This document shows, piece by piece, positions 1-64,000 of a stretch of DNA of 64,000 bases. The first letter of the stretch is position 1; every line of letters starts with the position of its first letter. Source of the DNA: Imtechella halotolerans. GTDB taxonomy: Bacteria > Bacteroidota > Bacteroidia > Flavobacteriales > Flavobacteriaceae. Under the pieces are notes generated by a model, which saw only the letters and a program-made list of their open reading frames with translations, was not told where the DNA came from and did no database searches. The translations under genes were made by a program, and so were the position numbers. The DNA lies in assembly GCF_028743515.2 (NCBI RefSeq), contig NZ_CP117969.2:2637501-2701500 (forward strand), written 5' to 3'.

Positions 1-191
1 TAAAAGCGGTAAATGAGGTGATGAAAGATAGGGATTACCTCTATGATTCCATGATAAAGGATTTGTATTATCTTGGTTTGGTTCTTAATAGAAAGTATAA
101 ATTATTACGAATTACCTATACGGTTTTTATGATTGGCATTATTGTATCAGTGGCAACCTTTGTATGGGCATTTAGAAGTGCTGGATTTTAG
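1..191 (+). CDS. C-terminal end of HD/Pycsar-effector-like (DUF5706-type) membrane protein, partial
   Basis: Only the last 62 codons are present, reading in frame from base 3 to a TAG stop at 189-191. The peptide has a charged segment containing YDSMIKDLYYLGLVLNRKY, then one hydrophobic helix (about residues 43-58, ITYTVFMIGIIVSVATFVWAF without the last bases) and a short tail. This pattern, a KDLYYLG motif just before a final membrane helix, is what I remember from flavobacterial HD-domain proteins that carry a Pycsar-effector-type membrane domain. The HD domain itself would lie outside the window, so the name is an inference. Its stop overlaps the stop of the convergent GAF gene by three bases. 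Confidence 0.5.
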   Translation, partial: KAVNEVMKDRDYLYDSMIKDLYYLGLVLNRKYKLLRITYTVFMIGIIVSVATFVWAFRSAGF

Positions 192-2557
192 TTCAGAAGT
201 TCGTTCAATAAATCTTCATAGCTATATTTATGTCGGTTTCCACTTTTTACATGTAGCACTTTTACTCTAGTTGCTTTTAATCCGAATATACCTTGCAGGT
301 CTTCAATTTCAAATTGTTCTACCTCCATATCTAGGATTCCTTTAAATTGAAGGAATTGGATATATTTCATATACTCAGTTTCTTCCTGTTTGCCAGAATA
401 TACTATGGTGATTTTCCCTTGTTCCGTAATACGTTCTCTGGTTCCTTTAATATAGGCTTTATCGATACGTTTTTTGACTACCTCATAGCGAGCGTTGTAG
501 GTTCCATCCACATCAAATCTTTTCTCATCCATGCGAAAACGAATTGCAATGGGAGAATGAGATACTAGTATTAATGAGGTTACTTCAAGAGGAAATGGCA
601 ACGAAGTTTTTATGTCGTGATGAGCCATTTCCATTTCGCACATGACCTGTAATTGCCATAGACGTAAGTTTTGTAGGTAGATGGTGTTGTATTCTTTATG
701 AGGAGCAATTGAAGCACCTATATACATGTTGTGTTCTACACCATCAGTTTTAAAGCGTTCATAGTAGTGCGGGTAAAACGCTTGTGCTTCAACCTGCTTT
801 TCATCTAAAAGCGAAGCCATTTTTTTGTTAATAATAGCAAGAGTGGTGTCGAATTTTTTTCGAGCTTGATAAAAGGTGCCCATTTTAGGATCAATAGCAT
901 CAAAATAAGCTTTCACTTTTTTCTTTCCATCGTGGGTAAAATCAGCGTTTTCGAAAAGTGGATGAATTTCTTGTTGTATATATAGTTGTATTTGTAATTC
1001 TGTATTGGCATTAATTCCTATCGAAAGCTCATTTAGCATGGTTTCTATCTCAAAAATACGTTGTTCAAATAACAGAAATTGATTTTTGGATTTGACCTCT
1101 TCCATAAGTTCTCTTATGACTCTTAATTGACTTGATAAGTCAGTTTGGGTAGTTTTATTCCTTGTCTCTGAGGAGCCTTTTATATCGATTTGTCCATAGA
1201 GAGGATATACATTTTTGAAAACTATTTCTTTTAAAGTATAGTCCCGTCCTTGGCTATTTTCAACTAAGAAATTTTGCGCTTCTTGTTTAAACTTCCAAGA
1301 AACACTTGGATGAATTGAGGTGTACTCCTTTTGAATAACCGCATCAATTTGATTGTGAAACTCACTGTAATAACGATCTAAAGTGTCTGTAACAAAAGGT
1401 AGCACAATATCTAGTTTGTGAGCGTTAACACTATTTAAGGCTCCCGGCTGGGATGAGGCAAGTTCAATGATTCCTAAAATAGTATTGTCTTTCACAACAG
1501 GGGCCATGATACAACTTTCTATTCCTTGAGAAAGTAGATGTTGTCCCATAGCTTTGTTTGCAGGACTTTCTGAAAATTTGGAAATATGAGAAATGCTGAA
1601 GTACTTTTTCTCCTCCATTAACGTCTCGAATGAACAACCACATAATGCATTTTTACAATCTGCTTCCTCGCTATCTAAAAGAATAAAGCTGGTAAATTTA
1701 TCCTTTGATGACACCATTTTAAACTTGTTTTCTTCCTGAATGTATGGAGTAAAGCCAACTTTAAGATCAGGAACTTTGAAAATAGACCTAAAAATGTTTT
1801 CAATATTTTCTCCTCGAACTATTTGGTCTGGTTCACTTCGTAAAAGGTTACTTTTAAGGTTTGAAAGGGCGTTTTCCACAGAAACGTCAAAAAGAATTAC
1901 AATGCCAAAGCCCTTCATAATCCAACTATTAGGAGGAAAAGTTTCCTTCCATAAAGTTAGATTGTCGAAATTATCCATGAGGGAATCAATTTTGTCTTGC
2001 GACAATATTGGTAATTCTTTTTTAGGGAAAAGTTCAATGAAATCCCCATTATACATAATTCGATAATGATGCATTATGCCTTTGGCATCTGGAATGTCAT
2101 AAAACAATGGTTTACTGAGATCCAAGGTTTGGTTGTAATGTTGTTTTAAGATAAGGCAACAATTCATAATGTAGAACTGATGTTCATCAAAATCCCGAAT
2201 CGTCATATCAAATGATTCCCCCGCCTCTTCAAGGATTTTCTTAAAACGTTCTGTAAAATTAAAGGCAATATTTTGAAAGGGTATAGATACGGCCTTAATT
2301 TCGTTATTGGTAAGTGCTGTAGGAAACAGATCACTCATTAGACTTTTAATTAAAGGTTCGTTCTTGGTAATTATGTCCATGGAATGAATACCCTCCCTTA
2401 ACTCGGGTACTTTATTGACTTCATTTAATAACGACTGAGCATAAGCAACTCTGTATGGAACTGCGTCTGTTTGGGCAATATTTTCCAGTGTTTCAATTAA
2501 TTTGTGAAACGATATCTGTAGCTCAAAAGGAGATTCTGAAAATAGTGGAACATTCAT
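188..2557 (-). CDS. GAF domain-containing protein of unknown signalling role
   Basis: A long cytoplasmic protein of about 789 residues with no signal peptide and no membrane helix. A GAF-like segment lies at roughly residues 270-400: it has the FILLDSEEADCKNALCGC stretch followed by a region ending GIIELASSQPGALN, the usual core beta-strand and loop of a GAF fold. The segments on both sides are mostly helical and I do not recognise them; no histidine kinase, GGDEF or HTH domain is visible. Cysteines in the DCKNALCGCSF stretch could bind metal or haem, but that is speculation. The frame can be extended ten codons to a TTG, but the ATG at 2555-2557 gives the N-terminus MNVPLFSESPFELQISFHKL, which fits the family as I remember it. 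The gene is divergent from the PAP2 gene. Confidence 0.7.
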   Translation of the reverse strand: MNVPLFSESPFELQISFHKLIETLENIAQTDAVPYRVAYAQSLLNEVNKVPELREGIHSMDIITKNEPLIKSLMSDLFPTALTNNEIKAVSIPFQNIAFNFTERFKKILEEAGESFDMTIRDFDEHQFYIMNCCLILKQHYNQTLDLSKPLFYDIPDAKGIMHHYRIMYNGDFIELFPKKELPILSQDKIDSLMDNFDNLTLWKETFPPNSWIMKGFGIVILFDVSVENALSNLKSNLLRSEPDQIVRGENIENIFRSIFKVPDLKVGFTPYIQEENKFKMVSSKDKFTSFILLDSEEADCKNALCGCSFETLMEEKKYFSISHISKFSESPANKAMGQHLLSQGIESCIMAPVVKDNTILGIIELASSQPGALNSVNAHKLDIVLPFVTDTLDRYYSEFHNQIDAVIQKEYTSIHPSVSWKFKQEAQNFLVENSQGRDYTLKEIVFKNVYPLYGQIDIKGSSETRNKTTQTDLSSQLRVIRELMEEVKSKNQFLLFEQRIFEIETMLNELSIGINANTELQIQLYIQQEIHPLFENADFTHDGKKKVKAYFDAIDPKMGTFYQARKKFDTTLAIINKKMASLLDEKQVEAQAFYPHYYERFKTDGVEHNMYIGASIAPHKEYNTIYLQNLRLWQLQVMCEMEMAHHDIKTSLPFPLEVTSLILVSHSPIAIRFRMDEKRFDVDGTYNARYEVVKKRIDKAYIKGTRERITEQGKITIVYSGKQEETEYMKYIQFLQFKGILDMEVEQFEIEDLQGIFGLKATRVKVLHVKSGNRHKYSYEDLLNELLN

Positions 2558-2616
2558 GCCTTGGTAAACCTTTAGTTGTAAATGCAAAAATACGGATATT
2601 TTCTAAGCTGATTGTG

Positions 2617-2624
2617 TAACTTTG
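2617..2624 (+). promoter_or_regulatory. -7 element TAACTTTG of the PAP2 gene
   Basis: The octamer matches the Bacteroidetes -7 consensus TAnnTTTG and lies 23 bases before the ATG at 2648. Its position inside the longer TTG-initiated frame argues that translation begins at 2648. No convincing -33 TTTG is present. Confidence 0.55.
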
Positions 2625-2647
2625 GGCACACAATCATTCCTAGTGCT

Positions 2648-3502
2648 ATGAACAGAATTGAACGACTTTTAATTACCGGAGGATTAGTATTAATATCACT
2701 CGGAGTATCAGCACAAGAATTGGTCAATAATTCCACTGTTGACAGCTCTTCTTTATGGAAAAAATTAGCCTATGATGGAGCTTCAGTTTTTGGTGGAGTT
2801 AAACATGCCTATACGAGTCCTTTTCGTTGGGAAAAGGATGATTTTGTAACCCTGGGAGCGGTGACTGCTGGAACTGTATTATTACATTTAATTGATGAAG
2901 AGGGGAATGAGTACTTTACAAATCAAGCGGCTGGAGTACCTCAAGGAATAAGAGATTTTGGATTTTATTTTGGGAAACCACTTTATAATTATGGTTTTAC
3001 AGGAAGTGTTTATGCCTTGGGATTAATAACTAAAAATGATGATATTCGGCGCACTGGAGTTCTTCTAATTTCGTCTGCAACTGCATCTGGTGTTCTGCAA
3101 ACTGTTTTGAAAACGGTTGCTGGCAGAGCCCGTCCTGTTGCAGGAGAAGGAGCCCTGACATTTGATCCTTTTAATAAGGAAGCTGCATTTCATTCTTTTC
3201 CTTCAGGACATGCAATGCTTTCTTTTACTACTGCCTATGCGATAGGTAAACAATTTGAAAATCCATTGGTGCGTTACAGTATTTATGCCGCCGGTATGAT
3301 TACGCCAGTATCACGGTTATGGGCTGGAGCTCATTGGGTTACGGATGTGGCACTAGGTATTGCTATAAGTGTGGCGGTGGTTGATAGTATAGATAATTAC
3401 CTCAAAAAAGAAGGACGCTATGAAAGTGATAGGCAAAAGCCTATGATTCAATGGAGTTTGCGATTAGGTCCTCAGAAAGTAGGTCTGGTTGGAACATTTT
3501 AG
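2648..3502 (+). CDS. phosphatase PAP2 family protein
   Basis: A membrane-associated lipid phosphatase-like enzyme of 284 residues. The three PAP2 motifs are complete: K155 with R162-P163 (KTVAGRARP), PSGH at 185-188, and SR at 222-223 with H229 and D233 (SRLWAGAHWVTD). The conserved His residues are the expected nucleophile and base for hydrolysis of a phosphate monoester or diphosphate such as a lipid phosphate. The N-terminus ending LGVSAQE looks like a cleaved signal peptide, and several hydrophobic segments follow. The ATG at 2648 is preferred over the upstream TTG at 2612 because a promoter -7 element lies between them and because the signal peptide starts at this ATG. The substrate cannot be read from the sequence; undecaprenyl diphosphate or phosphatidate are possible. 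Confidence 0.88.
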   Translation: MNRIERLLITGGLVLISLGVSAQELVNNSTVDSSSLWKKLAYDGASVFGGVKHAYTSPFRWEKDDFVTLGAVTAGTVLLHLIDEEGNEYFTNQAAGVPQGIRDFGFYFGKPLYNYGFTGSVYALGLITKNDDIRRTGVLLISSATASGVLQTVLKTVAGRARPVAGEGALTFDPFNKEAAFHSFPSGHAMLSFTTAYAIGKQFENPLVRYSIYAAGMITPVSRLWAGAHWVTDVALGIAISVAVVDSIDNYLKKEGRYESDRQKPMIQWSLRLGPQKVGLVGTF

Positions 3503-3544
3503 GGTTAAGTAACCCAGGTTACATATGCTTTTTTTAAGTTGAGG

Positions 3545-3552
3545 TATTTTTG
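3545..3552 (+). promoter_or_regulatory. -7 element TATTTTTG for the DUF6132/DUF3365 pair
   Basis: TAnnTTTG match 17 bases before the ATG at 3569. It lies within the ORF extended back to the TTG at 3539, so it also favours the ATG start. Confidence 0.5.
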
Positions 3553-3568
3553 GTGTAATATAAATCAT

Positions 3569-3769
3569 ATGAAAATCCTTAATAAAAAAGTAATCTTCAC
3601 CTCTTTGGGTGCGTTGTTTGGAGCAATTATGGGCTATGCTTATTATTATTTTATTGGCTGCGTAAGTGGCACATGTCCAATAACTTCTAGACCATTTACT
3701 GCAACAGTTTATGGTGCTTTTATGGGAGGATTGCTATTCAATACTTTCATCAGAAATCCTTCAAAATAA
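3569..3769 (+). CDS. DUF6132 family small membrane protein
   Basis: A 66-residue protein with two hydrophobic segments (about 8-30 and 43-61) separated by a short loop, GCVSGTCPITSRP, holding two cysteines at 31 and 36. This GCxSGxCxITS signature is typical of the DUF6132 family, often found near thiol or redox genes in Bacteroidetes; its function is unknown. The next gene, a two-haem cytochrome-like lipoprotein, begins five bases after its stop, so the two are probably co-transcribed. The pair of cysteines may be a redox or metal site in the envelope; this is inference. Confidence 0.75.
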   Translation: MKILNKKVIFTSLGALFGAIMGYAYYYFIGCVSGTCPITSRPFTATVYGAFMGGLLFNTFIRNPSK

Positions 3770-3773
3770 TGGT

Positions 3774-4787
3774 ATGAAGTCATTAGTTTCACTTACCTTA
3801 CTAATTGGGATGACCTCATGTGGAGGTTCTTCCAAGAACGAATATTTAGCATTATCCTCGACTAATGAGATAGAAGTAGTGTATCAAGATCCGCAGGCTA
3901 AATTATTGCTAGAAAAACATTGTAATGTGTGTCATAGTCCAACTGCTCCGCAAGGTGAAGGCAGAATTGCTCCACCTATGGTTGCGGTAAAAATGCATTA
4001 TATTGAGAAATATCCCAAGAAGGATGATTTTGTGAAAGCCATGATAGATTTTGTTAATAGGCCTTCAGAAGAAGCATCTTTAATGCCTGGAGCGGTTCGG
4101 AAGTTTGGACTAATGCCTTACCAACAATTTCCTAATGGAAGTATCACTGAAATTGCGTCCTATTTGTATGACTATACTATTGAATCTCCAATTTGGTTCC
4201 CTTCTCATTGGGAAAAAATGGGTAAAGGGAGATTTAAACAGAAAGGAGCAAAGGAAAATGTGAAGGGTAGGCAGGATGGTAGTCACTATATGAAACAATC
4301 TTGGGAGACAAAAGGGTTAGAAATTGCTCTAAAGACTAAAGAAATCTTGGGGAAGGAATTGATGGGTACTATTCAGAAGAATGGCGTATTGAATGCTTTG
4401 GAGTTTTGTAGTACGAATGCAATTCCAATTACCGACAGCGTTGGAGTGGTGAATGGAGTGTCTATAAAGCGAATATCTGATAGAAATCGGAATTCATTGA
4501 ATAAAGCTTCGGAGATGGAAACTAGGTATATACATCAATTTCAAAGTGATATGCAAAGTGGGATAGAGCCCCAACCAATTGTAGAAATGAGTAAAGATCA
4601 AGTACAATTTTATTATCCAATCATGACTAATAGTATGTGCTTGCAATGTCATGGTGAAACTGAAAAAATCAGACCAGAAGTATACCATAAAATTAAAGAA
4701 CTGTATCCATTGGATTTGGCGTTTGGATATACTGAGAACCAGGTTAGGGGAATTTGGAGTATTCTTTTTCCACTGAAAAATAAATAG
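3774..4787 (+). CDS. DUF3365 (Tll0287-like) c-type haem lipoprotein
   Basis: A predicted exported lipoprotein of 337 residues: the N-terminus MKSLVSLTLLIGMTSCGGS has a lipobox with Cys15. Two CxxCH haem-attachment motifs are present, CNVCH at 50-54 in an N-terminal cytochrome-like region and CLQCH near 289-293 inside a C-terminal DUF3365/Tll0287-like region. DUF3365 proteins are haem-binding PAS-like modules. The N-terminal part (CHSPTAPQGEGRIAPPM) resembles a mono-haem cytochrome c domain, so this looks like a fusion of a cytochrome c domain with a haem-binding sensor or electron-carrier domain. The start at 3774 is chosen because it begins the signal peptide; the frame runs upstream inside the previous gene. 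A rho-independent terminator follows. Electron-transfer partner unknown. Confidence 0.78.
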   Translation: MKSLVSLTLLIGMTSCGGSSKNEYLALSSTNEIEVVYQDPQAKLLLEKHCNVCHSPTAPQGEGRIAPPMVAVKMHYIEKYPKKDDFVKAMIDFVNRPSEEASLMPGAVRKFGLMPYQQFPNGSITEIASYLYDYTIESPIWFPSHWEKMGKGRFKQKGAKENVKGRQDGSHYMKQSWETKGLEIALKTKEILGKELMGTIQKNGVLNALEFCSTNAIPITDSVGVVNGVSIKRISDRNRNSLNKASEMETRYIHQFQSDMQSGIEPQPIVEMSKDQVQFYYPIMTNSMCLQCHGETEKIRPEVYHKIKELYPLDLAFGYTENQVRGIWSILFPLKNK

Positions 4788-4805
4788 TTACGTTATTTTA
4801 TAGTT

Positions 4806-4830
4806 AAAAATGCTGTGATAGCATTTTTTT
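4806..4830 (+). terminator. rho-independent terminator after the DUF3365 gene
   Basis: Stem AAAAATGCT (4806-4814) pairs with AGCATTTTT (4820-4828) around the loop GTGAT, and the T-run continues to 4831. It begins 18 bases past the stop codon and ends just before the tetR promoter. Confidence 0.75.
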
Positions 4831-4832
4831 TG

Positions 4833-4856
4833 TAGTTTTGTTAACCAAATGGTTAA
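4833..4856 (+). promoter_or_regulatory. tetR promoter -7 element with adjacent palindromic operator
   Basis: TAGTTTTG at 4833-4840 matches TAnnTTTG. It is directly followed by TTAACCAAATGGTTAA (4841-4856), a perfect inverted repeat with 7-bp arms and a 2-bp centre, placed where transcription should start. The geometry fits autorepression by the TetR protein encoded 15 bases downstream, which would also silence the whole efflux operon. Confidence 0.7.
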
Positions 4857-4870
4857 ACCAAAAGATTAAA

Positions 4871-5482
4871 ATGAAGAAGACGGATATTAAAACCGAGCAA
4901 CTAATTCTTGAGGCGGCAAAAAAAGTTTTTATACGTAAAGGGATGGACGGAGCTCGTATGCAGGAAATTGCTGATGAAGCTCAAATAAACAAAGCACTCC
5001 TGCATTACTATTATCGAAGTAAGCAACAGCTTTTTGAGGCTGTTTTTATACATGCTTTCACTGCCCTTGCTCCTCAACTCAATGCAATTCTAAATCAGGA
5101 ATCAAGTATTGAATGCAAGGTTAGGGAGTTCACCAAAAGTTATACTTCTTTTATGATAAAGCAACCCTATCTTCCAGGATTTATAATTCAGGAGCTAAAT
5201 CGAAATCCAGATTTTGTTCAACAAATTGGTGCTTTTGGTCAATTTCCAAATTTGGATAAATTCAGGCTTCAACTGAATATGGAAATAGACCAAGGGAAAA
5301 TTAGATCAATTAATCCAGAGCAGTTATTTGTCAATATTATGGCCCTTAATATTTTCCCTTTTTTAGGTAAACCACTAATTAAAGGGATTACTGCAATGGA
5401 TGATAATAGCTACCATCAAATGGTGGAAGAACGAAAGGAATTGGTGGCTGATTTTATAATTCAGGCTATTAAAGTACATTGA
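4871..5482 (+). CDS. TetR/AcrR family repressor of the ABC efflux operon
   Basis: A 203-residue DNA-binding repressor. The N-terminal 50 residues carry the TetR helix-turn-helix (ILEAAKKVFIRKGMDGARMQEIADEAQINKALLHYYYRSK, quoted only to place it at about 9-48), with the typical ending LLHYYYRSKQQLF. The C-terminal helices form the ligand and dimer domain and are not diagnostic. It is the first gene of a run of eight same-strand genes; tolC starts one base after its stop. The palindrome at 4841-4856 is the likely operator. The ATG at 4871 is chosen because the upstream frame would begin inside the operator. The inducer is probably a substrate of the ABC exporter. Confidence 0.88.
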   Translation: MKKTDIKTEQLILEAAKKVFIRKGMDGARMQEIADEAQINKALLHYYYRSKQQLFEAVFIHAFTALAPQLNAILNQESSIECKVREFTKSYTSFMIKQPYLPGFIIQELNRNPDFVQQIGAFGQFPNLDKFRLQLNMEIDQGKIRSINPEQLFVNIMALNIFPFLGKPLIKGITAMDDNSYHQMVEERKELVADFIIQAIKVH

Positions 5483-5483
5483 T

Positions 5484-6737
5484 ATGAAGAGTAATTTTAT
5501 CCTATTTGTCCTGTATATAATATCGGTAAGCGGATGGTCGCAAAAACCATTCTATAGCTTGCAAGATTGTTATGATCTGTTGGAAATGAACTATCCGTTG
5601 GCTGCTCAAAAGGGCTTGCTCCAACAACAGTTAGAGGTTCAAAAGGCTGTTATGAAATCTCAACAACTTCCATCCCTTGAATTAGCAGCTCAAGCAACAT
5701 ACCAAAGTGATGTAACACATGTCCCTGTACCAAATTTAGGGATAGAGCCATTGAGCAAAGATCAGTATCGTAGTACGTTAACCATGAAGCAACTTATTTA
5801 TGCTGGTGGTAGAATAGGAGCTAATCTTTCCCTTGAGTCTGTAAAAGCTATAGCAAAGGAAAGGGAAATTGAGGTGCAACTTTATCAAATGAAATGGGAG
5901 GTAAATAGGCTCTATTTTTCCATATTATTAGCTCAGGAACAACGTGAATTACTGGTAGTTCGCGGTAAACAATTGGAGGAAAAGCGAATAGAAGTTGGTT
6001 CTGGGGTACAGAATGGTATGTTGATTTTATCTTCACAACAGGTGTTAGACGCGGAGATTATCCTGCTAAAGCAACAATTGATCACAGTTGAACAATGGGA
6101 GAAAACTATGTATAAATCTCTGTCCCTACTCATAGGAAAAGAACTTGAATTAGGAGCCTTGTTAAATCGTCCATCATTTACGACACCAATGGTGTACAAA
6201 GATCGACCAGAGGTGAATTTGTTTGCTTCCAGAAAGGAAACTCTAGTTCTTCAAGAAGAAATTATTAAAAAAGACCTACTTCCTTCTGTTTCAGCTTTCG
6301 CCACTGGAGGATATGGAAATCCTGCTTTAAACATGCTCGAAAATTCATTTCAACCATTTTATGTAGTAGGCATGCAGCTTCAGTGGAATATTTTAGATTG
6401 GAATGCCTCTAAAAAGAAACGAGAATCGCTTCAGCTTTCCAGAGAGCTAATAACCACAGAAGAGGCTGTTTTTAATCTCACAATGCAACGAGCTCTTAGT
6501 GAGCAAAGCATTGAACTAGAAAAATTAAAGCAATTAATAGAGGCAGATTTGGCATTAGTAGAACTGCGAAAAGAAGTAGTGATTTCTGCAGCTTCACAAA
6601 TGCAAAATGGGGTAATTACAACCTCCGCCTATTTGGTGGATCTAAATAAATTGTATGAATCTGAAAATCAATTAAGTATGCATAAATTACAATTCTTATT
6701 GGTTCAGGCAAACTATAGTTTAACAAAGGGAATTTAA
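5484..6737 (+). CDS. TolC family outer membrane efflux protein (ABC exporter operon)
   Basis: An outer-membrane channel component of 417 residues. A signal peptide (residues 1-18, ending VSGWSQ) is followed by YSLQDCYDLLEMNYPLAAQ, the usual TolC-family opening, and by two long helical repeats rich in Leu, Gln and Glu typical of the periplasmic coiled-coil barrel. It lies between the TetR repressor (one base gap) and the periplasmic adaptor, and should connect the adaptor and ABC pump encoded downstream to the outside. It is slightly shorter than many TolC proteins but spans both repeats. Confidence 0.87.
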   Translation: MKSNFILFVLYIISVSGWSQKPFYSLQDCYDLLEMNYPLAAQKGLLQQQLEVQKAVMKSQQLPSLELAAQATYQSDVTHVPVPNLGIEPLSKDQYRSTLTMKQLIYAGGRIGANLSLESVKAIAKEREIEVQLYQMKWEVNRLYFSILLAQEQRELLVVRGKQLEEKRIEVGSGVQNGMLILSSQQVLDAEIILLKQQLITVEQWEKTMYKSLSLLIGKELELGALLNRPSFTTPMVYKDRPEVNLFASRKETLVLQEEIIKKDLLPSVSAFATGGYGNPALNMLENSFQPFYVVGMQLQWNILDWNASKKKRESLQLSRELITTEEAVFNLTMQRALSEQSIELEKLKQLIEADLALVELRKEVVISAASQMQNGVITTSAYLVDLNKLYESENQLSMHKLQFLLVQANYSLTKGI

Positions 6738-6772
6738 GTGCGTTTTAAGCCCAAAGAAAAAATCATAAACTA

Positions 6773-7669
6773 ATGAAAATTAATTATATACTACTAATTT
6801 TTTCAATTACATATGTAATTGTAACCTCGTGTTCTACATCAAATGACAAGGCTGATGCCTATGGGAATTTTGAAGCTACTGAAGTACTTATTTCTGCAGA
6901 ATCAACTGGTAAATTGGTATCCTTTTCCGTAGAAGAAGGTGACGTCCTTCCTCAGGATGTATTGGTGGGATACATTGATACTATACCCTTATCAATTAAA
7001 AGGGAAGAATTAATGGTAGCCAGAGAAATGGTTGTCTCAAAATCTAGAAGTATATTATCGCAAATAGATGTTTTGAAAGCTAAACTTAGCACTGCCCAAC
7101 TCCAACAACAAAGATTGGAAAGAATGCTTAAAGACAATGCTGCTACCTTACAACAAAAGGAAGCAGTTGATGGGGAAATAGAGGTGTATAAGAAGCAAAT
7201 AAGGGGTGTAGAAATTCAAAATGCACCTGTGGTGAATGAGCTTAAAAGTGTTGATGTTCAATTAAAACTGGTTGAGGACCAGTTATCAAAATGTGAAATA
7301 AGAAACCCGATTGCAGGAACAGTCTTGACCACCTATGTAGAACCTTATGAGATAACTGCTTACGGAAAACCTTTATATAAGATTGCAGATTTAAAAAATA
7401 TGATATTGCGTGCTTATATAAACGAAACACAATTGGCAAGTTTTGTAATTGGTCAAGAGGTCACGGTTAAAATTGATTCGGAGAATCAAATGAAAAGCTT
7501 TAAAGGGGTGATTAGATGGGTGGCTTCTGAAGCAGAATTCACTCCAAAAATTATTCAAACGAAGGAGGAAAGGACAGCATTAGTGTACGCAATCAAGGTT
7601 GAGGTAGTCAATGATGGTAGTATTAAAATAGGTATGCCTGCAGAGGTATGGATGACAGGTAAAGAATAA
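6773..7669 (+). CDS. HlyD-type periplasmic adaptor lipoprotein (YbhG-like)
   Basis: A membrane-fusion protein of 298 residues. The N-terminus has a lipobox at Cys20 (VTSCST), so it is probably anchored as a lipoprotein. A biotinyl-lipoyl-like half motif (GNFEATEVLISAESTGKL) at about 31-48 is followed by a long alpha-helical hairpin (about 75-165), the second lipoyl half (CEIRNPIAGTVLTTYVEPYE) and a beta-barrel domain ending GMPAEVWM. This domain order is that of HlyD/YbhG adaptors linking inner-membrane ABC pumps to TolC. It stands between tolC and the two ABC ATPases, consistent with a tripartite exporter. Confidence 0.86.
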   Translation: MKINYILLIFSITYVIVTSCSTSNDKADAYGNFEATEVLISAESTGKLVSFSVEEGDVLPQDVLVGYIDTIPLSIKREELMVAREMVVSKSRSILSQIDVLKAKLSTAQLQQQRLERMLKDNAATLQQKEAVDGEIEVYKKQIRGVEIQNAPVVNELKSVDVQLKLVEDQLSKCEIRNPIAGTVLTTYVEPYEITAYGKPLYKIADLKNMILRAYINETQLASFVIGQEVTVKIDSENQMKSFKGVIRWVASEAEFTPKIIQTKEERTALVYAIKVEVVNDGSIKIGMPAEVWMTGKE

Positions 7670-7688
7670 TCATTTAAATAAAAGAGAT

Positions 7689-8159
7689 ATGAAAACAAGT
7701 GTATTAAAGGCAGTAGGTGTGTTTTTTCTGGTATTGGTATTAGTTGGTTGTAATTCAAACAATACCAAGAAGACAACCAAAAGTAATGATTCCGTGGAGA
7801 TGAATCATGGTATGCCTATGAACTGGCGTAATGAAATTATGCTAGATGGAGAGCGAAAATGGATGGCAAATTCTGAAACTACTCATGGAGTAAACGATAT
7901 GTTACAAAGGATTTCTGAGGACCAGAGTGTATCTGTTGATGCCTATCGGTCATTAGCCTCTGATCTAAATAAGTTTAAAAATACTATCGTAGAAAAATGT
8001 ACTATGGAAGGACCATCACATGATAATTTACATATTTGGTTATATCCGTTGATGGATGAGTTGAAAAACCTAAGTGAAGTTCAGACAACTGAGCAAGGCG
8101 AAGAAATAACAATGCACATTAAGGATCATTTACAGGCCTACTTTACGTATTTTCAATAG
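7689..8159 (+). CDS. unrecognised lipoprotein encoded within the ABC efflux operon
   Basis: I do not recognise this 156-residue protein. The N-terminus MKTSVLKAVGVFFLVLVLVGC has a lipobox with Cys21, followed by a low-complexity Asn/Lys/Thr linker. The mature part is predicted mostly helical and contains a Met/His-rich patch MNHGMPM (about 38-44) and a conserved-looking stretch CTMEGPSHDNLHIWLYP at about 102-118. The His and Met content suggests metal binding, for example copper, but nothing proves it. It lies 19 bases after the adaptor and 9 bases before the first ABC ATPase, so it is translated as part of the exporter operon and may be an accessory periplasmic subunit. Confidence 0.6.
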   Translation: MKTSVLKAVGVFFLVLVLVGCNSNNTKKTTKSNDSVEMNHGMPMNWRNEIMLDGERKWMANSETTHGVNDMLQRISEDQSVSVDAYRSLASDLNKFKNTIVEKCTMEGPSHDNLHIWLYPLMDELKNLSEVQTTEQGEEITMHIKDHLQAYFTYFQ

Positions 8160-8168
8160 GGCTATGGC

Positions 8169-9071
8169 ATGGGTATTTTGGTAAGTCATATTTCTAAATC
8201 CTATAAAGAGGTTCAAGCTCTTCATGACGTTTCATTTGAAGTAAAAGAGGGGGAATTATTTGGACTTATTGGTCCAGATGGTGCAGGTAAAACAACTTTG
8301 TTTAGAATATTAACCACCCTTCTTTTAGCTGACAATGGGAATGCAGTGGTTGCAGGAAATGATGTAGTGCACAATTATAGGGAAATCCGCAATCAGGTGG
8401 GGTATATGCCTGGTAGATTTTCGTTGTATCAAGATTTAACGGTAGAAGAGAACTTACATTTTTTTGCTACCATTTTTGGGACAACTGTAGCGGAAAATTA
8501 TGAGCTAATAAAAGATATATATGATCAGATTTCCCCTTTTAAAAACCGTAGAGCTGGAAAGCTCTCAGGCGGGATGAAGCAAAAATTAGCTTTAAGTTGT
8601 GCACTTATTCATAAACCTCAGGTATTGTTTTTAGATGAGCCAACAACAGGGGTGGACCCAGTTTCTCGTAAAGAATTTTGGGAAATGTTGAAGAGACTTC
8701 AAAAGAGAGGAATCACTATATTGGTTTCAACACCTTATATGGATGAGGCTGAACTCTGTGATCGGGTGGCTCTTATTCATCAGGGAAAAATATTAAAAAT
8801 TGGTACTCCTTACACTATTACCAATCATTTTCCTAGATCTATTTATAGTATTTCAGCTAATGAAATGTATTTGATGATTCAGCATTTAAAACAGTATTCA
8901 TTTGTCCATACGGTTTATCCCTTTGGGTCTTCATTGCATTATGTTGACAAAAGAGAAACAGACGTTAAAACAGAGATACATGCTTACCTTGTAGGTTGTG
9001 GTATTTCAGATGTTAAAGTTTCGAGTATACAACCTACAATAGAGGATGTTTTTATGGAATTGGCTCGATAA
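8169..9071 (+). CDS. ABC transporter ATP-binding protein, YbhF N-half-like
   Basis: An ATPase subunit of 300 residues. Walker A is GPDGAGKT (35-42), the signature is canonical LSGGMKQ (132-138), and Walker B is VLFLDE (152-157). The H-loop position, normally His, is Pro189 in STPYMDEAE, so this ATP site lacks the switch histidine. In E. coli YbhF the two nucleotide-binding domains are fused; here they are separate genes one base apart, and this one corresponds to the first. About 75 residues follow the ABC core and may bind the permease or have a regulatory role. It would heterodimerise with the next ATPase and energise export through the two ABC-2 permeases. Confidence 0.88.
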   Translation: MGILVSHISKSYKEVQALHDVSFEVKEGELFGLIGPDGAGKTTLFRILTTLLLADNGNAVVAGNDVVHNYREIRNQVGYMPGRFSLYQDLTVEENLHFFATIFGTTVAENYELIKDIYDQISPFKNRRAGKLSGGMKQKLALSCALIHKPQVLFLDEPTTGVDPVSRKEFWEMLKRLQKRGITILVSTPYMDEAELCDRVALIHQGKILKIGTPYTITNHFPRSIYSISANEMYLMIQHLKQYSFVHTVYPFGSSLHYVDKRETDVKTEIHAYLVGCGISDVKVSSIQPTIEDVFMELAR

Positions 9072-9072
9072 A

Positions 9073-9801
9073 ATGGAACAAGAAAATATAATACAGGTTC
9101 AAAATCTCACCAAAAAATTTGGAAGCTTCACGGCAGTTAATTCCATTTCTTTTAATGTCAAAAAAGGTGAAATCTTTGGATTTTTAGGTGCAAATGGTGC
9201 AGGTAAAACTACGGCCATTAAAATGCTTATTGGGATCCTTGCCCCAACTGAAGGAGATGCAATTGTAGCGAATTTCAATGTGTGTAGGGAAGCTGAAGAA
9301 GTTAAAAAACATATTGGTTATATGAGCCAAAAGTTTGCTTTATATGATGATTTGACTGTCCAAGAAAACATTACTTTTTTCGGTGGAATATATGGGCTTA
9401 CCAGGAAACAAATTCATTCGAAATCACAACAATTAGTCAAGGAACTTTCACTGCAAGAGGTGTCTAATTCACTAGTCGGTTCTCTGCCTTTGGGATGGAA
9501 ACAGAAATTGGCTTTTTCGGTGGCCATGTTACATAGTCCTGAGATAGTTTTTCTGGATGAACCCACTGGAGGGGTGGATCCAATTACGCGTAGACAATTT
9601 TGGGAGATGCTTTATAAGGCGGCTCATGAGGGGACGACTATTTTTGTAACGACCCATTATATGGATGAAGCTGAATATTGTGATCGAGTGTCGATCATGG
9701 TTGATGGGAAAATTGAAGCACTTGATACTCCCAATGAATTAAAGAAACAATTTGTGGTGGAAAGCATGAATGAGGTGTTTTTAAAACTTGCTAGAGGATG
9801 A
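9073..9801 (+). CDS. ABC transporter ATP-binding protein, YbhF C-half-like
   Basis: An ATPase of 242 residues paired with the preceding gene. Walker A is GANGAGKT (39-46), Walker B ends FLDEPTGG (about 160-167), and the H-loop is intact (His195 in TTHYMDEAE). The signature is degenerate, LPLGWKQ (138-144) in place of LSGGQ, as in the second half of YbhF. Combined with the neighbour, which has the reverse defect, this predicts one consensus and one degenerate ATP site in the heterodimer. The ATG at 9073, one base after the previous stop, is preferred over an earlier frame start that would overlap by 26 bases. The stop overlaps the next ATG by four bases. Confidence 0.88.
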   Translation: MEQENIIQVQNLTKKFGSFTAVNSISFNVKKGEIFGFLGANGAGKTTAIKMLIGILAPTEGDAIVANFNVCREAEEVKKHIGYMSQKFALYDDLTVQENITFFGGIYGLTRKQIHSKSQQLVKELSLQEVSNSLVGSLPLGWKQKLAFSVAMLHSPEIVFLDEPTGGVDPITRRQFWEMLYKAAHEGTTIFVTTHYMDEAEYCDRVSIMVDGKIEALDTPNELKKQFVVESMNEVFLKLARG

Positions 9802-10895
9802 AACAATTTATGGGTTTTATAAAGAAAGAGTTTTACCATATTTTCAGAGATCGACGGTCATTGATCATATTATTTGGAATGCCCATAACCCAAATTCTAC
9901 TATTTGGTTTTGCTATTAGCAATGAGATTAACAGTGTACAGATTGCTGTTTTGGATATTTCCAAAGACGTAAATACTCAAGAGATTATAAACCGGATAGA
10001 GGCGTCTCCTTATTTTAAAGTTAGTAAGGTACTTTCAAATACGGATGCTATAGAGGAAGCCTTTAAGGACGGACATATAAAAGCAGTTTTGTTCTTTCAA
10101 AATGACTTTAGTACCTTATTAGAAAAAGAGCGCAGTGCTGCAATTCAGGTTATAACTGATGCTACCGATCCCAATACTGCTAATACAATCAACAATTACG
10201 TGCAATCTATTTTGGTGGATTATCAAGGTGAGTATAGCCCACAACATCAGTCAATTAATGTGGCAACACGAATGCAATATAATTCTTCTTTAAAAAGTGT
10301 GTTTATGTTTGTTCCCGGAGTGATGACGGTTATTTTAATGCTTGTTTCTGCAATGATGACTTCCATTTCTATTACAAGGGAAAAGGAGTTGGGAACTATG
10401 GAAATATTATTGGTTTCCCCATTAAAATCCTATCAGGTAATTATAGGGAAGGTAATACCCTATATTTTTTTGTCGCTAATAAATGCAGTAGTGATTATTG
10501 TAATGAGTCTGTTTGTTTTTAAAATGCCTATCCATGGTAGTTTATTCTTGTTGGCATTTGAGAGTATTTTGTTTATAGTGACATCACTATCTCTAGGAAT
10601 ATTTATATCTACAATTTCAACCACTCAACAGATGGCTATGATGCTTTCTTTAATGGGCTTAATGTTACCAGTAATACTATTATCTGGATTCATATTTCCG
10701 ATTTCTAGTATGCCATTACCTCTACAGTTTATTAGTAATATCATTCCAGCAAAGTGGTTTATTGTAATTCTTAAAGGAATCATGCTTAAGGGGGTTGGAA
10801 TTTCTCTTTTATGGAAAGAAACATTGGTTTTATTAGGAATGTGTTTGTTTTTTATTGGATTCAGCGCCAAGAAATATAAAATAAGGTTGGAGTAA
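9798..10895 (+). CDS. ABC-2 type permease (YbhS/YbhR-like), first copy
   Basis: An inner-membrane permease of 365 residues with the ABC-2 layout: one N-terminal helix (about 20-40, SLIILFGMPITQILLFGFAI), a periplasmic domain of about 130 residues, and a cluster of five helices from about 175 onward, including the motif TREKELGTMEILLVSPLKS between helices. That EKELGT segment is typical of YbhS/YbhR and drug or sodium ABC-2 exporters. Its start overlaps the stop of the ATPase gene by four bases (ATGA) and its stop overlaps the next permease by one base, so translation is probably coupled. Confidence 0.87.
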   Translation: MKQFMGFIKKEFYHIFRDRRSLIILFGMPITQILLFGFAISNEINSVQIAVLDISKDVNTQEIINRIEASPYFKVSKVLSNTDAIEEAFKDGHIKAVLFFQNDFSTLLEKERSAAIQVITDATDPNTANTINNYVQSILVDYQGEYSPQHQSINVATRMQYNSSLKSVFMFVPGVMTVILMLVSAMMTSISITREKELGTMEILLVSPLKSYQVIIGKVIPYIFLSLINAVVIIVMSLFVFKMPIHGSLFLLAFESILFIVTSLSLGIFISTISTTQQMAMMLSLMGLMLPVILLSGFIFPISSMPLPLQFISNIIPAKWFIVILKGIMLKGVGISLLWKETLVLLGMCLFFIGFSAKKYKIRLE

Positions 10896-12016
10896 TGAGT
10901 ATATTGTGGTATTTAATACAGAAAGAATTTAAGCAAATATTCCGCAACAAAGGAATGTTGCCAATTATATTTATTCTTCCCATTTTGCAACTAGTGATTC
11001 TTTCTAATGCGGCTACATTTGAAATCAAAAATATACGATTGGGGTATGTTGATAATGATCGTTCCCCTAGCTCAAGGGCATTAATGCAAAAATTTGACGC
11101 TTCTGACTATTTTGAAGTAATTGGTGAATATTCATCTCAAAATGGTGCACAACACGCTATGCAGGACGGTCTTGTTGATATTGTTATAAATGTTCCCGAT
11201 GCATTTGAGCGCGGACTTTATAATGGAGAGACCGTTATCCTTGGATCAACCATAAACGCAATTGATGGGGCTGCTGCCGGAGTGATGAATGTATATGTAC
11301 AACAGCTAGTAATGGGGTATCAAAAAAACATAGGTATAGAGATGAAAGCGTCTTTATTAGGGAATAATAAACCTATTTCTATACAAAGTATTCCCTCCTT
11401 TTGGTATAACCATACGCTCAATTACAAAACCTTTATGGTGCCGGGAATACTTGTTTTATTAGTAACGATGATTACTCTTTTTTTATCGGGCATGAACATT
11501 GTTCGTGAGAAAGAAATAGGAACTCTTGAACAAATTAATGTTACCCCTATAAAGAAAGGCCAGTTTATCATTGGAAAGCTATTCCCTTTTTGGGTTCTTG
11601 GAATGATAATCCTTTCTGTTGGGTTGGGTATTTCTAAACTTGTCTTTAATGTTCCAATGTTGGGGAGTATGTGGCTTCTTTATGTTTATACAGGAGTGTA
11701 TATTTTGGTGATTTTAGGAATGGGCTTGTTTATTTCAAATTTTACGGAAACCCAGCAACAAGCCATGTTTATTGCCTGGTTTTTTGCAGTAATTTTTATT
11801 TTGTTGAGCGGGTTGTTCACTCCAATAGAGAGTATGCCTCCTTGGGCTCAGAGACTAACAGAGTTAAATCCTATTCGTTATTTTGTTGAAGTTATTCGTA
11901 TGGTCATGTTAAAAGGATCAGGATTGTCTGAAATGACTCCGCAGCTTATAAAAACGGTCATTTATGCAGTCGTGATGAATTTATTGGCAGTTTGGAGTTA
12001 CAAGAAAGTTAACTAG
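10895..12016 (+). CDS. ABC-2 type permease (YbhS/YbhR-like), second copy
   Basis: A second permease of 373 residues, paralogous to the first: N-terminal helix (about 22-42), periplasmic domain with YVDNDRSPSSRALMQKFDASDYF, and a C-terminal five-helix bundle with the motif REKEIGTLEQINVTPIKKG. The start uses the A of the previous TAA (TAATG). Together with the first copy it should form the heterodimeric membrane channel of a YbhFSR-like exporter. It is the last gene of the operon; a 107-base gap without an obvious terminator separates it from the ECF sigma gene. Confidence 0.87.
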   Translation: MSILWYLIQKEFKQIFRNKGMLPIIFILPILQLVILSNAATFEIKNIRLGYVDNDRSPSSRALMQKFDASDYFEVIGEYSSQNGAQHAMQDGLVDIVINVPDAFERGLYNGETVILGSTINAIDGAAAGVMNVYVQQLVMGYQKNIGIEMKASLLGNNKPISIQSIPSFWYNHTLNYKTFMVPGILVLLVTMITLFLSGMNIVREKEIGTLEQINVTPIKKGQFIIGKLFPFWVLGMIILSVGLGISKLVFNVPMLGSMWLLYVYTGVYILVILGMGLFISNFTETQQQAMFIAWFFAVIFILLSGLFTPIESMPPWAQRLTELNPIRYFVEVIRMVMLKGSGLSEMTPQLIKTVIYAVVMNLLAVWSYKKVN

Positions 12017-12123
12017 TACTACGAATGGAGGTTTATGTGAGTGAGTGCTAAAATTAACCTAAACTTATTATAAATTCAATTTATTAAGTATATTGGGAAC
12101 GTTTTATGCAATAAAAGTACACC

Positions 12124-12702
12124 TTGAACAAGATAAGTATTAATAATCCATACTTTATTACTCAGTTAATTGAAGGGAATCATAATGCTTATGAAACACT
12201 GTTTCATTTGTACTTTGAAAAGCTGCACTATGTGGCTGTTAGTTATATTGAGAATACGGAGGATGCCAAGGAAATAATACAAAACATTTTTTTGAAGGTT
12301 TGGAAAAAGAAACAGATACTAACTCCTGAAATGAATTTGAATGCTTATTTGTTTAAGATGGTTAAAAACGAGTGTCTGGATTATCTTAAGCATACTAAAG
12401 TTCAGCTTAAGTACCGAAAAAAACTTGAAATTGAAAGAGCATATCTCAACGAAAAAGCCCTGAAAAATGATCCTAGTCAATTATTAATTGAAAGTGAATT
12501 GCAAAATAAAATTGAAGGGCTCATTAATCAACTTCCTGCTAATTGTAGAGAAGTTTTCATAAAAAGCAGAATAGAAGGTCTCAAATATGCTGAAATAGCA
12601 AATGAACTGAATATTTCAGTAAAAACTGTAGAAAACCAAATTTCCAAAGCACTGCGTTATTTAAGACATGAATTACAAGAATATATGGGGCTTTTTCTGT
12701 AA
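12124..12702 (+). CDS. ECF RNA polymerase sigma factor, locus 1
   Basis: A 192-residue sigma factor of the Bacteroidetes ECF group. Region 2 is visible at about 22-62 (AYETLFHLYFEKLHYVAV through EDAKEIIQNIFLKVWKKK) and region 4 at about 140-185 (LPANCREVFIKSRIEGLKYAEIANELNISVKTVENQ, located by its ends), which includes the helix-turn-helix. The only plausible start is a TTG at 12124. It is followed after 79 bases by its probable anti-sigma factor FecR and then a SusC/SusD pair, so it most likely activates this uptake locus once a substrate-loaded SusC signals through FecR. Confidence 0.87.
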   Translation: MNKISINNPYFITQLIEGNHNAYETLFHLYFEKLHYVAVSYIENTEDAKEIIQNIFLKVWKKKQILTPEMNLNAYLFKMVKNECLDYLKHTKVQLKYRKKLEIERAYLNEKALKNDPSQLLIESELQNKIEGLINQLPANCREVFIKSRIEGLKYAEIANELNISVKTVENQISKALRYLRHELQEYMGLFL

Positions 12703-12740
12703 AAGCCATCTTAACTGAAAAAAAACACAAGGTTAACATA

Positions 12741-12768
12741 GGGGTAAAATAATAGTTAGTCGTCTTAG
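12741..12768 (+). promoter_or_regulatory. possible ECF-type promoter upstream of fecR, locus 1
   Basis: GGGGTAA (12741-12747) and CGTCTTAG (12761-12768) stand 13 bases apart just before the fecR ATG at 12782. A CGTC-containing -10 region and a G-rich -35 are common for ECF sigma promoters, so this may be the site where the locus is autoregulated. Weak evidence. Confidence 0.3.
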
Positions 12769-12781
12769 TCTAAAAACCCTT

Positions 12782-13738
12782 ATGAAAAAAGAAGACCTCT
12801 TACGATATATTCAAAATAAAGGTGATGAAGATTTTCAACAACAAGTTGTAGATTGGATTACCTCATCCCCGGAAAATGAGAACTTTTATCATAAGGTAAA
12901 AGCTATGTATGTTGCGGAGTTTAATGTTCAAGAGAAACTGAATACAGAAGAAGCTTTCAATAAGTTCAAATTTCAAATTAAAAAACAACGCTTTCCATAT
13001 GCCAGAATTGCGGCAATATTAATTCTTGCCGTATTGGTTACTGGCCTGTATTTTACATTCAGTCCGGGTTCTCAAAAGATACCATCTGATTATGCAACGG
13101 TTCTTTCCCAGCAAAAAAGTGTTTTATTGGCAGACGGTACCAATGTGATTTTAAATGCCCAAAGTAAACTATCCGTAGATTCAGATTTCAATTTGGACTC
13201 CAGAATTGTATATCTAGAAGGAGAAGCCTTTTTTGATGTTACTGAGAATCCAGAAAAACCTTTTATTGTAAAGACAGTAAGCGGCTTAGATGTTCGGGTG
13301 TTAGGAACTACTTTTAATGTTAAATCCTACGCAAAGGATGAATCAGTAGAAACGACTCTCGTCACAGGCAAAGTTCAATTGTTTACGGGTAATGAATCTA
13401 CTCCTGTGGCAGAATTAAGTCCAGAACAAAAGGTGACCTTTAATAAGAAAAGTAGAAGTGTTGAAGTAGAAAATGTAAAGCCTGAAATTATTACTTCCTG
13501 GAGTCAGGGTGTTTTGATGTTTGAAAAAACATCCATTATTACAGCATTACACAGTATTGAGCGTTGGTATGATGTTCGTTTTGAAATCATTGATGATAAA
13601 GTTGCGTCCTATAGCTTTTCTGGAAAAATAAAAAAAGACAGCAACATAAATGAAGTATTGAGTATAATAGAAGCATCATCCCCTATAAAATATGAATATC
13701 ATGAAGATAAAAAGATAATCAGGCTATTTCAAAAGTAA
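12782..13738 (+). CDS. FecR family anti-sigma factor, locus 1
   Basis: A 318-residue inner-membrane anti-sigma factor. The cytoplasmic N-terminal segment (1-70) is followed by one membrane helix (about 74-92), a FecR periplasmic domain (about 100-200, with the LADGTNVILNAQSKL and LEGEAFFDV motifs) and a C-terminal DUF4974 domain (about 245-316, MFEKTSIITALHSIERWYDVRFEI and a final STN-like fold). It should hold the upstream ECF sigma inactive until the SusC signalling domain contacts it. Its stop codon is the start of the hairpin leading to susC. Confidence 0.88.
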   Translation: MKKEDLLRYIQNKGDEDFQQQVVDWITSSPENENFYHKVKAMYVAEFNVQEKLNTEEAFNKFKFQIKKQRFPYARIAAILILAVLVTGLYFTFSPGSQKIPSDYATVLSQQKSVLLADGTNVILNAQSKLSVDSDFNLDSRIVYLEGEAFFDVTENPEKPFIVKTVSGLDVRVLGTTFNVKSYAKDESVETTLVTGKVQLFTGNESTPVAELSPEQKVTFNKKSRSVEVENVKPEIITSWSQGVLMFEKTSIITALHSIERWYDVRFEIIDDKVASYSFSGKIKKDSNINEVLSIIEASSPIKYEYHEDKKIIRLFQK

Positions 13739-13765
13739 AAGAGGAGTGCGCCAACACCCCTCTTT
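13738..13765 (+). promoter_or_regulatory. fecR-susC leader hairpin with TGCGCCAACA apex, locus 1
   Basis: AAAGAGG (13738-13744) pairs with CCTCTTT (13759-13765); inside it, GTG pairs with CAC after one A-C mismatch, leaving the loop CGCCAA. There is no T-run after it, so it does not look like a terminator. The same apex occurs at the same place in locus 2 on a different stem. It ends 59 bases before the susC ATG. Possible RNA regulatory element or protein-binding site. Confidence 0.55.
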
Positions 13766-13824
13766 AAGCTTTAGCCGTTAATACAGTAAGCAACATTATT
13801 CACTAACTAAAACCGATTAAAATT

Positions 13825-16800
13825 ATGAAAAAAAAGCGTAACAATGCTTGGCACGCAACTCGTGTGCATTGTTTTACCAACCAACTCACTCGTATCATGA
13901 GAATTTATTCAGTTCTGATGTTTTTGACCATTGCAAAAATTTCAGCCACCAGTTTTTCAGGTTACAGTCAGGAGATTACGATCCATAAGACTGATACTCC
14001 GTTGAAGGAGGTACTACAGTCATTAGAAATTCAGACAGATTTTACTTTTTTTTACAACAACAAGTTTGTTGATGATCAGGTAAAAGTATCCCTCAATGTT
14101 GAAAATGTGAGTATAGAACACGTACTCAATACCCTACTTAAAAGAACATTTATAAAGTACCGTATTATTAATAAAAACATTGTTCTTTTCACTGAGGATG
14201 ATGCGGCCACATTAGCTAAAGAAATGGATGGGCAGTTAGCCGATTCCAAAGTTCAGGTAATCGAACAGGATAAAATTCAGGTGAAAGGTACTGTTTATGA
14301 CAGTGATGGAATGCCATTGCCAGGGGTAAACATTCTTGTGCAGGGTACTGGTTCGGGAACACAGACTGATTTTGATGGAAACTATTCTATTAGTGTTTCT
14401 TTGGGAGAGGTGCTAGTTTTTAGCTATATAGGAATGAAGAGTGCTACCAAAAAAGTGACTCCAGAGACAAAGACAATTAATATTACACTTGCGACCGATA
14501 CTAACGTTTTGAATGAGGTGATAGTTGTTGCCTATGACAAGCAAAGTAAAACCTCCTATACAGGCTCAGCAGTTGATATCGATATTAGTAAAGTAAAAGA
14601 AACTCCTATGGCTTCTTTTCAAGAGTCTTTACAAGGAAATGTGGCTGGAGTTCAAATGGTTACTCAAAGTGGTCAACCAGGTGCAGCACCTGATGTTAGA
14701 ATTAGAGGGATTGGATCTATTAATGCAGGATCAGAGCCCTTGTATGTTATTGATGGAATTCCAGTAGTAGCTGGAAATATTTCCCAAATAGCTACCAGTT
14801 CAAATACTATTGCAGGAATTAATTCAAAGGATATTGCTACTATCACTGTCCTTAAAGATGCTTCTGCTACAGCTATTTACGGTTCAAGAGGTGCCAATGG
14901 TGTTATTTTGATAACGACTAAAAAGGGAAAAACTGGAAAAACACGTTTTGATTTCAGTTCACAATATGGAATAAGTAGCATGATTCTTCCAGATAGGAAT
15001 AAACCATTGAATACTGCTGAACTGTCGGAATTACTTATTGAGAGTAGGGTAAATATAGGAGATTCTCAGGCGGATGCAGAAGCGTATATTTATAGTAGAA
15101 TAAATGAAGAAATAAATACTGATTGGGTGGATGTAATTTCTAGAGATGCCCAATACAGCCAATACAATCTGAGTGCTAGTGGAGGTGATGATAAAACCAA
15201 TTTTTATGCTTCACTAGGATTATTTGATCAAGAGGCAGTGATTATAGGGGTTGATTATAAAAAGCTCAATGCAAAAGTAAATCTATCTCATAAAGCAACA
15301 GATAAATTGAAGATAGATATTGGGTTGGCTGCTAATCATCAGAAATTACATACCAATAACGATGCGGGTGATGCGAATAATCCAGTTCGGGCCATGTTTA
15401 GAGTAGTTCCTTGGGAGTCGGTGTATAATGCTGATGGAAGCTACAATACCAACATATTGCTCACCTATAATCCAGTAGGCTTAGTGAAGGAGAATATTAG
15501 AGAGTCCAAGTTATACGGTATTATTGGAAACTTGGGTTTAACCTATGATTTTAATGATAACCTAAGCTTTGAGACGAAAGGTAATATTGACTTTAACCTA
15601 GCAGATGAATTTCAATATGATAACCCTTATTTTGGTGCTGGTCGAAATGATGGGGGTAGAGGTAGAGCCTATAATAATAAAATTATCAACTACAATATTA
15701 CCAACTTATTGAAGTACAAATGGCAGGTAAATGATAGCAATCGTTTTAATTTTATGATAGGGCAAGAAGCTCAAAAAATTGAAAGAAGTTCTGTGTTTGC
15801 TTATGCTAGTAATTATGGAGCACCAGGACTTACATCCCTGGAAAATGCTTCTGTTTATCGTGAGGCATCTAGTAGCATAACAGCATCTGCGTTGGCTTCT
15901 TATTTCTTTAATGTGAATTATGCTTTAAAGGAGCGTTATTTCTTTAATGTTACAGCACGTCGTGATGGTTCTTCTCGATTTGGTCAAGAGGTGCGATATG
16001 CCAATTTCGGATCTGTTGGACTTGCTTGGAACGTTAGTTCTGAAAGCTTTTTGAAGAATGCTGATTTCATTAAGAAATTAAAATTTAGAACTAGTTATGG
16101 TATTAATGGGAATCAGGAAATTGGAGATTTCGCCTCTCGTGGACTTTACGAAACTGGAGAAGATTACAATGGGGAACCTGGGTATATTTATGCGCAACAA
16201 TCGAACCCGCGATTGACATGGGAGAAAAACAAGCCTTTTAACGTTGGGGTTGATTTTAACCTTTTCAACCGAATTAGTGGAACTGTGGAATATTATTCAA
16301 GACAAACTACAGATCTCTTGTTTAGAGTTCCTATTTCAAGCACTAATGGTCTAACAAGCTATTTAGCAAATATCGGTGAGATGAAAAACCATGGTTGGGA
16401 ATTGGCATTGAATACTGTTAATGTTGAAAATCCGGAAGGATTTGGATGGACAACGGATATCAATTTTACTACTAATACAAATGAAATAACCAAATTACAG
16501 AATGATGAACCGATAATAAGTGGTCAGTATATTCGTGAAGTTGGTGACGATTTCTATATGTTTTATATGCCTGGATATGCTGGTGTTAATCCAGATAACG
16601 GTGAAGCACTATGGTACAAAGATGCTTCAAAGACAGAAACAACTAACAGGTATAGTGAAGCAAGACCATTTAAACAAGGAAGTGCCTTGCCAAAATTCTA
16701 TGCTGGTTTAACAAATACTTTTACCTATAAAAACATAGGTTTTTCATTTATGTGGTACCTGAACTACGGCAATAAAGTATATGATTTCTGGGGTAGGTTC

Positions 16801-17199
16801 ACAGGTAGTGACGGAAGTGCAAGATTAAATGATAGAGGAAATATGGCTCGAAGAGTATATGATAATAGATGGCAGCAGCCTGGCGATATTACTGATATTC
16901 CGAAAATGGTATGGGGGAATACACAATCAGGTTCGTCTAGTCAACATTCAACACGTTTTCTTTATGATGGAACCTATTTGCGATTAAGAGATGTGACCCT
17001 GTCATATAGTTTACCTGAATCGGTAATAGAAAAACTGAATGTAAGTAATCTACGATTTTATGTAAAAGCCGCCAACATGCTTACCTGGACTAAAGACAAA
17101 AATATTGAGGTTGATCCAGAAGTAGGAATTGATGGGCAATCTAATTTGCGAATTCCTATGTCAAAACAACTTTTATTGGGTGTAGACTTTTCATTCTAA
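13825..17199 (+). CDS. SusC/RagA family TonB-linked outer membrane receptor with STN domain, locus 1
   Basis: A 1124-residue TonB-dependent transporter. An unusually long charged N-terminus precedes the hydrophobic signal (about 30-50, ending SFSGYSQEI). Next come an STN signalling domain (about 50-115, HKTDTPLKEVLQSLEIQTDFTF start), a carboxypeptidase-like regulatory domain (about 150-220, GMPLPGVNILVQGTGSGT), the plug (VYDKQSKTSYTG region onward, with the SusC hallmark LYVIDGIPV), and a C-terminal beta-barrel ending in Phe. The STN domain marks it as a signal-transducing receptor that talks to FecR and the ECF sigma. With SusD it should import an oligomeric substrate; the cargo genes suggest peptides. 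Confidence 0.92.
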   Translation: MKKKRNNAWHATRVHCFTNQLTRIMRIYSVLMFLTIAKISATSFSGYSQEITIHKTDTPLKEVLQSLEIQTDFTFFYNNKFVDDQVKVSLNVENVSIEHVLNTLLKRTFIKYRIINKNIVLFTEDDAATLAKEMDGQLADSKVQVIEQDKIQVKGTVYDSDGMPLPGVNILVQGTGSGTQTDFDGNYSISVSLGEVLVFSYIGMKSATKKVTPETKTINITLATDTNVLNEVIVVAYDKQSKTSYTGSAVDIDISKVKETPMASFQESLQGNVAGVQMVTQSGQPGAAPDVRIRGIGSINAGSEPLYVIDGIPVVAGNISQIATSSNTIAGINSKDIATITVLKDASATAIYGSRGANGVILITTKKGKTGKTRFDFSSQYGISSMILPDRNKPLNTAELSELLIESRVNIGDSQADAEAYIYSRINEEINTDWVDVISRDAQYSQYNLSASGGDDKTNFYASLGLFDQEAVIIGVDYKKLNAKVNLSHKATDKLKIDIGLAANHQKLHTNNDAGDANNPVRAMFRVVPWESVYNADGSYNTNILLTYNPVGLVKENIRESKLYGIIGNLGLTYDFNDNLSFETKGNIDFNLADEFQYDNPYFGAGRNDGGRGRAYNNKIINYNITNLLKYKWQVNDSNRFNFMIGQEAQKIERSSVFAYASNYGAPGLTSLENASVYREASSSITASALASYFFNVNYALKERYFFNVTARRDGSSRFGQEVRYANFGSVGLAWNVSSESFLKNADFIKKLKFRTSYGINGNQEIGDFASRGLYETGEDYNGEPGYIYAQQSNPRLTWEKNKPFNVGVDFNLFNRISGTVEYYSRQTTDLLFRVPISSTNGLTSYLANIGEMKNHGWELALNTVNVENPEGFGWTTDINFTTNTNEITKLQNDEPIISGQYIREVGDDFYMFYMPGYAGVNPDNGEALWYKDASKTETTNRYSEARPFKQGSALPKFYAGLTNTFTYKNIGFSFMWYLNYGNKVYDFWGRFTGSDGSARLNDRGNMARRVYDNRWQQPGDITDIPKMVWGNTQSGSSSQHSTRFLYDGTYLRLRDVTLSYSLPESVIEKLNVSNLRFYVKAANMLTWTKDKNIEVDPEVGIDGQSNLRIPMSKQLLLGVDFSF

Positions 17200-17211
17200 A
17201 CTATGACAATC

Positions 17212-18621
17212 ATGAAAAAACAAATCATATCTATTTATACAGCAATTATATTAATGGCGGGTTTTACAGCTTGTAGCAATGACTTTCTCGATATTAAACC
17301 CGAGCAGAATGTGGCAGATGAAGATGCCATTACAGATGTTAATACACTAAAAACGGCTATTAATGGAGTTTATAGTAGATTGCAAAGCAGTGATTATTAT
17401 GGCAGGAGTATGTATGTTATTCCTGAATTGATGGCCGATAATTTGTTTCTAAGTTCTAGAAATACAGGAAGATATCTCGATTACGACAATTTTGTCGTTG
17501 CGGATGAAGATACATTTGCAGAAGGTGCTTGGGATGTAATGTATGAGGTGGTGGTGAATGCAACAAAAGCCATTGTAAGAGGTCAAGAGATAGAATCGAC
17601 CTCACAGGCACATCAGAATCAACTTAATGCTTTAATTGGTGAAGCCTATGCATTACGTGCCTTAGCACATTTTGATTTGGTTCGGATGTTCGCACAACCT
17701 TATAATTATTCTGAGAATGCAGCTCATTTAGGGATCGCTGTGATAAAGACGGTAAGTGCTGATGAAATTAAGCCAGCACGCAGTAGTGTTAAAGAAGTGT
17801 ATGATCATATCAATGATGATTTAAATCAAGCAATAGCCTTTCTTCCCAATAGTAATAATAATGGACACTTTAATGCCACAGCGGCTAAAGCACTAGCAGC
17901 AAGAGTGGCCCTTTATCAAGAAGATTATGACAGGGCAATTGCATTAAGTACTGAAGTTATTAATAATGGAAATCAATTAATTAGTAATTCTAATTATTTT
18001 GATATTTGGGATCAGGAGTTCAATTCAGAATCTTTATTTGAGATTGTAAATACAATTGCAGATAATCCTGGAACCAATAGTTTAGGTCATTATTTTGATG
18101 TAAACGGATATGCAGATGCATTGGTTGCAGAGGACTTAATTAATGCTTTTGATGCTAATGATATTCGTCTTGAAGCGATCTTAGAAGGGTCAAAACCTGG
18201 AGCTGAAGAGCTCGCTTTTTTTGTAGGAAAATTCCCCAAAGGTACTTCACATGATGATAATATACGTATCCTAAGGTTATCGGAGCAGTATTTAATCAGA
18301 GCGGAAGCTTATGTTAATGTTAATGAAGAAGAATTGGCTCAGGAAGATATTCTTACTATTGCCCAAAGAGCTAACCCTTCAGTTACTGAAATTACAGAAA
18401 CTGGAGCAGCCCTTATTGATAGAATTTTACTTGAGAGACGTAAAGAACTAGCCTTTGAAGGTCATCGTCTTTTTGACCTAAACAGAAATAAGAGATCAGT
18501 AACGATTATTCAAGGAGATCAGAGTATTCAAGCGGAATATCCGAATGACAAATTTATACTTCCTATTCCCTTGAGTGAATTGAATGCTAATACTAATATG
18601 GTACCTAATCCAGGTTATTAA
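17212..18621 (+). CDS. RagB/SusD family surface lipoprotein, locus 1
   Basis: A 469-residue substrate-capture lipoprotein. The lipobox is FTAC with Cys21-22 in MKKQIISIYTAIILMAGFTA followed by CSNDFLD, and the opening FLDIKPEQNV is typical of SusD. The tetratricopeptide-like helices (for example LIGEAYALRALAHFDLVRMF) and the C-terminal ending PIPLSELNANTNMVPNPGY are family hallmarks. It acts as the lid of the SusC barrel on the cell surface. The ATG at 17212 begins the signal peptide; an ATG three codons earlier is possible. Its stop overlaps the next ATG by one base, so the epimerase is coupled to it. Confidence 0.92.
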   Translation: MKKQIISIYTAIILMAGFTACSNDFLDIKPEQNVADEDAITDVNTLKTAINGVYSRLQSSDYYGRSMYVIPELMADNLFLSSRNTGRYLDYDNFVVADEDTFAEGAWDVMYEVVVNATKAIVRGQEIESTSQAHQNQLNALIGEAYALRALAHFDLVRMFAQPYNYSENAAHLGIAVIKTVSADEIKPARSSVKEVYDHINDDLNQAIAFLPNSNNNGHFNATAAKALAARVALYQEDYDRAIALSTEVINNGNQLISNSNYFDIWDQEFNSESLFEIVNTIADNPGTNSLGHYFDVNGYADALVAEDLINAFDANDIRLEAILEGSKPGAEELAFFVGKFPKGTSHDDNIRILRLSEQYLIRAEAYVNVNEEELAQEDILTIAQRANPSVTEITETGAALIDRILLERRKELAFEGHRLFDLNRNKRSVTIIQGDQSIQAEYPNDKFILPIPLSELNANTNMVPNPGY

Positions 18622-19661
18622 TGTTTGAAATTAGTTATAAACCATACATATTACAAAAAAAGTATGTATTCAGGATTGCAGGAGGTGCTCGTTCGAGTAC
18701 CCCTGTAATGCTGATAAGGGTTAAGTACGAAGGTGTTTGTGGGTATGGAGAAGCTTCCATGCCTCCCCTTTATGGTGAAACCATTGATTCAGCAGAAGCT
18801 TTTTTAACCAAAGTGGACTTGAATAGGTTTAAGAATCCTTTCGGATTGGAGGAAATTCTAACTTATATTGATGCAATAGAACCTGGAAATCCAGCAATAA
18901 AAGCGGCCATAGATATTGCTCTTCACGATCTTGTTGGGAAATTATTGAATGTACCCATTCATTCCCTTTTTGGTCTTTCAGCTGGGCGAATGTCTACTAG
19001 TAAAACTATTGGGATTGATTCTGCTCAAATAATTGCTCAACGGGTAGCAGAAGCAAATTCATTTAAATTTCTTAAAATTAAATTGGGTGCCGACAATGAT
19101 GAAGAGATAATGCAAGCGGTTCGATCCTGTACCAATCAACCACTGTATATTGATGCTAATCAGGGTTGGAAAGACAAACATCAGGCCTTGGAAAAAATAC
19201 ATTGGCTTAAGGAGCAAAATGTAATCTTTATAGAACAACCTCTTTTGAAATCAGCAATTGAGGATCAGCAATGGCTGGCAGCTCATTCGCCTCTACCTAT
19301 TGTTGGAGATGAATCTGTACAGCGATTACAAGATGTGTACAAAGCAGCAAACCTGTTTCATGGTGTAAATATTAAACTAATGAAGTCAACAGGTTTAAGA
19401 GAAGCATTTAAAATGGGTGCAGCTGCTCAGTCCATGGGCCTTAAAATTATGCTGGGTTGTATGTCTGAAACATCCTGTGCAATTGGTGCAGCTGCTCAAC
19501 TAGGAAGTCTCGCTGATTGGGTTGATTTAGATGGGAACCTAGGTATTTTAAACGATCCATTTGTAGGGCACCAAGTAGAAAAAGGTATTATTAATGTAAA
19601 TAAACTTCCTGGTGTTGGTCTTCAACCAGTAGACTGGGATCGAATAGCTGCATGTAAATGA
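18621..19661 (+). CDS. dipeptide epimerase (probable L-Ala-D/L-Glu epimerase)
   Basis: A cytoplasmic enolase-superfamily enzyme of 346 residues. All catalytic positions are present: K152-x-K154 (LKIKLG), metal ligands D178 (YIDAN), E205 (FIEQP) and D230 (VGDES), the second base K252 (NIKLMKS), and the C-terminal D302-x-D304 motif that in dipeptide epimerases binds the substrate amino group. This set matches L-Ala-D/L-Glu epimerases, which invert the second residue of murein dipeptides so that they can be split by ordinary dipeptidases. Exact dipeptide specificity varies in the family and is not settled here. It is coupled to SusD and overlaps the next gene by four bases. Confidence 0.85.
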   Translation: MFEISYKPYILQKKYVFRIAGGARSSTPVMLIRVKYEGVCGYGEASMPPLYGETIDSAEAFLTKVDLNRFKNPFGLEEILTYIDAIEPGNPAIKAAIDIALHDLVGKLLNVPIHSLFGLSAGRMSTSKTIGIDSAQIIAQRVAEANSFKFLKIKLGADNDEEIMQAVRSCTNQPLYIDANQGWKDKHQALEKIHWLKEQNVIFIEQPLLKSAIEDQQWLAAHSPLPIVGDESVQRLQDVYKAANLFHGVNIKLMKSTGLREAFKMGAAAQSMGLKIMLGCMSETSCAIGAAAQLGSLADWVDLDGNLGILNDPFVGHQVEKGIINVNKLPGVGLQPVDWDRIAACK

Positions 19662-21004
19662 AACACATACTTAGTTCTGTAAAACTTTTAATTGTAATAT
19701 CAGTTTTTCTAGCATGTTACTCTTGCAATCAACTACCATCTCACGACCAACTGACTGAAGAAATAGTTGTTGATCCAGCACTAGATTCTCTTTTTATTTG
19801 GTTAAATAAGAATAACATGTTTAATGGAGCTGTGGCCATAAAAAAAGAAGGAAAACTTTTGTTGAAAAAGGGATATGGATTTGCAAATTATCATCGTAAT
19901 GATCGATTTCAACCTTCTACTTCCATGGAAATTGCTTCTGTTTCTAAACAGTTTACAGCTACTGCTATCGCGCTTTTAATTCAAGAAGGAAAGATTGGCT
20001 TAGAAGATACTGTTAAGAAGTATCTTGGGGAGGATTTTCCATATGAAGGAGTTACCATTAAAAACTTAGTCACTCACACATCAGGGATTCCTGATTACGA
20101 AGATTATTTTAAATCAAATTGGGATACAACCAAGATTGCTACCAACGCTGATATTGTTCGCTATTTCAAGACTGAAAAACCTGGGGGATTATTACCAGGG
20201 CAGTATTATCACTATTCAAATTCAGGGTATATTCTACTGGCCGAAATTGTAGAGGCTGTTAGTGGTGAAACCTTGGACACTTTTCTAAATAATCAAATTT
20301 TTTCAGTGGCCAATATGAAACAATCTGGCTTTTATCATAGAGATAGTATTTGGAATATACAAGGATATGCTCCGGCCTATATGATAGGGGGAAAAGAGTG
20401 TCATTATAGTAAGCCTGAACATTTGCCAAAAAAGAACTACTATCGCTTTTTAAGTGGAAGGTTTGGATCAGGTAGGCAAAGTTCAAGTGTTGATGATTTG
20501 ATAAAATGGGATAGTATACTTTATACAGATGAGATTCTTACTGAAAGAGGTAGAGCTTTGGCGTACACCATATATCCTCCTGAAAAGGATAGTTCCGATT
20601 ATGGTTTTGGTTGGCATATTTACCATCTCAAAAATCTTGGAAAGGTGGTTTATCATACAGGAAGTTGGGCTGGAAATCAAAGTTATATTAAAAGATATAT
20701 TGATCAAAAAAGTGTGATTGTTTTACTCAATAACACACATTCCCCATACATGAAGGAAGTCCGATCAATTTTAGATGATTATTTGGAAGGAAAACCTTTG
20801 CGAAGACCCAGAGTAAGAGCAGTGGAGCAATTGAAACGGGACATCTGTAATTTGAATCTACACAACTTAAAAGAGTGGAAATTGGAACACCCGGGTATGA
20901 TATGGGATACAGTACAATTGAAACAATTATTAACCTTTTATGACAGCTATGGCGATGAAAACAAGAAAGCTATAATTCTGTCCTTTTGGAACGTTAAATC
21001 ATGA
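19658..21004 (+). CDS. beta-lactamase-like serine hydrolase lipoprotein
   Basis: An exported class C beta-lactamase/DD-peptidase-fold enzyme of 448 residues. The N-terminus is a lipoprotein signal (Cys20 or Cys23 in FLACYSCNQ). The catalytic motifs are S94-V-S-K97, Y186-S-N188 and an HTG-type triad (YHTGSWAGN, about 333-341). Such proteins act on D-amino-acid-containing peptides, for example as D-aminopeptidases, DD-carboxypeptidases or esterases. A 60-residue tail follows the hydrolase domain. It lies between the dipeptide epimerase and a DUF819 membrane protein with four-base overlaps on both sides, so a role in trimming peptidoglycan-type peptides before or during uptake is plausible, though not shown. 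Confidence 0.85.
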   Translation: MKHILSSVKLLIVISVFLACYSCNQLPSHDQLTEEIVVDPALDSLFIWLNKNNMFNGAVAIKKEGKLLLKKGYGFANYHRNDRFQPSTSMEIASVSKQFTATAIALLIQEGKIGLEDTVKKYLGEDFPYEGVTIKNLVTHTSGIPDYEDYFKSNWDTTKIATNADIVRYFKTEKPGGLLPGQYYHYSNSGYILLAEIVEAVSGETLDTFLNNQIFSVANMKQSGFYHRDSIWNIQGYAPAYMIGGKECHYSKPEHLPKKNYYRFLSGRFGSGRQSSSVDDLIKWDSILYTDEILTERGRALAYTIYPPEKDSSDYGFGWHIYHLKNLGKVVYHTGSWAGNQSYIKRYIDQKSVIVLLNNTHSPYMKEVRSILDDYLEGKPLRRPRVRAVEQLKRDICNLNLHNLKEWKLEHPGMIWDTVQLKQLLTFYDSYGDENKKAIILSFWNVKS

Positions 21005-22251
21005 AACATACTCCTTTTATTACCAATGATGCGGTGGTTTTTGGTATGCTAGCCGTCATTCTTGGATTTATATTTATTAGCTCTTCTAGTGATAAATCAT
21101 TTTGGAAGAAATTTTATGGCATTGTACCTTCAGTGCTTTTATGTTATTTTATACCTGCGCTTCTCAATACGTTTGGCATAGTAGATGGTAAAAGTTCTCA
21201 ATTGTATTTCGTAGCCTCACGTTATTTGCTGCCTTGTAGTTTAATTTTACTAACGTTAAGTATTGATTTTAAAGAATTGCGAAAACTTGGTAATAAGGCA
21301 TTGATTATGTTTTTTGCCGGAACACTTGGTATTATAATTGGAGGGCCGTTAGCCTTATATCTTGTAGGAAGTGCTTTTCCTGAAGTGCTATTCAGTAATG
21401 GAGAACCTGTGTGGAGAGGGCTGACCACAATAGCAGGTAGTTGGATAGGAGGAGGTGCGAATCAAACTGCCATGTATGAGGTGTTTGATGTTAGTTCAGG
21501 GCTTTTTGCTCAAATGATTGCAGTAGATGTAATCATCGCTAATATTTGGATGGGATTTATCCTGTATGGATCCCAGAAGCACGCCAAGATCGATGCTTTT
21601 CTTAAGGCTGATCATACACCTATTAAAAAACTTGAAAGGAAACTTGAAGACCAACAAGCAGGTAAGAGTGTGCCAGTAACTGTCCCTAGGCTTATGACAT
21701 TGTTGGCGATCGCTTTTGGAGTAAGTGGATTATCTCACTTCTTGGCTGATATTATAGCTCCCTATTTTCAGGAAAATTACCCTGAACTATCTAAATACTC
21801 ATTGACAAGTACGTTCTTTTGGCTTATCGTAATTGCGACCACTTTAGGTCTTTTCCTCTCTACTACTAAAGTAAGAAAGGTGGAGAGTTATGGAGCCTCT
21901 AAAATGGGAAGTGTTTTTCTCTATATTTTGGTCGCCTCTATAGGGATGCATATGGATCTTGGGGCTATATTAGATAACCCTATTTTGTTTCTAATAGGAC
22001 TCGTGTGGGTACTGATCCATGTGATTGTTTTGCTTCTAGTGGCAAGAATAATCAGGGCTCCTTTCTTTTATGTTGCAGTAGGTAGTCAAGCAAATATAGG
22101 AGGGGCAGCTTCAGCTCCAATCGTTGCCGCTTCATTTAGCCCATATTTGGCTCCTGTAGGGGTGTTGCTAGCTGTGTTAGGGTACGCAGTAGGTACATAT
22201 GGAGCCTATGTCTGTGGATTGATTTTGTCCTGGACATTTAGTTCAATTTAA
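21001..22251 (+). CDS. DUF819 family multi-pass membrane protein
   Basis: A 416-residue integral membrane protein with about ten to eleven hydrophobic helices and the DUF819 signatures GSWIGGGANQTAMYEVF (about 140-157) and VGSQANIGGAASAPIVAA (about 359-376), two glycine-rich repeats related by an internal duplication as in ion-coupled transporters. The family is related to gluconate or sodium:solute permease folds and its substrate is unknown. As last gene of the epimerase operon it is a good candidate for the inner-membrane importer of the dipeptide or amino acid handled there. A strong terminator follows its stop. Confidence 0.85.
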   Translation: MKHTPFITNDAVVFGMLAVILGFIFISSSSDKSFWKKFYGIVPSVLLCYFIPALLNTFGIVDGKSSQLYFVASRYLLPCSLILLTLSIDFKELRKLGNKALIMFFAGTLGIIIGGPLALYLVGSAFPEVLFSNGEPVWRGLTTIAGSWIGGGANQTAMYEVFDVSSGLFAQMIAVDVIIANIWMGFILYGSQKHAKIDAFLKADHTPIKKLERKLEDQQAGKSVPVTVPRLMTLLAIAFGVSGLSHFLADIIAPYFQENYPELSKYSLTSTFFWLIVIATTLGLFLSTTKVRKVESYGASKMGSVFLYILVASIGMHMDLGAILDNPILFLIGLVWVLIHVIVLLLVARIIRAPFFYVAVGSQANIGGAASAPIVAASFSPYLAPVGVLLAVLGYAVGTYGAYVCGLILSWTFSSI

Positions 22252-22263
22252 AAGAAATTATGT

Positions 22264-22290
22264 AAAGCAACCTCTATAAGGTTGCTTTTT
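22264..22290 (+). terminator. rho-independent terminator of locus 1
   Basis: AAAGCAACCT (22264-22273) pairs perfectly with AGGTTGCTTT (22279-22288) around CTATA, followed by further T residues. It closes the sigma-to-DUF819 operon 12 bases after the last stop. Confidence 0.9.
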
Positions 22291-22404
22291 TGTACCTATT
22301 AATTTTAACTTTAATAATTCTATAAGAAAGTTAAATGGTTTTTAAGTTTTAACAATTTGTTTAATTTAGCATAACATCGAGTTAAGTGGGAAAAGTAATT
22401 ATTG

Positions 22405-22932
22405 ATGTTAATTGTTCAAAGGTTAAAAAGAGAAGATATATCCGCACTTGAGGAAGTATACAATAAACACTTTGCTCGTGTATATTCAATAGCATTCAAG
22501 TATGTTAGGGATGACTATTTGGCATCTGATTTAGTACATGATGTTTTTATTAAATTATGGAAAAATAGGGAGAAACTATCAGAAGAATTAACATTGGATC
22601 ATCAGTTGTTTGTAATAACAAAAGGGATTGTAATTGACTATTTAAGAAAGAAAGTACGAGAAGAAAAGCTTCTTTATGATTACCAAACTACATTAGAAGA
22701 ACCAGAGGAGGATACAAAAAATGACTTAAGAAATAGTCGTCTTCGTAAGATGTATTCTATTATCGAAACTATGCCAAAAAGACAGCAGGTAGTTTTTAAA
22801 ATGATAAGGTTGGAAGGCTTTACTTATGATGAGGTTGCCGAAAGACTTAATATCTCTAAGAATACAGTGTCAAATCATTTTACCGCAGCCATGAAGTTTC
22901 TAAGAAAGAAAATTTATTTTCTATTTTTTTAG
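22405..22932 (+). CDS. ECF RNA polymerase sigma factor, locus 2
   Basis: A 175-residue ECF sigma factor. Region 2 covers about 10-55 (LEEVYNKHFARVYSIAFKYV and DLVHDVFIKLWKNREKL), and region 4 about 115-165 (MPKRQQVVFKMIRLEGFTYDEVAERLNISKNTVSNH by its ends). The ATG at 22405 follows directly after an in-frame TTG and is the better start. It precedes fecR, susC, susD and an M16 peptidase gene, and should control them. It shares only family-level similarity with the locus 1 sigma, so the two loci are not a recent duplication. Confidence 0.87.
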   Translation: MLIVQRLKREDISALEEVYNKHFARVYSIAFKYVRDDYLASDLVHDVFIKLWKNREKLSEELTLDHQLFVITKGIVIDYLRKKVREEKLLYDYQTTLEEPEEDTKNDLRNSRLRKMYSIIETMPKRQQVVFKMIRLEGFTYDEVAERLNISKNTVSNHFTAAMKFLRKKIYFLFF

Positions 22933-22978
22933 GGATAAATTAAGCTTGAATCAAAAATTTAACATTTTAAACTAGTGA

Positions 22979-23029
22979 TTTCATGAAATTGAATCGTATT
23001 CCTAGTAAAGGAATCAAAATTTCATGAAA
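22979..23029 (+). promoter_or_regulatory. imperfect inverted repeat covering the fecR start codon, locus 2
   Basis: TTTCATGAAATT (22979-22990) is complementary to AATTTCATGAAA (23018-23029), and between them ATTCCT (22998-23003) pairs with AGGAAT (23009-23014). In RNA the fecR AUG at 23024 would lie in the outer stem. A 14-codon ORF (22983-23027) begins in the left arm and its TGA overlaps the fecR ATG. The arrangement could limit or couple fecR translation. It may also act as DNA, since each arm is itself a palindrome. Confidence 0.45.
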
Positions 23030-24139
23030 AAGGAAATTGAATATTTAATCGAAAAGCTCACAAAGGGGATGGGCTCAGAAGAAGATATAAATAAGTTGAT
23101 ATCATATCTTAAATCTGGAGATTATAGTGAAATTGAAAAAGAACTTAAGGAAGAATGGGAAAAGGATTTTCATAGAATTTATAATACCACTCAAAAAGAA
23201 GTAACCCTAAGAAAAATACAGAAGAGTATTAGGAAGGAGAAGAGAGGCAGAATGTTTAGAAGAATTCATACTGTTTCAAGGTACGCAGCTGTTTTTGTTG
23301 GGATTGTGGTTGTTTCTGTTTGGGTATACAAGTATCAATTACAACCTACCATTCCTTTAGATAAAATTACCATAGAGCAAAATGATGGTACTATTTTAAT
23401 TATCGAGGATAATGATACTTCTAAGCCATTATTGTCAAGTGATTTAAAACGAGACTTGATAGCTCCTGGAGACAGGACGAAAGCTTCTGATGTGGAATAT
23501 AACACACTGAGAATTCCAAACGGTAAAAAACTTCATTTGCAATTATCAGATAGCACTATAGTCATACTAAATTCTGGTTCACATTTTAAATTTCCAGTTG
23601 AGTTTGTCCCAAATGAAAAAAGGCAGGTATATTTAGATGGTGAGGCTTATTTTAAGGTAACACATAATCCAAGGAATCCATTTGTTGTGAGGGGGAACAG
23701 TACTGAAACAGAAGTGTTAGGAACAGAGTTTAATGTATCTACTTATTCTGATCAGGAAACTGAAAACATTGTTTTGGTTGAGGGAAAAGTTAAGGTTTAT
23801 GACACTCAAGGTAATGCTCCACTTGAGTTAGATCCAGGCCAATTAGCTAGTTTAGTTAAAAACTCTTCTACTATACAAAAATCAGATGTTGATGTGTTTA
23901 ATTATGTGGCATGGACCTATGGTATATTGGTTTTTAGCAATGAGTCTTTTGGCCAATTGATCCCAAAATTAGAGAGATTTTACGGTGTTGAAATTTCAAT
24001 GAATAATCCTGAATTAAAAACCAAAAGATTCACCGGAAGATTTGAGTATGAAACTGTTGAAGAGTTATTAAGCACCTTTCAAAAGACAACAAGGTTTAGC
24101 TTCACCAAAACGAATTATAAAATTAGTATTAACCCTTAA
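23024..24139 (+). CDS. FecR family anti-sigma factor, locus 2
   Basis: A 371-residue anti-sigma factor: cytoplasmic segment 1-80, a membrane helix at about 86-103, FecR domain (about 160-265, with LRIPNGKKLHLQLSDSTIVI, LDGEAYFKVTHNPRNPF and VLGTEFNVSTY), and DUF4974 (about 295-370). An extra insert of about 45 residues (DKITIEQNDGTILIIEDNDT onward) lies between the helix and the FecR domain; this is seen in many long flavobacterial FecR proteins. It should control the preceding ECF sigma. The start codon lies within a predicted RNA stem. Confidence 0.88.
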   Translation: MKKEIEYLIEKLTKGMGSEEDINKLISYLKSGDYSEIEKELKEEWEKDFHRIYNTTQKEVTLRKIQKSIRKEKRGRMFRRIHTVSRYAAVFVGIVVVSVWVYKYQLQPTIPLDKITIEQNDGTILIIEDNDTSKPLLSSDLKRDLIAPGDRTKASDVEYNTLRIPNGKKLHLQLSDSTIVILNSGSHFKFPVEFVPNEKRQVYLDGEAYFKVTHNPRNPFVVRGNSTETEVLGTEFNVSTYSDQETENIVLVEGKVKVYDTQGNAPLELDPGQLASLVKNSSTIQKSDVDVFNYVAWTYGILVFSNESFGQLIPKLERFYGVEISMNNPELKTKRFTGRFEYETVEELLSTFQKTTRFSFTKTNYKISINP

Positions 24140-24172
24140 ACCAACATGTATGACTAAGTTTCGATAAAAAAA

Positions 24173-24198
24173 ACGGGAAATGCGCCAACATTCCCCGT
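24173..24198 (+). promoter_or_regulatory. fecR-susC leader hairpin with TGCGCCAACA apex, locus 2
   Basis: ACGGG (24173-24177) pairs with CCCGT (24194-24198) and AA (24179-24180) with TT (24191-24192), around the apex TGCGCCAACA (24181-24190) in which TG pairs with CA. The loop and closing pairs equal those of locus 1, while the outer stem bases differ and remain complementary. It ends 53 bases before the susC ATG and has no T-run. Confidence 0.55.
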
Positions 24199-24251
24199 AT
24201 GAAAATTTAAAAATTTTAAAAACTATTCAATTCTTAAATCACATCAAAATT

Positions 24252-27200
24252 ATGAAAAATTATCAAGCTTATCCTTCTCTTAAAAGGGTAAAGTTGAATC
24301 AAACGCTGTTCAGGCTTTTTGTGTTTTCTTTTTTTGTACTTAGTATTCTTCCTGCAAAGGCAGAAGTTTATTTACAAAGCAAAATCTCATTGAGATTAAT
24401 GTCAGCGCCACTTGAAAAAGTATTCAAAGAAATCGAGAAGGTAACTCAATACAGTGTTTTCTATCAAAACTCTTCCATTGATACCAGTAAGAAAATATCC
24501 GTTGACTTTAAAGAGGTGGAAATCGAAGAAGCAATGGAATTTATACTTAAGGGTACAAACATAAAGTTTGAAATTCTTAAAAATCAAATCATACTTACAC
24601 CAAAACCGAGCAAAATTGAAAAGAATTTATCGCAAGTAGGTATTATTCAGGAAAATGTTATTCATGGTGTTGTTCTGGATGAAAATAAGTTTCCGTTATT
24701 GGGGGCAACTGTAAAAATTAAAGGAACTTCCAAAGGAACCTCAACTGATTTTGATGGGAAATTTTCATTACAAGCGCAACCTAATATGATCCTGGAAGTA
24801 TCATATGTGGGTTTTAAAACAAAGGAAGTTAATGTTGGTAATCTAAATCGACTTGAGATTGTATTAGAGACAGACTTCGGGGCTCTTGATGAGGTTATTG
24901 TTGTCGGTTATGGAACTACAGACAAACAAAATATTGTGGGTTCTGTAGGAGTGGTTAATATACAGGCTTTACAAACTCAGGCTCCTACAATTAATCTAGA
25001 TAATGCATTACAGGGACAATTAGCTGGGGTATATATATCAAGTGCTAATGGTCAACCTGGAGCGCCTGCCCGAGTGAGAATTCGTGGAACAACATCCTTA
25101 CAGGGTTCAAACCAACCATTATATGTAATTGATGGCATCCCAGTAGTTCCTGACAGCAATATTCCAACCCAAGGAAGAGGAGGGCAAAATTTGGGGAGTG
25201 AACTTGCCCAACAGGGTCTTAACACGCCTATAGGAAATATTAATATAAATGATATAGAATCGATAAGTGTTCTAAAGGATGCCTCCGCAGGTGCAATTTA
25301 TGGATCTCGTGCTGCTAACGGGGTTATAATAATAACCACTAAAACAGGTAAATATGGTCAAGGGTCAAAGTTTAACGTTGATTATTCAGTAAGTATACAA
25401 GAACCAAAGACCCTAGACGTACTGAATGCAGAGCAGTTTAAGAAAGTAACTTTAACTGCGGTGCAGAATGGGGTGATTAACAATGCCTATACCCAAAGTG
25501 TGCTGGATGGTTCCTATTTTGGGAATGTTGATACTAATTGGGAATCAATGCTCAAGCCTTCCATGGCATTGACTTCTAATTTTAATATAAATGTCCAAGG
25601 CGGAAATGAATCAACACGCTATTTTTCCGCAGTTGGGGCAAATAATCAAGAAGGTTCCTTTAAGGGATCTAAATTTGATCGGTATTCATTTAAATTGAAT
25701 TTGAATACTAAAATTAACGAGATTTGGGATTTTGGGGTAACATCAAATTTATCCTTTAGTGAACAACAAGCCTTAGATGGAGCCTTGGTTGATAGGATGT
25801 ATATTTTTAGACCTGATTTACCTGTTTATGATAATGATGGAGGGTATTCTTTTTCTCAAGGGTATGCACTAGAGAATCCAGTCGCTTTATCTAAGGCGCG
25901 CAATAGTAATCAGACATTATTATTACTTACCTCTATTTTTACAGAATTAAAAATTTCAGAAGGTCTTAAGGCTAGAACCCTTATTTCACTTAATTATAAT
26001 AATGGTAATCAATTTAGTTTTTATCCAAGATTTACTTCTCGAGGTGGGTGGCATCGATTAACAGGAGAAGGCGACGGTTATGCACAAGAAAGTAAAGGCA
26101 ATTTTTCCAATGTAATGTGGGAAAACACACTTCGCTATAATAAATCATTCAAAGGAATTCATAATATTGATGCAGTACTTGGAGCTTCTTTTGAGCAGAA
26201 TAGTACGTCCCAAGTAAAGGCCTGGGGCACTGGTTTTTTTAACGATGTACTCACTAATATTTCAAGTGCGACGGTAAGTAGAGATGCTTCCTCACTAAAG
26301 ACTGCCTATGGTTTGGAGTCTTATTTTGGTAGATTGAACTATAATTATGAGGGTAAATATTTAATGAGTTTTTCAGCTAGAATAGATGGCTCTTCCAAGT
26401 TTGCAAGAGAAAATAAACATGCTTTTTTTCCTGCTTTTGCATTAGGGTGGAGGTTGTCTGAGGAATCATTTCTAAGCAAATTTGAAAAAGTTGATGATCT
26501 TAAATTAAAAGTAAGTTGGGGTATGACTGGTCAGCAAGATTTTGGACCATACCAATGGAGAACACTGTATGAGACAGATGATTACGGAGGACAACCTTCA
26601 GTGGTAATGACTCAATTAGGGAATGATCGTTTAAAATGGGAACGTAGTAAACAATTTGATGTTGGACTTGATTACTCTTTTTTTAATAGTCGTTTGTCTG
26701 GAACTGTTGGTTATTATATTAAAAGCACGGAAGACGCCATTTTTACAGCCATAACACCAGGTAATACGGGGTTTAGCTCTGTCTTAGCCAATGTTGGAAG
26801 CACTGAAAATAAGGGAATTGAGTTTGAAGTTAATGGGGATATTATTAAGTCAAATAATTTTAATTGGAATTTGTCTTTAAACATGAGTTTTAATAGAAAT
26901 AAGCTCACTAAAATTTCAGATGATTTTAAGGATGAATCAGGGTTTTTAACTGGTTTTCCTGGTGGAGGGCGGCTAAAGGAAGGCAGTCCTATTGGGTTGA
27001 TTTATGGGTATGTGTCTGAAGGGATTTTTCAAACCCAAGAAGAAATAAATCTACTTAACCAAGGATCCTCAACAGGGATATATCAAGCGGCTGCTACATC
27101 TCCAGGAGATCTGAAATTTAAAGATATCAACGATGATGGCCGTATTACAGCAGAGGATCAAGAGGTTATCGGAGATACTCAGCCTGATTTTTTTGGAGGG

Positions 27201-27692
27201 CTTATTAGTACAGTTTCACTCCAGGGTTTTTCCTTAACCGCAATGTTTACCTATTCCATGGGCAATGATTTACATTGGTTTAATCAGGCCAGGTCGATTA
27301 ATTTTTTCAATTCCTCATTTGGAGAAAATAAAACACCGGAAGTGTTGAATGCATGGACTGCTGAAAGACCAACAAATCAACCTCGAATAGTGTATGGTGA
27401 CCCAAATGATAACGACCGAATTTCTAGTTACTACGTGTATGAGGCTTCCTATTTACGGTTGAAATCACTGAACTTGGGTTATTCTTTTTCGCCAGAGACA
27501 ATCAAGCAGATTGGAATAATAAATAGCCTGTCGGTATATGTTAGTGGACAAAACTTATTCACTTTTACCAAATACCCTGGGGCTGACCCAGAAGCTTCAA
27601 ATTTATATAATAATGATATTAGTGCCGGAAGAGATAATAATAGATATCCTATTTCGAGAATCTTTACGGCAGGATTGCGAGTTGGATTTTAA
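24252..27692 (+). CDS. SusC/RagA family TonB-linked outer membrane receptor with STN domain, locus 2
   Basis: A 1146-residue receptor. The signal peptide (about 1-38, ending LPAKAEV) is followed by an STN domain (about 45-105, LRLMSAPLEKVFKEIEKVTQ start), a carboxypeptidase-like domain (about 140-205), a plug with the SusC motif PLYVIDGIPVVP, and a beta-barrel with a C-terminal VGF. The STN domain implies signalling to FecR and the ECF sigma. The ATG at 24252 is chosen because the earlier ATG at 24180 falls in the leader hairpin and would add 24 residues before the signal peptide. The cargo peptidase suggests import of oligopeptides. Confidence 0.92.
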   Translation: MKNYQAYPSLKRVKLNQTLFRLFVFSFFVLSILPAKAEVYLQSKISLRLMSAPLEKVFKEIEKVTQYSVFYQNSSIDTSKKISVDFKEVEIEEAMEFILKGTNIKFEILKNQIILTPKPSKIEKNLSQVGIIQENVIHGVVLDENKFPLLGATVKIKGTSKGTSTDFDGKFSLQAQPNMILEVSYVGFKTKEVNVGNLNRLEIVLETDFGALDEVIVVGYGTTDKQNIVGSVGVVNIQALQTQAPTINLDNALQGQLAGVYISSANGQPGAPARVRIRGTTSLQGSNQPLYVIDGIPVVPDSNIPTQGRGGQNLGSELAQQGLNTPIGNININDIESISVLKDASAGAIYGSRAANGVIIITTKTGKYGQGSKFNVDYSVSIQEPKTLDVLNAEQFKKVTLTAVQNGVINNAYTQSVLDGSYFGNVDTNWESMLKPSMALTSNFNINVQGGNESTRYFSAVGANNQEGSFKGSKFDRYSFKLNLNTKINEIWDFGVTSNLSFSEQQALDGALVDRMYIFRPDLPVYDNDGGYSFSQGYALENPVALSKARNSNQTLLLLTSIFTELKISEGLKARTLISLNYNNGNQFSFYPRFTSRGGWHRLTGEGDGYAQESKGNFSNVMWENTLRYNKSFKGIHNIDAVLGASFEQNSTSQVKAWGTGFFNDVLTNISSATVSRDASSLKTAYGLESYFGRLNYNYEGKYLMSFSARIDGSSKFARENKHAFFPAFALGWRLSEESFLSKFEKVDDLKLKVSWGMTGQQDFGPYQWRTLYETDDYGGQPSVVMTQLGNDRLKWERSKQFDVGLDYSFFNSRLSGTVGYYIKSTEDAIFTAITPGNTGFSSVLANVGSTENKGIEFEVNGDIIKSNNFNWNLSLNMSFNRNKLTKISDDFKDESGFLTGFPGGGRLKEGSPIGLIYGYVSEGIFQTQEEINLLNQGSSTGIYQAAATSPGDLKFKDINDDGRITAEDQEVIGDTQPDFFGGLISTVSLQGFSLTAMFTYSMGNDLHWFNQARSINFFNSSFGENKTPEVLNAWTAERPTNQPRIVYGDPNDNDRISSYYVYEASYLRLKSLNLGYSFSPETIKQIGIINSLSVYVSGQNLFTFTKYPGADPEASNLYNNDISAGRDNNRYPISRIFTAGLRVGF

Positions 27693-27703
27693 ACGTACTA
27701 GAT

Positions 27704-29047
27704 ATGAAAAAATTACATATAAAAATATTATTACTTTTTGCATTTGTTAGCTCTTGTCAGCTTACTGATGTTCTTGATCAAGACCCACCTAATAATTTAG
27801 TTCCCGAAAACGTGGTCAAAACTGAGAGTGATGCAAAGGCAATCCTCAATGGGGTTTATAGCCAAATTATTTCGTTCTCAAATGCTTACTATTATATGTA
27901 TTCCGAACTTATACCTGGGGCTTTAAGTGGTTCTATGAGCACCATTGGGTTTGGTTCTGCTGCAGAGTTTGCTACAAACTCTTTGCTTTATGAAAATTCT
28001 CATGTTGAGAATTTTTGGTTGATTAAGTACAGAGTAATGGATGCAGCTAATAATACTATTAAGCTAGTTGGTGAACTTCCAGATTCCGAATTTACAGGGA
28101 ATAATAAGAATGAAATTATTGGAGAGGCCCATTTTTTAAGAGCTATGGCAACCTTCGATCTTTTGCGTTATTTTGGTGAGTTTTATGATGTAAATAGCCC
28201 CTACGGAATAATTGTACGTACTACACCTGTGAATTTTGTGACAAGGAATAAGGAACGTAGTACTGTTTTAGAAACATATTCCCAAATCCTATTAGATTTG
28301 GATTACGCAATTGCAAATGCACCTGAATTTTCAGTTTCTTTTAGAGCTTCCAAATTGGCGGCAAAGGCACTTAAAGCTCGAGTTTTATTGTTTATGGGGA
28401 ATCCCGAGGAAGCTGCATTTGTGGCTGACGAAGTTATATCATCACCTTTACGCTCTTTAGAAGGTACTTTTGAACAGGTCTTTAATAAAGGATTAAATTC
28501 AAATGAAATGATATTAATGACTCATCGGAATGCTGATTCAGATACAGAAGACAACAATAGGAAGCGTTTTTATTCTGGCAGAACAGGAACTACGTGGCTG
28601 CCGGCTATTATGAATGGTGATCCCAGAGTTCCATTGACATATAGTGGTCAGAACATTTTAAAAGTGAATCATGTCAATACATATAGGCCAACCTATTTTA
28701 TTCGTTTGGCGGAAATGTACTTAATAAAGGCAGAAGGATTGGCTTTTTCAAATTTGGCAAGTTTAGAAGAAATTCAAGAACCACTTAATGTAGTAAGGCT
28801 CCGCGCTGGAATAGGAGAGTCTCAAGCCGTAACAATTCAAGAGGTTAAAGAAGAAATCTTTAATGAATATGTAAGGGAATTGGTTTTTGAAAATGGGAGT
28901 GAGTGGTTTTCAGCTATTAGGTTTAATAAAATAATGGACTTAAAACCACAGATCACTTCTAGTAATCAATTTATTCTGCCAATACCGGAAAGTGAAATTT
29001 CTGGAAATGCTAAGGTTACTTTATCTGATCAAAACCCAGGTTATTAA
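27704..29047 (+). CDS. RagB/SusD family surface lipoprotein, locus 2
   Basis: A 447-residue SusD homologue. The signal MKKLHIKILLLFAFVSSC has its lipobox Cys at 18, followed by LTDVLDQDPPNNLVPENVV, the usual SusD opening. Helical repeats (IIGEAHFLRAMATFDLLRYF) and the C-terminal FILPIPESEIS and NPGY ending are present. It begins 11 bases after susC and forms the cell-surface binding partner of the receptor. It is somewhat shorter than the locus 1 protein, which may reflect a smaller ligand. Confidence 0.92.
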   Translation: MKKLHIKILLLFAFVSSCQLTDVLDQDPPNNLVPENVVKTESDAKAILNGVYSQIISFSNAYYYMYSELIPGALSGSMSTIGFGSAAEFATNSLLYENSHVENFWLIKYRVMDAANNTIKLVGELPDSEFTGNNKNEIIGEAHFLRAMATFDLLRYFGEFYDVNSPYGIIVRTTPVNFVTRNKERSTVLETYSQILLDLDYAIANAPEFSVSFRASKLAAKALKARVLLFMGNPEEAAFVADEVISSPLRSLEGTFEQVFNKGLNSNEMILMTHRNADSDTEDNNRKRFYSGRTGTTWLPAIMNGDPRVPLTYSGQNILKVNHVNTYRPTYFIRLAEMYLIKAEGLAFSNLASLEEIQEPLNVVRLRAGIGESQAVTIQEVKEEIFNEYVRELVFENGSEWFSAIRFNKIMDLKPQITSSNQFILPIPESEISGNAKVTLSDQNPGY

Positions 29048-29065
29048 TCCACTTTATAGTTTTAT

Positions 29066-29103
29066 CCCAAGCTTCGTTCTAAGAGTGAATGAGGCTGGGT
29101 TTT
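29066..29103 (+). terminator. probable terminator between susD and the M16 peptidase gene
   Basis: CCCAAGCTTCGTTC (29066-29079) pairs with GAATGAGGCTGGG (29087-29099) with one bulged A and two G-T wobbles, followed by TTTT. It may separate or attenuate transcription into the peptidase gene. Confidence 0.5.
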
Positions 29104-29166
29104 CCATTTGACTCATATGGATATCATATAGGTCTACAATACTATTAAATAAACTAAACAATTATT

Positions 29167-31986
29167 ATGAATAAATTCATTCAAACTCTTATCGCGCTGG
29201 TTGCGATACTAATGCTACTTCCGGCTATAATGACTGGCCAAGGTTATAATTCTCCAATCCCAATAGATAATACTGTGGTTCATGGAAAACTACAAAATGG
29301 TCTTACTTATTATATTAAACATAATGCCCAAACCCAGCATAAGGCTGAACTACGTCTGGTTCTTAATGTAGGCTCAACGCTGGAAACAGATGCTCAGCAA
29401 GGGATAGCACATTTTTTAGAACATATGGCCTTTAACGGCACAAAACACTTTAAAAAAAATGATCTTATTAAATATTTGGAAAGTCTAGGTGTTCAATTTG
29501 GAGCTGATTTAAATGCACATACAGGATTTGATGAAACGGTATATAAATTAACACTTCCAACTAATAATGAAACTGTATTTGATAATGGATTGCAAATTTT
29601 ACGTGATTGGGCTGATGGTATAACTTTGGATGAAATAGATATAGATGAAGAAAGAGGGGTTATTATAGAAGAAATGAGGGGTAGATTAACTGGGCCTCAA
29701 AGATTATTTACAAACTATATACCCTTGTTAGTCAATGATGCTCGACATGCATACAGATTTCCTATTGGAAAAGAAGATGTTGTAAAAAACGCCCCGTACT
29801 CGGAATTCAAAAATTTTTATGATACCTGGTATAGGCCAGATTTAATGTCTGTGATTATAGTGGGAGATATTAATGTGGAAGAAACTAAAAATAAAATTGT
29901 TGAATATTTTGGAGGGATGGAAATGCCTGTAAATGCAAAAGATAGACAATATTATAATATACCTGATCATGAAGGAATTAAAGTAGGGGTCTTTAAAGAC
30001 AAGGAGGTGGAGAATGTCCAGCTTTATGTTTATTTTAAAAAGGAGGATAAGCCTGTTTTGACTTTGGGAGACTATCGTGAACAATTGATTGAAAGACTAT
30101 TTAGTGGCATGCTCAATCAGAGAATTTTAGAGGAGATGGAAAAGGGAGAAGCGCCTTTGTTTAAGGTAAGTGCGGGAATTGGCCGAATGCTTGCCAATAA
30201 AGATGCGTATCATATTACCGCCTCCTTAAATGAAAATAATATCTATGATGGAGTCATTTTCGCTTTACAGGAAGGGGAACGAGTAAGGCGTTTTGGATTT
30301 ACACAACCTGAGTTGGACCGATATAAAGAACAGTTGCTTAATTTGGCTGATTTAAATCGTATGGAGGAAGGGAAAATTAACTCACGTACATATGTAGAGC
30401 AATATGTTGATCATTTTACATTCAATACTCCAGTACCAGGCAATGAATTTATTTACCATTTTTACAAAAGTAATCTCCCAGAGATTTCTTTAGATGAAGT
30501 GAATGCAATAGCTCAGAAATGGATTGTTAAAGATAATGTCAGTCTTGTATTGACAGGACCAGAAAGCCCAAAGGTAGCTTATCCGACTGAAGGTGAATTG
30601 ATAGATCTATTACAATCATTTGATAAGGTTGAGTTGGATCCATATGTAGATGAATTGGCAAAAAATAAAATAATGGAGGATCTCCCTAAGGTGGGAGAAA
30701 TACTTGCAACAAAGTATAACCAAGATTTGAATATTACAGAACTTATTTTAGAAAATGGGGTTACGGTAATTCTTAAGCCAACGCTACTCCAAAATAGCAT
30801 TGTTAATATGAGTGGCTTTAGAGATGGCGGAAGTTCCTTGGCAGAGGATAAGGATTACGTCAGTGCTCGATATGCAGGAGAAATTATTAACGAAAGTGGA
30901 GTAAATGGAATATCAAAAAGCGGTATAAATAAGCTAACTATGGGAAAAGCTGTAAAAATAAGGCCATTTATTAATTTTTATGAGGAACTTATTTCGGGAG
31001 CAAGTGCTACGGCTGATATAGAGACTTTGCTTCAATTGACCCATCTATATTTTACAAACCCAAATAAAGATGAGCGGGTTTTTGAACTTTATAAAGATAA
31101 ACAGATTGCTATGGTTCAAAATGATGGTATTAATCCTTCCAATTATTTTTTCAAACAAATTGCGATTGAAACTAGTGGAAATCATCTAAGAGCAGTTCCA
31201 TTATCAAGTAATCAGATTGTTGAGGAATTAGATCTGGAAAAATCTGTCAGCTTTTATAATGAACGATTTTCTAGTGCTTTTGGATTCACATTTATATTTG
31301 TTGGAAACTTTGATATTGAAAAAATTAAACCTCTTATAGCTCAGTATATTGCTAGTTTACCAGGCCATCAAATAGCAACTAAATCTAAGGATATAGGATT
31401 GCGATACACCCAGGGGAACAATAAGGTATATTTTAAAGGAACTGAGGCAAAAGCAGATGTGCAACTACGTTTTAATGGAGGAATTAGGATTGATGAAGAT
31501 ACGGAGGATATGATGAATGCCTTGGCGAGTTTGGTGAAGCTAAAACTCTATGAAGAACTACGGGAAAAGCGAGGAGGTGTGTATGGCGTTCGAGTGTCTG
31601 GTTTTGCTACAGAAATTCCATATGAGTGGTACAGACAAAGTATTGAGTTTACTTGTGATCCCAGTAATGTAGAGACCCTAATAAAGGCCACTATGGATGT
31701 AATTGAGAAAATAAAGGATGAAGGAGTGGCACAAACAGATGTAGTTAAGATTCAGGAAGCAATGCTTAAAAGAGCAGAGGAGGCATTGCAAAACAATGGT
31801 ATGTGGGCTTCAAGGATTAAAGAAAGTTATAAATATAAAAGGGATTTAAAGAAAGTTTTATATGATATGAGTTTTATAGAAAATCTTTCGGCAAGAGATT
31901 TGCAAAAATGGGCTAGAAAGTACTTGACTGAAAAGCAATTCTCTCGATTTGTATTGCTTCCAGAAGGTAGCAAAGATTTAAATTAG
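29167..31986 (+). CDS. M16 family zinc metallopeptidase (pitrilysin/insulinase-like)
   Basis: A 939-residue exported peptidase. A signal peptide (about 1-24, ending LPAIMTGQG) precedes a full M16 active domain with the inverted zinc motif H82-F-L-E85-H86 and the distal Glu in ERGVIIEEMR at about 160-169. The second half contains the inactive M16 repeats, including YEELREKRGGVYGVRVSG near 795-812. M16 enzymes enclose and degrade peptides of limited size. Placed directly after a SusC/SusD pair with its own sigma and anti-sigma, it probably cuts imported oligopeptides in the periplasm. A terminator follows. Confidence 0.9.
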   Translation: MNKFIQTLIALVAILMLLPAIMTGQGYNSPIPIDNTVVHGKLQNGLTYYIKHNAQTQHKAELRLVLNVGSTLETDAQQGIAHFLEHMAFNGTKHFKKNDLIKYLESLGVQFGADLNAHTGFDETVYKLTLPTNNETVFDNGLQILRDWADGITLDEIDIDEERGVIIEEMRGRLTGPQRLFTNYIPLLVNDARHAYRFPIGKEDVVKNAPYSEFKNFYDTWYRPDLMSVIIVGDINVEETKNKIVEYFGGMEMPVNAKDRQYYNIPDHEGIKVGVFKDKEVENVQLYVYFKKEDKPVLTLGDYREQLIERLFSGMLNQRILEEMEKGEAPLFKVSAGIGRMLANKDAYHITASLNENNIYDGVIFALQEGERVRRFGFTQPELDRYKEQLLNLADLNRMEEGKINSRTYVEQYVDHFTFNTPVPGNEFIYHFYKSNLPEISLDEVNAIAQKWIVKDNVSLVLTGPESPKVAYPTEGELIDLLQSFDKVELDPYVDELAKNKIMEDLPKVGEILATKYNQDLNITELILENGVTVILKPTLLQNSIVNMSGFRDGGSSLAEDKDYVSARYAGEIINESGVNGISKSGINKLTMGKAVKIRPFINFYEELISGASATADIETLLQLTHLYFTNPNKDERVFELYKDKQIAMVQNDGINPSNYFFKQIAIETSGNHLRAVPLSSNQIVEELDLEKSVSFYNERFSSAFGFTFIFVGNFDIEKIKPLIAQYIASLPGHQIATKSKDIGLRYTQGNNKVYFKGTEAKADVQLRFNGGIRIDEDTEDMMNALASLVKLKLYEELREKRGGVYGVRVSGFATEIPYEWYRQSIEFTCDPSNVETLIKATMDVIEKIKDEGVAQTDVVKIQEAMLKRAEEALQNNGMWASRIKESYKYKRDLKKVLYDMSFIENLSARDLQKWARKYLTEKQFSRFVLLPEGSKDLN

Positions 31987-31989
31987 TCA

Positions 31990-32028
31990 AAAGAAGCGGT
32001 CTCAAAAGGACTGCTTCTTAATTTTTAT
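31990..32028 (+). terminator. terminator after the M16 peptidase gene
   Basis: AAGAAGCGGTC (31991-32001) pairs with GGACTGCTTCTT (32008-32019), with one G-T wobble, followed by AATTTTTAT. It starts a few bases after the stop. Confidence 0.75.
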
Positions 32029-32261
32029 ATATACGATTTTGATTGATGTACGTATTTTTTTGAAATCAGTGTATTGCATAATACCGATAAATCGTTAGTT
32101 CCTTCAAATATGAAAAGAATATAATTTAAATAGAAATACAGATTTTAATTCTAGTTTAAAATGTTCAAATTAGTGATAGATAAAATCTTGGACTCAATGT
32201 AAATGAATTAATCTATAGTTGTTGAACCCTTTTTAGGTAGATTCAAATCTATTGTAAATCA
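32029..32261. other. non-coding stretch between the M16 terminator and tRNA-Asn terminator
   Basis: About 230 AT-rich bases with no coding frame of useful length, no strong palindrome and no TAnnTTTG element linked to a gene. I see nothing functional in it. Confidence 0.5.
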
Positions 32262-32294
32262 AAAAATCCAGTCTATATTATAGACTGGATTTTT
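32262..32294 (-). terminator. terminator of tRNA-Asn (works in either direction)
   Basis: AAAAATCCAGTCTA (32262-32275) and TAGACTGGATTTTT (32281-32294) form a perfect 14-bp stem around a 5-base loop, with a T-run on each strand. It lies five bases beyond the 3' end of the tRNA. Confidence 0.88.
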
Positions 32295-32298
32295 ATTG

Positions 32299-32372
32299 CT
32301 CCCCCTCTTGGGCTCGAACCAAGGACCCTCTGATTAACAGTCAGATGCTCTAACCAACTGAGCTAAGGAGGA
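32299..32372 (-). tRNA. tRNA-Asn (anticodon GTT)
   Basis: On the minus strand the sequence folds as a 74-base cloverleaf. The acceptor stem is TCCTCCT with AGGGGGA, the D arm contains AGCTCAGTTGGTTAGAGC, the anticodon stem-loop is CTGACTGTTAATCAG with anticodon GTT, and the T arm is CTTGGTTCGAGCCCAAG. The discriminator base is G and CCA is not encoded, so it is added after transcription. A promoter and a terminator flank it. Confidence 0.96.
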
Positions 32373-32397
32373 AGGTGTTTAACCATTTTTGCGGTTG

Positions 32398-32428
32398 CAA
32401 ATATAGGGCTTTTTTCAAATGCACCAAA
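32398..32428 (-). promoter_or_regulatory. promoter of tRNA-Asn
   Basis: On the minus strand TTTG (32428-32425) and TATATTTG (32405-32398) are 19 bases apart, an exact match to the Bacteroidetes housekeeping promoter. The -7 element ends 26 bases before the mature tRNA. Confidence 0.8.
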
Positions 32429-32577
32429 TTAAAATTGAATTTTTTCGCAACTATTTTTTCATTGGGAGGCCTTTTGTTTAAAGGTGTGAGGGCAATTGCT
32501 TGATTGCAAAGTTATTACTAATTTAGATCTTGTTGGTGAAAAATACATTTTTTTAAAAGATACTTCCTTGATTAAAT

Positions 32578-32607
32578 AAAAATGCCATGCTAAGCACGGC
32601 ATTTTTA
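32578..32607 (-). terminator. terminator of rseP (symmetrical)
   Basis: AAATGCC and GGCATTT, with an inner TGC/GCA, form a stem around TAA; A- and T-runs on both sides allow termination on either strand. It lies about 20 bases beyond the stop of rseP. Confidence 0.75.
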
Positions 32608-32628
32608 TTTTTATGAGTTTACTAGTGG

Positions 32629-33948
32629 TTATTTAAATAACCAGCGATAAATATCATTTCCGTTAGCAAATAAGACCAAACCTATAAGCAGGAAGAAGCC
32701 TATCATTTGAGCGTATTCTAAAACCTTATCACTTGGTTTACGACCTGTAATCATTTCGTACAACAAGAACATTACATGTCCACCATCTAATGCAGGGATT
32801 GGTAGTACGTTCATAAATGCAAGAATTATAGAAATGAAAGCGGTTGTTGACCAAAACGCTTGCCAGTCCCATGCAGGAGGGAACATGTTTCCTATGGCTC
32901 CAAATCCACCTACTTGAGAGGCACCTTTTTTAGTGAAAATATATTTGAATTGTGCTACATAATCATGAAGTGTCCAGTATCCGAATCCAAATCCCTTAGT
33001 GATCGCCTCACCGAGTGAGAATGATGTGTGTGTTATTTTAATATCTTTATAGTTTAGACTATTTATTCCTAGTTTTCCTTCGCTATCAGGGCTTAACTGA
33101 ATTGTTTTTGCACTTCCCTCACGCTCCACTTCTAAGGTTACTGATTCAGTGCTTTTAATTGGAAGATTAGCCGCTAGCTCATCGAAAAATTGAATAGGTG
33201 TACCATTAACACTAATTAATTTATCTCCTTTTCTAAGCTCACTGTTAGAAGCTGGAAAACCTGCATGGATGGTGTCAATTACTGTTGACCGACGTGGAGT
33301 GAATGGTAGCATTACTCCTTTTTGGAACATATAGTTTCCTATGGTGTCTGGTAAACTGATTGCAATGGTTTGGCCATTGCGATCTATTGTCACTTCTTGT
33401 ACATCGCGTACCATAAGATAGCGATTAATATCTAGGGCGTTATCAAGTGGTTGACCATTAACATGTGTGATTATGTCACCTGATGCAAAGCCAAAAATTT
33501 TCATTTCTTGAGCTACTGCATACCCATGCGGCATATCTGAAGGTTTTAATTTTTCCTGTCCCCAAACAAAAAGTATCATCATGTAAATTAGAAAGCCGAG
33601 GATTAGGTTTACCGTTACACCGCCTAACATAATTATAAGACGTTGCCAGGTAGGTTTAGAACGAAATTCCCACGGTTGAGGTGGTTGGGCCATTTGCTCT
33701 TTGTCCATGCTCTCGTCAATCATTCCTGAAATCTTAACATAGCCACCTAACGGTAACCAGCCAATTCCATAAACGGTCTCGCCAATTTTCTTTTTAAATA
33801 GAGCATATTTAACATCGAAAAACAGGAAAAATTTCTCGACACGTGTCTTGAAAATTTTTGCGGGTATAAAGTGTCCTAATTCATGTAAAACAATTAGGAT
33901 AGATAAACTTAATAATAATTGTAAAGCCTTAACAATAAATGGATCCAT
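32629..33948 (-). CDS. rseP: RIP metalloprotease RseP (site-2 protease)
   Basis: An inner-membrane zinc protease of 439 residues. The first helix carries HELGH (H22-H26). One or two PDZ modules lie in the periplasmic middle part (for example FGFASGDIITHVNGQPLDN at about 152-170 and SELRKGDKLISVNGTPI at about 238-254), and the late metal-ligand motif LDGGHVMFLLYEM is near residue 388-400. It cuts membrane-embedded proteins such as anti-sigma factors and signal-peptide remnants. FecR-type anti-sigma factors in the two nearby SusCD loci are possible substrates, but there is no direct evidence. A -7 element lies 25 bases before its ATG. Confidence 0.93.
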   Translation of the reverse strand: MDPFIVKALQLLLSLSILIVLHELGHFIPAKIFKTRVEKFFLFFDVKYALFKKKIGETVYGIGWLPLGGYVKISGMIDESMDKEQMAQPPQPWEFRSKPTWQRLIIMLGGVTVNLILGFLIYMMILFVWGQEKLKPSDMPHGYAVAQEMKIFGFASGDIITHVNGQPLDNALDINRYLMVRDVQEVTIDRNGQTIAISLPDTIGNYMFQKGVMLPFTPRRSTVIDTIHAGFPASNSELRKGDKLISVNGTPIQFFDELAANLPIKSTESVTLEVEREGSAKTIQLSPDSEGKLGINSLNYKDIKITHTSFSLGEAITKGFGFGYWTLHDYVAQFKYIFTKKGASQVGGFGAIGNMFPPAWDWQAFWSTTAFISIILAFMNVLPIPALDGGHVMFLLYEMITGRKPSDKVLEYAQMIGFFLLIGLVLFANGNDIYRWLFK

Positions 33949-33972
33949 AGTTTAGTATAAATGAAAATCGCA

Positions 33973-33980
33973 CAAAAGTA
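33973..33980 (-). promoter_or_regulatory. -7 element of rseP
   Basis: CAAAAGTA on the plus strand is TACTTTTG on the minus strand, a TAnnTTTG match 25 bases before the rseP ATG. Confidence 0.55.
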
Positions 33981-34165
33981 CGTTTTTCAACCTTTTAAAA
34001 AAAGTATCAATTACTAGGCTAGCATTTTTTAAGGAAAGATTAACCCAGGATAGGGATATGAAATCTTTTTTTTAATAATAGCCTTCGAATTGGATTATTG
34101 TGTTAAGAGTTGTTAATGTGAAGGACGATCCGATATTGAGGAGGTGATAACTCACTCAAAACAGT

Positions 34166-34173
34166 TATTTTTG
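34166..34173 (+). promoter_or_regulatory. -7 element of the SCO gene
   Basis: TATTTTTG matches TAnnTTTG and lies 15 bases before the ATG at 34188. No clear -33 element. Confidence 0.5.
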
Positions 34174-34187
34174 TAAAAAAAATTGAC

Positions 34188-34865
34188 ATGCTTTCTTTTT
34201 TTAAAAAATTCTGGCCGGCAGCAATTACTATAGGGGTATTATCGGCTATTATTCTTCCGATGTTTTATAGTGCATTGAAGCCTGAAGAACGGTTACCTGT
34301 TTTTCAACCTGCTATGGTTAATTTTGAATTGGTAGATAGTTCAATGCAGCATATTAAAAAGTACCATACTATTGCTGATTTTCAATTAGTAAACCAAAAT
34401 GGAAAAATCATTACACAAAAGGAGTATGAAAACAAAATATATATAGCAGATTTTTTCTTTACAACCTGTCCAACTATTTGTCCAGTTATGACTAAAAACA
34501 TGGTAGCCATTCAAGAGGTGATAAAGAATGATCCTGATGTAATGCTTTTGTCTCATACAGTGACTCCAGATATTGATTCTGTTGCCCAGCTTAAGAAATA
34601 TGCCATGGAGAAGGGGGTTATTGATAGTAAGTGGAATTTGGTAACCGGAGATAAAAAGGAAATTTATCAGCTTGCTCGTAAATCCTACTTAGCAGTTAAA
34701 GAAGATGGTGATGGCGGTCCATTTGATATGATACACACAGAAAATTTTATATTGGTTGACAAGCAAAAACGAATTAGAGGTTTTTATGACGGTACTGATG
34801 CAGAGGAGATGGAAAAACTCATAGACGATTTAAGAATTCTAAAAGCCGAAAAAGACCAACAATAG
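34188..34865 (+). CDS. SCO family protein (SCO1/SenC/PrrC copper chaperone-like)
   Basis: A 225-residue protein anchored by an N-terminal helix (about 9-30) with a periplasmic thioredoxin-like domain. The SCO motif C94-PTI-C98 and the later conserved His in DMIHTENFILV (about 184) are the expected copper ligands. SCO proteins deliver copper to the CuA site of cytochrome oxidase or act as thiol reductases. No oxidase genes are in the window, so the partner is elsewhere. It stands alone between rseP and the feo operon. Confidence 0.9.
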   Translation: MLSFFKKFWPAAITIGVLSAIILPMFYSALKPEERLPVFQPAMVNFELVDSSMQHIKKYHTIADFQLVNQNGKIITQKEYENKIYIADFFFTTCPTICPVMTKNMVAIQEVIKNDPDVMLLSHTVTPDIDSVAQLKKYAMEKGVIDSKWNLVTGDKKEIYQLARKSYLAVKEDGDGGPFDMIHTENFILVDKQKRIRGFYDGTDAEEMEKLIDDLRILKAEKDQQ

Positions 34866-34955
34866 TCGAAGTAAGATTGTGAAACTGAAAGCTATTAAAG
34901 AGGACTATCTTCTCTTAATATTTTGTAAAATCTTTTCTATCCTGAGAAAATATGT

Positions 34956-34963
34956 TACTTTTG
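34956..34963 (+). promoter_or_regulatory. -7 element of feoAB
   Basis: TACTTTTG matches TAnnTTTG and lies 30 bases before the feoA GTG start. No Fur-like box was recognised by eye. Confidence 0.5.
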
Positions 34964-34993
34964 CTTCTTTAAAATCAATCTAAATAAGACGTA

Positions 34994-35233
34994 GTGACTG
35001 TAGCCGATTTAAAACGTGGTGAAAAAGGAATTATCAAAGACATTTCAGCAGATGTCATTCCGATGAAATTATTTGAGATGGGGTGCCTCCCAGGAAATGA
35101 GGTAGAAGTGATACAACTAGCACCTTTTCACGATCCAATGTATTTAAACATAAATGGATCTTTTCTAGCCATACGTAAAGAAACTGCTATTCTTATTGAA
35201 ATAGATAAACTTGAGGTAAACCATTCGCTATGA
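34994..35233 (+). CDS. feoA: ferrous iron transport protein A
   Basis: A 79-residue cytoplasmic SH3-like protein: TVADLKRGEKGIIKDISAD, then MKLFEMGCLPGNEVEVIQLAPF and the ending FLAIRKETAILIEI, the FeoA pattern. It starts with GTG at 34994 and overlaps feoB by four bases (ATGA), so translation is coupled. FeoA modulates FeoB-driven uptake of Fe(II). Confidence 0.9.
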   Translation: MTVADLKRGEKGIIKDISADVIPMKLFEMGCLPGNEVEVIQLAPFHDPMYLNINGSFLAIRKETAILIEIDKLEVNHSL

Positions 35234-37329
35234 GTAAACAAATAAATGTAGCACTCATTGGGAATCCAAATACAGGGAAAACCTCTGTGTTTAATCAATT
35301 AACAGGTCTAAATCAAAAAGTAGGAAATTATCCAGGTATTACAGTTGAGAAGAAAGAAGGACTGTGTAAATTACCTCGTGGTGTTAAGGCTCATATTCTA
35401 GACCTTCCAGGCACCTATAGTTTGAATGCTAATTCATTAGATGAAAATGTAGTTATTGAGCTCTTACTCAATAAGAACGATAAAGATTATCCGGATGTAG
35501 CCATATTGGTTGCTGATGTTGAGAATTTAAAAAGAAACCTACTTCTTTTTACTCAAATTAAAGATTTGGGAATACCAACAATTCTTTGCATTAACATGGC
35601 AGACCGAATGGAACGCAAAGGGATTTCGATTGATATTCCTTTATTGGAAGAAAAGTTAAAAACAAAAATTGCCCTTGTAAGTACTCGAAAAAAAACAGGA
35701 ATAGATAGCCTAAAAGAACTTATTCTGGACTACAAAAATATTTCTACAGAGCCATGTGTTAATGCTTCCGTTATTGATAAGGAGTACTTCGATGGATTGC
35801 GAAAGGCTTTTCCTCAACAGGTTCTTTACAAGTTGTGGCTGGTAATTACCCAGGATGTAAATTTTGTAAATTTAGATAGGAAGCTAGTAAAAGACGCATC
35901 AGATTTTTCTACTAAATCGAAATCTGAGCTTAAACGGTTACAACAAAAAGAAACCATAATTCGCTACCAGTTCATTAATGGTGTGCTCAAGGAGGCTCAC
36001 AAAGTAGATCTTAATGCAGCCAAAGGTCTTCGTAGCACCTTTGATAGAATCTTAACCCATAAGGTTTGGGGCTATGTTGTTTTCTTTTTGATTTTACTAC
36101 TTATTTTCCAGGCCATCTATGACTGGAGTAGTGTTCCAATGGATTTTATTGATGCCACATTTGCATCCTTGAGTGAATGGGCAAGAGAGGTGTTGCCTGC
36201 AGGTTCATTTACAAACCTTATAGCCGAAGGGGTTATTCCAGGCATAGGAGGTATCGTTATTTTTATTCCTCAAATCGCTTTTCTTTTTCTATTCATTTCA
36301 ATTCTTGAGGAGAGTGGCTATATGAGTCGTGTCGTTTTTCTTATGGATAGAACGATGCGCCGATTCGGGCTTAGTGGTAAGAGTGTTGTGCCGCTTATTT
36401 CTGGTACTGCCTGTGCTATCCCAGCTGTAATGGCAACTCGTAATATAGAGAATTGGAAAGAACGACTTATAACTATATTAGTAACACCGTTTACTACCTG
36501 CTCTGCAAGACTTCCAGTTTATTTGATTATTATTGCCTTGGTAATTCCTGAAGGTCGATTTATGGGGTTGAGTTATCAGGCTATGACCTTAATGGCATTA
36601 TATCTTCTTGGATTTGGTATGGCTATAATTTCTGCAGCCATTCTTAATAAAATATTACGAATTAATAAGCGAAGTTTTTTCGTAGTTGAAATGCCAAACT
36701 ATAAGGTTCCGTTGTTTAAAAATGTTACAATAACAGTGGTTGAAAAAACCAAAAGCTTTGTATTTGGCGCCGGGAAGATCATTCTTGCAATTTCTATTGT
36801 GCTTTGGTTTTTGGCATCCAATGGACCAAGTGATAAATTTCATAATGCAGAGGAAATTGTAATGGAGAGTCAAGAGACTTCTCATCTTTCAGAGGAAGAA
36901 TTAGAAACACGAATTGCTTCATTTAAATTGCAAAATTCATACATTGGTATTGTTGGACAAGGTATCGAGCCAGTTATTCAACCATTGGGTTACGATTGGA
37001 AAATTGGAATTGCAATAGTGTGCTCCTTTGCAGCTAGGGAAGTATTTGTGGGAAGCTTGGCAACCATTTATAATGTGGGAAGTGAAGACGAACAAACTAT
37101 AAAGAGTAGAATGGCGACAGAGATACATGAGGCTGATGGATCTAAAGTATTTGATTTTCCAGCGGGTATTTCATTACTATTATTTTATGCATTTGCCATG
37201 CAATGTATGAGTACATTAGCAGTGGTGAGACGTGAAACAAATAGCTGGAAATGGCCAATGATACAATTGGTAGCTATGAGTGGATTTGCATATGTAGTAG
37301 CTCTTATCGCATATCAATTATTAAAATAG
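35230..37329 (+). CDS. feoB: ferrous iron transport protein B
   Basis: An inner-membrane Fe(II) transporter of 699 residues. The N-terminal G domain shows G1 GNPNTGKTS (11-19), G2 at T37 region (NYPGITVEKKEG), G3 DLPGTYS and G4 NMAD. After the helical GDI-like part come two Gate segments (including SGTACAIPAVMATRNI and VCSFAAREVFVGSLATIY, each with the conserved Cys of FeoB pores) and several membrane helices. GTP binding drives or gates Fe(II) entry. It follows feoA and is followed by a short Cys-rich partner gene. Confidence 0.95.
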   Translation: MSKQINVALIGNPNTGKTSVFNQLTGLNQKVGNYPGITVEKKEGLCKLPRGVKAHILDLPGTYSLNANSLDENVVIELLLNKNDKDYPDVAILVADVENLKRNLLLFTQIKDLGIPTILCINMADRMERKGISIDIPLLEEKLKTKIALVSTRKKTGIDSLKELILDYKNISTEPCVNASVIDKEYFDGLRKAFPQQVLYKLWLVITQDVNFVNLDRKLVKDASDFSTKSKSELKRLQQKETIIRYQFINGVLKEAHKVDLNAAKGLRSTFDRILTHKVWGYVVFFLILLLIFQAIYDWSSVPMDFIDATFASLSEWAREVLPAGSFTNLIAEGVIPGIGGIVIFIPQIAFLFLFISILEESGYMSRVVFLMDRTMRRFGLSGKSVVPLISGTACAIPAVMATRNIENWKERLITILVTPFTTCSARLPVYLIIIALVIPEGRFMGLSYQAMTLMALYLLGFGMAIISAAILNKILRINKRSFFVVEMPNYKVPLFKNVTITVVEKTKSFVFGAGKIILAISIVLWFLASNGPSDKFHNAEEIVMESQETSHLSEEELETRIASFKLQNSYIGIVGQGIEPVIQPLGYDWKIGIAIVCSFAAREVFVGSLATIYNVGSEDEQTIKSRMATEIHEADGSKVFDFPAGISLLLFYAFAMQCMSTLAVVRRETNSWKWPMIQLVAMSGFAYVVALIAYQLLK

Positions 37330-37331
37330 AA

Positions 37332-37469
37332 ATGGAATTATTTCAAGAAATAGCAATGTATTTAACCGTAGCGGGGGCACTAGGGTTCCTGCTACGCAAA
37401 TATATTTTTCCTAAAAGAACTAAAAAAGGGTGCAATAGTAATTCAGGAACTAATTGTGGTTGTAGTTAA
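37332..37469 (+). CDS. FeoB-associated Cys-rich membrane protein
   Basis: A 45-residue protein starting two bases after the feoB stop. It has one membrane helix (about 8-22, AMYLTVAGALGFLLR), a basic stretch KYIFPKRTKKG, and a C-terminal Cys/Asn/Gly tail with Cys34, Cys42 and Cys44. This helix-plus-cysteine layout and its place after feoB match small FeoB-associated proteins thought to help Fe(II) delivery (FeoC-like by position, not by fold). The frame can be extended back into feoB, but the ATG at 37332 fits the family. Confidence 0.8.
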   Translation: MELFQEIAMYLTVAGALGFLLRKYIFPKRTKKGCNSNSGTNCGCS

Positions 37470-37471
37470 TC

Positions 37472-37852
37472 CTAGTTGCTAATAAAAGTAAAGGCCAATA
37501 ATGTCCATCCTAACGTCAGTAATAAGCCTCCTAACGGAGTTATTGGTCCTAGCCATTTCCATTTCTTTCCAAACGCGCTACTTAGACATAACCCGTAAAT
37601 ACTGAATGAAAATAGTAGAGTACCTATTATAATTAAATAAGCTACTGTTTTTTCTATTGAAGTTTCGAAGGAAAGAGTAATGCTTATTAAAATAAGTAAA
37701 AGGGCATGATACATTTGATATCGAACCCCTGTTTCAAAACTTTGTTGAAGTTCTGGGGTGAAAACCTTCTTTAAAGCATGAGCGCCAAAAGCACCCAATA
37801 CAACAGCCAGTACCCCAAATAAAGCACCGGCTGTTTGTGTGAGTTGTATCAT
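37472..37852 (-). CDS. DUF423 domain-containing membrane protein
   Basis: A 126-residue protein with four hydrophobic helices. It contains the DUF423 start GALFGVLAVVLGAFGAHALKK (about 9-29) and a centre with TGVRYQMYHALLLI. The family (YwdK/YgdD-like) has no assigned biochemical role. It faces the FeoB-associated gene: the two stops are two bases apart. The S9 peptidase gene upstream on the same strand is 10 bases away, so the two are probably transcribed together. Confidence 0.87.
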   Translation of the reverse strand: MIQLTQTAGALFGVLAVVLGAFGAHALKKVFTPELQQSFETGVRYQMYHALLLILISITLSFETSIEKTVAYLIIIGTLLFSFSIYGLCLSSAFGKKWKWLGPITPLGGLLLTLGWTLLAFTFISN

Positions 37853-37862
37853 AGTTGAATTG

Positions 37863-39902
37863 TTATTTTTCTGTTATACGATATTTATCAAACCAGGCCA
37901 ACGTATGTGACACTTGTGTAATCATGTTGCTAGGTCTACGAGCGATATCATGTGAAGCTCCAGGAATTTCTACCAATACCGTTTCTTTTTTACGAAGTTT
38001 AAGCGCGTGATATAATTGCTTAGCTTCGCTTGGAGGTGTTCTAAGGTCATCCATTCCGACAATAATCATTGCGGGGGTTTCCATGTTTGCTACTAAAGAG
38101 ATGGGAGAAAAGTTCCAGTATCCTTCAACATTTTCCCAAGGCTGACCTGGCATACGGTAATTGGCGTAACCATAATAGTTGTCTGCCACTAAGGTTTTAC
38201 TAATCCAATTAATAACTGGTTTTGCAACTACGGCTGCTTCAAATCGGTTGTTTTTTCCTATAATCCAAGCTGTCATTATTCCACCTGCACTTCCACCTGT
38301 TACATACAAGGCATCTTCATGAGCAATACCTTTTTTAATGAGCTGATCAACACCATCCATTACATCATTGTAATCCTCTCCGGGATAATTGTTATATAAC
38401 AAATTGGCAAAAGCTTCTCCATAGCTTGTGCTACCTCTAGGATTAGGGTAGAAAACAATATACCCTCCAGTTGCATAAAGTTGCATTTCGGCTGAAAAAC
38501 GATCTCCATAATTTAGAATAGGTCCTCCGTGATTTTCAACCATCATTGGGTATTTTTTTGTGGCATCATAATTTGGAGGATATACTATCCATCCCTGTAG
38601 TTTTCGCCCGTCGACAGAAGAAGTGTACCACATTTCTTCAACCTTTCCAAGTGTGCGGTAGGCAAGAAGGTCCTCATTAAGTTGAGTCAGTAACTTTGGT
38701 TCTGAATTTTTTCCAGAAATTACAGCAATATCGGCTGGCCTGCTAGGAGTAGTATGAGTAAAAACAATCATTCCATTTTGAGATACACTAAAAGAGCCGG
38801 AAGGGTAGGGTCTTCCAATAGATGTACCTCCAATATTATCTGCTAATTTGGTAATTTTTCCATCTATAGTGATATGACCTATTTTTGTGTTGCCAAATTC
38901 ATCATAGGAGAAGTAAAGGCCTGTACTTTTTGGATCCCAAATTAGGTTGCTCATTTCACGGTCGAAATTTACACTTATGGCTCGGGAGTTAGTTCCATCG
39001 GGATTCATGAAATGTAAATGAGCAATCTGATGAGCCTGTACTTTATCTTCATAGCTTAAATAAGCTACTATTTTACCATTGGGTGCAATCTGAGGGTTGT
39101 AGTCAGGTCCCTTCTGAGAAGTTAAGGTTTCAATTTGTCCTGAGTTGGTGTGTACTCGATATACTTCACTGTTTATATAATCGTATTCCCAATCTTTGCT
39201 TCTATTAGCAGAAAAATATATATAATTCCCATCAGAGCTCCAAGATAGGTTACCACCATGATTGAAATCTCCAGAAGTGAGCTGCCTAGGTGACCCGCCA
39301 TCCGCAGGTAGTGTAAAAATATGTGTATATCCTGGTGTAATATAGCCAGAACCATCAGCCTCATGTTTAAGCCTATCCGTAATTCGGGGAACATCTGCCC
39401 ATTGCGCTCCTTTTGGTTTTGCTGGCATTTTTGCAATAACTGGAGGAGCCTGTGCTATTTTCATAGTAAATGCAAGCTTTGTTCCGTCCGGAGACCAAGT
39501 TATAGAAGAAGGGCTGCCTTCCAGTCGTGATATTCTAGCTAATTTGCCACTATCTACCCAATAGAGATAAATTTCAGAACCTTGATCTGTAGGGCTAATA
39601 AATGCGATACGATCTCCTTTTGGGGACCAAATTGGTGAGGATTCAGATACTTCGCGATTTGTAAGTTTCTGATGTATACTTCCATCTGTCTTCAGTAGCC
39701 ATAAATTGCCAATAGATTGATCCTTAAGAATGTCAAATCCCATTCTTCTGTAAACAATATAGTCTCCGTAAGGAGCTATTTGTGGATCAGAAGCATATTC
39801 TAATTCATAAACATCTAAATAAGAAAATGCAGGTGCAGTATGTTGTGCGGAAAGCTTCAACATGCTGATAAACAATAGGGCAATAAGACTTTTATAACGC
39901 AT
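37863..39902 (-). CDS. S9 family prolyl oligopeptidase-type serine peptidase
   Basis: A 679-residue exported peptidase. A signal peptide (about 1-19, ending LKLSAQH) precedes a beta-propeller built from WD40-like PD40 repeats (for example SPIWSPKGDRIAFIS and SITWSPDGTKLAFTM) up to about residue 400. The C-terminal alpha/beta-hydrolase domain has the nucleophile Ser in TGGSAGGIMTAW (about 542-553), Asp in GMDDLRTPPSEA (about 627) and His in GASHDIARRP (about 660). It cuts short peptides in the periplasm. An 18-bp palindrome lies upstream of it. Confidence 0.92.
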   Translation of the reverse strand: MRYKSLIALLFISMLKLSAQHTAPAFSYLDVYELEYASDPQIAPYGDYIVYRRMGFDILKDQSIGNLWLLKTDGSIHQKLTNREVSESSPIWSPKGDRIAFISPTDQGSEIYLYWVDSGKLARISRLEGSPSSITWSPDGTKLAFTMKIAQAPPVIAKMPAKPKGAQWADVPRITDRLKHEADGSGYITPGYTHIFTLPADGGSPRQLTSGDFNHGGNLSWSSDGNYIYFSANRSKDWEYDYINSEVYRVHTNSGQIETLTSQKGPDYNPQIAPNGKIVAYLSYEDKVQAHQIAHLHFMNPDGTNSRAISVNFDREMSNLIWDPKSTGLYFSYDEFGNTKIGHITIDGKITKLADNIGGTSIGRPYPSGSFSVSQNGMIVFTHTTPSRPADIAVISGKNSEPKLLTQLNEDLLAYRTLGKVEEMWYTSSVDGRKLQGWIVYPPNYDATKKYPMMVENHGGPILNYGDRFSAEMQLYATGGYIVFYPNPRGSTSYGEAFANLLYNNYPGEDYNDVMDGVDQLIKKGIAHEDALYVTGGSAGGIMTAWIIGKNNRFEAAVVAKPVINWISKTLVADNYYGYANYRMPGQPWENVEGYWNFSPISLVANMETPAMIIVGMDDLRTPPSEAKQLYHALKLRKKETVLVEIPGASHDIARRPSNMITQVSHTLAWFDKYRITEK

Positions 39903-39920
39903 GATAGTGTTTTTTTAAGA

Positions 39921-39938
39921 ATTCCTAAACTTAGGAAT
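39921..39938. promoter_or_regulatory. perfect 18-bp palindrome upstream of the S9 peptidase gene
   Basis: ATTCCTAA and TTAGGAAT flank the centre AC. The two-base centre makes an RNA hairpin poor, and no T-run follows, so it looks more like a binding site for a dimeric regulator. It lies between the ZIP gene and the S9 gene, 19 bases from the S9 start. Confidence 0.4.
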
Positions 39939-39961
39939 AAAAGCAAAACGGAGCAAGCTTC

Positions 39962-40786
39962 TTAACCTAATGCAACATCCAGGGTCATCATGACAAGAAA
40001 TCCACCTATAAATCCTAATGTGGCGATATCTGTATACTTGTCTAATTGAGTTTCAGGGATAACTTCTTCGACTACAACAAATATCATAGCTCCTGCTGCA
40101 AATGCAAGAGCATATGGGAGTATCGGAGTAAAAAAAGTTACAGCCAAAGCTCCAATTACCCCAGCAATGGGTTCCACAATTGCGGATAACTGTCCATAGA
40201 AAAAGCTTTTTTTTCTGCTAACACCCTGACGTCTTAATGGCATGGAAACTGCTACTCCTTCTGGAAAATTTTGAATTCCAATTCCGATTGCTAAAATTAC
40301 GGCCCCAGCAATAGAAGCTTCGGGGATTCCGGCAGCTACACCTCCGAAAAGTACTCCAACCGCAAGTCCCTCAGGTATGTTGTGTAGGGTGATGGCCAAA
40401 ACTAAAAGAGTAGTACGGTGCCAATTGGTTTCAACTCCTTCCGTTTCGCTTTGTTTGAAGTTGATATGTAGATGGGGGAGGTATTTGTCTAAGGCAAATA
40501 AGAAAAGCGCACCAAGACCAAACCCTACAGCAGCAGGGATAACTTTAGTGAACCCTTCTCCATCACTCATTGCAATGGCGGGAGCTAATAGACTCCAGAA
40601 ACTTGCCGCCACCATTACTCCTCCAGTGAATCCAAGCATACCGTCAAGTACACTTCGCTTCATGGTTTTAAAGAAGAATACTAAAGAAGCTCCTAATGCT
40701 GTTACCAGCCAGGTGAAAGTAGTGGCAATTAAAGCACCAATTACGGGATCTACTTTTTCGAAGAATGATATGATTGAGTCAAACAT
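39962..40786 (-). CDS. ZIP family metal transporter
   Basis: A 274-residue membrane protein with eight predicted helices. The paired ZIP metal-site helices are visible: LHNIPEGLAVGVLFGG (about 135-150) and GIQNFPEGVAVSMPLRRQG (about 167-185). A His-containing loop KYLPHLHINFKQSETEGVE lies before them. ZIP proteins move Zn(II), Fe(II) or Mn(II) into the cytoplasm. It follows the metal-dependent regulator by three bases, so the regulator probably senses the metal carried here. Confidence 0.9.
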   Translation of the reverse strand: MFDSIISFFEKVDPVIGALIATTFTWLVTALGASLVFFFKTMKRSVLDGMLGFTGGVMVAASFWSLLAPAIAMSDGEGFTKVIPAAVGFGLGALFLFALDKYLPHLHINFKQSETEGVETNWHRTTLLVLAITLHNIPEGLAVGVLFGGVAAGIPEASIAGAVILAIGIGIQNFPEGVAVSMPLRRQGVSRKKSFFYGQLSAIVEPIAGVIGALAVTFFTPILPYALAFAAGAMIFVVVEEVIPETQLDKYTDIATLGFIGGFLVMMTLDVALG

Positions 40787-40789
40787 GGA

Positions 40790-41443
40790 TTAGTTTTTTT
40801 TAATATAGAGGTTACCGGCTGCCATGGCAGAAAGGTTAATCGATTGTCCGTGTAGTAGTATTTGAATGGAATGGTCAAAAGGTTCTTTTGAAAGTACCTC
40901 AATTTCGTTTCCTAAGGCAATTGATAATTTGTCAAGGTATTGCAAGAATTCTTTAGATGAATTTTTGACACCTACGCAGATACCTTTATCTCCAACTTGA
41001 AGATTACTTAGTAATACTTTTGCTGTGGTTTGTAGATGTCCGTTTTTGTCAGGTATTGGATCACCATGAGGATCAACTTTTGGAAAGCCAAGCAAAGCAT
41101 CAAGTTCGGCTACTAATTTTTCAGATTGGATATGTTCTAGTTGTTCTGCTACCTCATGTACTTCATCCCATGAAAAGTTAAGTTTTTCAACTAAGAATAC
41201 TTCCCAAAGACGATGTTTTCGGATCACTTTAAGAGCATGAAGCCTTCCTTTCTCAGTCAGTTGAACTCCTTGGTATTTTTTATAATTAACCAATTCTTTT
41301 TCTGAAAGTTTCTTTAACATATCCGTTACAGAGGAAGCCTTGGTGTCCATTTCTTCTGCAATAGAATTCGTTGGAACTCCATCATTTTTGTCTTTAGCAA
41401 GATGAAATATCGCCTTTAAATAATTTTCTTCAGATAGTGTCAT
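40790..41443 (-). CDS. DtxR/MntR-family metal-dependent transcriptional regulator
   Basis: A 217-residue repressor. The N-terminal winged helix (MTLSEENYLKAIFHLAKD, then SVTDMLKKLSEKELVNY) covers residues 1-70; the dimerisation and metal-binding part contains HEVAEQLEHIQSEKLVAELD (about 103-122); and a FeoA/SH3-like domain forms the C-terminus. It is longer than simple MntR and resembles IdeR/DtxR with the third domain. The ATG at 41443 is used because the -7 element puts transcription start near 41452, where the alternative ATG would be leaderless. It is divergent from a TonB receptor and operonic with a ZIP transporter. Confidence 0.88.
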   Translation of the reverse strand: MTLSEENYLKAIFHLAKDKNDGVPTNSIAEEMDTKASSVTDMLKKLSEKELVNYKKYQGVQLTEKGRLHALKVIRKHRLWEVFLVEKLNFSWDEVHEVAEQLEHIQSEKLVAELDALLGFPKVDPHGDPIPDKNGHLQTTAKVLLSNLQVGDKGICVGVKNSSKEFLQYLDKLSIALGNEIEVLSKEPFDHSIQILLHGQSINLSAMAAGNLYIKKN

Positions 41444-41457
41444 TGTTTTCATAAGTG

Positions 41458-41507
41458 CAAAAATACATTTTTATTTGTAAAAACAAATTTTTAGCTTTGT
41501 CTAAAAA
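41458..41507. promoter_or_regulatory. divergent promoters and palindromes between the DtxR-type regulator and TonB receptor
   Basis: Minus strand: TTTG (41487-41484), 18 bases, TATTTTTG (41465-41458). Plus strand: -7 TAGCTTTG (41492-41499). Palindrome A, ATTTGT-AAAA-ACAAAT, is at 41473-41488; palindrome B, TTTTTAG-CTTTGT-CTAAAAA, is at 41488-41507 and covers the plus-strand -7 element. Both are good candidates for the regulator's operator. Confidence 0.6.
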
Positions 41508-41529
41508 TAAATTTAATACATTCAAAAAA

Positions 41530-43782
41530 ATGAAATATATCTGTCTATTAATTGGACTTATAGGAGGAATGGCTTTTGCCCAAAAAGGTAAAGTGATAGG
41601 ATATGTGGTTTCCAATGAGGATCGATTGCCTTTTGCCAATGTATATATTTTAGGTACTACTATGGGGGCCATTACAGATGAGGATGGGTTTTTTGAGATT
41701 TTGGATGTGCCCTATGGAAACTATATTCTTCAAGTTTCTTTTACTGGATACAAAACTGAAAGGTTGAAAATTACTGTTGGTAAAAATGCAGAGTCATATT
41801 CCATTATATTGGAGGAAGATACAATGTTAGATGAAGTGGTAGTCTCAGGTACAATGAAAGCAGTAAGTCGAATGGAGAGTGCCGTTCCCGTGGAAGTATA
41901 TAGTCCTGTTTTTTTAAAGAAAAACCCAGTGCCTAATATTTTTGAGTCCTTGCAATTGGTTAACGGTGTTAGGCCTCAATTGAATTGTAATGTGTGTAAT
42001 ACTGGTGATATTCATATCAATGGATTAGAAGGACCTTATACAATGGTACTTATTGATGGTATGCCTATAGTAAGTGGTTTGTCAACAGTATATGGGCTTT
42101 CTGGCATTCCAAATTCTTTGATTGAACAGGTAGAAATTGTGAAAGGACCAGCTTCTTCTTTGTATGGTAGTGAAGCTGTGGGCGGACTTATTAATATTAT
42201 TACACGTCATCCAGATCATGCACCCACTTTTTTTGCAGACCTTAATCAAACTTCCTGGGGAGAATTAAATGTAGATGTGGGGACTAGCTATTCTCTTGGT
42301 GATAAAGCAAGAGGTTTACTAGGTATAAATACGTATTATTACAACATTCCAATTGATAACAATCAAGATAATTTTACTGATGTGACGCTCCAAAAACGAG
42401 TGTCCTTATTTAATAAATGGAGTTTTGTTCGACACAAAAATAGGTTGATGAACCTAGCAGCACGTGTTTTTTATGAAGACCGATGGGGAGGAGAAATGCA
42501 ATGGAAAAAGAAGTATAGAGGAGGTAGTGAAATTTATGGGGAAAGTATATATACAGCAAGATATGAATTACTGGGCAATTATCAATTACCTGTTAAGGGC
42601 AAGTGGCTATTCAGTTTTTCCTATACCAATCATGACCAAAACTCTGTCTATGGAGATGTTAAGTATCTTGCAAAGCAACAAATTGGATTTGGACAACTTA
42701 CTTTGGATGCCAATTGGGAAAAACACGATCTTTTAATGGGACTGGCTTTGCGTTATCAATATTACAATGACAATACTCCAGCAACTTTTCTTTCGGCAGA
42801 TAAGGTATGGCTTCCGGGGCTTTTCTTGCAAGATGAAATTACACTTTCTAATTCTCAAACTATTTTAATTGGTAATAGGTTGGATTATGATTCAAGACAT
42901 GGTTTTATTTATACACCTCGATTGGCCTATCGTTGGAAACCTGATCAAGAAACCGTTTTAAGGATAAATGCTGGTACAGGATTTAGAGTTGTAAATCTAT
43001 TTACTGAGGAGCATGCGGCATTAACAGGATCTAGAGAAGTAGTGTTGGCTGAGGAGTTGCATCCAGAAAAGTCCTATAATTTAAATGTCAATTTCTTAAA
43101 GAAAATATATTCAAAAAATGGTTTTGTTGCCACTTGGGATTCTTCCGCATGGATTACGTATTTTACCAATGTAATTCTGCCAGATTATGATGTACATCCT
43201 AATAAAATTATATATGCTAACTTGGATGGACATGCTATTTCAAAAGGAATCAGCTCCAATCTAGATGTGATGTTACCTTTTGGGTTAAAGGGTACTTTAG
43301 GTGGGACAATTCAGGATGTGAGTAGTACAAGGAATGGTGTAAAATCTAAGCAAATTCTTACAGAGCAATTTTCTGGGACTTGGGCTTTGACGTATACAAT
43401 TCAACCCTGGAAACTTAGTGTTGATTATACAGGAAATTTATATGGCCCGATGCGTTTACCTCTTTTGGGAGACTTAGATCCAAGACGTGCTAATTCTCCG
43501 GTTTGGAGCATACAAAATGTACAATTCACCTGGAAAGGGATTCCAAAAATTGAAGTATATGCTGGAGTTAAGAATTTACTCAACTGGACCCCAAATAAAG
43601 GGAATCCTTTTTTGATTGCAAGGGCTCATGATCCATTTGATAAGCAAGTGCTTTTTGATAACGAAGGAAAGGCGATACCAACATCAGATAACCCATATGC
43701 GCTTACCTTTGACCCTGGATATGTATTTGCTCCAAATCAAGGGATTAGGGGGTTTTTTGGGCTTCGTTACACGGTTAATTAA
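41530..43782 (+). CDS. TonB-dependent receptor linked to metal uptake
   Basis: A 750-residue outer-membrane transporter. Signal peptide 1-17 (ending GMAFAQ), carboxypeptidase-like regulatory domain (about 20-100), plug (about 105-225, with TonB box-like DEVVVSGT), and a beta-barrel ending FFGLRYTVN. The plug carries Cys153-N-V-Cys156 in QLNCNVCNTGDIHINGLEG, unusual for such receptors and possibly metal- or disulphide-related. No STN domain is present. Its promoter overlaps a palindrome beside a DtxR-type regulator and ZIP gene, so it probably brings in an iron, manganese or zinc chelate. The ATG at 41530 begins the signal peptide. Confidence 0.9.
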   Translation: MKYICLLIGLIGGMAFAQKGKVIGYVVSNEDRLPFANVYILGTTMGAITDEDGFFEILDVPYGNYILQVSFTGYKTERLKITVGKNAESYSIILEEDTMLDEVVVSGTMKAVSRMESAVPVEVYSPVFLKKNPVPNIFESLQLVNGVRPQLNCNVCNTGDIHINGLEGPYTMVLIDGMPIVSGLSTVYGLSGIPNSLIEQVEIVKGPASSLYGSEAVGGLINIITRHPDHAPTFFADLNQTSWGELNVDVGTSYSLGDKARGLLGINTYYYNIPIDNNQDNFTDVTLQKRVSLFNKWSFVRHKNRLMNLAARVFYEDRWGGEMQWKKKYRGGSEIYGESIYTARYELLGNYQLPVKGKWLFSFSYTNHDQNSVYGDVKYLAKQQIGFGQLTLDANWEKHDLLMGLALRYQYYNDNTPATFLSADKVWLPGLFLQDEITLSNSQTILIGNRLDYDSRHGFIYTPRLAYRWKPDQETVLRINAGTGFRVVNLFTEEHAALTGSREVVLAEELHPEKSYNLNVNFLKKIYSKNGFVATWDSSAWITYFTNVILPDYDVHPNKIIYANLDGHAISKGISSNLDVMLPFGLKGTLGGTIQDVSSTRNGVKSKQILTEQFSGTWALTYTIQPWKLSVDYTGNLYGPMRLPLLGDLDPRRANSPVWSIQNVQFTWKGIPKIEVYAGVKNLLNWTPNKGNPFLIARAHDPFDKQVLFDNEGKAIPTSDNPYALTFDPGYVFAPNQGIRGFFGLRYTVN

Positions 43783-44753
43783 ACGGAACGATTCATGAGG
43801 CTAGTTCCAAAGTCACGAAGAATGTTTTTTTGGCTATCTGCAATGGATAAAGTATCTAATACTTCAAACGCGATTGTTGTATAGCGTGAAATTTCAGTCC
43901 TTGCGAAATCTGCCGCGCCACTTGTTTGGAAAAGCTCTTTAACTCGGGTGATTTTCTCTGAAGCATCATTAGGGTGAATATCAAATAAATGTATTAGCTG
44001 TTGTCTATCTGCTTCTTCAAGAAGCTCACAGGCTTTAAGGTAGAGGAGGGTTTTTTTATTTTCAATTATGTCCCCACCTATTTGTTTTCCAAAAGTTTCA
44101 GGGTTGCCAAAGGCATCTAAATAATCATCTTGAATTTGGAACGCAATACCTAGATTAAGACCGAAGTTATAAATTGCTTCTTGATTTTTTTTGGAGGTAC
44201 CGGCTATAATAGCTCCCATTTTCAGAGCAGCTGCTACCAGGACTGCGGTTTTGTATTTTATCATTTGAAGGTATTCAGCAATGGTTACATCTGTACGAGA
44301 CTCGAAATCTACATCGTATTGCTGTCCTTCACAGACCTCAATAGCAGTTTTACTAAATAGTTTAGACAATTGCGCGAAAGTATCAGCTTCATAGGATTCA
44401 AGCAATTGGTAAGCCATAATAAGCATGGCATCTCCAGATAGGATTCCTGTATTTATATCCCATTTTTCATGTACGGTAGGTTTCCCTCTACGTAATGGAG
44501 CTCCATCCATTATATCGTCATGTACCAGAGAGAAATTATGAAAAACTTCAATAGCCAAGGCTGCATCAAGGGCTTTTTCTGATTGTCCTCCAAAAATATC
44601 CGCGCTCATGAGACTTAGTATTGGACGGAGTCGTTTTCCACCCAATTGCAGAATGTATTCAATAGGCTCGTATAAATTCCGAGGTTCTTTTTGAGAAATT
44701 TTGCTAGAAAGATGCATCAAAAATGCATTTTGGTAGTCTTCTAAATGAGCCAT
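43779..44753 (-). CDS. polyprenyl synthetase family protein
   Basis: A 324-residue trans-prenyltransferase that elongates allylic diphosphates with isopentenyl diphosphate. The first Asp-rich motif is D79-D80-IM-D83 (HDDIMDGAPLRRG), the second is QIQDDYLDAFG (about 206-216), and GGKRLRP is at 38-44. The chain-length-determining positions before the first motif (EVFHNFSLVHDD) have Phe at several sites, which suggests a short or medium product such as geranylgeranyl diphosphate, but this is not firm. The stop overlaps the stop of the convergent TonB receptor by four bases. Confidence 0.88.
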   Translation of the reverse strand: MAHLEDYQNAFLMHLSSKISQKEPRNLYEPIEYILQLGGKRLRPILSLMSADIFGGQSEKALDAALAIEVFHNFSLVHDDIMDGAPLRRGKPTVHEKWDINTGILSGDAMLIMAYQLLESYEADTFAQLSKLFSKTAIEVCEGQQYDVDFESRTDVTIAEYLQMIKYKTAVLVAAALKMGAIIAGTSKKNQEAIYNFGLNLGIAFQIQDDYLDAFGNPETFGKQIGGDIIENKKTLLYLKACELLEEADRQQLIHLFDIHPNDASEKITRVKELFQTSGAADFARTEISRYTTIAFEVLDTLSIADSQKNILRDFGTSLMNRSV

Positions 44754-44840
44754 TATTTTTTTTGGCTAAAATACCATAATTCTAAGGAAATGGAAAGTGA
44801 CCATGTGCGTTAAATTATTGTAAAAACTTTGGAAACTATT

Positions 44841-44871
44841 TTTGTGTTTAAAGTTTCCTGTTGTACATTTG
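44841..44871 (+). promoter_or_regulatory. consensus promoter upstream of the RND-operon tetR
   Basis: TTTG (44841-44844), 19 bases, TACATTTG (44864-44871): an exact Bacteroidetes promoter. It is 123 bases before the GTG start of tetR, giving a leader of about 115 bases. Confidence 0.7.
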
Positions 44872-44994
44872 CACTTGCATAAATTTAAAAGAATTGTAAG
44901 GCAATAGAACAAATCAATGCTCTCATTGCAACGAAACAAAAAATGTCTAGTGCTTTAATGATTTAATTTTTAGGTAAATATTGAATTTTAACAA

Positions 44995-45600
44995 GTGAAA
45001 GAAAAAATTTTACAATATGCGGCTGATAAATTTCTAAGTCATGGTTTCAAAAGTGTAACCATGGATGATATTGCATCGGAAATGGGTGTGTCAAAAAAAA
45101 CTTTATATCAGCATTTTAGTAATAAAACAGCATTAGTTAAGGAGACGGTTACTTTTGTGATGAGCAATATTAACTGCAACATAGATTTGCTCAGACAGGA
45201 AGGGATCAATCCTATTAGTGAGTTATTTAAAGTGATTTCCTTAGTCCAACATACCTTGAAGGATGAGAAGAGTTCACCTCAATTTCAACTTATGAAATAT
45301 TATCCTAAGATTTATAATGCGGTTAGACAAGAACAGTTTTTTATCATTGAACAATGTATAGGGGATAATATCAGAAGGGGTATTCAGCAGGGGATATATA
45401 GAGAAGATGTTGATATTTCATTGGCAACACGATTTTATTTCAACGGAATGATGGAATTAAAAAACAGTGATATTTTTTCACCTCAACAATATCACATGCC
45501 TGTACTTATGACCTCCTTTTTAGAGTATCATGTACGGGCTATTGCTACAAGCAAGGGAGTTAAAATTTTGGAGGATATATTAAAAGAACGAGAATCATAA
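44995..45600 (+). CDS. TetR/AcrR family regulator of the RND efflux operon
   Basis: A 201-residue repressor with an N-terminal TetR helix-turn-helix: ILQYAADKFLSHGFKSVTMDDIASEMGVSKKTLYQHFSNK (placed at about 4-44). The start is GTG at 44995; no upstream ATG in frame is available. The C-terminal domain is not diagnostic. It is followed after 25 bases by tolC, adaptor and RND pump genes, which it probably represses. No clear palindrome was found around its promoter. Confidence 0.87.
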   Translation: MKEKILQYAADKFLSHGFKSVTMDDIASEMGVSKKTLYQHFSNKTALVKETVTFVMSNINCNIDLLRQEGINPISELFKVISLVQHTLKDEKSSPQFQLMKYYPKIYNAVRQEQFFIIEQCIGDNIRRGIQQGIYREDVDISLATRFYFNGMMELKNSDIFSPQQYHMPVLMTSFLEYHVRAIATSKGVKILEDILKERES

Positions 45601-45625
45601 TAAATACATCAATCAATAAACCAGT

Positions 45626-46957
45626 ATGAAAAAACGCTTGATTATGACACTATTTATTGGTGTCTCTATAAGTTCTATGGCGCAGCAGCAGTATAGTTTT
45701 TCGCTAGAAGAGGCTGTGACTTATGCCTTGGAAAACAATCGGTCAGCTAAAAATGCAGAACTCGATGTTGAGGCGGCTAAAAAACAGAAATGGGAGACTA
45801 CATCTATGGGGCTACCACAAATTAGCTTAAATGCAGATTATAATCATTTTTTAAAACAGCAAGTTTCACTAATTCCTGCAGAATTTTTCGGTGGAAATCC
45901 TGGTGAGTTTGCGGAAGTTGTATTCGGTACTAAGCAAAGTGCATCCGCAACGGCCACTCTTAACCAATTACTTTTCGATGGGTCCTATTTAGTCGGATTA
46001 CAATCGGCTAAGGTTTTTCTTGAAATTTCAAAGAATGCTAAGATTAAAACAGATTTAGAGGTTAGAAAATTGGTAGTTAATGCATATGCAAACGTGTTGC
46101 TAGCAGAAGAAACAATTGCTGTATTGGAAGGTAATAAGGCAATTTTAGAACGCAATGTTTCTGAAACTCAGAAAATAGTTGAAAATGGTTTTGCAGAAGA
46201 AGAGAATGTAGAACAATTGCAAATAACATTGGCTAATATTTCCAATTCACTTAATAATACTCGGCGACTTCACACGCTTTCTATAAAAATGTTCAATATT
46301 ACTTTAGGGCTGCCATTGGATGAAAAGGTTGCACTTAAAGATAATCTAAACAACTTAGTACTTATAAATGCCAATTCGGATTTATTAGAAAGTGAGTTGA
46401 TTATAGAAGAAAATATTGACTATAAAATTGCTGAGAACAATAAACGCTCTCAAGAGTTGCTCCTTAAATACGAAAAAACCAAAGCTTTACCTACATTAAA
46501 TGCGTTTCTTAATGGGGGCTATCAAGGGTATAGTAATGAATTTACATTTTTTGATAGGGATCAAAAATGGTTTGGTACTTCTTTATTTGGTTTAAGTATG
46601 AATGTTCCGATTTTTAGTTCGCTTGGAAGGACTGCCCGTACTCAACGAGCTAAAATTGAATTTGAAAAAGCTAAAACCGATTTGACTGAAGCGGAGCAAA
46701 AAATTCAATTACAATTTCAAGCTGCCAAAAGTGATTACCAGTTTTCAATAGAACAGTACCAAACGTTAAAGAAAAACCTAGAATTGGCAGAAAGAATTGA
46801 ATATAAAAATCAGATTAAATATTCCGAAGGATTGGCCAGTAGTTTTGATTTAAGACAGGCACAAACCCAACTTTATGCAGCTCAGCAGGAATACCTTCAA
46901 TCCATTGTTGAGGTGCTTCTTAAAAAGGAAGAACTTAATGCAATCATTAATAACTAA
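45626..46957 (+). CDS. TolC family outer membrane protein (RND operon)
   Basis: A 443-residue outer-membrane channel. A signal peptide (1-19, SISSMAQQQ) precedes YSFSLEEAVTYALENNRSAKNAELDVEAAKKQ, and the two helical TolC repeats follow, with the motif LNQLLFDGSYLVGLQSAK and the second-half LSMNVPIFSSLGRTARTQRAK. It is the exit duct for the RND pump encoded downstream; the adaptor gene begins 13 bases after its stop. Confidence 0.88.
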   Translation: MKKRLIMTLFIGVSISSMAQQQYSFSLEEAVTYALENNRSAKNAELDVEAAKKQKWETTSMGLPQISLNADYNHFLKQQVSLIPAEFFGGNPGEFAEVVFGTKQSASATATLNQLLFDGSYLVGLQSAKVFLEISKNAKIKTDLEVRKLVVNAYANVLLAEETIAVLEGNKAILERNVSETQKIVENGFAEEENVEQLQITLANISNSLNNTRRLHTLSIKMFNITLGLPLDEKVALKDNLNNLVLINANSDLLESELIIEENIDYKIAENNKRSQELLLKYEKTKALPTLNAFLNGGYQGYSNEFTFFDRDQKWFGTSLFGLSMNVPIFSSLGRTARTQRAKIEFEKAKTDLTEAEQKIQLQFQAAKSDYQFSIEQYQTLKKNLELAERIEYKNQIKYSEGLASSFDLRQAQTQLYAAQQEYLQSIVEVLLKKEELNAIINN

Positions 46958-46970
46958 ACAACCATTCATC

Positions 46971-48134
46971 ATGAAAAAACAATATAGCTTATTAGTCCTT
47001 TCATTGCTTTTAATGGCATGTGGAAGTGATAAGAAGAAATCAGTTTCCGATATTATCGAAAATGGCAATTTGGAAGAATTACGATTTAAAAGAGCTGAAT
47101 TAGTATCAGACTCAGATGTATTATTAAATGATATTGCTTCTATCGATAAAGCAATTGCTGAACTTGATACCGTCCATAAATTAGCACTTATTACCACCTT
47201 TAAAGTGAAGGATACGCTTTTTAATCATTACTTAGAGTTACAGGCAACTGTTCAAACTAAGGAAAACATTTTGTTAAATGCAGAATATGGAGGGGTGTTA
47301 CAGCAAATTTATGTTACTAAAGGGCAACAAGTCCGTCAGGGGCAATTACTAGCTAAGATAGATGATGGAGGATTAAGCCAACAGTTAGCTCAATTACAAA
47401 TTCAAGCAGATTTATCAAAAACTACTTATGAGCGCCAAGCAAAACTTTGGTCACAAAAGATAGGCTCTGAAATGCAATATTTACAAGCAAAATCAAATTT
47501 TGAAGGGCAACAAAAGGCTGTAGTGCAGCTTCAACAACAATTGGCTAAAACGACACTTACGGCTCCATTTTCAGGTACAATAGATGACATTATAATAGAA
47601 CGTGGTAATGTGGTAGCACCTGGCATGGCTATTATGCGACTTGTTAATTTACGTAATATGTATTTAGAGGCCGATGTTCCAGAGAGTTATATAGCTAATG
47701 TCCGCAAAGGAACTGAAGCTTTGGTTGATATCCCTACATTGCCTGAGACTCTAGTTACGACTATTAATCAAGTAGGAAATTACATTAATCCAAATAACCG
47801 TTCCTTTAAAATTGAGGTTCTGTTGTCAAATAAAGAAGGGCTTATTAAGCCAAATCTTACAGCTAAAGTGAAAATTAAAGATTACAGTAATCCAAATGCA
47901 ATGCTTATTCCATTAAGTGTTATATCTGAGAATGCGGATGGTGAACAATATGTGTATTTGGCTAAGGATAACGGTGAAAATGTGTATGCATTAGCTACAA
48001 GAGTGATTATTGAGACAGGTAAGGCTCAAGGTGATTTCATTGAGGTAGTTAATGGAATAAAGGTAGGTGATGCCATTATATATGAAGGTGCTCGTACTGT
48101 TAAAGAAGGACAAAAAGTATCGGTTTTAAACTAA
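46971..48134 (+). CDS. efflux RND transporter periplasmic adaptor subunit
   Basis: A 387-residue membrane-fusion lipoprotein. The signal MKKQYSLLVLSLLLMAC has its lipobox Cys at 17. A coiled-coil-prone stretch (about 25-70) comes before the lipoyl half AEYGGVLQQIYVTKGQQVRQGQLLAKID (about 103-130), then a helical hairpin, the second lipoyl half APFSGTIDDIIIERGNVVAPG (about 202-222), beta-barrel and membrane-proximal domains. The ATG at 46971 is preferred to an overlapping upstream start because it begins the signal peptide. It bridges TolC and the RND permease six bases downstream. Confidence 0.9.
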   Translation: MKKQYSLLVLSLLLMACGSDKKKSVSDIIENGNLEELRFKRAELVSDSDVLLNDIASIDKAIAELDTVHKLALITTFKVKDTLFNHYLELQATVQTKENILLNAEYGGVLQQIYVTKGQQVRQGQLLAKIDDGGLSQQLAQLQIQADLSKTTYERQAKLWSQKIGSEMQYLQAKSNFEGQQKAVVQLQQQLAKTTLTAPFSGTIDDIIIERGNVVAPGMAIMRLVNLRNMYLEADVPESYIANVRKGTEALVDIPTLPETLVTTINQVGNYINPNNRSFKIEVLLSNKEGLIKPNLTAKVKIKDYSNPNAMLIPLSVISENADGEQYVYLAKDNGENVYALATRVIIETGKAQGDFIEVVNGIKVGDAIIYEGARTVKEGQKVSVLN

Positions 48135-48140
48135 GAAATA

Positions 48141-51100
48141 ATGAGTAGTAAGACCAATAAAGAATTCAAGCTCGCCTCATGGGCTATTGATAATAAAAAT
48201 ACCATCTATGTGATGATGGGGTTATTCTTCGTGGTTGGACTTTCTGCATATTTTAATATGCCAAGAGAAAGCTTTCCAGAAGTAAAAGAAACTAAAATAT
48301 ATATAAGTACACCTTTTCCTGGCAATACCGCAGAGGATATAGAGCGTCTCATAGTAGACCCGTTAGAAGATCGATTAAAAAACGTAAGCAATGTGGTGGA
48401 GGTTACCTCTACCTCTCAAGAAGATTACGGGATTATTATCGTTGAATTCGATGAGAACATTTCTGTGGATGCAGCAAAACAAAAGGTAAAAGATGAAGTG
48501 GACGGTGAAAAAGCAAGTGAAGATTGGCCTACTTTCAATGACGCTAAAGTTGAGCCAAATGTATTTGACTTAAATTTTTCGGAAGAGTTTCCGATTCTTA
48601 ATATCAATATTTCGGGTGATTATCCCGTATATAAGCTTAAAGAATTTGCGGAATATTTGGAAGACGAGATAGAAGCGCTACCTGAAATTAAGCAAGCCGA
48701 TATTCGAGGTGCTCAGGAAAAAGAAGTCGAGGTTGCAGTTGACATTTATAAAATGATGGCTGCCAAAGTGAGTTTTGATGATATTATTAATGCGATAAGA
48801 GGTGGAAATGTAACTATGTCCGCTGGTAATATGATTGCTAGTGGTCAAAGACGTACCATCCGTATTTTAGGAGAAATAACAAAACCCACTGATTTAGAAA
48901 ATTTTGTGGTTAAATCCCAAGATGGAGCTGTTTACCTTAAGGATTTGGCTCAAGTTACATTTAAGGATAAGGATAAAACCACCTACGCTCGTGAGTTAGG
49001 ACAGGGAGTAGTGATGTTGGATGTGAAAAAGAGAGCCGGGAAAAATATGGTTGAAGCCGCGGAAAAGATAAATGCTATTGTTGAAAAAGCAAAAACAGAT
49101 GTTTTTCCAGGTAATTTATCAGTGACAATAGCTAATGACCAATCAGCCAAGACGATCAACCAAGTAGATGATTTGGTGAATAATATCATATTTGGAATTA
49201 TTTTGGTGGTTACAGTATTAATGTTTTTCCTTGGCTTTAGAAATGCATTGTTCGTAGGGTTTGCTATTCCCATGTCTATGTTTATGTCATTTATGATTCT
49301 TAATGCACTTGGATATACACTTAATACAATGATTCTCTTTGGTCTTATCATGGGACTAGGTATGCTCGTTGATAATGGTATTGTGGTTGTAGAAAATGTA
49401 TATAGACTCATGGATAAGGAAGGGATGAGTCGTATTGAGGCGGCCAAAAAAGGAATTGGTGAAATTGCCTATCCTATTATTATATCTACGTTAACAACAG
49501 TCGCAGCATTTGTGCCACTGGGAATGTGGCCAGGGGTGATGGGAGAATTCATGATATTTTTTCCAATTACACTTTCTGTGGTATTAGGGTCTTCACTTTT
49601 TGTAGCTATTTTTATTAATTCCATGATGGTTTCTCAATTTATGGAAGTTGGTGATAAGGAACTTACTAAAAAACAATTAATACGCTTATCTGTCATTTTA
49701 GGTGTAGTGGGTGTTTTTGTTTTGATATTTGGTGGTGAAATGAGTGGACTGGGAAGTCTTATGTTAGTGACGGCTGTGATGTTTTGGGTATATAAGTACG
49801 TATTGAAGAAAATGGCAGTTCGTTTTCAAAACGGGTTATTAGTAAGGATGGAAGAGGCTTATGAGCGATCACTACGTTTTGCCCTTAAGGGGAAAGTACC
49901 TTATTTATTAGTAGGAGGAACTGTTTTATTGTTAGTGGTTGCTATGATGGCCTTTGGCGCTTCTATAGAAAAAGGACGTACCGAAGTAAACTTTTTTCCA
50001 GATAATAAGCCTAACCAGATTATTGTTTATATTGAATATCCTCAAGGGACCGATATAGAAAAAACAAATCTTATTACAAAGGATATAGAAAAAAGGGTGT
50101 ACGCGGTATTAAATGATGATCAGTATCTTGATGGCTCCTATAATTTCATGGTAGAATCAGCTGTTTCTCAGGTAGGAGAAGGTGCAGGGAATCCATTTAC
50201 TGATGGGGGTTCCTCTGCTGAGATGCCTCATCGTGGAAAAATTACTGCTACTATGAGGGAGTATAAATTTCGAAGAGGAGAGGATTCCGAAGAAATGCGT
50301 GCAAAAGTGCAGCAGGCTCTTAAGGATATCTACCCAGGTGTAGCTATTTCTGTAGAGAAAGATGCAGTAGGCCCTCCAGTAGGATACCCAATTAATATTG
50401 AAATTACTGGTAAAGATTATACGGAGTTAATCGTTACTGCCGAGCGAATGCGTGATTTTATTAATGGTAAAAACATTCCAGGTATAGATGAACTTAAGAT
50501 TGACGTAAATAAGGATAAACCAGGAATGGAAGTAACTATCGACAGAGCTAAGGCAGGAGAGTTAGGAGTTTCTGCAGGACAAGTTGGTAATCAGTTGCGT
50601 CGTTCTATTTTTGGCGAAAAGGCAGGTACATTCAAAGAAGGGGGTGATGATTATGATGTGTACGTTCGATTTAATGAAGATAACAGATACAATCCTAGTG
50701 CATTATTTAATCAGAACATAACTTTTAGAGATCAAGCCACAGGAAAATTAAAGGAAATTCCAGTTTCTGCAGTGGCCTCACATAAAAATACCTCTTCATA
50801 CAGTGCAATTAAGCATAGGGATCTTAATAGGGTGGTTGTGGTATATTCTGCTTTATCTCCAGGGTATACGGATGCCGCTGCCATTGTGAAGCAAATTGAA
50901 GCTGAAATGCGGACATTTGATGCCCCAAATGACATTAAATTTGATTTCACGGGACAGATCGAAGAGCAAAATAAACAAATGTCATTTTTAATGGGGGCTT
51001 TGATGACTGGACTAGGATTAATCTTCTTTGTGTTAGTGTTTCAGTTTAATTCCATTATTAAACCTAGTATAATAATGGTTGCGGTATTCTTAAGTTTTAT

Positions 51101-51656
51101 TGGGGTTTTTCTTGGACTTATTCTAACTGGTTGGCCATTTGTAATTATGATGACAATGATGGGGATAATTTCCTTAGCGGGTATTGTAGTAAATAATGGT
51201 GTTGTGTTACTTGATTATACTCAGTTACTAATTGATCGTAAAAAAGAGGCTATGGGAATACCACTTTCTGCAAAGATTGCTAACAAATATGTAAATGAGG
51301 CAATTGTACAAGGAGGAAAGGCCCGTCTAAGACCAGTATTGCTTACCGCCATAACAACTGTTTTAGGCCTTATTCCTCTGGCTATAGGTTTTAACATAGA
51401 CTTCTTCTCATTGTTCGGATCATTTGATCCAAAAATTTACTTTGGGGGAGATAATGTTATTTTCTGGGGACCCCTAGCGTGGACAGTAATATTTGGGCTA
51501 ATTTTTGCTACGTTCTTAACCTTAATTGTAGTGCCAGTGCTTTTTTACCTATCTAATAAGTTTGTGAATAGGTTTGGTGATGTTTTCGGTGATGAAACAG
51601 AATCACCTGCATATGAGGAAGAAATTCCAATGCCAGAAATGTTACCTAAGAATTAA
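48141..51656 (+). CDS. efflux RND transporter permease subunit
   Basis: An inner-membrane pump of 1171 residues with the RND plan: helix 1 (about 18-36), a large periplasmic loop, helices 2-6, a repeat of this layout and a C-terminal tail. An insertion of about 60 residues with extra hydrophobic helices (VILGVVGVFVLIFGG through SLMLVTAVMFWVYKY) follows helix 6. In helix 4 the AcrB-type Asp pair reads VDNGIVVVENV, and in helix 10 the usual Lys region reads VVNNGVVLLDY, so the canonical proton relay is altered. The tail is acidic and ends EEEIPMPEMLPKN. Substrate is unknown; the TetR-TolC-adaptor context suggests export of toxic or hydrophobic compounds. Confidence 0.9.
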   Translation: MSSKTNKEFKLASWAIDNKNTIYVMMGLFFVVGLSAYFNMPRESFPEVKETKIYISTPFPGNTAEDIERLIVDPLEDRLKNVSNVVEVTSTSQEDYGIIIVEFDENISVDAAKQKVKDEVDGEKASEDWPTFNDAKVEPNVFDLNFSEEFPILNINISGDYPVYKLKEFAEYLEDEIEALPEIKQADIRGAQEKEVEVAVDIYKMMAAKVSFDDIINAIRGGNVTMSAGNMIASGQRRTIRILGEITKPTDLENFVVKSQDGAVYLKDLAQVTFKDKDKTTYARELGQGVVMLDVKKRAGKNMVEAAEKINAIVEKAKTDVFPGNLSVTIANDQSAKTINQVDDLVNNIIFGIILVVTVLMFFLGFRNALFVGFAIPMSMFMSFMILNALGYTLNTMILFGLIMGLGMLVDNGIVVVENVYRLMDKEGMSRIEAAKKGIGEIAYPIIISTLTTVAAFVPLGMWPGVMGEFMIFFPITLSVVLGSSLFVAIFINSMMVSQFMEVGDKELTKKQLIRLSVILGVVGVFVLIFGGEMSGLGSLMLVTAVMFWVYKYVLKKMAVRFQNGLLVRMEEAYERSLRFALKGKVPYLLVGGTVLLLVVAMMAFGASIEKGRTEVNFFPDNKPNQIIVYIEYPQGTDIEKTNLITKDIEKRVYAVLNDDQYLDGSYNFMVESAVSQVGEGAGNPFTDGGSSAEMPHRGKITATMREYKFRRGEDSEEMRAKVQQALKDIYPGVAISVEKDAVGPPVGYPINIEITGKDYTELIVTAERMRDFINGKNIPGIDELKIDVNKDKPGMEVTIDRAKAGELGVSAGQVGNQLRRSIFGEKAGTFKEGGDDYDVYVRFNEDNRYNPSALFNQNITFRDQATGKLKEIPVSAVASHKNTSSYSAIKHRDLNRVVVVYSALSPGYTDAAAIVKQIEAEMRTFDAPNDIKFDFTGQIEEQNKQMSFLMGALMTGLGLIFFVLVFQFNSIIKPSIIMVAVFLSFIGVFLGLILTGWPFVIMMTMMGIISLAGIVVNNGVVLLDYTQLLIDRKKEAMGIPLSAKIANKYVNEAIVQGGKARLRPVLLTAITTVLGLIPLAIGFNIDFFSLFGSFDPKIYFGGDNVIFWGPLAWTVIFGLIFATFLTLIVVPVLFYLSNKFVNRFGDVFGDETESPAYEEEIPMPEMLPKN

Positions 51657-51660
51657 CCAT

Positions 51661-51696
51661 AAAAAAACCCGAAGTCATGACTTCGGGTTTTTTTTA
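51661..51696 (+). terminator. terminator of the RND operon (also serves the opposite strand)
   Basis: AAAAACCCGAAGTC and GACTTCGGGTTTTT form a perfect 14-bp stem around AT, with A- and T-runs on either side. It lies between the RND gene and the convergent YwqK-like gene. Confidence 0.92.
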
Positions 51697-51705
51697 AAGT
51701 ATTTT

Positions 51706-52062
51706 TTATTGATTATTGCTTACTAAAGGTTGAGAGTTTTTCCACTGATTAACAGCAGCAATACGGCTATCATTGTAATCAACTTCACTTAAAATATCTT
51801 GGTTCCAAAAAAACCACTTACCAACTTTTACACCTGCATTGTATTGTCCAAGTGCTATTTTTTTACCTTGATTGTTATAAGCAATCCATTCTCCATGCGG
51901 TTTGCCATCTTTATAAAAACCTTGTTGCTGAACGGTACCATTTTCAAAATAATAAGTAGCTTTTATAAGAGTTCCTTCTTTTTCAAGAACAGGTTTTTGT
52001 TGAGCAGTAACGGCAATAACAAAGGCGAAAATAAAGGTTAGTGAAATTATTGAATTTTTCAT
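51706..52062 (-). CDS. exported MORN-repeat (YwqK-like) protein
   Basis: A 118-residue secreted protein. The signal peptide is residues 1-20 (ending VIAVTAQQ). The mature part has two MORN-like repeats, YYFENGTVQQQGFYKDGKPHGEW and YNNQGKKIALGQYNAGVKVGKW (each 20-23 residues, named by their ends), followed by WNQDILSEVDYNDSRI. Family members are often called YwqK antitoxin in annotation, but no toxin gene is adjacent and the protein is exported, so that name is not supported here. Function unknown. Confidence 0.75.
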   Translation of the reverse strand: MKNSIISLTFIFAFVIAVTAQQKPVLEKEGTLIKATYYFENGTVQQQGFYKDGKPHGEWIAYNNQGKKIALGQYNAGVKVGKWFFWNQDILSEVDYNDSRIAAVNQWKNSQPLVSNNQ

Positions 52063-52322
52063 AGCAGTATAGGTTTAAGGTACAACATTTAATTCATCTG
52101 TATAACAAATATACGATTTATTTACACTTAGTAAACTTTTAGGTAACATTAAATTAACATTGAAAATGTAATAAACATGTATTCAGTTATTTATAATCTT
52201 GTTTTGATTAAAAATTTAACATTGGCCATAGTATCATAGGGTATATAGTAAAGATTTGATATTTTTTTGGTATTCTACTTCGATTATCGCTATATCGGTG
52301 TCACTAGTTGTAGATATCTTTC
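52063..52322. other. intergenic region between the YwqK-like gene and aspS
   Basis: AT-rich, divergent-promoter space of about 290 bases. The aspS -7 element closes it at 52323. I find no other gene, palindrome or RNA structure that I can support. Confidence 0.45.
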
Positions 52323-52330
52323 TAAATTTG
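52323..52330 (+). promoter_or_regulatory. -7 element of aspS
   Basis: TAAATTTG matches TAnnTTTG, 25 bases before the ATG at 52355, and supports that start over the TTG at 52256. Confidence 0.55.
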
Positions 52331-52354
52331 CACTTCAATAAACGATTTAGAATC

Positions 52355-54109
52355 ATGTATAGAACACATACTTGTGGTGAGTTACGCGCAGCAAATGCAG
52401 GCCAGGTTGTAACACTGGCTGGATGGGTACAAAAAACGAGAGATAAAGGATTTATGGTATGGGTTGACCTACGAGATCGCTATGGAATTACTCAATTGAT
52501 TTTTGATGAACAACGTAGTTCTCAAGCTGTTTTTTCTCAGGCGAAGGACCTTGGTCGTGAGTATGTAGTTCAAGTTATTGGTACGGTTATAGAACGAGAA
52601 TCTAAAAACAATAATATAGCCACGGGTGACATAGAAATTTTGGTTTCAGAGCTTACGGTTCTTAATACCTCCATGGTGCCTCCATTTACAATTGAGGATG
52701 ACACCGATGGAGGAGAGGATATTCGGATGAAGTATCGTTACCTTGATATTCGTCGTAACCCAGTACGAAATAGTTTGATGTTTAGACATCAAGTAGGGAT
52801 GGAGGTTCGTAATTATTTATCGAGGGATGGGTTTATTGAAGTTGAAACACCTTATTTAATTAAATCAACTCCAGAAGGGGCACGTGATTTTGTGGTGCCG
52901 TCTCGTATGAATGAAGGGCAGTTTTATGCCTTACCGCAGTCCCCTCAAACCTTTAAGCAGTTATTGATGGTAGGTGGTATGGATAAATACTTCCAAATTG
53001 TGAAGTGTTTTAGGGATGAGGATTTACGGGCTGATCGTCAACCTGAATTTACTCAGATTGATTGTGAAATGGCCTTTGTAGAGCAAGAAGATATTTTAAA
53101 CACTTTTGAGGGACTTACTAGGCATCTTTTAAAAACATTAAAAGGAGTGGAGGTAGCTGAATTTCCTCGGATGACATATGAAGATGCAATGAGGCGCTAT
53201 GGGAATGACAAGCCAGATATTCGTTTTGGAATGGAGTTTGGAGAATTAAATGAAGTGAGTCAACATAAAGATTTTCCAGTATTTAACAGTGCTGAATTGG
53301 TAGTTGGAATTGCTGTTCCAGGTGCTGCAGAGTATACACGTAAGGAAATAGATGCCTTAATTGATTGGGTTAAGAGACCTCAGATAGGTGCTTTAGGAAT
53401 GGTGTATGTAAAATATAATTCTGATGGGACACTTAAGTCCTCCGTTGATAAATTTTATGATCAAGAGGATTTAGCCAAATGGGCGACGGCTACTGGTGCT
53501 AAACCTGGAGACTTAATTTGTGTGCTTTCAGGTACTAAAAATAAGGTGCGTAACCAATTAAGTGCATTGCGAATGGAAATGGCGGAACGTCTTGGATTAA
53601 GAAAGCCTGATGAATTCGCTCCCTTATGGGTTGTCGATTTTCCATTATTAGAGTGGGATGAAGAAAATGCTCGATACCATGCAATGCATCACCCGTTTAC
53701 CTCCCCTAAGCCTGAAGATATTGAGTTGTTAAAAACTGATCCAGGTGCAGTAAGAGCAAATGCATATGATATGGTTCTTAATGGGAATGAAATTGGTGGA
53801 GGATCGATACGTATTCATGATAAAGAGTTGCAAAGTAATATGTTCTCTTTACTTGGCTTTACAGAGGAACAAGCTGAGGCTCAATTTGGGTTCTTAATGA
53901 ATGCTTTTCAATATGGTGCACCACCACATGGTGGATTAGCCTTTGGGTTTGATAGACTAGTTGCAATACTTGGAGGACAAGAAACCATCAGAGATTTTAT
54001 CGCTTTCCCTAAAAATAATAGTGGAAGGGATGTTATGATTGATGCTCCTGCTGCAATTGATAAAGAACAGTTAGAGGAATTACACATACAATTGAATATG
54101 AAAGCTTAA
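52355..54109 (+). CDS. aspS: aspartate--tRNA ligase
   Basis: A 584-residue class II aminoacyl-tRNA synthetase that charges tRNA-Asp. An N-terminal OB-fold ([20 protein letters not shown] to about 110) is followed by the catalytic core with motif 2 [14 protein letters not shown] (about 210-224) and motif 3 [13 protein letters not shown] (about 527-539). The GAD insertion domain is present in the middle (about 280-420). This size and the GAD domain are typical of bacterial AspRS. The start at 52355 gives the family N-terminus and sits after a -7 element. A terminator follows. Confidence 0.97.
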
Positions 54110-54111
54110 TA

Positions 54112-54142
54112 AAAAAATCCCGAAGACATTCGGGATTTTTTT
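54112..54142 (+). terminator. terminator of aspS
   Basis: AAAAATCCCGAA (54113-54124) pairs with TTCGGGATTTTT (54129-54140) around GACA, followed by TT. The next gene begins ten bases later. Confidence 0.9.
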
Positions 54143-54152
54143 AACTTGCAAT

Positions 54153-55943
54153 ATGCCACATAAAAAATCATTACTTAGCCGCTTTCTGATTTGGAGAGCC
54201 AAACATATACCGCAAAAGCAGTTTTTGTATATGCTTAGTGTTTTGGTTGGTTTTACGTCCGGGCTAGGCGCTGTTTTTCTAAAAAACTTAACGCATTTCT
54301 TTCAGCATTTACTTGAAGGAAATTTAGTGCGATATTACCATCATGCTTTTTATTTTGTATTTCCTATCATAGGGTTATGGTTTGTATACTTTATTATGAA
54401 GTATGTCTTGCGTAATAAAGTGAGTCATGGAATTCCTTCCACATTATACGCTATTGCCAAACGGAAGGGAATTATGAAGCAATATCAAATGATAGGTTCT
54501 ATACTTACAGCGCCTATAACAGTAGGATTTGGAGGATCAGTTGGACTTGAAGGGCCTACTGTATCTACTGGTGCAGCGGTGAGCTCTAATATTGCTCGCT
54601 TGTTTCATATGAATCAAACCACCCGAACTTTACTTATTGGATGTGCTGCTGCCGGAGCACTTTCTTCTATTTTTAAAGCACCGGTTGCGGCTATTGTTTT
54701 TGCTATCGAGGTATTTAGTCTGGATTTAACATTAGCGTCCTTACTTCCTTTGCTTTTGGCATCATTATCTGCTATTATTACATCCTATTTCTTTTTTGGA
54801 AATGATATACTACTACCTTTTAGGATTGAAGATAATTTTACCATTAAAGATGTGCCATTGTTTATGATTTTGGGCCTAGTTGCTGGTATTGTCTCTATTT
54901 ATTTTACAGAGGTATACGATCGGATTCAAAGTTTTTTTGATAAAATTGAATCGCCTATAAAACGATTGTTGATAGGAGGAGTAGGACTCGGAGTATTGGT
55001 TTATTTTATACCACCATTATATGGTGAAGGGTTTGATGTAATTAATAGTATAATTCAGGGAAATCCTGAAAAGGCATTAGAAAACAATATCTTTAGCTTG
55101 GATCCATCTAAAACCTGGGTTGTACTAGTTTTATTGGCTGGGTTGGTTCTGTTTAAAATTGTAGCCAGTAGTTTAACTTTTGGTGCTGGAGGTGTCGGAG
55201 GTATTTTTGCACCAACCCTTTTTATGGGGAGTATAATGGGCTATGTGGTTGCAAAATTTCTGAATCAGTTTTCTTTATTTCAACAGTCGGTTTCTGAAAG
55301 TAATTTTGCTTTAGTAGGTATGGCTGGGCTTATGGCAGGAGTACTTCATGCCCCTCTTACAGCTATTTTTTTGATTGCAGAAGTAACGGGCGGTTATGAA
55401 CTTTTTATACCGCTAATGATTACTGCGGCTATTTCATTTGCAATTACCAAGAAGGTTCATCCACATTCAGTGTATACTATGGAGTTAGGAAGAAGAGGAG
55501 AGTTAATAACTCACAATAAGGACCAGTCCGTATTGACTCTGATGGATATGGAATCGGTGATTGAGAAAAATTTTATACCTGTTTTTCCAAGTATGGATTT
55601 AGGGACTATTGTACAACAAGCCATAATTAAATCTAACAGAAATATTTATCCAGTTGTAAATGAGAAAACCCAAGCTCTTGTTGGGATAATTTTACTAGAT
55701 GATTTAAGACCTATAATGTTTGATCAATCACTTTATAATGAAGTACTAGCCCAAGACATTATGCAGGACCCTCCTCAACTAATTTTTCTAGGAAAGGATA
55801 AGATGGCTGATGTAATGAAAAAGTTTCAGGATAGTGGTGCTTGGAATTTACCTGTTATTAAAGATGGGATGTATTATGGTTTTATTTCCAAATCTAAAAT
55901 GCTCACTGTTTACCGAAGAAAGCTTATTACCTTTACAAATTAA
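54153..55943 (+). CDS. CLC family chloride channel/transporter with CBS domains
   Basis: A 596-residue membrane protein with the CLC fold. Selectivity-filter segments are visible: SHGIPSTLY (about 91-99), GGSVGLEGPTVSTGA (about 124-138), and GGVGGIFAPTLFMG (about 348-361). The Glu in GLEGP equals the gating glutamate of bacterial CLC exchangers, and the Glu in VFAIEVFSLDL resembles the internal proton glutamate, so Cl-/H+ exchange is more likely than a pure channel. Two CBS domains occupy about 460-590 (DMESVIEKNFIPVFPSMDL, and DIMQDPPQLIFLGKD) and may bind a nucleotide. It is followed after nine bases by a small membrane protein gene. Confidence 0.9.
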   Translation: MPHKKSLLSRFLIWRAKHIPQKQFLYMLSVLVGFTSGLGAVFLKNLTHFFQHLLEGNLVRYYHHAFYFVFPIIGLWFVYFIMKYVLRNKVSHGIPSTLYAIAKRKGIMKQYQMIGSILTAPITVGFGGSVGLEGPTVSTGAAVSSNIARLFHMNQTTRTLLIGCAAAGALSSIFKAPVAAIVFAIEVFSLDLTLASLLPLLLASLSAIITSYFFFGNDILLPFRIEDNFTIKDVPLFMILGLVAGIVSIYFTEVYDRIQSFFDKIESPIKRLLIGGVGLGVLVYFIPPLYGEGFDVINSIIQGNPEKALENNIFSLDPSKTWVVLVLLAGLVLFKIVASSLTFGAGGVGGIFAPTLFMGSIMGYVVAKFLNQFSLFQQSVSESNFALVGMAGLMAGVLHAPLTAIFLIAEVTGGYELFIPLMITAAISFAITKKVHPHSVYTMELGRRGELITHNKDQSVLTLMDMESVIEKNFIPVFPSMDLGTIVQQAIIKSNRNIYPVVNEKTQALVGIILLDDLRPIMFDQSLYNEVLAQDIMQDPPQLIFLGKDKMADVMKKFQDSGAWNLPVIKDGMYYGFISKSKMLTVYRRKLITFTN

Positions 55944-55952
55944 AAAGTAGAA

Positions 55953-56195
55953 ATGATTATGAAGCGAATTATTCAATTGATAACGTTATGTATTGCGGTG
56001 AGTTTGTTAATTGGTTTTTATTACAAGAATTCTGGTGATGTTGTTACGGGTGATAGAATTATCGGATTGTCTGTTTTAGCAACAGCTTTTGTCTTAATGC
56101 CTGTGTTTATTTATCATAGGTATAAGAATAAGAATTTGAAAGATTTTCAGCTTTTTAAAAGCCAAGATTCTGAAAAAGATGTTGAAAATCAATAA
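55953..56195 (+). CDS. small two-helix membrane protein, unrecognised
   Basis: An 80-residue protein (or 78 from the ATG at 55959). Two hydrophobic helices, ITLCIAVSLLIGFYY (about 10-25) and RIIGLSVLATAFVLMPVFIYH (about 37-57, by its ends), are joined by a short loop, then a basic and charged tail YKNKNLKDFQLFKSQD. I do not recognise a family with certainty; small proteins of this layout are often found beside transporters. It begins nine bases after the CLC gene, and may be co-transcribed with it. Confidence 0.6.
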   Translation: MIMKRIIQLITLCIAVSLLIGFYYKNSGDVVTGDRIIGLSVLATAFVLMPVFIYHRYKNKNLKDFQLFKSQDSEKDVENQ

Positions 56196-56221
56196 TTTTT
56201 ATCAAATAAATCACCTTAAGA

Positions 56222-56254
56222 GTATGTTTTGTATGTAATTAAAACATACATTTG
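56222..56254 (+). promoter_or_regulatory. csp promoter with overlapping inverted repeat
   Basis: The -7 element TACATTTG (56247-56254) is 21 bases before the ATG. GTATGTTTT (56222-56230) and AAAACATAC (56241-56249) form a 9-bp-arm inverted repeat that runs into the -7 element, so a regulator bound here could block transcription. Confidence 0.5.
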
Positions 56255-56274
56255 CTGTATTAATAATTATTTAC

Positions 56275-56469
56275 ATGACAGGTACAGTTAAATTTTTTAA
56301 TGAATCTAAAGGTTTCGGATTCATTACAAACGAAGAAACCGGCAAAGACATTTTTGTGCACGTAACAGCACTTAAGGGTGTTGAGCTTAAAGATGGAGAC
56401 AAAGTAGAATATTCAGAAGAAGAAGGAAGAAAAGGATTGGTTGCAACCAATGTGCAAGTAATCGGATAA
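56275..56469 (+). CDS. cold-shock protein, CspA family
   Basis: A 64-residue single-stranded RNA/DNA-binding protein with a five-strand OB fold. RNP1 is KGFGFI (12-17) and RNP2 is DIFVHV (25-30). Such proteins melt RNA structure in the cold and in growth. It is transcribed alone from the promoter above and ends at a GAAA-tetraloop terminator. It is a monocistronic csp, one of probably several in the genome. Confidence 0.95.
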   Translation: MTGTVKFFNESKGFGFITNEETGKDIFVHVTALKGVELKDGDKVEYSEEEGRKGLVATNVQVIG

Positions 56470-56495
56470 AAGATATATTTTATTTTTGTAGTGCT

Positions 56496-56526
56496 AAACG
56501 TCAACTGAAAAGTTGACGTTTTTTTA
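56496..56526 (+). terminator. terminator of csp (GAAA tetraloop)
   Basis: AAACGTCAACT (56496-56506) pairs with AGTTGACGTTT (56511-56521) around GAAA, followed by a T-run. It can also serve the convergent tadA gene. Confidence 0.92.
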
Positions 56527-56976
56527 TTAATTTAAATTTCGTTTCTCAATAAAAAAACGTTTCATCAACATAGATGCTTCTTCTTCCAGAACTCCGCCCA
56601 CTATTGATGTTTTTGGATGAAGCGTAGTGCCCATAGCACCACATCCTCGTTGGGCATCTTTAGCACCATATACAATTTTGTCAATTTGACTCCAATACAA
56701 AGCTCCCGCACACATCTGACATGGTTCAAGAGTTACATATAAAGTACATCCTTTTAGGTATTTACCTCCCAAGAAATTAGCAGCAGCAGTAATGGCCTGC
56801 ATCTCTGCATGAGCAGTTACATCAGTCAAGGTTTCGGTTAAGTTGTGTGTACGGGCAATAATACGGTTATCAATTACGATAACGGCACCTACAGGGATTT
56901 CTCCTTTGTCAAAAGCAGCCTTGGCCTCTTCAAGAGCTTTTTTCATAAAGTAGGTGTCATCATAGGGAGTAATCAT
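56527..56976 (-). CDS. tadA: nucleoside deaminase, probable tRNA adenosine(34) deaminase
   Basis: A 149-residue zinc deaminase. The start MITPYDDTYFMKKALEEA is typical for TadA, so the ATG at 56976 is preferred over the much longer frame. The active site reads H56-A-E58 (TAHAEMQ) and P85-C86-Q-M-C89 (EPCQMC), giving the zinc ligands and catalytic Glu. TadA turns A34 to inosine in tRNA-Arg. Other deaminases (guanine, cytosine) share this fold, so the name is very likely but not certain. It is divergent from dxs. Confidence 0.88.
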   Translation of the reverse strand: MITPYDDTYFMKKALEEAKAAFDKGEIPVGAVIVIDNRIIARTHNLTETLTDVTAHAEMQAITAAANFLGGKYLKGCTLYVTLEPCQMCAGALYWSQIDKIVYGAKDAQRGCGAMGTTLHPKTSIVGGVLEEEASMLMKRFFIEKRNLN

Positions 56977-57016
56977 ACAAGGATAAAGTTTGTCGTAAAA
57001 ATACGATTTACTCTCG

Positions 57017-57024
57017 TACTTTTG
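57017..57024 (+). promoter_or_regulatory. -7 element likely for dxs
   Basis: TACTTTTG matches TAnnTTTG and is 96 bases before the dxs ATG; a TTTG at 56989-56992 is 24 bases upstream, a little more than the usual spacing. Confidence 0.4.
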
Positions 57025-57119
57025 TATTGTAAAATAAGTAGCTGTAGTTAAAGTTAATTGAGACGTAGCTGTAAGTTCCTCATTTTTAATTTTTATAAAT
57101 TCTAATGAAGTCATAATCA

Positions 57120-58901
57120 ATGTACTATTCCTTGTTGTCAAATATTGAAACACCTAAAGATTTGCGAAAACTAACAGAGGCGGAGTTGCCTCAGTTGGCT
57201 AAAGAATTAAGGCAGTTTATAATTGATATTGTGTCAGTAAAGGAGGGTCATTTGGGGGCTAGTTTAGGTGTGGTCGAACTAACGATTGCATTACATTATA
57301 TATTTAACACTCCGATTGATGAATTGGTGTGGGATGTAGGACACCAAGCCTATGGGCATAAAATTCTTACCGGAAGAAGAGATCAATTTCATACGAATAG
57401 GCAATTAGGTGGTATTAGTGGATTTCCTAAGCGAAGTGAGAGTCAATATGATACTTTCGGGGTGGGTCATTCGTCAACTTCTATTTCCGCAGCACTAGGA
57501 ATGGCTATCGCTTCTCAGTTAAATGGAGCCTACAATAAAAAACATATAGCAGTGATAGGAGATGCTTCTATTGCTAGTGGAATGGCATTTGAGGGGCTTA
57601 ATCATGCAGGTGTTACTAATGCAAACTTACTAATAATTCTAAATGATAATGCAATAGGAATCGATCCTAGTGTTGGTGCTTTAAAAGAGTATCTTACCGA
57701 AGTAAAAACCAACAAGAGACTTGCAAGACATAATATTATTAAAGCTTTAAATTTTGAATATACTGGTCCAATTGATGGACATGATTTTGGTGCATTAATT
57801 AAGGAGTTAAAACGTTTAAAGAAATCTAATGGGCCACAATTTCTGCATGTTGTGACAACCAAGGGTAAAGGACTTCGTCAAGCGGAAGAGAATCAAGTAA
57901 AATACCACGCACCAGGTAAGTTTGATAAATATACTGGGGAATTGGTTCCTTCTGAAGGAGATCCTAAACCTCCTAAATATCAAGATGTATTTGGTTATAC
58001 CTTGGTTGAACTAGCCTCTCAAAATGAAAAAATTATTGGGATTACTCCAGCAATGCCAACTGGTAGTTCCCTTAAATATATGATGGAGGCCTTTCCAAAC
58101 AGAGCTTTTGATGTAGGTATTGCTGAACAACATGCAGTTACCTTTGCTGCAGGTATGGCTACACAAGGGATGGTTCCTTTTTGTAATATCTATTCTACAT
58201 TTTTGCAGCGAGGATATGATCAGGTAATCCATGATGTAGTTCTTCAAAGGCTACCTGTAATTTTTTGTTTGGATAGAGCTGGGTTGGTAGGTGAAGATGG
58301 TGCAACTCACCACGGTGTATTTGATTTAGCCTATTTGCGATGTATACCTGATATCATAATTTTTGCCCCACGAAATGAAATGGAATTGAGGAATATTATG
58401 TACACTGCGCAAAAGGGCCTTGCCTTACCCATAGCAATTAGGTATCCAAGAGGTAGAGGAATTACCCTTGATTGGAAGCGGCCTTTTGAAGAAATTCCTA
58501 TTGGAAAAGGTGAACAACTTCGATTTGGCAAGGAATTTGCAGTCTTGAGCGTCGGTACAATAGCGAATAACGTTTCAGAAGCAATTGAGAAATCGGGTTT
58601 CACAAATCATTTCTCACATTATGACATGAGATTCGTTAAGCCAATTGATCATGCATTGCTTTCTCAAATTTTTAGAACGTACCAAACTGTAATTACTGTT
58701 GAAGATGGTGTGGTAACTGGGGGCTTTGGAAGCGCAGTAGTGGAGTTTGCTGCTGGGCAAGGATTTAAAGGGAAGCTTGTCATGATGGGTGTGCCTGATC
58801 GATTTATTGATCAGGGTTCGGTGTCTCAATTACAAGAAATATCTGGAATCAGCGTTGCTGCTATAGTTGCCGAGTTAAAAAAATGTATATCTGACCAATA
58901 G
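57120..58901 (+). CDS. dxs: 1-deoxy-D-xylulose-5-phosphate synthase
   Basis: A 593-residue thiamine-diphosphate enzyme that joins pyruvate and glyceraldehyde-3-phosphate in the first step of the MEP isoprenoid pathway. Motifs: KEGHLGASLGVVEL (about 41-54), the ThDP motif GDASIASGMAFEGLNHAG (147-164) through LNDN (174-177), GIAEQHAVTFAAGMA (about 337-351) and the transketolase C-domain. It is a little shorter than E. coli Dxs because of gaps in loops. The polyprenyl synthetase at 43.8-44.8 kb uses its products. The DUF3078 gene follows after 14 bases. Confidence 0.96.
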   Translation: MYYSLLSNIETPKDLRKLTEAELPQLAKELRQFIIDIVSVKEGHLGASLGVVELTIALHYIFNTPIDELVWDVGHQAYGHKILTGRRDQFHTNRQLGGISGFPKRSESQYDTFGVGHSSTSISAALGMAIASQLNGAYNKKHIAVIGDASIASGMAFEGLNHAGVTNANLLIILNDNAIGIDPSVGALKEYLTEVKTNKRLARHNIIKALNFEYTGPIDGHDFGALIKELKRLKKSNGPQFLHVVTTKGKGLRQAEENQVKYHAPGKFDKYTGELVPSEGDPKPPKYQDVFGYTLVELASQNEKIIGITPAMPTGSSLKYMMEAFPNRAFDVGIAEQHAVTFAAGMATQGMVPFCNIYSTFLQRGYDQVIHDVVLQRLPVIFCLDRAGLVGEDGATHHGVFDLAYLRCIPDIIIFAPRNEMELRNIMYTAQKGLALPIAIRYPRGRGITLDWKRPFEEIPIGKGEQLRFGKEFAVLSVGTIANNVSEAIEKSGFTNHFSHYDMRFVKPIDHALLSQIFRTYQTVITVEDGVVTGGFGSAVVEFAAGQGFKGKLVMMGVPDRFIDQGSVSQLQEISGISVAAIVAELKKCISDQ

Positions 58902-58915
58902 AACTTGTAACCGTA

Positions 58916-59938
58916 ATGAAGAAACTTCTTTTATGTGTAATGCTACTGAATGCCGTTTGGCTAACGGCGCAAAATAAGAAATTAAGAACTAATCGTCAGT
59001 ATGTAGTGACTTCTTCTCTAGATGTGAAAGTGGATACTACACTAGTAGTTCAGACTTTTAAACGTATTGAAAGAGAGCAGTCTAAATGGCGGAAATATAA
59101 CAGACTGGGAATCAACCTTAATGAAGTTGCCTTTGTGAATTGGAATGCTGGTGGAAATAATTCCGTTTCTGCCTTAGCCAATGCTTCTTTTAGGAGGCGA
59201 TATGTTGCACGAACTTTTTTCTGGAACAATGAGTTATTGATTCGTTATGGAATTAATGCCCAAGAAGGACAAGAAATTAGGAAAACGGATGATGCACTTA
59301 TTTTCAACTCTACATTTGGGCATCGCAAAAGTCAGTTTTCCAACTGGTATTTTTCTTCAAAATTGAATTTCCTATCTCAATTTAGTAATGGTTATAATTA
59401 TCCAAATCGAGATGTCCCAAAATCTCGCTTTATGGCTCCAGGGTATTTATTCTTGGGAGCTGGTACTGAATATGCACCTCGAAAGGAGGATTTTTCTCTT
59501 TATATTTCCCCAATAACTTTAAAATCAACCTTTGTTCTTGATCAACGGCTAGCAAATAATGGAGCATTTGGTGTTGACAAAGCTATATATGATTCGGAGG
59601 GTAATATTATAAAGGAAGGGAAAAATCATGTAGGAGAGCTTGGTATACTGATATCAAGTACATGGCAAAAAGAGATATATAAGAATATGCATTTTAGTAA
59701 CCGGGTAAGTCTATATACTGATTATTTAAATAGCTTTGGAAACGTAGATGTCGACTGGGAGATGAACCTAAACTTGGTGGTCAATAGTTATGTGCGTGCG
59801 AATATTGGAGCACACATTAAGTATGATGATGATGTTAAGTTTAAAGAAGGTTTAGACCCTTTAGGGAATACCTATCGTTATGGTTCAAGAATTCAATTAA
59901 AACAAGTCCTTGGTGTCGGTGTCACTTACGCGTTCTAA
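58916..59938 (+). CDS. DUF3078 domain-containing outer membrane protein
   Basis: A 340-residue exported protein with a signal peptide (about 1-19, NAVWLTAQNK). The body is rich in alternating hydrophobic/aromatic strands, as in an outer-membrane beta-barrel, with the DUF3078 stretch RLGINLNEVAFVNWNAGGNNS (about 63-83) and a C-terminal aromatic residue in VTYAF. The family is restricted to Bacteroidetes and its role is unknown. It follows dxs at 14 bases, an order that I believe is common in Flavobacteriaceae. Its stop overlaps the stop of dgt. Confidence 0.85.
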   Translation: MKKLLLCVMLLNAVWLTAQNKKLRTNRQYVVTSSLDVKVDTTLVVQTFKRIEREQSKWRKYNRLGINLNEVAFVNWNAGGNNSVSALANASFRRRYVARTFFWNNELLIRYGINAQEGQEIRKTDDALIFNSTFGHRKSQFSNWYFSSKLNFLSQFSNGYNYPNRDVPKSRFMAPGYLFLGAGTEYAPRKEDFSLYISPITLKSTFVLDQRLANNGAFGVDKAIYDSEGNIIKEGKNHVGELGILISSTWQKEIYKNMHFSNRVSLYTDYLNSFGNVDVDWEMNLNLVVNSYVRANIGAHIKYDDDVKFKEGLDPLGNTYRYGSRIQLKQVLGVGVTYAF

Positions 59939-61278
59939 AGTGCCGCTCCTCTTATTTTATTGTTTAATTCAACAGCTTTACTATCAGTAAGGCTTGCAAC
60001 ATAACAAGCAATATTTAATATTTTATGGTATATTGTGTCTTCTACATTAAGATATTTTTCTGGAATTGTTTTCAAAACTAAAGAATCGAAATTGCTGCTA
60101 TGTCCCTGGTTTTTACCTAGTATTGCTGTACAGTAGCAATCTAATAGATTTTGTAGTATAGCATAACCTGCAATTTCTTTTTCGACAACTTCTCTAGAGC
60201 GATATATGCGATCAACACTGAGTTTGATGATATCATCTATTTGAGCTTTATATTGGCTTTTGGCTAATAATGAAACTTGAAAGTTGCCTTTTAAAATATC
60301 GTCCTCGTATTTCATGAAAATAGCACAAGCGTCTGATATAAGAGTGTTAATGGCTAATGCACGAAGGTATCCTAAGCGATCTTCACGGGTAATTAATGTG
60401 CTATATTTTTTTCGGTTAATAGATTTTTCAACTAATTTAATAAGATATTCCAAGGCATAGTCTTCTGGAATCAATCCAAGATTGATGCCATCCTCAAAAT
60501 CTATAATTGTATAACAAATATCATCCGCAGCTTCAACTAAAAAAGTAAGTGGGTGTCTGGTATAGCTAATGTTATTGCCTTGACGTGTTTCTAATAATCC
60601 TAATTCTCTGGCAACTTCCTCAAATATTGTTTTTTCTGATTGGAATACACCATATTTTTTATCTGCTATGTGATTTGTAGGTTTTTTAGGGAGTGATTCT
60701 TTAGGGTATTTCATAAAGGCACCTAAAGTGGCATAGCTTAAACGAAGTCCACCATCAATTCCTTTTCGACTTTCAGTAACAATTTTAAATCCATTTGCAT
60801 TTCCTTCAAAATCACATAAATCTTGATACTCCTTTTGAGTGAACATGTTTTGAAATCGTTTCCCATTACCAATACTGAAATACTCTCCAATTGCTTTTTC
60901 ACCACTATGACCAAAAGGAGGATTACCAATATCGTGAGCCAAAGCAGCAGCAGCGACAATGGCGCCAAAGTCGTTAAACTGGTATCCGTGTATCTCTCTT
61001 AAATAGGGGTGCTTTGCTAGAATCTCTTTTCCAACGGTACGTCCTAAACTTCTTCCTACTACCGAAACCTCAAGACTATGGGTAAGTCGTGTATGGACAA
61101 AATCCGTTTTTGAGAGGGGAATTACTTGAGTTTTATCTTGTAAACTTCTAAAAGCTGAAGAGAAGATAACTCTATCGTAATCGACTTCAAAGCCTAGGCG
61201 TGTCTCGTCTTGTTCAATTCGTAGGCGTTTATGAGTGTCGCCATATCGTTTTAATGATAAAAGTTGTTCCCAGTACAT
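59935..61278 (-). CDS. dgt: dGTP triphosphohydrolase (dGTPase family)
   Basis: A 447-residue HD-domain nucleotide hydrolase that splits dNTPs, typically dGTP, into deoxynucleoside and triphosphate. The opening RYGDTHKRLRIEQDETRLGFEVDYDRVIFSSAFRSLQDKTQV (about 11-52, by its ends) is the family N-terminus; H67 in TRLTHSLEVS, H115-D116 in ALAHDIGNPPFGHSGE and a later Asp form the metal site. It may limit dNTP pools. Whether it is dGTP-specific or acts on all dNTPs is not visible. It is divergent from the TonB receptor at the window edge. Confidence 0.9.
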   Translation of the reverse strand: MYWEQLLSLKRYGDTHKRLRIEQDETRLGFEVDYDRVIFSSAFRSLQDKTQVIPLSKTDFVHTRLTHSLEVSVVGRSLGRTVGKEILAKHPYLREIHGYQFNDFGAIVAAAALAHDIGNPPFGHSGEKAIGEYFSIGNGKRFQNMFTQKEYQDLCDFEGNANGFKIVTESRKGIDGGLRLSYATLGAFMKYPKESLPKKPTNHIADKKYGVFQSEKTIFEEVARELGLLETRQGNNISYTRHPLTFLVEAADDICYTIIDFEDGINLGLIPEDYALEYLIKLVEKSINRKKYSTLITREDRLGYLRALAINTLISDACAIFMKYEDDILKGNFQVSLLAKSQYKAQIDDIIKLSVDRIYRSREVVEKEIAGYAILQNLLDCYCTAILGKNQGHSSNFDSLVLKTIPEKYLNVEDTIYHKILNIACYVASLTDSKAVELNNKIRGAAL

Positions 61279-61347
61279 GTAGGTTATTTTGATTGCAATA
61301 TAGAACGTTTTTTAAAAGCTAAGGTAAAATTGATAACAAAATCAATT

Positions 61348-61375
61348 AACATTTAGATAATGTTGATGCAACATT
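61348..61375. promoter_or_regulatory. repeated AACATT half-sites upstream of dgt and the TonB receptor
   Basis: AATGTTG (61359-61365) and CAACATT (61369-61375) form a perfect inverted repeat around ATG, and a further AACATT half-site lies at 61348-61353. It is in the divergent 188-base gap, 92 bases before the receptor ATG. Candidate operator for a dimeric regulator. Confidence 0.4.
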
Positions 61376-61466
61376 GCACTAACTTTTTCATCATAGATAT
61401 TTAACAAAGAGGTAACTACTGCTTTACACCGCTATATGTTCTTTGCACCAATATTTTAAAACACAC

Positions 61467-64000
61467 ATGAAAAACGTATTATTTTTTATCTGGCTATTAA
61501 CTACTTCCCTGGTTGTAGCCCAAAACACAACCTCAATCCGAGGGACTATCACCGATAAGGAGATGGGTAATGAGCCCCTACCTTTTGCTAATGTGCAAAT
61601 TAAAGGAATGTCTAAAGGAGCTACTACTGATATGGAAGGGAACTACTCAATTGAAGGTGTTGCTCCAGGAACGTACACAGTTATTTTTAGTTTTATTGGA
61701 TACAAAACGGTGGAGGTTTCCAATGTGGTTGTTGTGGCAGGAAAAGATGCTCAAGTTAACATAGCTTTAGGTGCAGATAATGTTGCATTAGATGAGGTAG
61801 TAATTACGACTACTGTTAAGAAGGAATCTCAAGAAGCCTTGCTGGTTGAACAACGTAAAGCGTTGGAGATAAAACAAAGTATAGGAGCGCAAGAGTTATC
61901 TCAAAAGGGAGTTAGTGATGTTGCAACTGCAGTAACTAAGACTACTGGTATATCAAAACAGGAGGGTACTGGTACTATTTATGTGAGAGGATTGGGTGAT
62001 CGTTATAATTCGTCTTCAATGAATGGGTTACCATTGCCTTCAAATGATCCTCAGCGTAAGAATATTGACTTGGATATTTTCACTACAGATATCGTTGAAT
62101 ATATTTCGATTGATAAGGTTTATAACAGTAAAATGTATGGAGATTTCGCAGGAGGAAATGTAGATATTGTTTCAAAAGATTATAACGGCAACGGTTTTTT
62201 AGCCTTAGGAGTTAAATCTTCTGTAAATAGTAATGCTATTGGAGAAGATAATTTTTACTTGCAATCAGGATATAATGCATCAGGGTTTAATAAAGTAGAG
62301 ATTCCAAGCAATGCGTTAAGTGGATTTAACTTTAAGAATAAGTTAAATGCTGATACTACTATTCCTCTTGCGGGAAGTTTAGCTTTGACAGGTGGTAAAT
62401 CGTTTTCAGTTGGTGAAAACAGTAGACTTAGTTTTTTTGCTACAGCTTCATTTGGAAATGAATATGGATATCAGTCCGGTGTAAATAGAAGTGCACAAGC
62501 TCAAGGAGAGTTTATTAAAAATTTTCGTAAAGAATCTTACGATTATTCAACAAATACCACAGGTATGTTTAATGTTGGTTATCGTATAAATGAAAAGAAT
62601 AAATTAAGTTATAACCTTTTATATGTAAATTCTTCTAATCAACAGAAGGACGAGTATAAAGGGTATATTAGAGATATTGCTGAGGATGATAATGGAATTA
62701 TTCAACGTTCGACATATGTGCAAAATACACTTTTTGTTAATCAACTATTAGGTGAGCACACTTATAATGAGCGCATTAAATTAGATTGGGGAGCTTCATA
62801 CAATACCATTGTAAGTAATATGCCAGATAGAATTCAGAATACCATGCGTTATGATTTCAATCAATCAGGGTATGTTCTTGCTACTAATGCGACTACTGAT
62901 AATCATAGATATTATCAGGATTTAGATGAGAGTGAGATTGCTGCCAATGTTACATTAGGATATCGTATTGGGAAAACGTCGGATGAAGAATATAAAGGTC
63001 GGCTTGTATTGGGGTATAATGCCCGTATAAAAAATCGAGAATTTGAAGCGACTCAGTTTAACTTTAGAGTGGCTTTAGATCAACGTAACACCTTGGTTTC
63101 TCCAGATAACTTAGACGCTTTTTTTAATCAAAATAATTATAATGCAGGTGCATTTGCAATTGAGACTTTTAGAGGAGGAGCCAATGTAGCAGGTGCTTTA
63201 GATCCTCAAGTTTATAGTGGTGATCAGGAAATCTTTGGAGGTTATCTTAATTTAGAATACCAACTAACTAACAAGTTAAGTGGGGTACTTGGAATGAGAG
63301 GTGAGCAGATTTATCAAAAAGTCTCTTGGAGAACTCAGTTGGATGATGTGGGGAGTAAAAATGATTTTGATAAAACTGCAATTTTACCTAATTTAACTTT
63401 GAAGTATGAGTTAAATGAGAAGCAAAATCTCCGTTTGGCAGCTAGTAAAACTTATACATTGCCTCAGTTTAAGGAAAGAGCACGCTTCGTTTATGAGGAT
63501 GTAACGGAAGTAATTGTAGGTAACCCTTATTTATATCCTTCTGATGATTATAATTTAGATCTGAAATGGGAGCTTTTCCCCAATAGAGGCGAGATTGTTT
63601 CCTTTACAGGTTTTGGTAAGTATATTCAAAATCCGATTAATGAGATTACATTGGCGTCATCTACTAATGATATTGCTTATGTAAATACTGGTGATATGGG
63701 CTATGCAGTAGGAGCTGAAGTTGAAGTTAGAAAAAACCTTTGGAACTTAGAAGAAGATGGTAAAGAAAGTAGAATTACTGCTGGGTTAAATGCTGCCTAT
63801 ATGCATACTCAACAAGATTTAGATGCCAACAAGGTTAGAATAGAAACTAAAGGAAGTTATAATGTGAATTTTTCTAATACTGAGGATGGATTCACAGGGG
63901 CATCTGATCTGTTATTAAATGCAGATGTTACCTTTTATAAGCGTTGGTCTGAAAATAGAGATGTTATGATGGTATTGGCCTACAATCATTTTTCTGATAG
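61467..64000 (+). CDS. TonB-dependent receptor with carboxypeptidase-like domain, 3' end missing
   Basis: The gene runs open to the window edge, about 845 codons. The signal peptide (1-19, SLVVAQNT) is followed by a carboxypeptidase-like regulatory domain (about 22-110: IRGTITDKEMGNEPLPFANV), a plug with a TonB-box-like DEVVITTT and the hallmark YVRGLGDRYNSSSMNG (about 171-186), and a beta-barrel whose strands are visible to the end. The RGLGDRYN motif marks a group of large TonB receptors found in Bacteroidetes and Caulobacter/Xanthomonas-type genomes. No STN domain is seen. Frame was checked at several points and is continuous. Substrate unknown. Confidence 0.9.
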   Translation, partial: MKNVLFFIWLLTTSLVVAQNTTSIRGTITDKEMGNEPLPFANVQIKGMSKGATTDMEGNYSIEGVAPGTYTVIFSFIGYKTVEVSNVVVVAGKDAQVNIALGADNVALDEVVITTTVKKESQEALLVEQRKALEIKQSIGAQELSQKGVSDVATAVTKTTGISKQEGTGTIYVRGLGDRYNSSSMNGLPLPSNDPQRKNIDLDIFTTDIVEYISIDKVYNSKMYGDFAGGNVDIVSKDYNGNGFLALGVKSSVNSNAIGEDNFYLQSGYNASGFNKVEIPSNALSGFNFKNKLNADTTIPLAGSLALTGGKSFSVGENSRLSFFATASFGNEYGYQSGVNRSAQAQGEFIKNFRKESYDYSTNTTGMFNVGYRINEKNKLSYNLLYVNSSNQQKDEYKGYIRDIAEDDNGIIQRSTYVQNTLFVNQLLGEHTYNERIKLDWGASYNTIVSNMPDRIQNTMRYDFNQSGYVLATNATTDNHRYYQDLDESEIAANVTLGYRIGKTSDEEYKGRLVLGYNARIKNREFEATQFNFRVALDQRNTLVSPDNLDAFFNQNNYNAGAFAIETFRGGANVAGALDPQVYSGDQEIFGGYLNLEYQLTNKLSGVLGMRGEQIYQKVSWRTQLDDVGSKNDFDKTAILPNLTLKYELNEKQNLRLAASKTYTLPQFKERARFVYEDVTEVIVGNPYLYPSDDYNLDLKWELFPNRGEIVSFTGFGKYIQNPINEITLASSTNDIAYVNTGDMGYAVGAEVEVRKNLWNLEEDGKESRITAGLNAAYMHTQQDLDANKVRIETKGSYNVNFSNTEDGFTGASDLLLNADVTFYKRWSENRDVMMVLAYNHFSD

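Follow-up and report, generated by a model that had tools for sequence, protein, structure and literature searches.

The stretch analysed here (the window) comprises 64,000 nucleotides of contig NZ_CP117969.2 of Imtechella halotolerans. It carries two operons, each with a fecI-type ECF sigma factor gene, a fecR anti-sigma gene, susC and susD on the plus strand (Table 1). SusCD systems serve Bacteroidota as the principal importers of large nutrients. Operon 1 goes on (18621-21004) with a dipeptide-epimerase-like gene and a D-aminopeptidase/beta-lactamase-fold gene, both scoring under curated cut-offs, and operon 2 is followed by an M16 peptidase gene (29167-31986). The annotated neighbours of both operons (Pfam, NCBIfam) indicate peptides as much as glycans; judged by these genes, the substrates may be peptides or muropeptides.

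Hairpins between fecR and susC

Each fecR–susC gap contains a hairpin, located where the original prediction had placed it (locus 1 and locus 2, Table 1). The 3' ends of the hairpins lie 59 (locus 1) and 53 (locus 2) bases ahead of the susC ATGs. The exact 10-mer of the shared apex occurs twice in the window vs 0.08 copies expected. The apex TGCGCCAACA has four copies in the 3.1 Mb genome; the two beyond the window hairpins lie inside ORFs, on the opposite strand. RTGCGCCAACAYNCC is present in 3 of 60 genomes, this one included; in the other two it stands once before a susC and once within an ORF. Read in the susC direction (sense), each window hairpin contains one A.C mismatch, which had been overlooked. 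Folded in sense, the whole gap is more stable than its shuffles at locus 1 (z -2.50) but not at locus 2 (z -0.20). A search of Rfam 15 at gathering scores found no hairpin family, the window yielding a tRNA only and 12 related loci yielding no match; identity with an Rfam family was therefore rejected.

An in-frame ATG inside hairpin 2 (window 24180-24252) would extend the susC2 ORF by 24 codons; by context, 24252 is the likelier start.

Table 1. Features of the two operons and their fecR–susC gaps, in window coordinates.
Feature	Position	Strand	Basis
fecI-type ECF sigma factor 1	12124..12702	+	Pfam, NCBIfam
fecR anti-sigma 1	12782..13738	+	Pfam
Predicted antisense RNA 1, ~85 nt	13729..13813	-	5' end inferred from -7 box; box spacing from PMC9723704
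Interrupted T-tract TACTTTT after stem, weaker than that of locus 2	13731..13737	-	Sequence
Terminator hairpin, predicted antisense RNA 1	13738..13765	-	Terminator scan (minus only), -16.1 kcal/mol; fold; family covariation
5' hairpin, predicted antisense RNA 1	13768..13813	-	Fold of 85 nt RNA
Antisense -7-like box TAATTTTA across susC1 start codon, 5/6 consensus positions	13818..13825	-	Sequence; enrichment
susC 1, predicted target of RNA 1	13825..17199	+	TIGR04056, 803 bits
susD 1	17203..18621	+	Pfam
fecI-type ECF sigma factor 2	22402..22932	+	Pfam
fecR anti-sigma 2	23024..24139	+	Pfam
Predicted antisense RNA 2, ~77 nt	24164..24240	-	5' end inferred from -7 box
T-run after stem, TTTTTTTT including last stem-side base 24173	24166..24172	-	Sequence
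Terminator hairpin, predicted antisense RNA 2	24173..24198	-	Terminator scan (minus only), -14.6 kcal/mol; R2 match E 5.6e-8, yet the R2 alignment includes locus 2
5' hairpin, predicted antisense RNA 2	24204..24240	-	Fold of 77 nt RNA
Antisense -7 box TAATTTTG across susC2 start codon, perfect match	24245..24252	-	Sequence
susC 2, predicted target of RNA 2	24252..27692	+	TIGR04056, 860 bits
susD 2	27704..29047	+	Pfam

Recurrence, covariation and terminator structure

A model built from both window hairpins (R1) was searched in 199 genomes of the family and matched 14 places in 11 of them. Eight matches have the orientation of a susC that starts about 51-77 bases away, and one of these, L012, lacks a fecR; another four adjoin fecR on the reverse strand, and the remaining two (L010 and L011) are terminators elsewhere. 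R1, a two-sequence model, is loop-biased. The L010 and L011 terminators, from two other genera, share the TGCGCCAACA apex and are flanked by A-run and T-run on both sides; the gene ahead of both is presumably purB-like.

Gaps downstream of fecR were also sampled regardless of hairpins. From 20 genomes, 11 of them chosen for having R1 matches, 127 fecR loci were used (L040-L042 and many listed FecR matches were left out); one without a downstream ORF was dropped, leaving 126 gaps in 17 genomes. The ORF downstream of the gap resembles the SusC of the window in 124 of 126 cases and does not in two. The first in-frame ATG was taken as the start codon, which is incorrect at some loci; locus 2 was set to 24252. 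In the sense reading, 53 of the 126 gaps hold a hairpin of at most -5 kcal/mol at 40-62 bases before the ATG, and 15 hold one elsewhere. Some of the gaps first counted as negative, lacking a sense hairpin, carry an antisense terminator, which is found at 38-66 nt in 65 of 126.

Alignment A2 joins 44 of the 53 hairpins (those with 6-base loops) to the two window loci. Across these 46 hairpins 94.7% of cells pair, a value not approached by any of 500 shuffles or by any slid version, and double changes occur at 12 of 12 pairs. The covariation first read from two loci is thus confirmed. Together with recurrence at a fixed place before susC, it supports the original proposal of a selected RNA structure linked to susC.

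The bases flanking the hairpins are directional. No T-run follows the sense hairpin (T at most 28% at each of the 7 following bases, n = 53), and the 5 bases ahead of it are A at 81-92% (53 hairpins, sense). Seen from the minus strand, the A-run turns into a T-run that follows the hairpin, as in an intrinsic terminator. The claim that the hairpins have no T-run therefore holds for the plus strand and fails for the minus strand, where the stem leads into TTTTTTTT at locus 2 and into the interrupted TTTTACTTTT at locus 1. Both marks of an intrinsic terminator, a stable stem and a T-run abutting it, are found on the minus strand.

Both window hairpins are among the 77 terminators that a plain scan of 464 kb of this genome lists, and they are found on the minus strand only; the remark that they are not usual terminators is not supported. 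Under a strict rule (a hairpin of at most -9 kcal/mol abutting 6 T in 8), terminators within 130 bases of the ATG occur in 75 of 126 gaps in antisense and in 2 of 126 in sense. As a control, 53 further genes of this genome were taken whose same-strand neighbour lies 60-400 bases upstream; they give 1/53 in antisense and 10/53 in sense. A plus-strand terminator of fecR was rejected on the absence of a T-run in the fecR–susC direction and on the two strict sense terminators among 126 gaps. The strict rule is missed by 51 of the 126 gaps, and 19 of 126 have neither terminator nor box (see below); by eye, and uncounted, many gaps failing the rule contain a longer two-hairpin antisense structure. 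The TG-N6-CA apex occurs in 38 of the 75 strict terminators, so it is common and not universal; the apical loop is often near YTGCAR, nearly its own reverse complement. Stem and apex are conserved between genera, which, judged by eye, sets them apart from other terminators in this genome.

A model of the antisense hairpin (R2) finds matches in 17 of 40 relatives. R2 served to check the condition that would refute the original prediction, matches equally frequent elsewhere. In the 40 relatives all 36 places at E <= 1e-5 are linked to susC or fecR: 31 adjoin a fecR match and 5 lie before a susC-type ORF, with 24 of the 36 being part of R2's own alignment and 12 outside it. At weaker E-values and in other families, most of the matches examined do not lie before susC. 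Across the class, R2 matches 16 of 198 genomes at E <= 1e-3, and only 5 of the 22 loci examined outside this genome precede a susC-type ORF. Outside the family, R2 alone mostly recovers ordinary terminators.

Other signals occur at the edges of these gaps. GCCTATG stands near the fecR stop, inside or outside the fecR coding end, in 23 of 126 gaps (12/53 + 11/73) vs about 0.2 or fewer expected per set; it is perhaps part of the susC promoter. In the first susC codons (+3 to +85), sense hairpins of at most -6 kcal/mol are found in 40% and 34% of two subsets vs 8-9% after codon shuffling, and antisense hairpins in 36% and 25%. The hairpin excess in the susC coding start may be a further RNA element.

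The predicted antisense RNAs and competing readings

TAnnTTTG is the -7 box recognised by the main sigma factor and is located at -12 to -5 (PMC9723704). An antisense copy lies across the susC ATG and is perfect in 55 of 126 starts; in a comparison sample of 257 other ORFs from this genome it is perfect in 1, and the 2 SusC-like ORFs of that sample are without it (0/2). Boxes with at least 5 of 6 positions cover 98 of 126 starts vs 3 of 53 control genes and, in named genomes, 51 of 78 loci vs 7 of 205. The A-rich start context may, at least partly, have a role in translation. The -33 box of the Bacteroidota sigma-A promoter is TTG or TTTG. Upstream of the -7-like box no such element is enriched: CAA at +17 to +24 reaches 23% vs 19% in codon-shuffled sequences, and CAAA 4% vs 12%. 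A full -33/-7 antisense promoter was therefore rejected.

The 5' end of the predicted RNA was placed 5 bases beyond the box, following the box spacing of -12 to -5 (PMC9723704). Both window RNAs fold as a 5' hairpin plus the terminator: RNA 1 (85 nt) at z -3.68 and RNA 2 (77 nt) at z -4.33, each with 0/200 shuffles equally stable. From box to terminator, 72 of the 75 strict loci give a predicted RNA of 67-112 nt, with a median of 79; the other three, with a 5' part below 18 nt, were left out of the length and 5'-part counts. In these 72 loci the pre-terminator part has a mean z of -2.8, with 60/72 at or below -1 and 0 at or above +1. RNAalifold on the full-length alignment A3 (36 of 42 sequences + the two window loci) displays the terminator alone, because MAFFT mis-registers the 5' hairpin; when the 5' helix is specified by hand, 74% of its cells pair. 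A second antisense type is visible by eye, with an A+U-rich hairpin adjoining the box followed by a long, large-loop terminator stem, mostly ahead of SusC proteins starting like MKINLTN.

Both hairpins are real but encoded on the minus strand, and each looks like the terminator of a small antisense RNA. Considering the strand, terminator, covariation, box enrichment, 5' hairpin and recurrence computed here, each hairpin is best read as an intrinsic terminator that ends a short cis-antisense RNA opposite the susC leader, an RNA that probably represses susCD (probability about 0.78). In the proposed sequence of events, the sigma-A-type -7 box over the susC ATG on the minus strand would start transcription about 12 bases before the ATG, directed away from susC. 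The RNA (~85 or ~77 nt) would form two hairpins, one at the 5' end and one as terminator, end at or just past fecR, and be complementary to the susC 5' leader. susCD would then most likely be held low until FecI/FecR is induced and FecI released, as with DonS in Bacteroides, and repression might act by leader pairing or polymerase collision. Promoter activity, the exact 5' end, expression, and repression with its mechanism enter this scheme as predictions. Control of susC, as originally proposed, is still likely, but through an antisense RNA and not through a sense cis-element. The interrupted T-tract of locus 1 counts against the reading, as do the lack of an enriched -33 box, the possible translational role of the A-rich start context, the gaps that miss the strict rule, the strict antisense terminators at just 27 of 78 loci in named genomes, and the presence of both marks at 7 of the 12 fecR-linked susC genes of this genome. 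The identical loop of the two window loci would allow cross-talk between them.

An antisense terminator without a dedicated small RNA, stopping stray or long antisense transcription from within susC before it reaches fecR, is an unlikely explanation, though one that accounts for the best-supported part, the terminator itself. It would also suit the lack of an enriched -33 box, and antisense start sites in B. thetaiotaomicron mostly gave short, weak and maybe spurious transcripts (PMC7366714). Such a roadblock has no need of the second, independent antisense hairpin between box and terminator, nor of so strong an enrichment of the -7 box at a single place; conservation of loop and stem also goes beyond the needs of termination. 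The second (5') hairpin in particular favours a specific RNA over a bare roadblock.

The original prediction instead viewed the hairpin as a leader element of the susC mRNA, either a cis-regulator or a binding site. The fixed distance to susC and the covariation suit this view, and a weaker sense hairpin does form. The polarity of the mismatches argues the other way. In the 53 hairpins read in sense, non-Watson-Crick pairs comprise A.C 30, T.G 12, G.T 5 and 3 others; the 12 T.G pairs, which would speak for the sense strand, sit at the loop edge (by eye), where a 4-base loop was called instead of 6. Conversion to the minus strand turns A.C into G.U, and in the antisense view the inner ten pairs of the 46 hairpins contain G.U 32, U.G 2 and A.C 2. 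The best hairpin is stronger by at least 2 kcal/mol in antisense in 92 of 126 gaps and in sense in just 7, and the pre-terminator part is better by at least 1 kcal/mol in antisense in 63 of 72 loci and in sense in 1. Because mismatch polarity, folding energy and T-run all point to the minus strand, the hairpin is placed there, and a sense leader element is not supported and appears decidedly improbable.

A palindromic DNA operator for a dimeric protein would explain why the stem sequence GGGAAATG..CATTTCCC is conserved alongside its pairing, yet a DNA site requires neither double changes at 12/12 pairs, nor a G.U bias on one strand, nor an adjoining T-run, and this reading is very improbable. 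Chance likeness of the two hairpins, for which one could cite that the window holds two loci only and that the exact 10-mer is rare in relatives (3/60 genomes, own included), has a negligible probability and is already ruled out by recurrence and covariation, as well as by the 10-mer count and the 75/126 strict antisense terminators vs 1/53 in controls.

Distribution and comparison with known systems

In this genome, 30 susC genes score above the family cut-off. Twelve follow one of the 12 fecR matches that were listed out of 17. Of these 12, 11 have a box of at least 5 positions, a strict antisense terminator is present at 7 (with 24252 as the start of locus 2) and 7 have both. The 18 other susC genes, without a listed fecR match, include 4 with a box at the first ATG, 4 with a terminator and 2 with both (L355 and L360). 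These two (susC near 753725 and 1559269) are closely similar genes that have in common a perfect antisense box and a strong antisense terminator. Another minus-strand terminator with a TG-N6-CA apex (L221, ~15539, beside L342) lies just ahead of a susC without a listed fecR match.

In named genomes, 78 of 80 loci have an ORF, SusC-like in 75 of 78. Strict antisense terminators occur at 27 of the 78 loci, and strict sense terminators at 3. By order, assigned by hand, the counts are Bacteroidales 7/29, Cytophagales 1/8, Chitinophagales and allies 7/22, Sphingobacteriales 4/6, Flavobacteriales 6/10 and others 2/3. The signature is present in named genomes of five Bacteroidota orders, and the arrangement seems widespread in the phylum.

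A broader idea is tentative, and on balance doubtful: an ancient, phylum-wide antisense clamp on ECF-controlled SusC genes. The start codon would double as the opposing -7 box, so that "on" (FecI) and "off" (antisense) circuits would share the same bases; the apex would be kept for leader pairing or RNA-chaperone binding; and paralogues whose loops are identical, the two window loci for instance, could act on each other's susC.

Antisense RNAs of this kind are known in gut Bacteroides. DonS is one of a family of cis-antisense RNAs of 78-128 nt, divergent to susC homologues and reducing their expression (PMC7366714). The family goes back to Cao et al. 2016, as cited in PMC7366714, PMC10994844, PMC11697453 and PMC9723704. 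In B. thetaiotaomicron, ten more RNAs have the DonS orientation, five of them confirmed by Northern blot (PMC7366714), and a later count is 32 (PMC10994844). The mechanism of DonS is called unknown in PMC11697453. For Flavobacterium psychrophilum, 287 CDS-antisense transcripts were offered as a starting point for such studies (PMC9723704). Among the papers listed by literature searches outside subscription journals and preprints, none was on such RNAs at susC in Flavobacteriaceae.

The broader significance is twofold. A covarying gap hairpin may belong to the opposite strand, and the polarity of G.U vs A.C can decide which strand encodes it. Such RNAs could be predicted from genomes alone by a combined signature: a -7 box in antisense that overlaps the start codon, a 5' hairpin and, about 50 bases upstream, a terminator that covaries. 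It extends DonS-type RNAs beyond Bacteroidales and makes their mechanism testable in many species.

Compared with an ordinary intrinsic terminator, the window hairpins share a G+C stem that leads into a T-run on the minus strand, but the window-type stem and apex are conserved between genera, unlike (by eye) those of other terminators in this genome. Small RNA control of SusC mRNA in Bacteroidota also has precedents in the FopS and GibS sRNAs of Bacteroides (PMC11697453), although here it is predicted; FopS acts in trans via a seed (same paper), whereas the RNAs here lie opposite their own target. DonS is the closest parallel. Like DonS, the window RNAs would be divergent and lie opposite the start of a susC homologue, a placement predicted from the box over the ATG and the terminator upstream, and ECF sigma and anti-sigma genes accompany them. 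Their length also agrees (67-112 nt predicted vs 78-128 nt); the window RNAs would measure 85 nt, within the DonS range, and 77 nt, 1 nt under it, with ends that are themselves predicted. The DonS type goes with PULs for host-derived glycans; around the window loci the annotated genes indicate peptides as much as glycans. Unlike DonS, the window RNAs are predicted rather than observed, occur in a different order, are likened to DonS by description and not by sequence, and stand in operons whose other genes are for an epimerase and a peptidase-like protein, or for an M16 peptidase, instead of being clear glycan genes. By this analogy, the two window RNAs are predicted members of the DonS kind.
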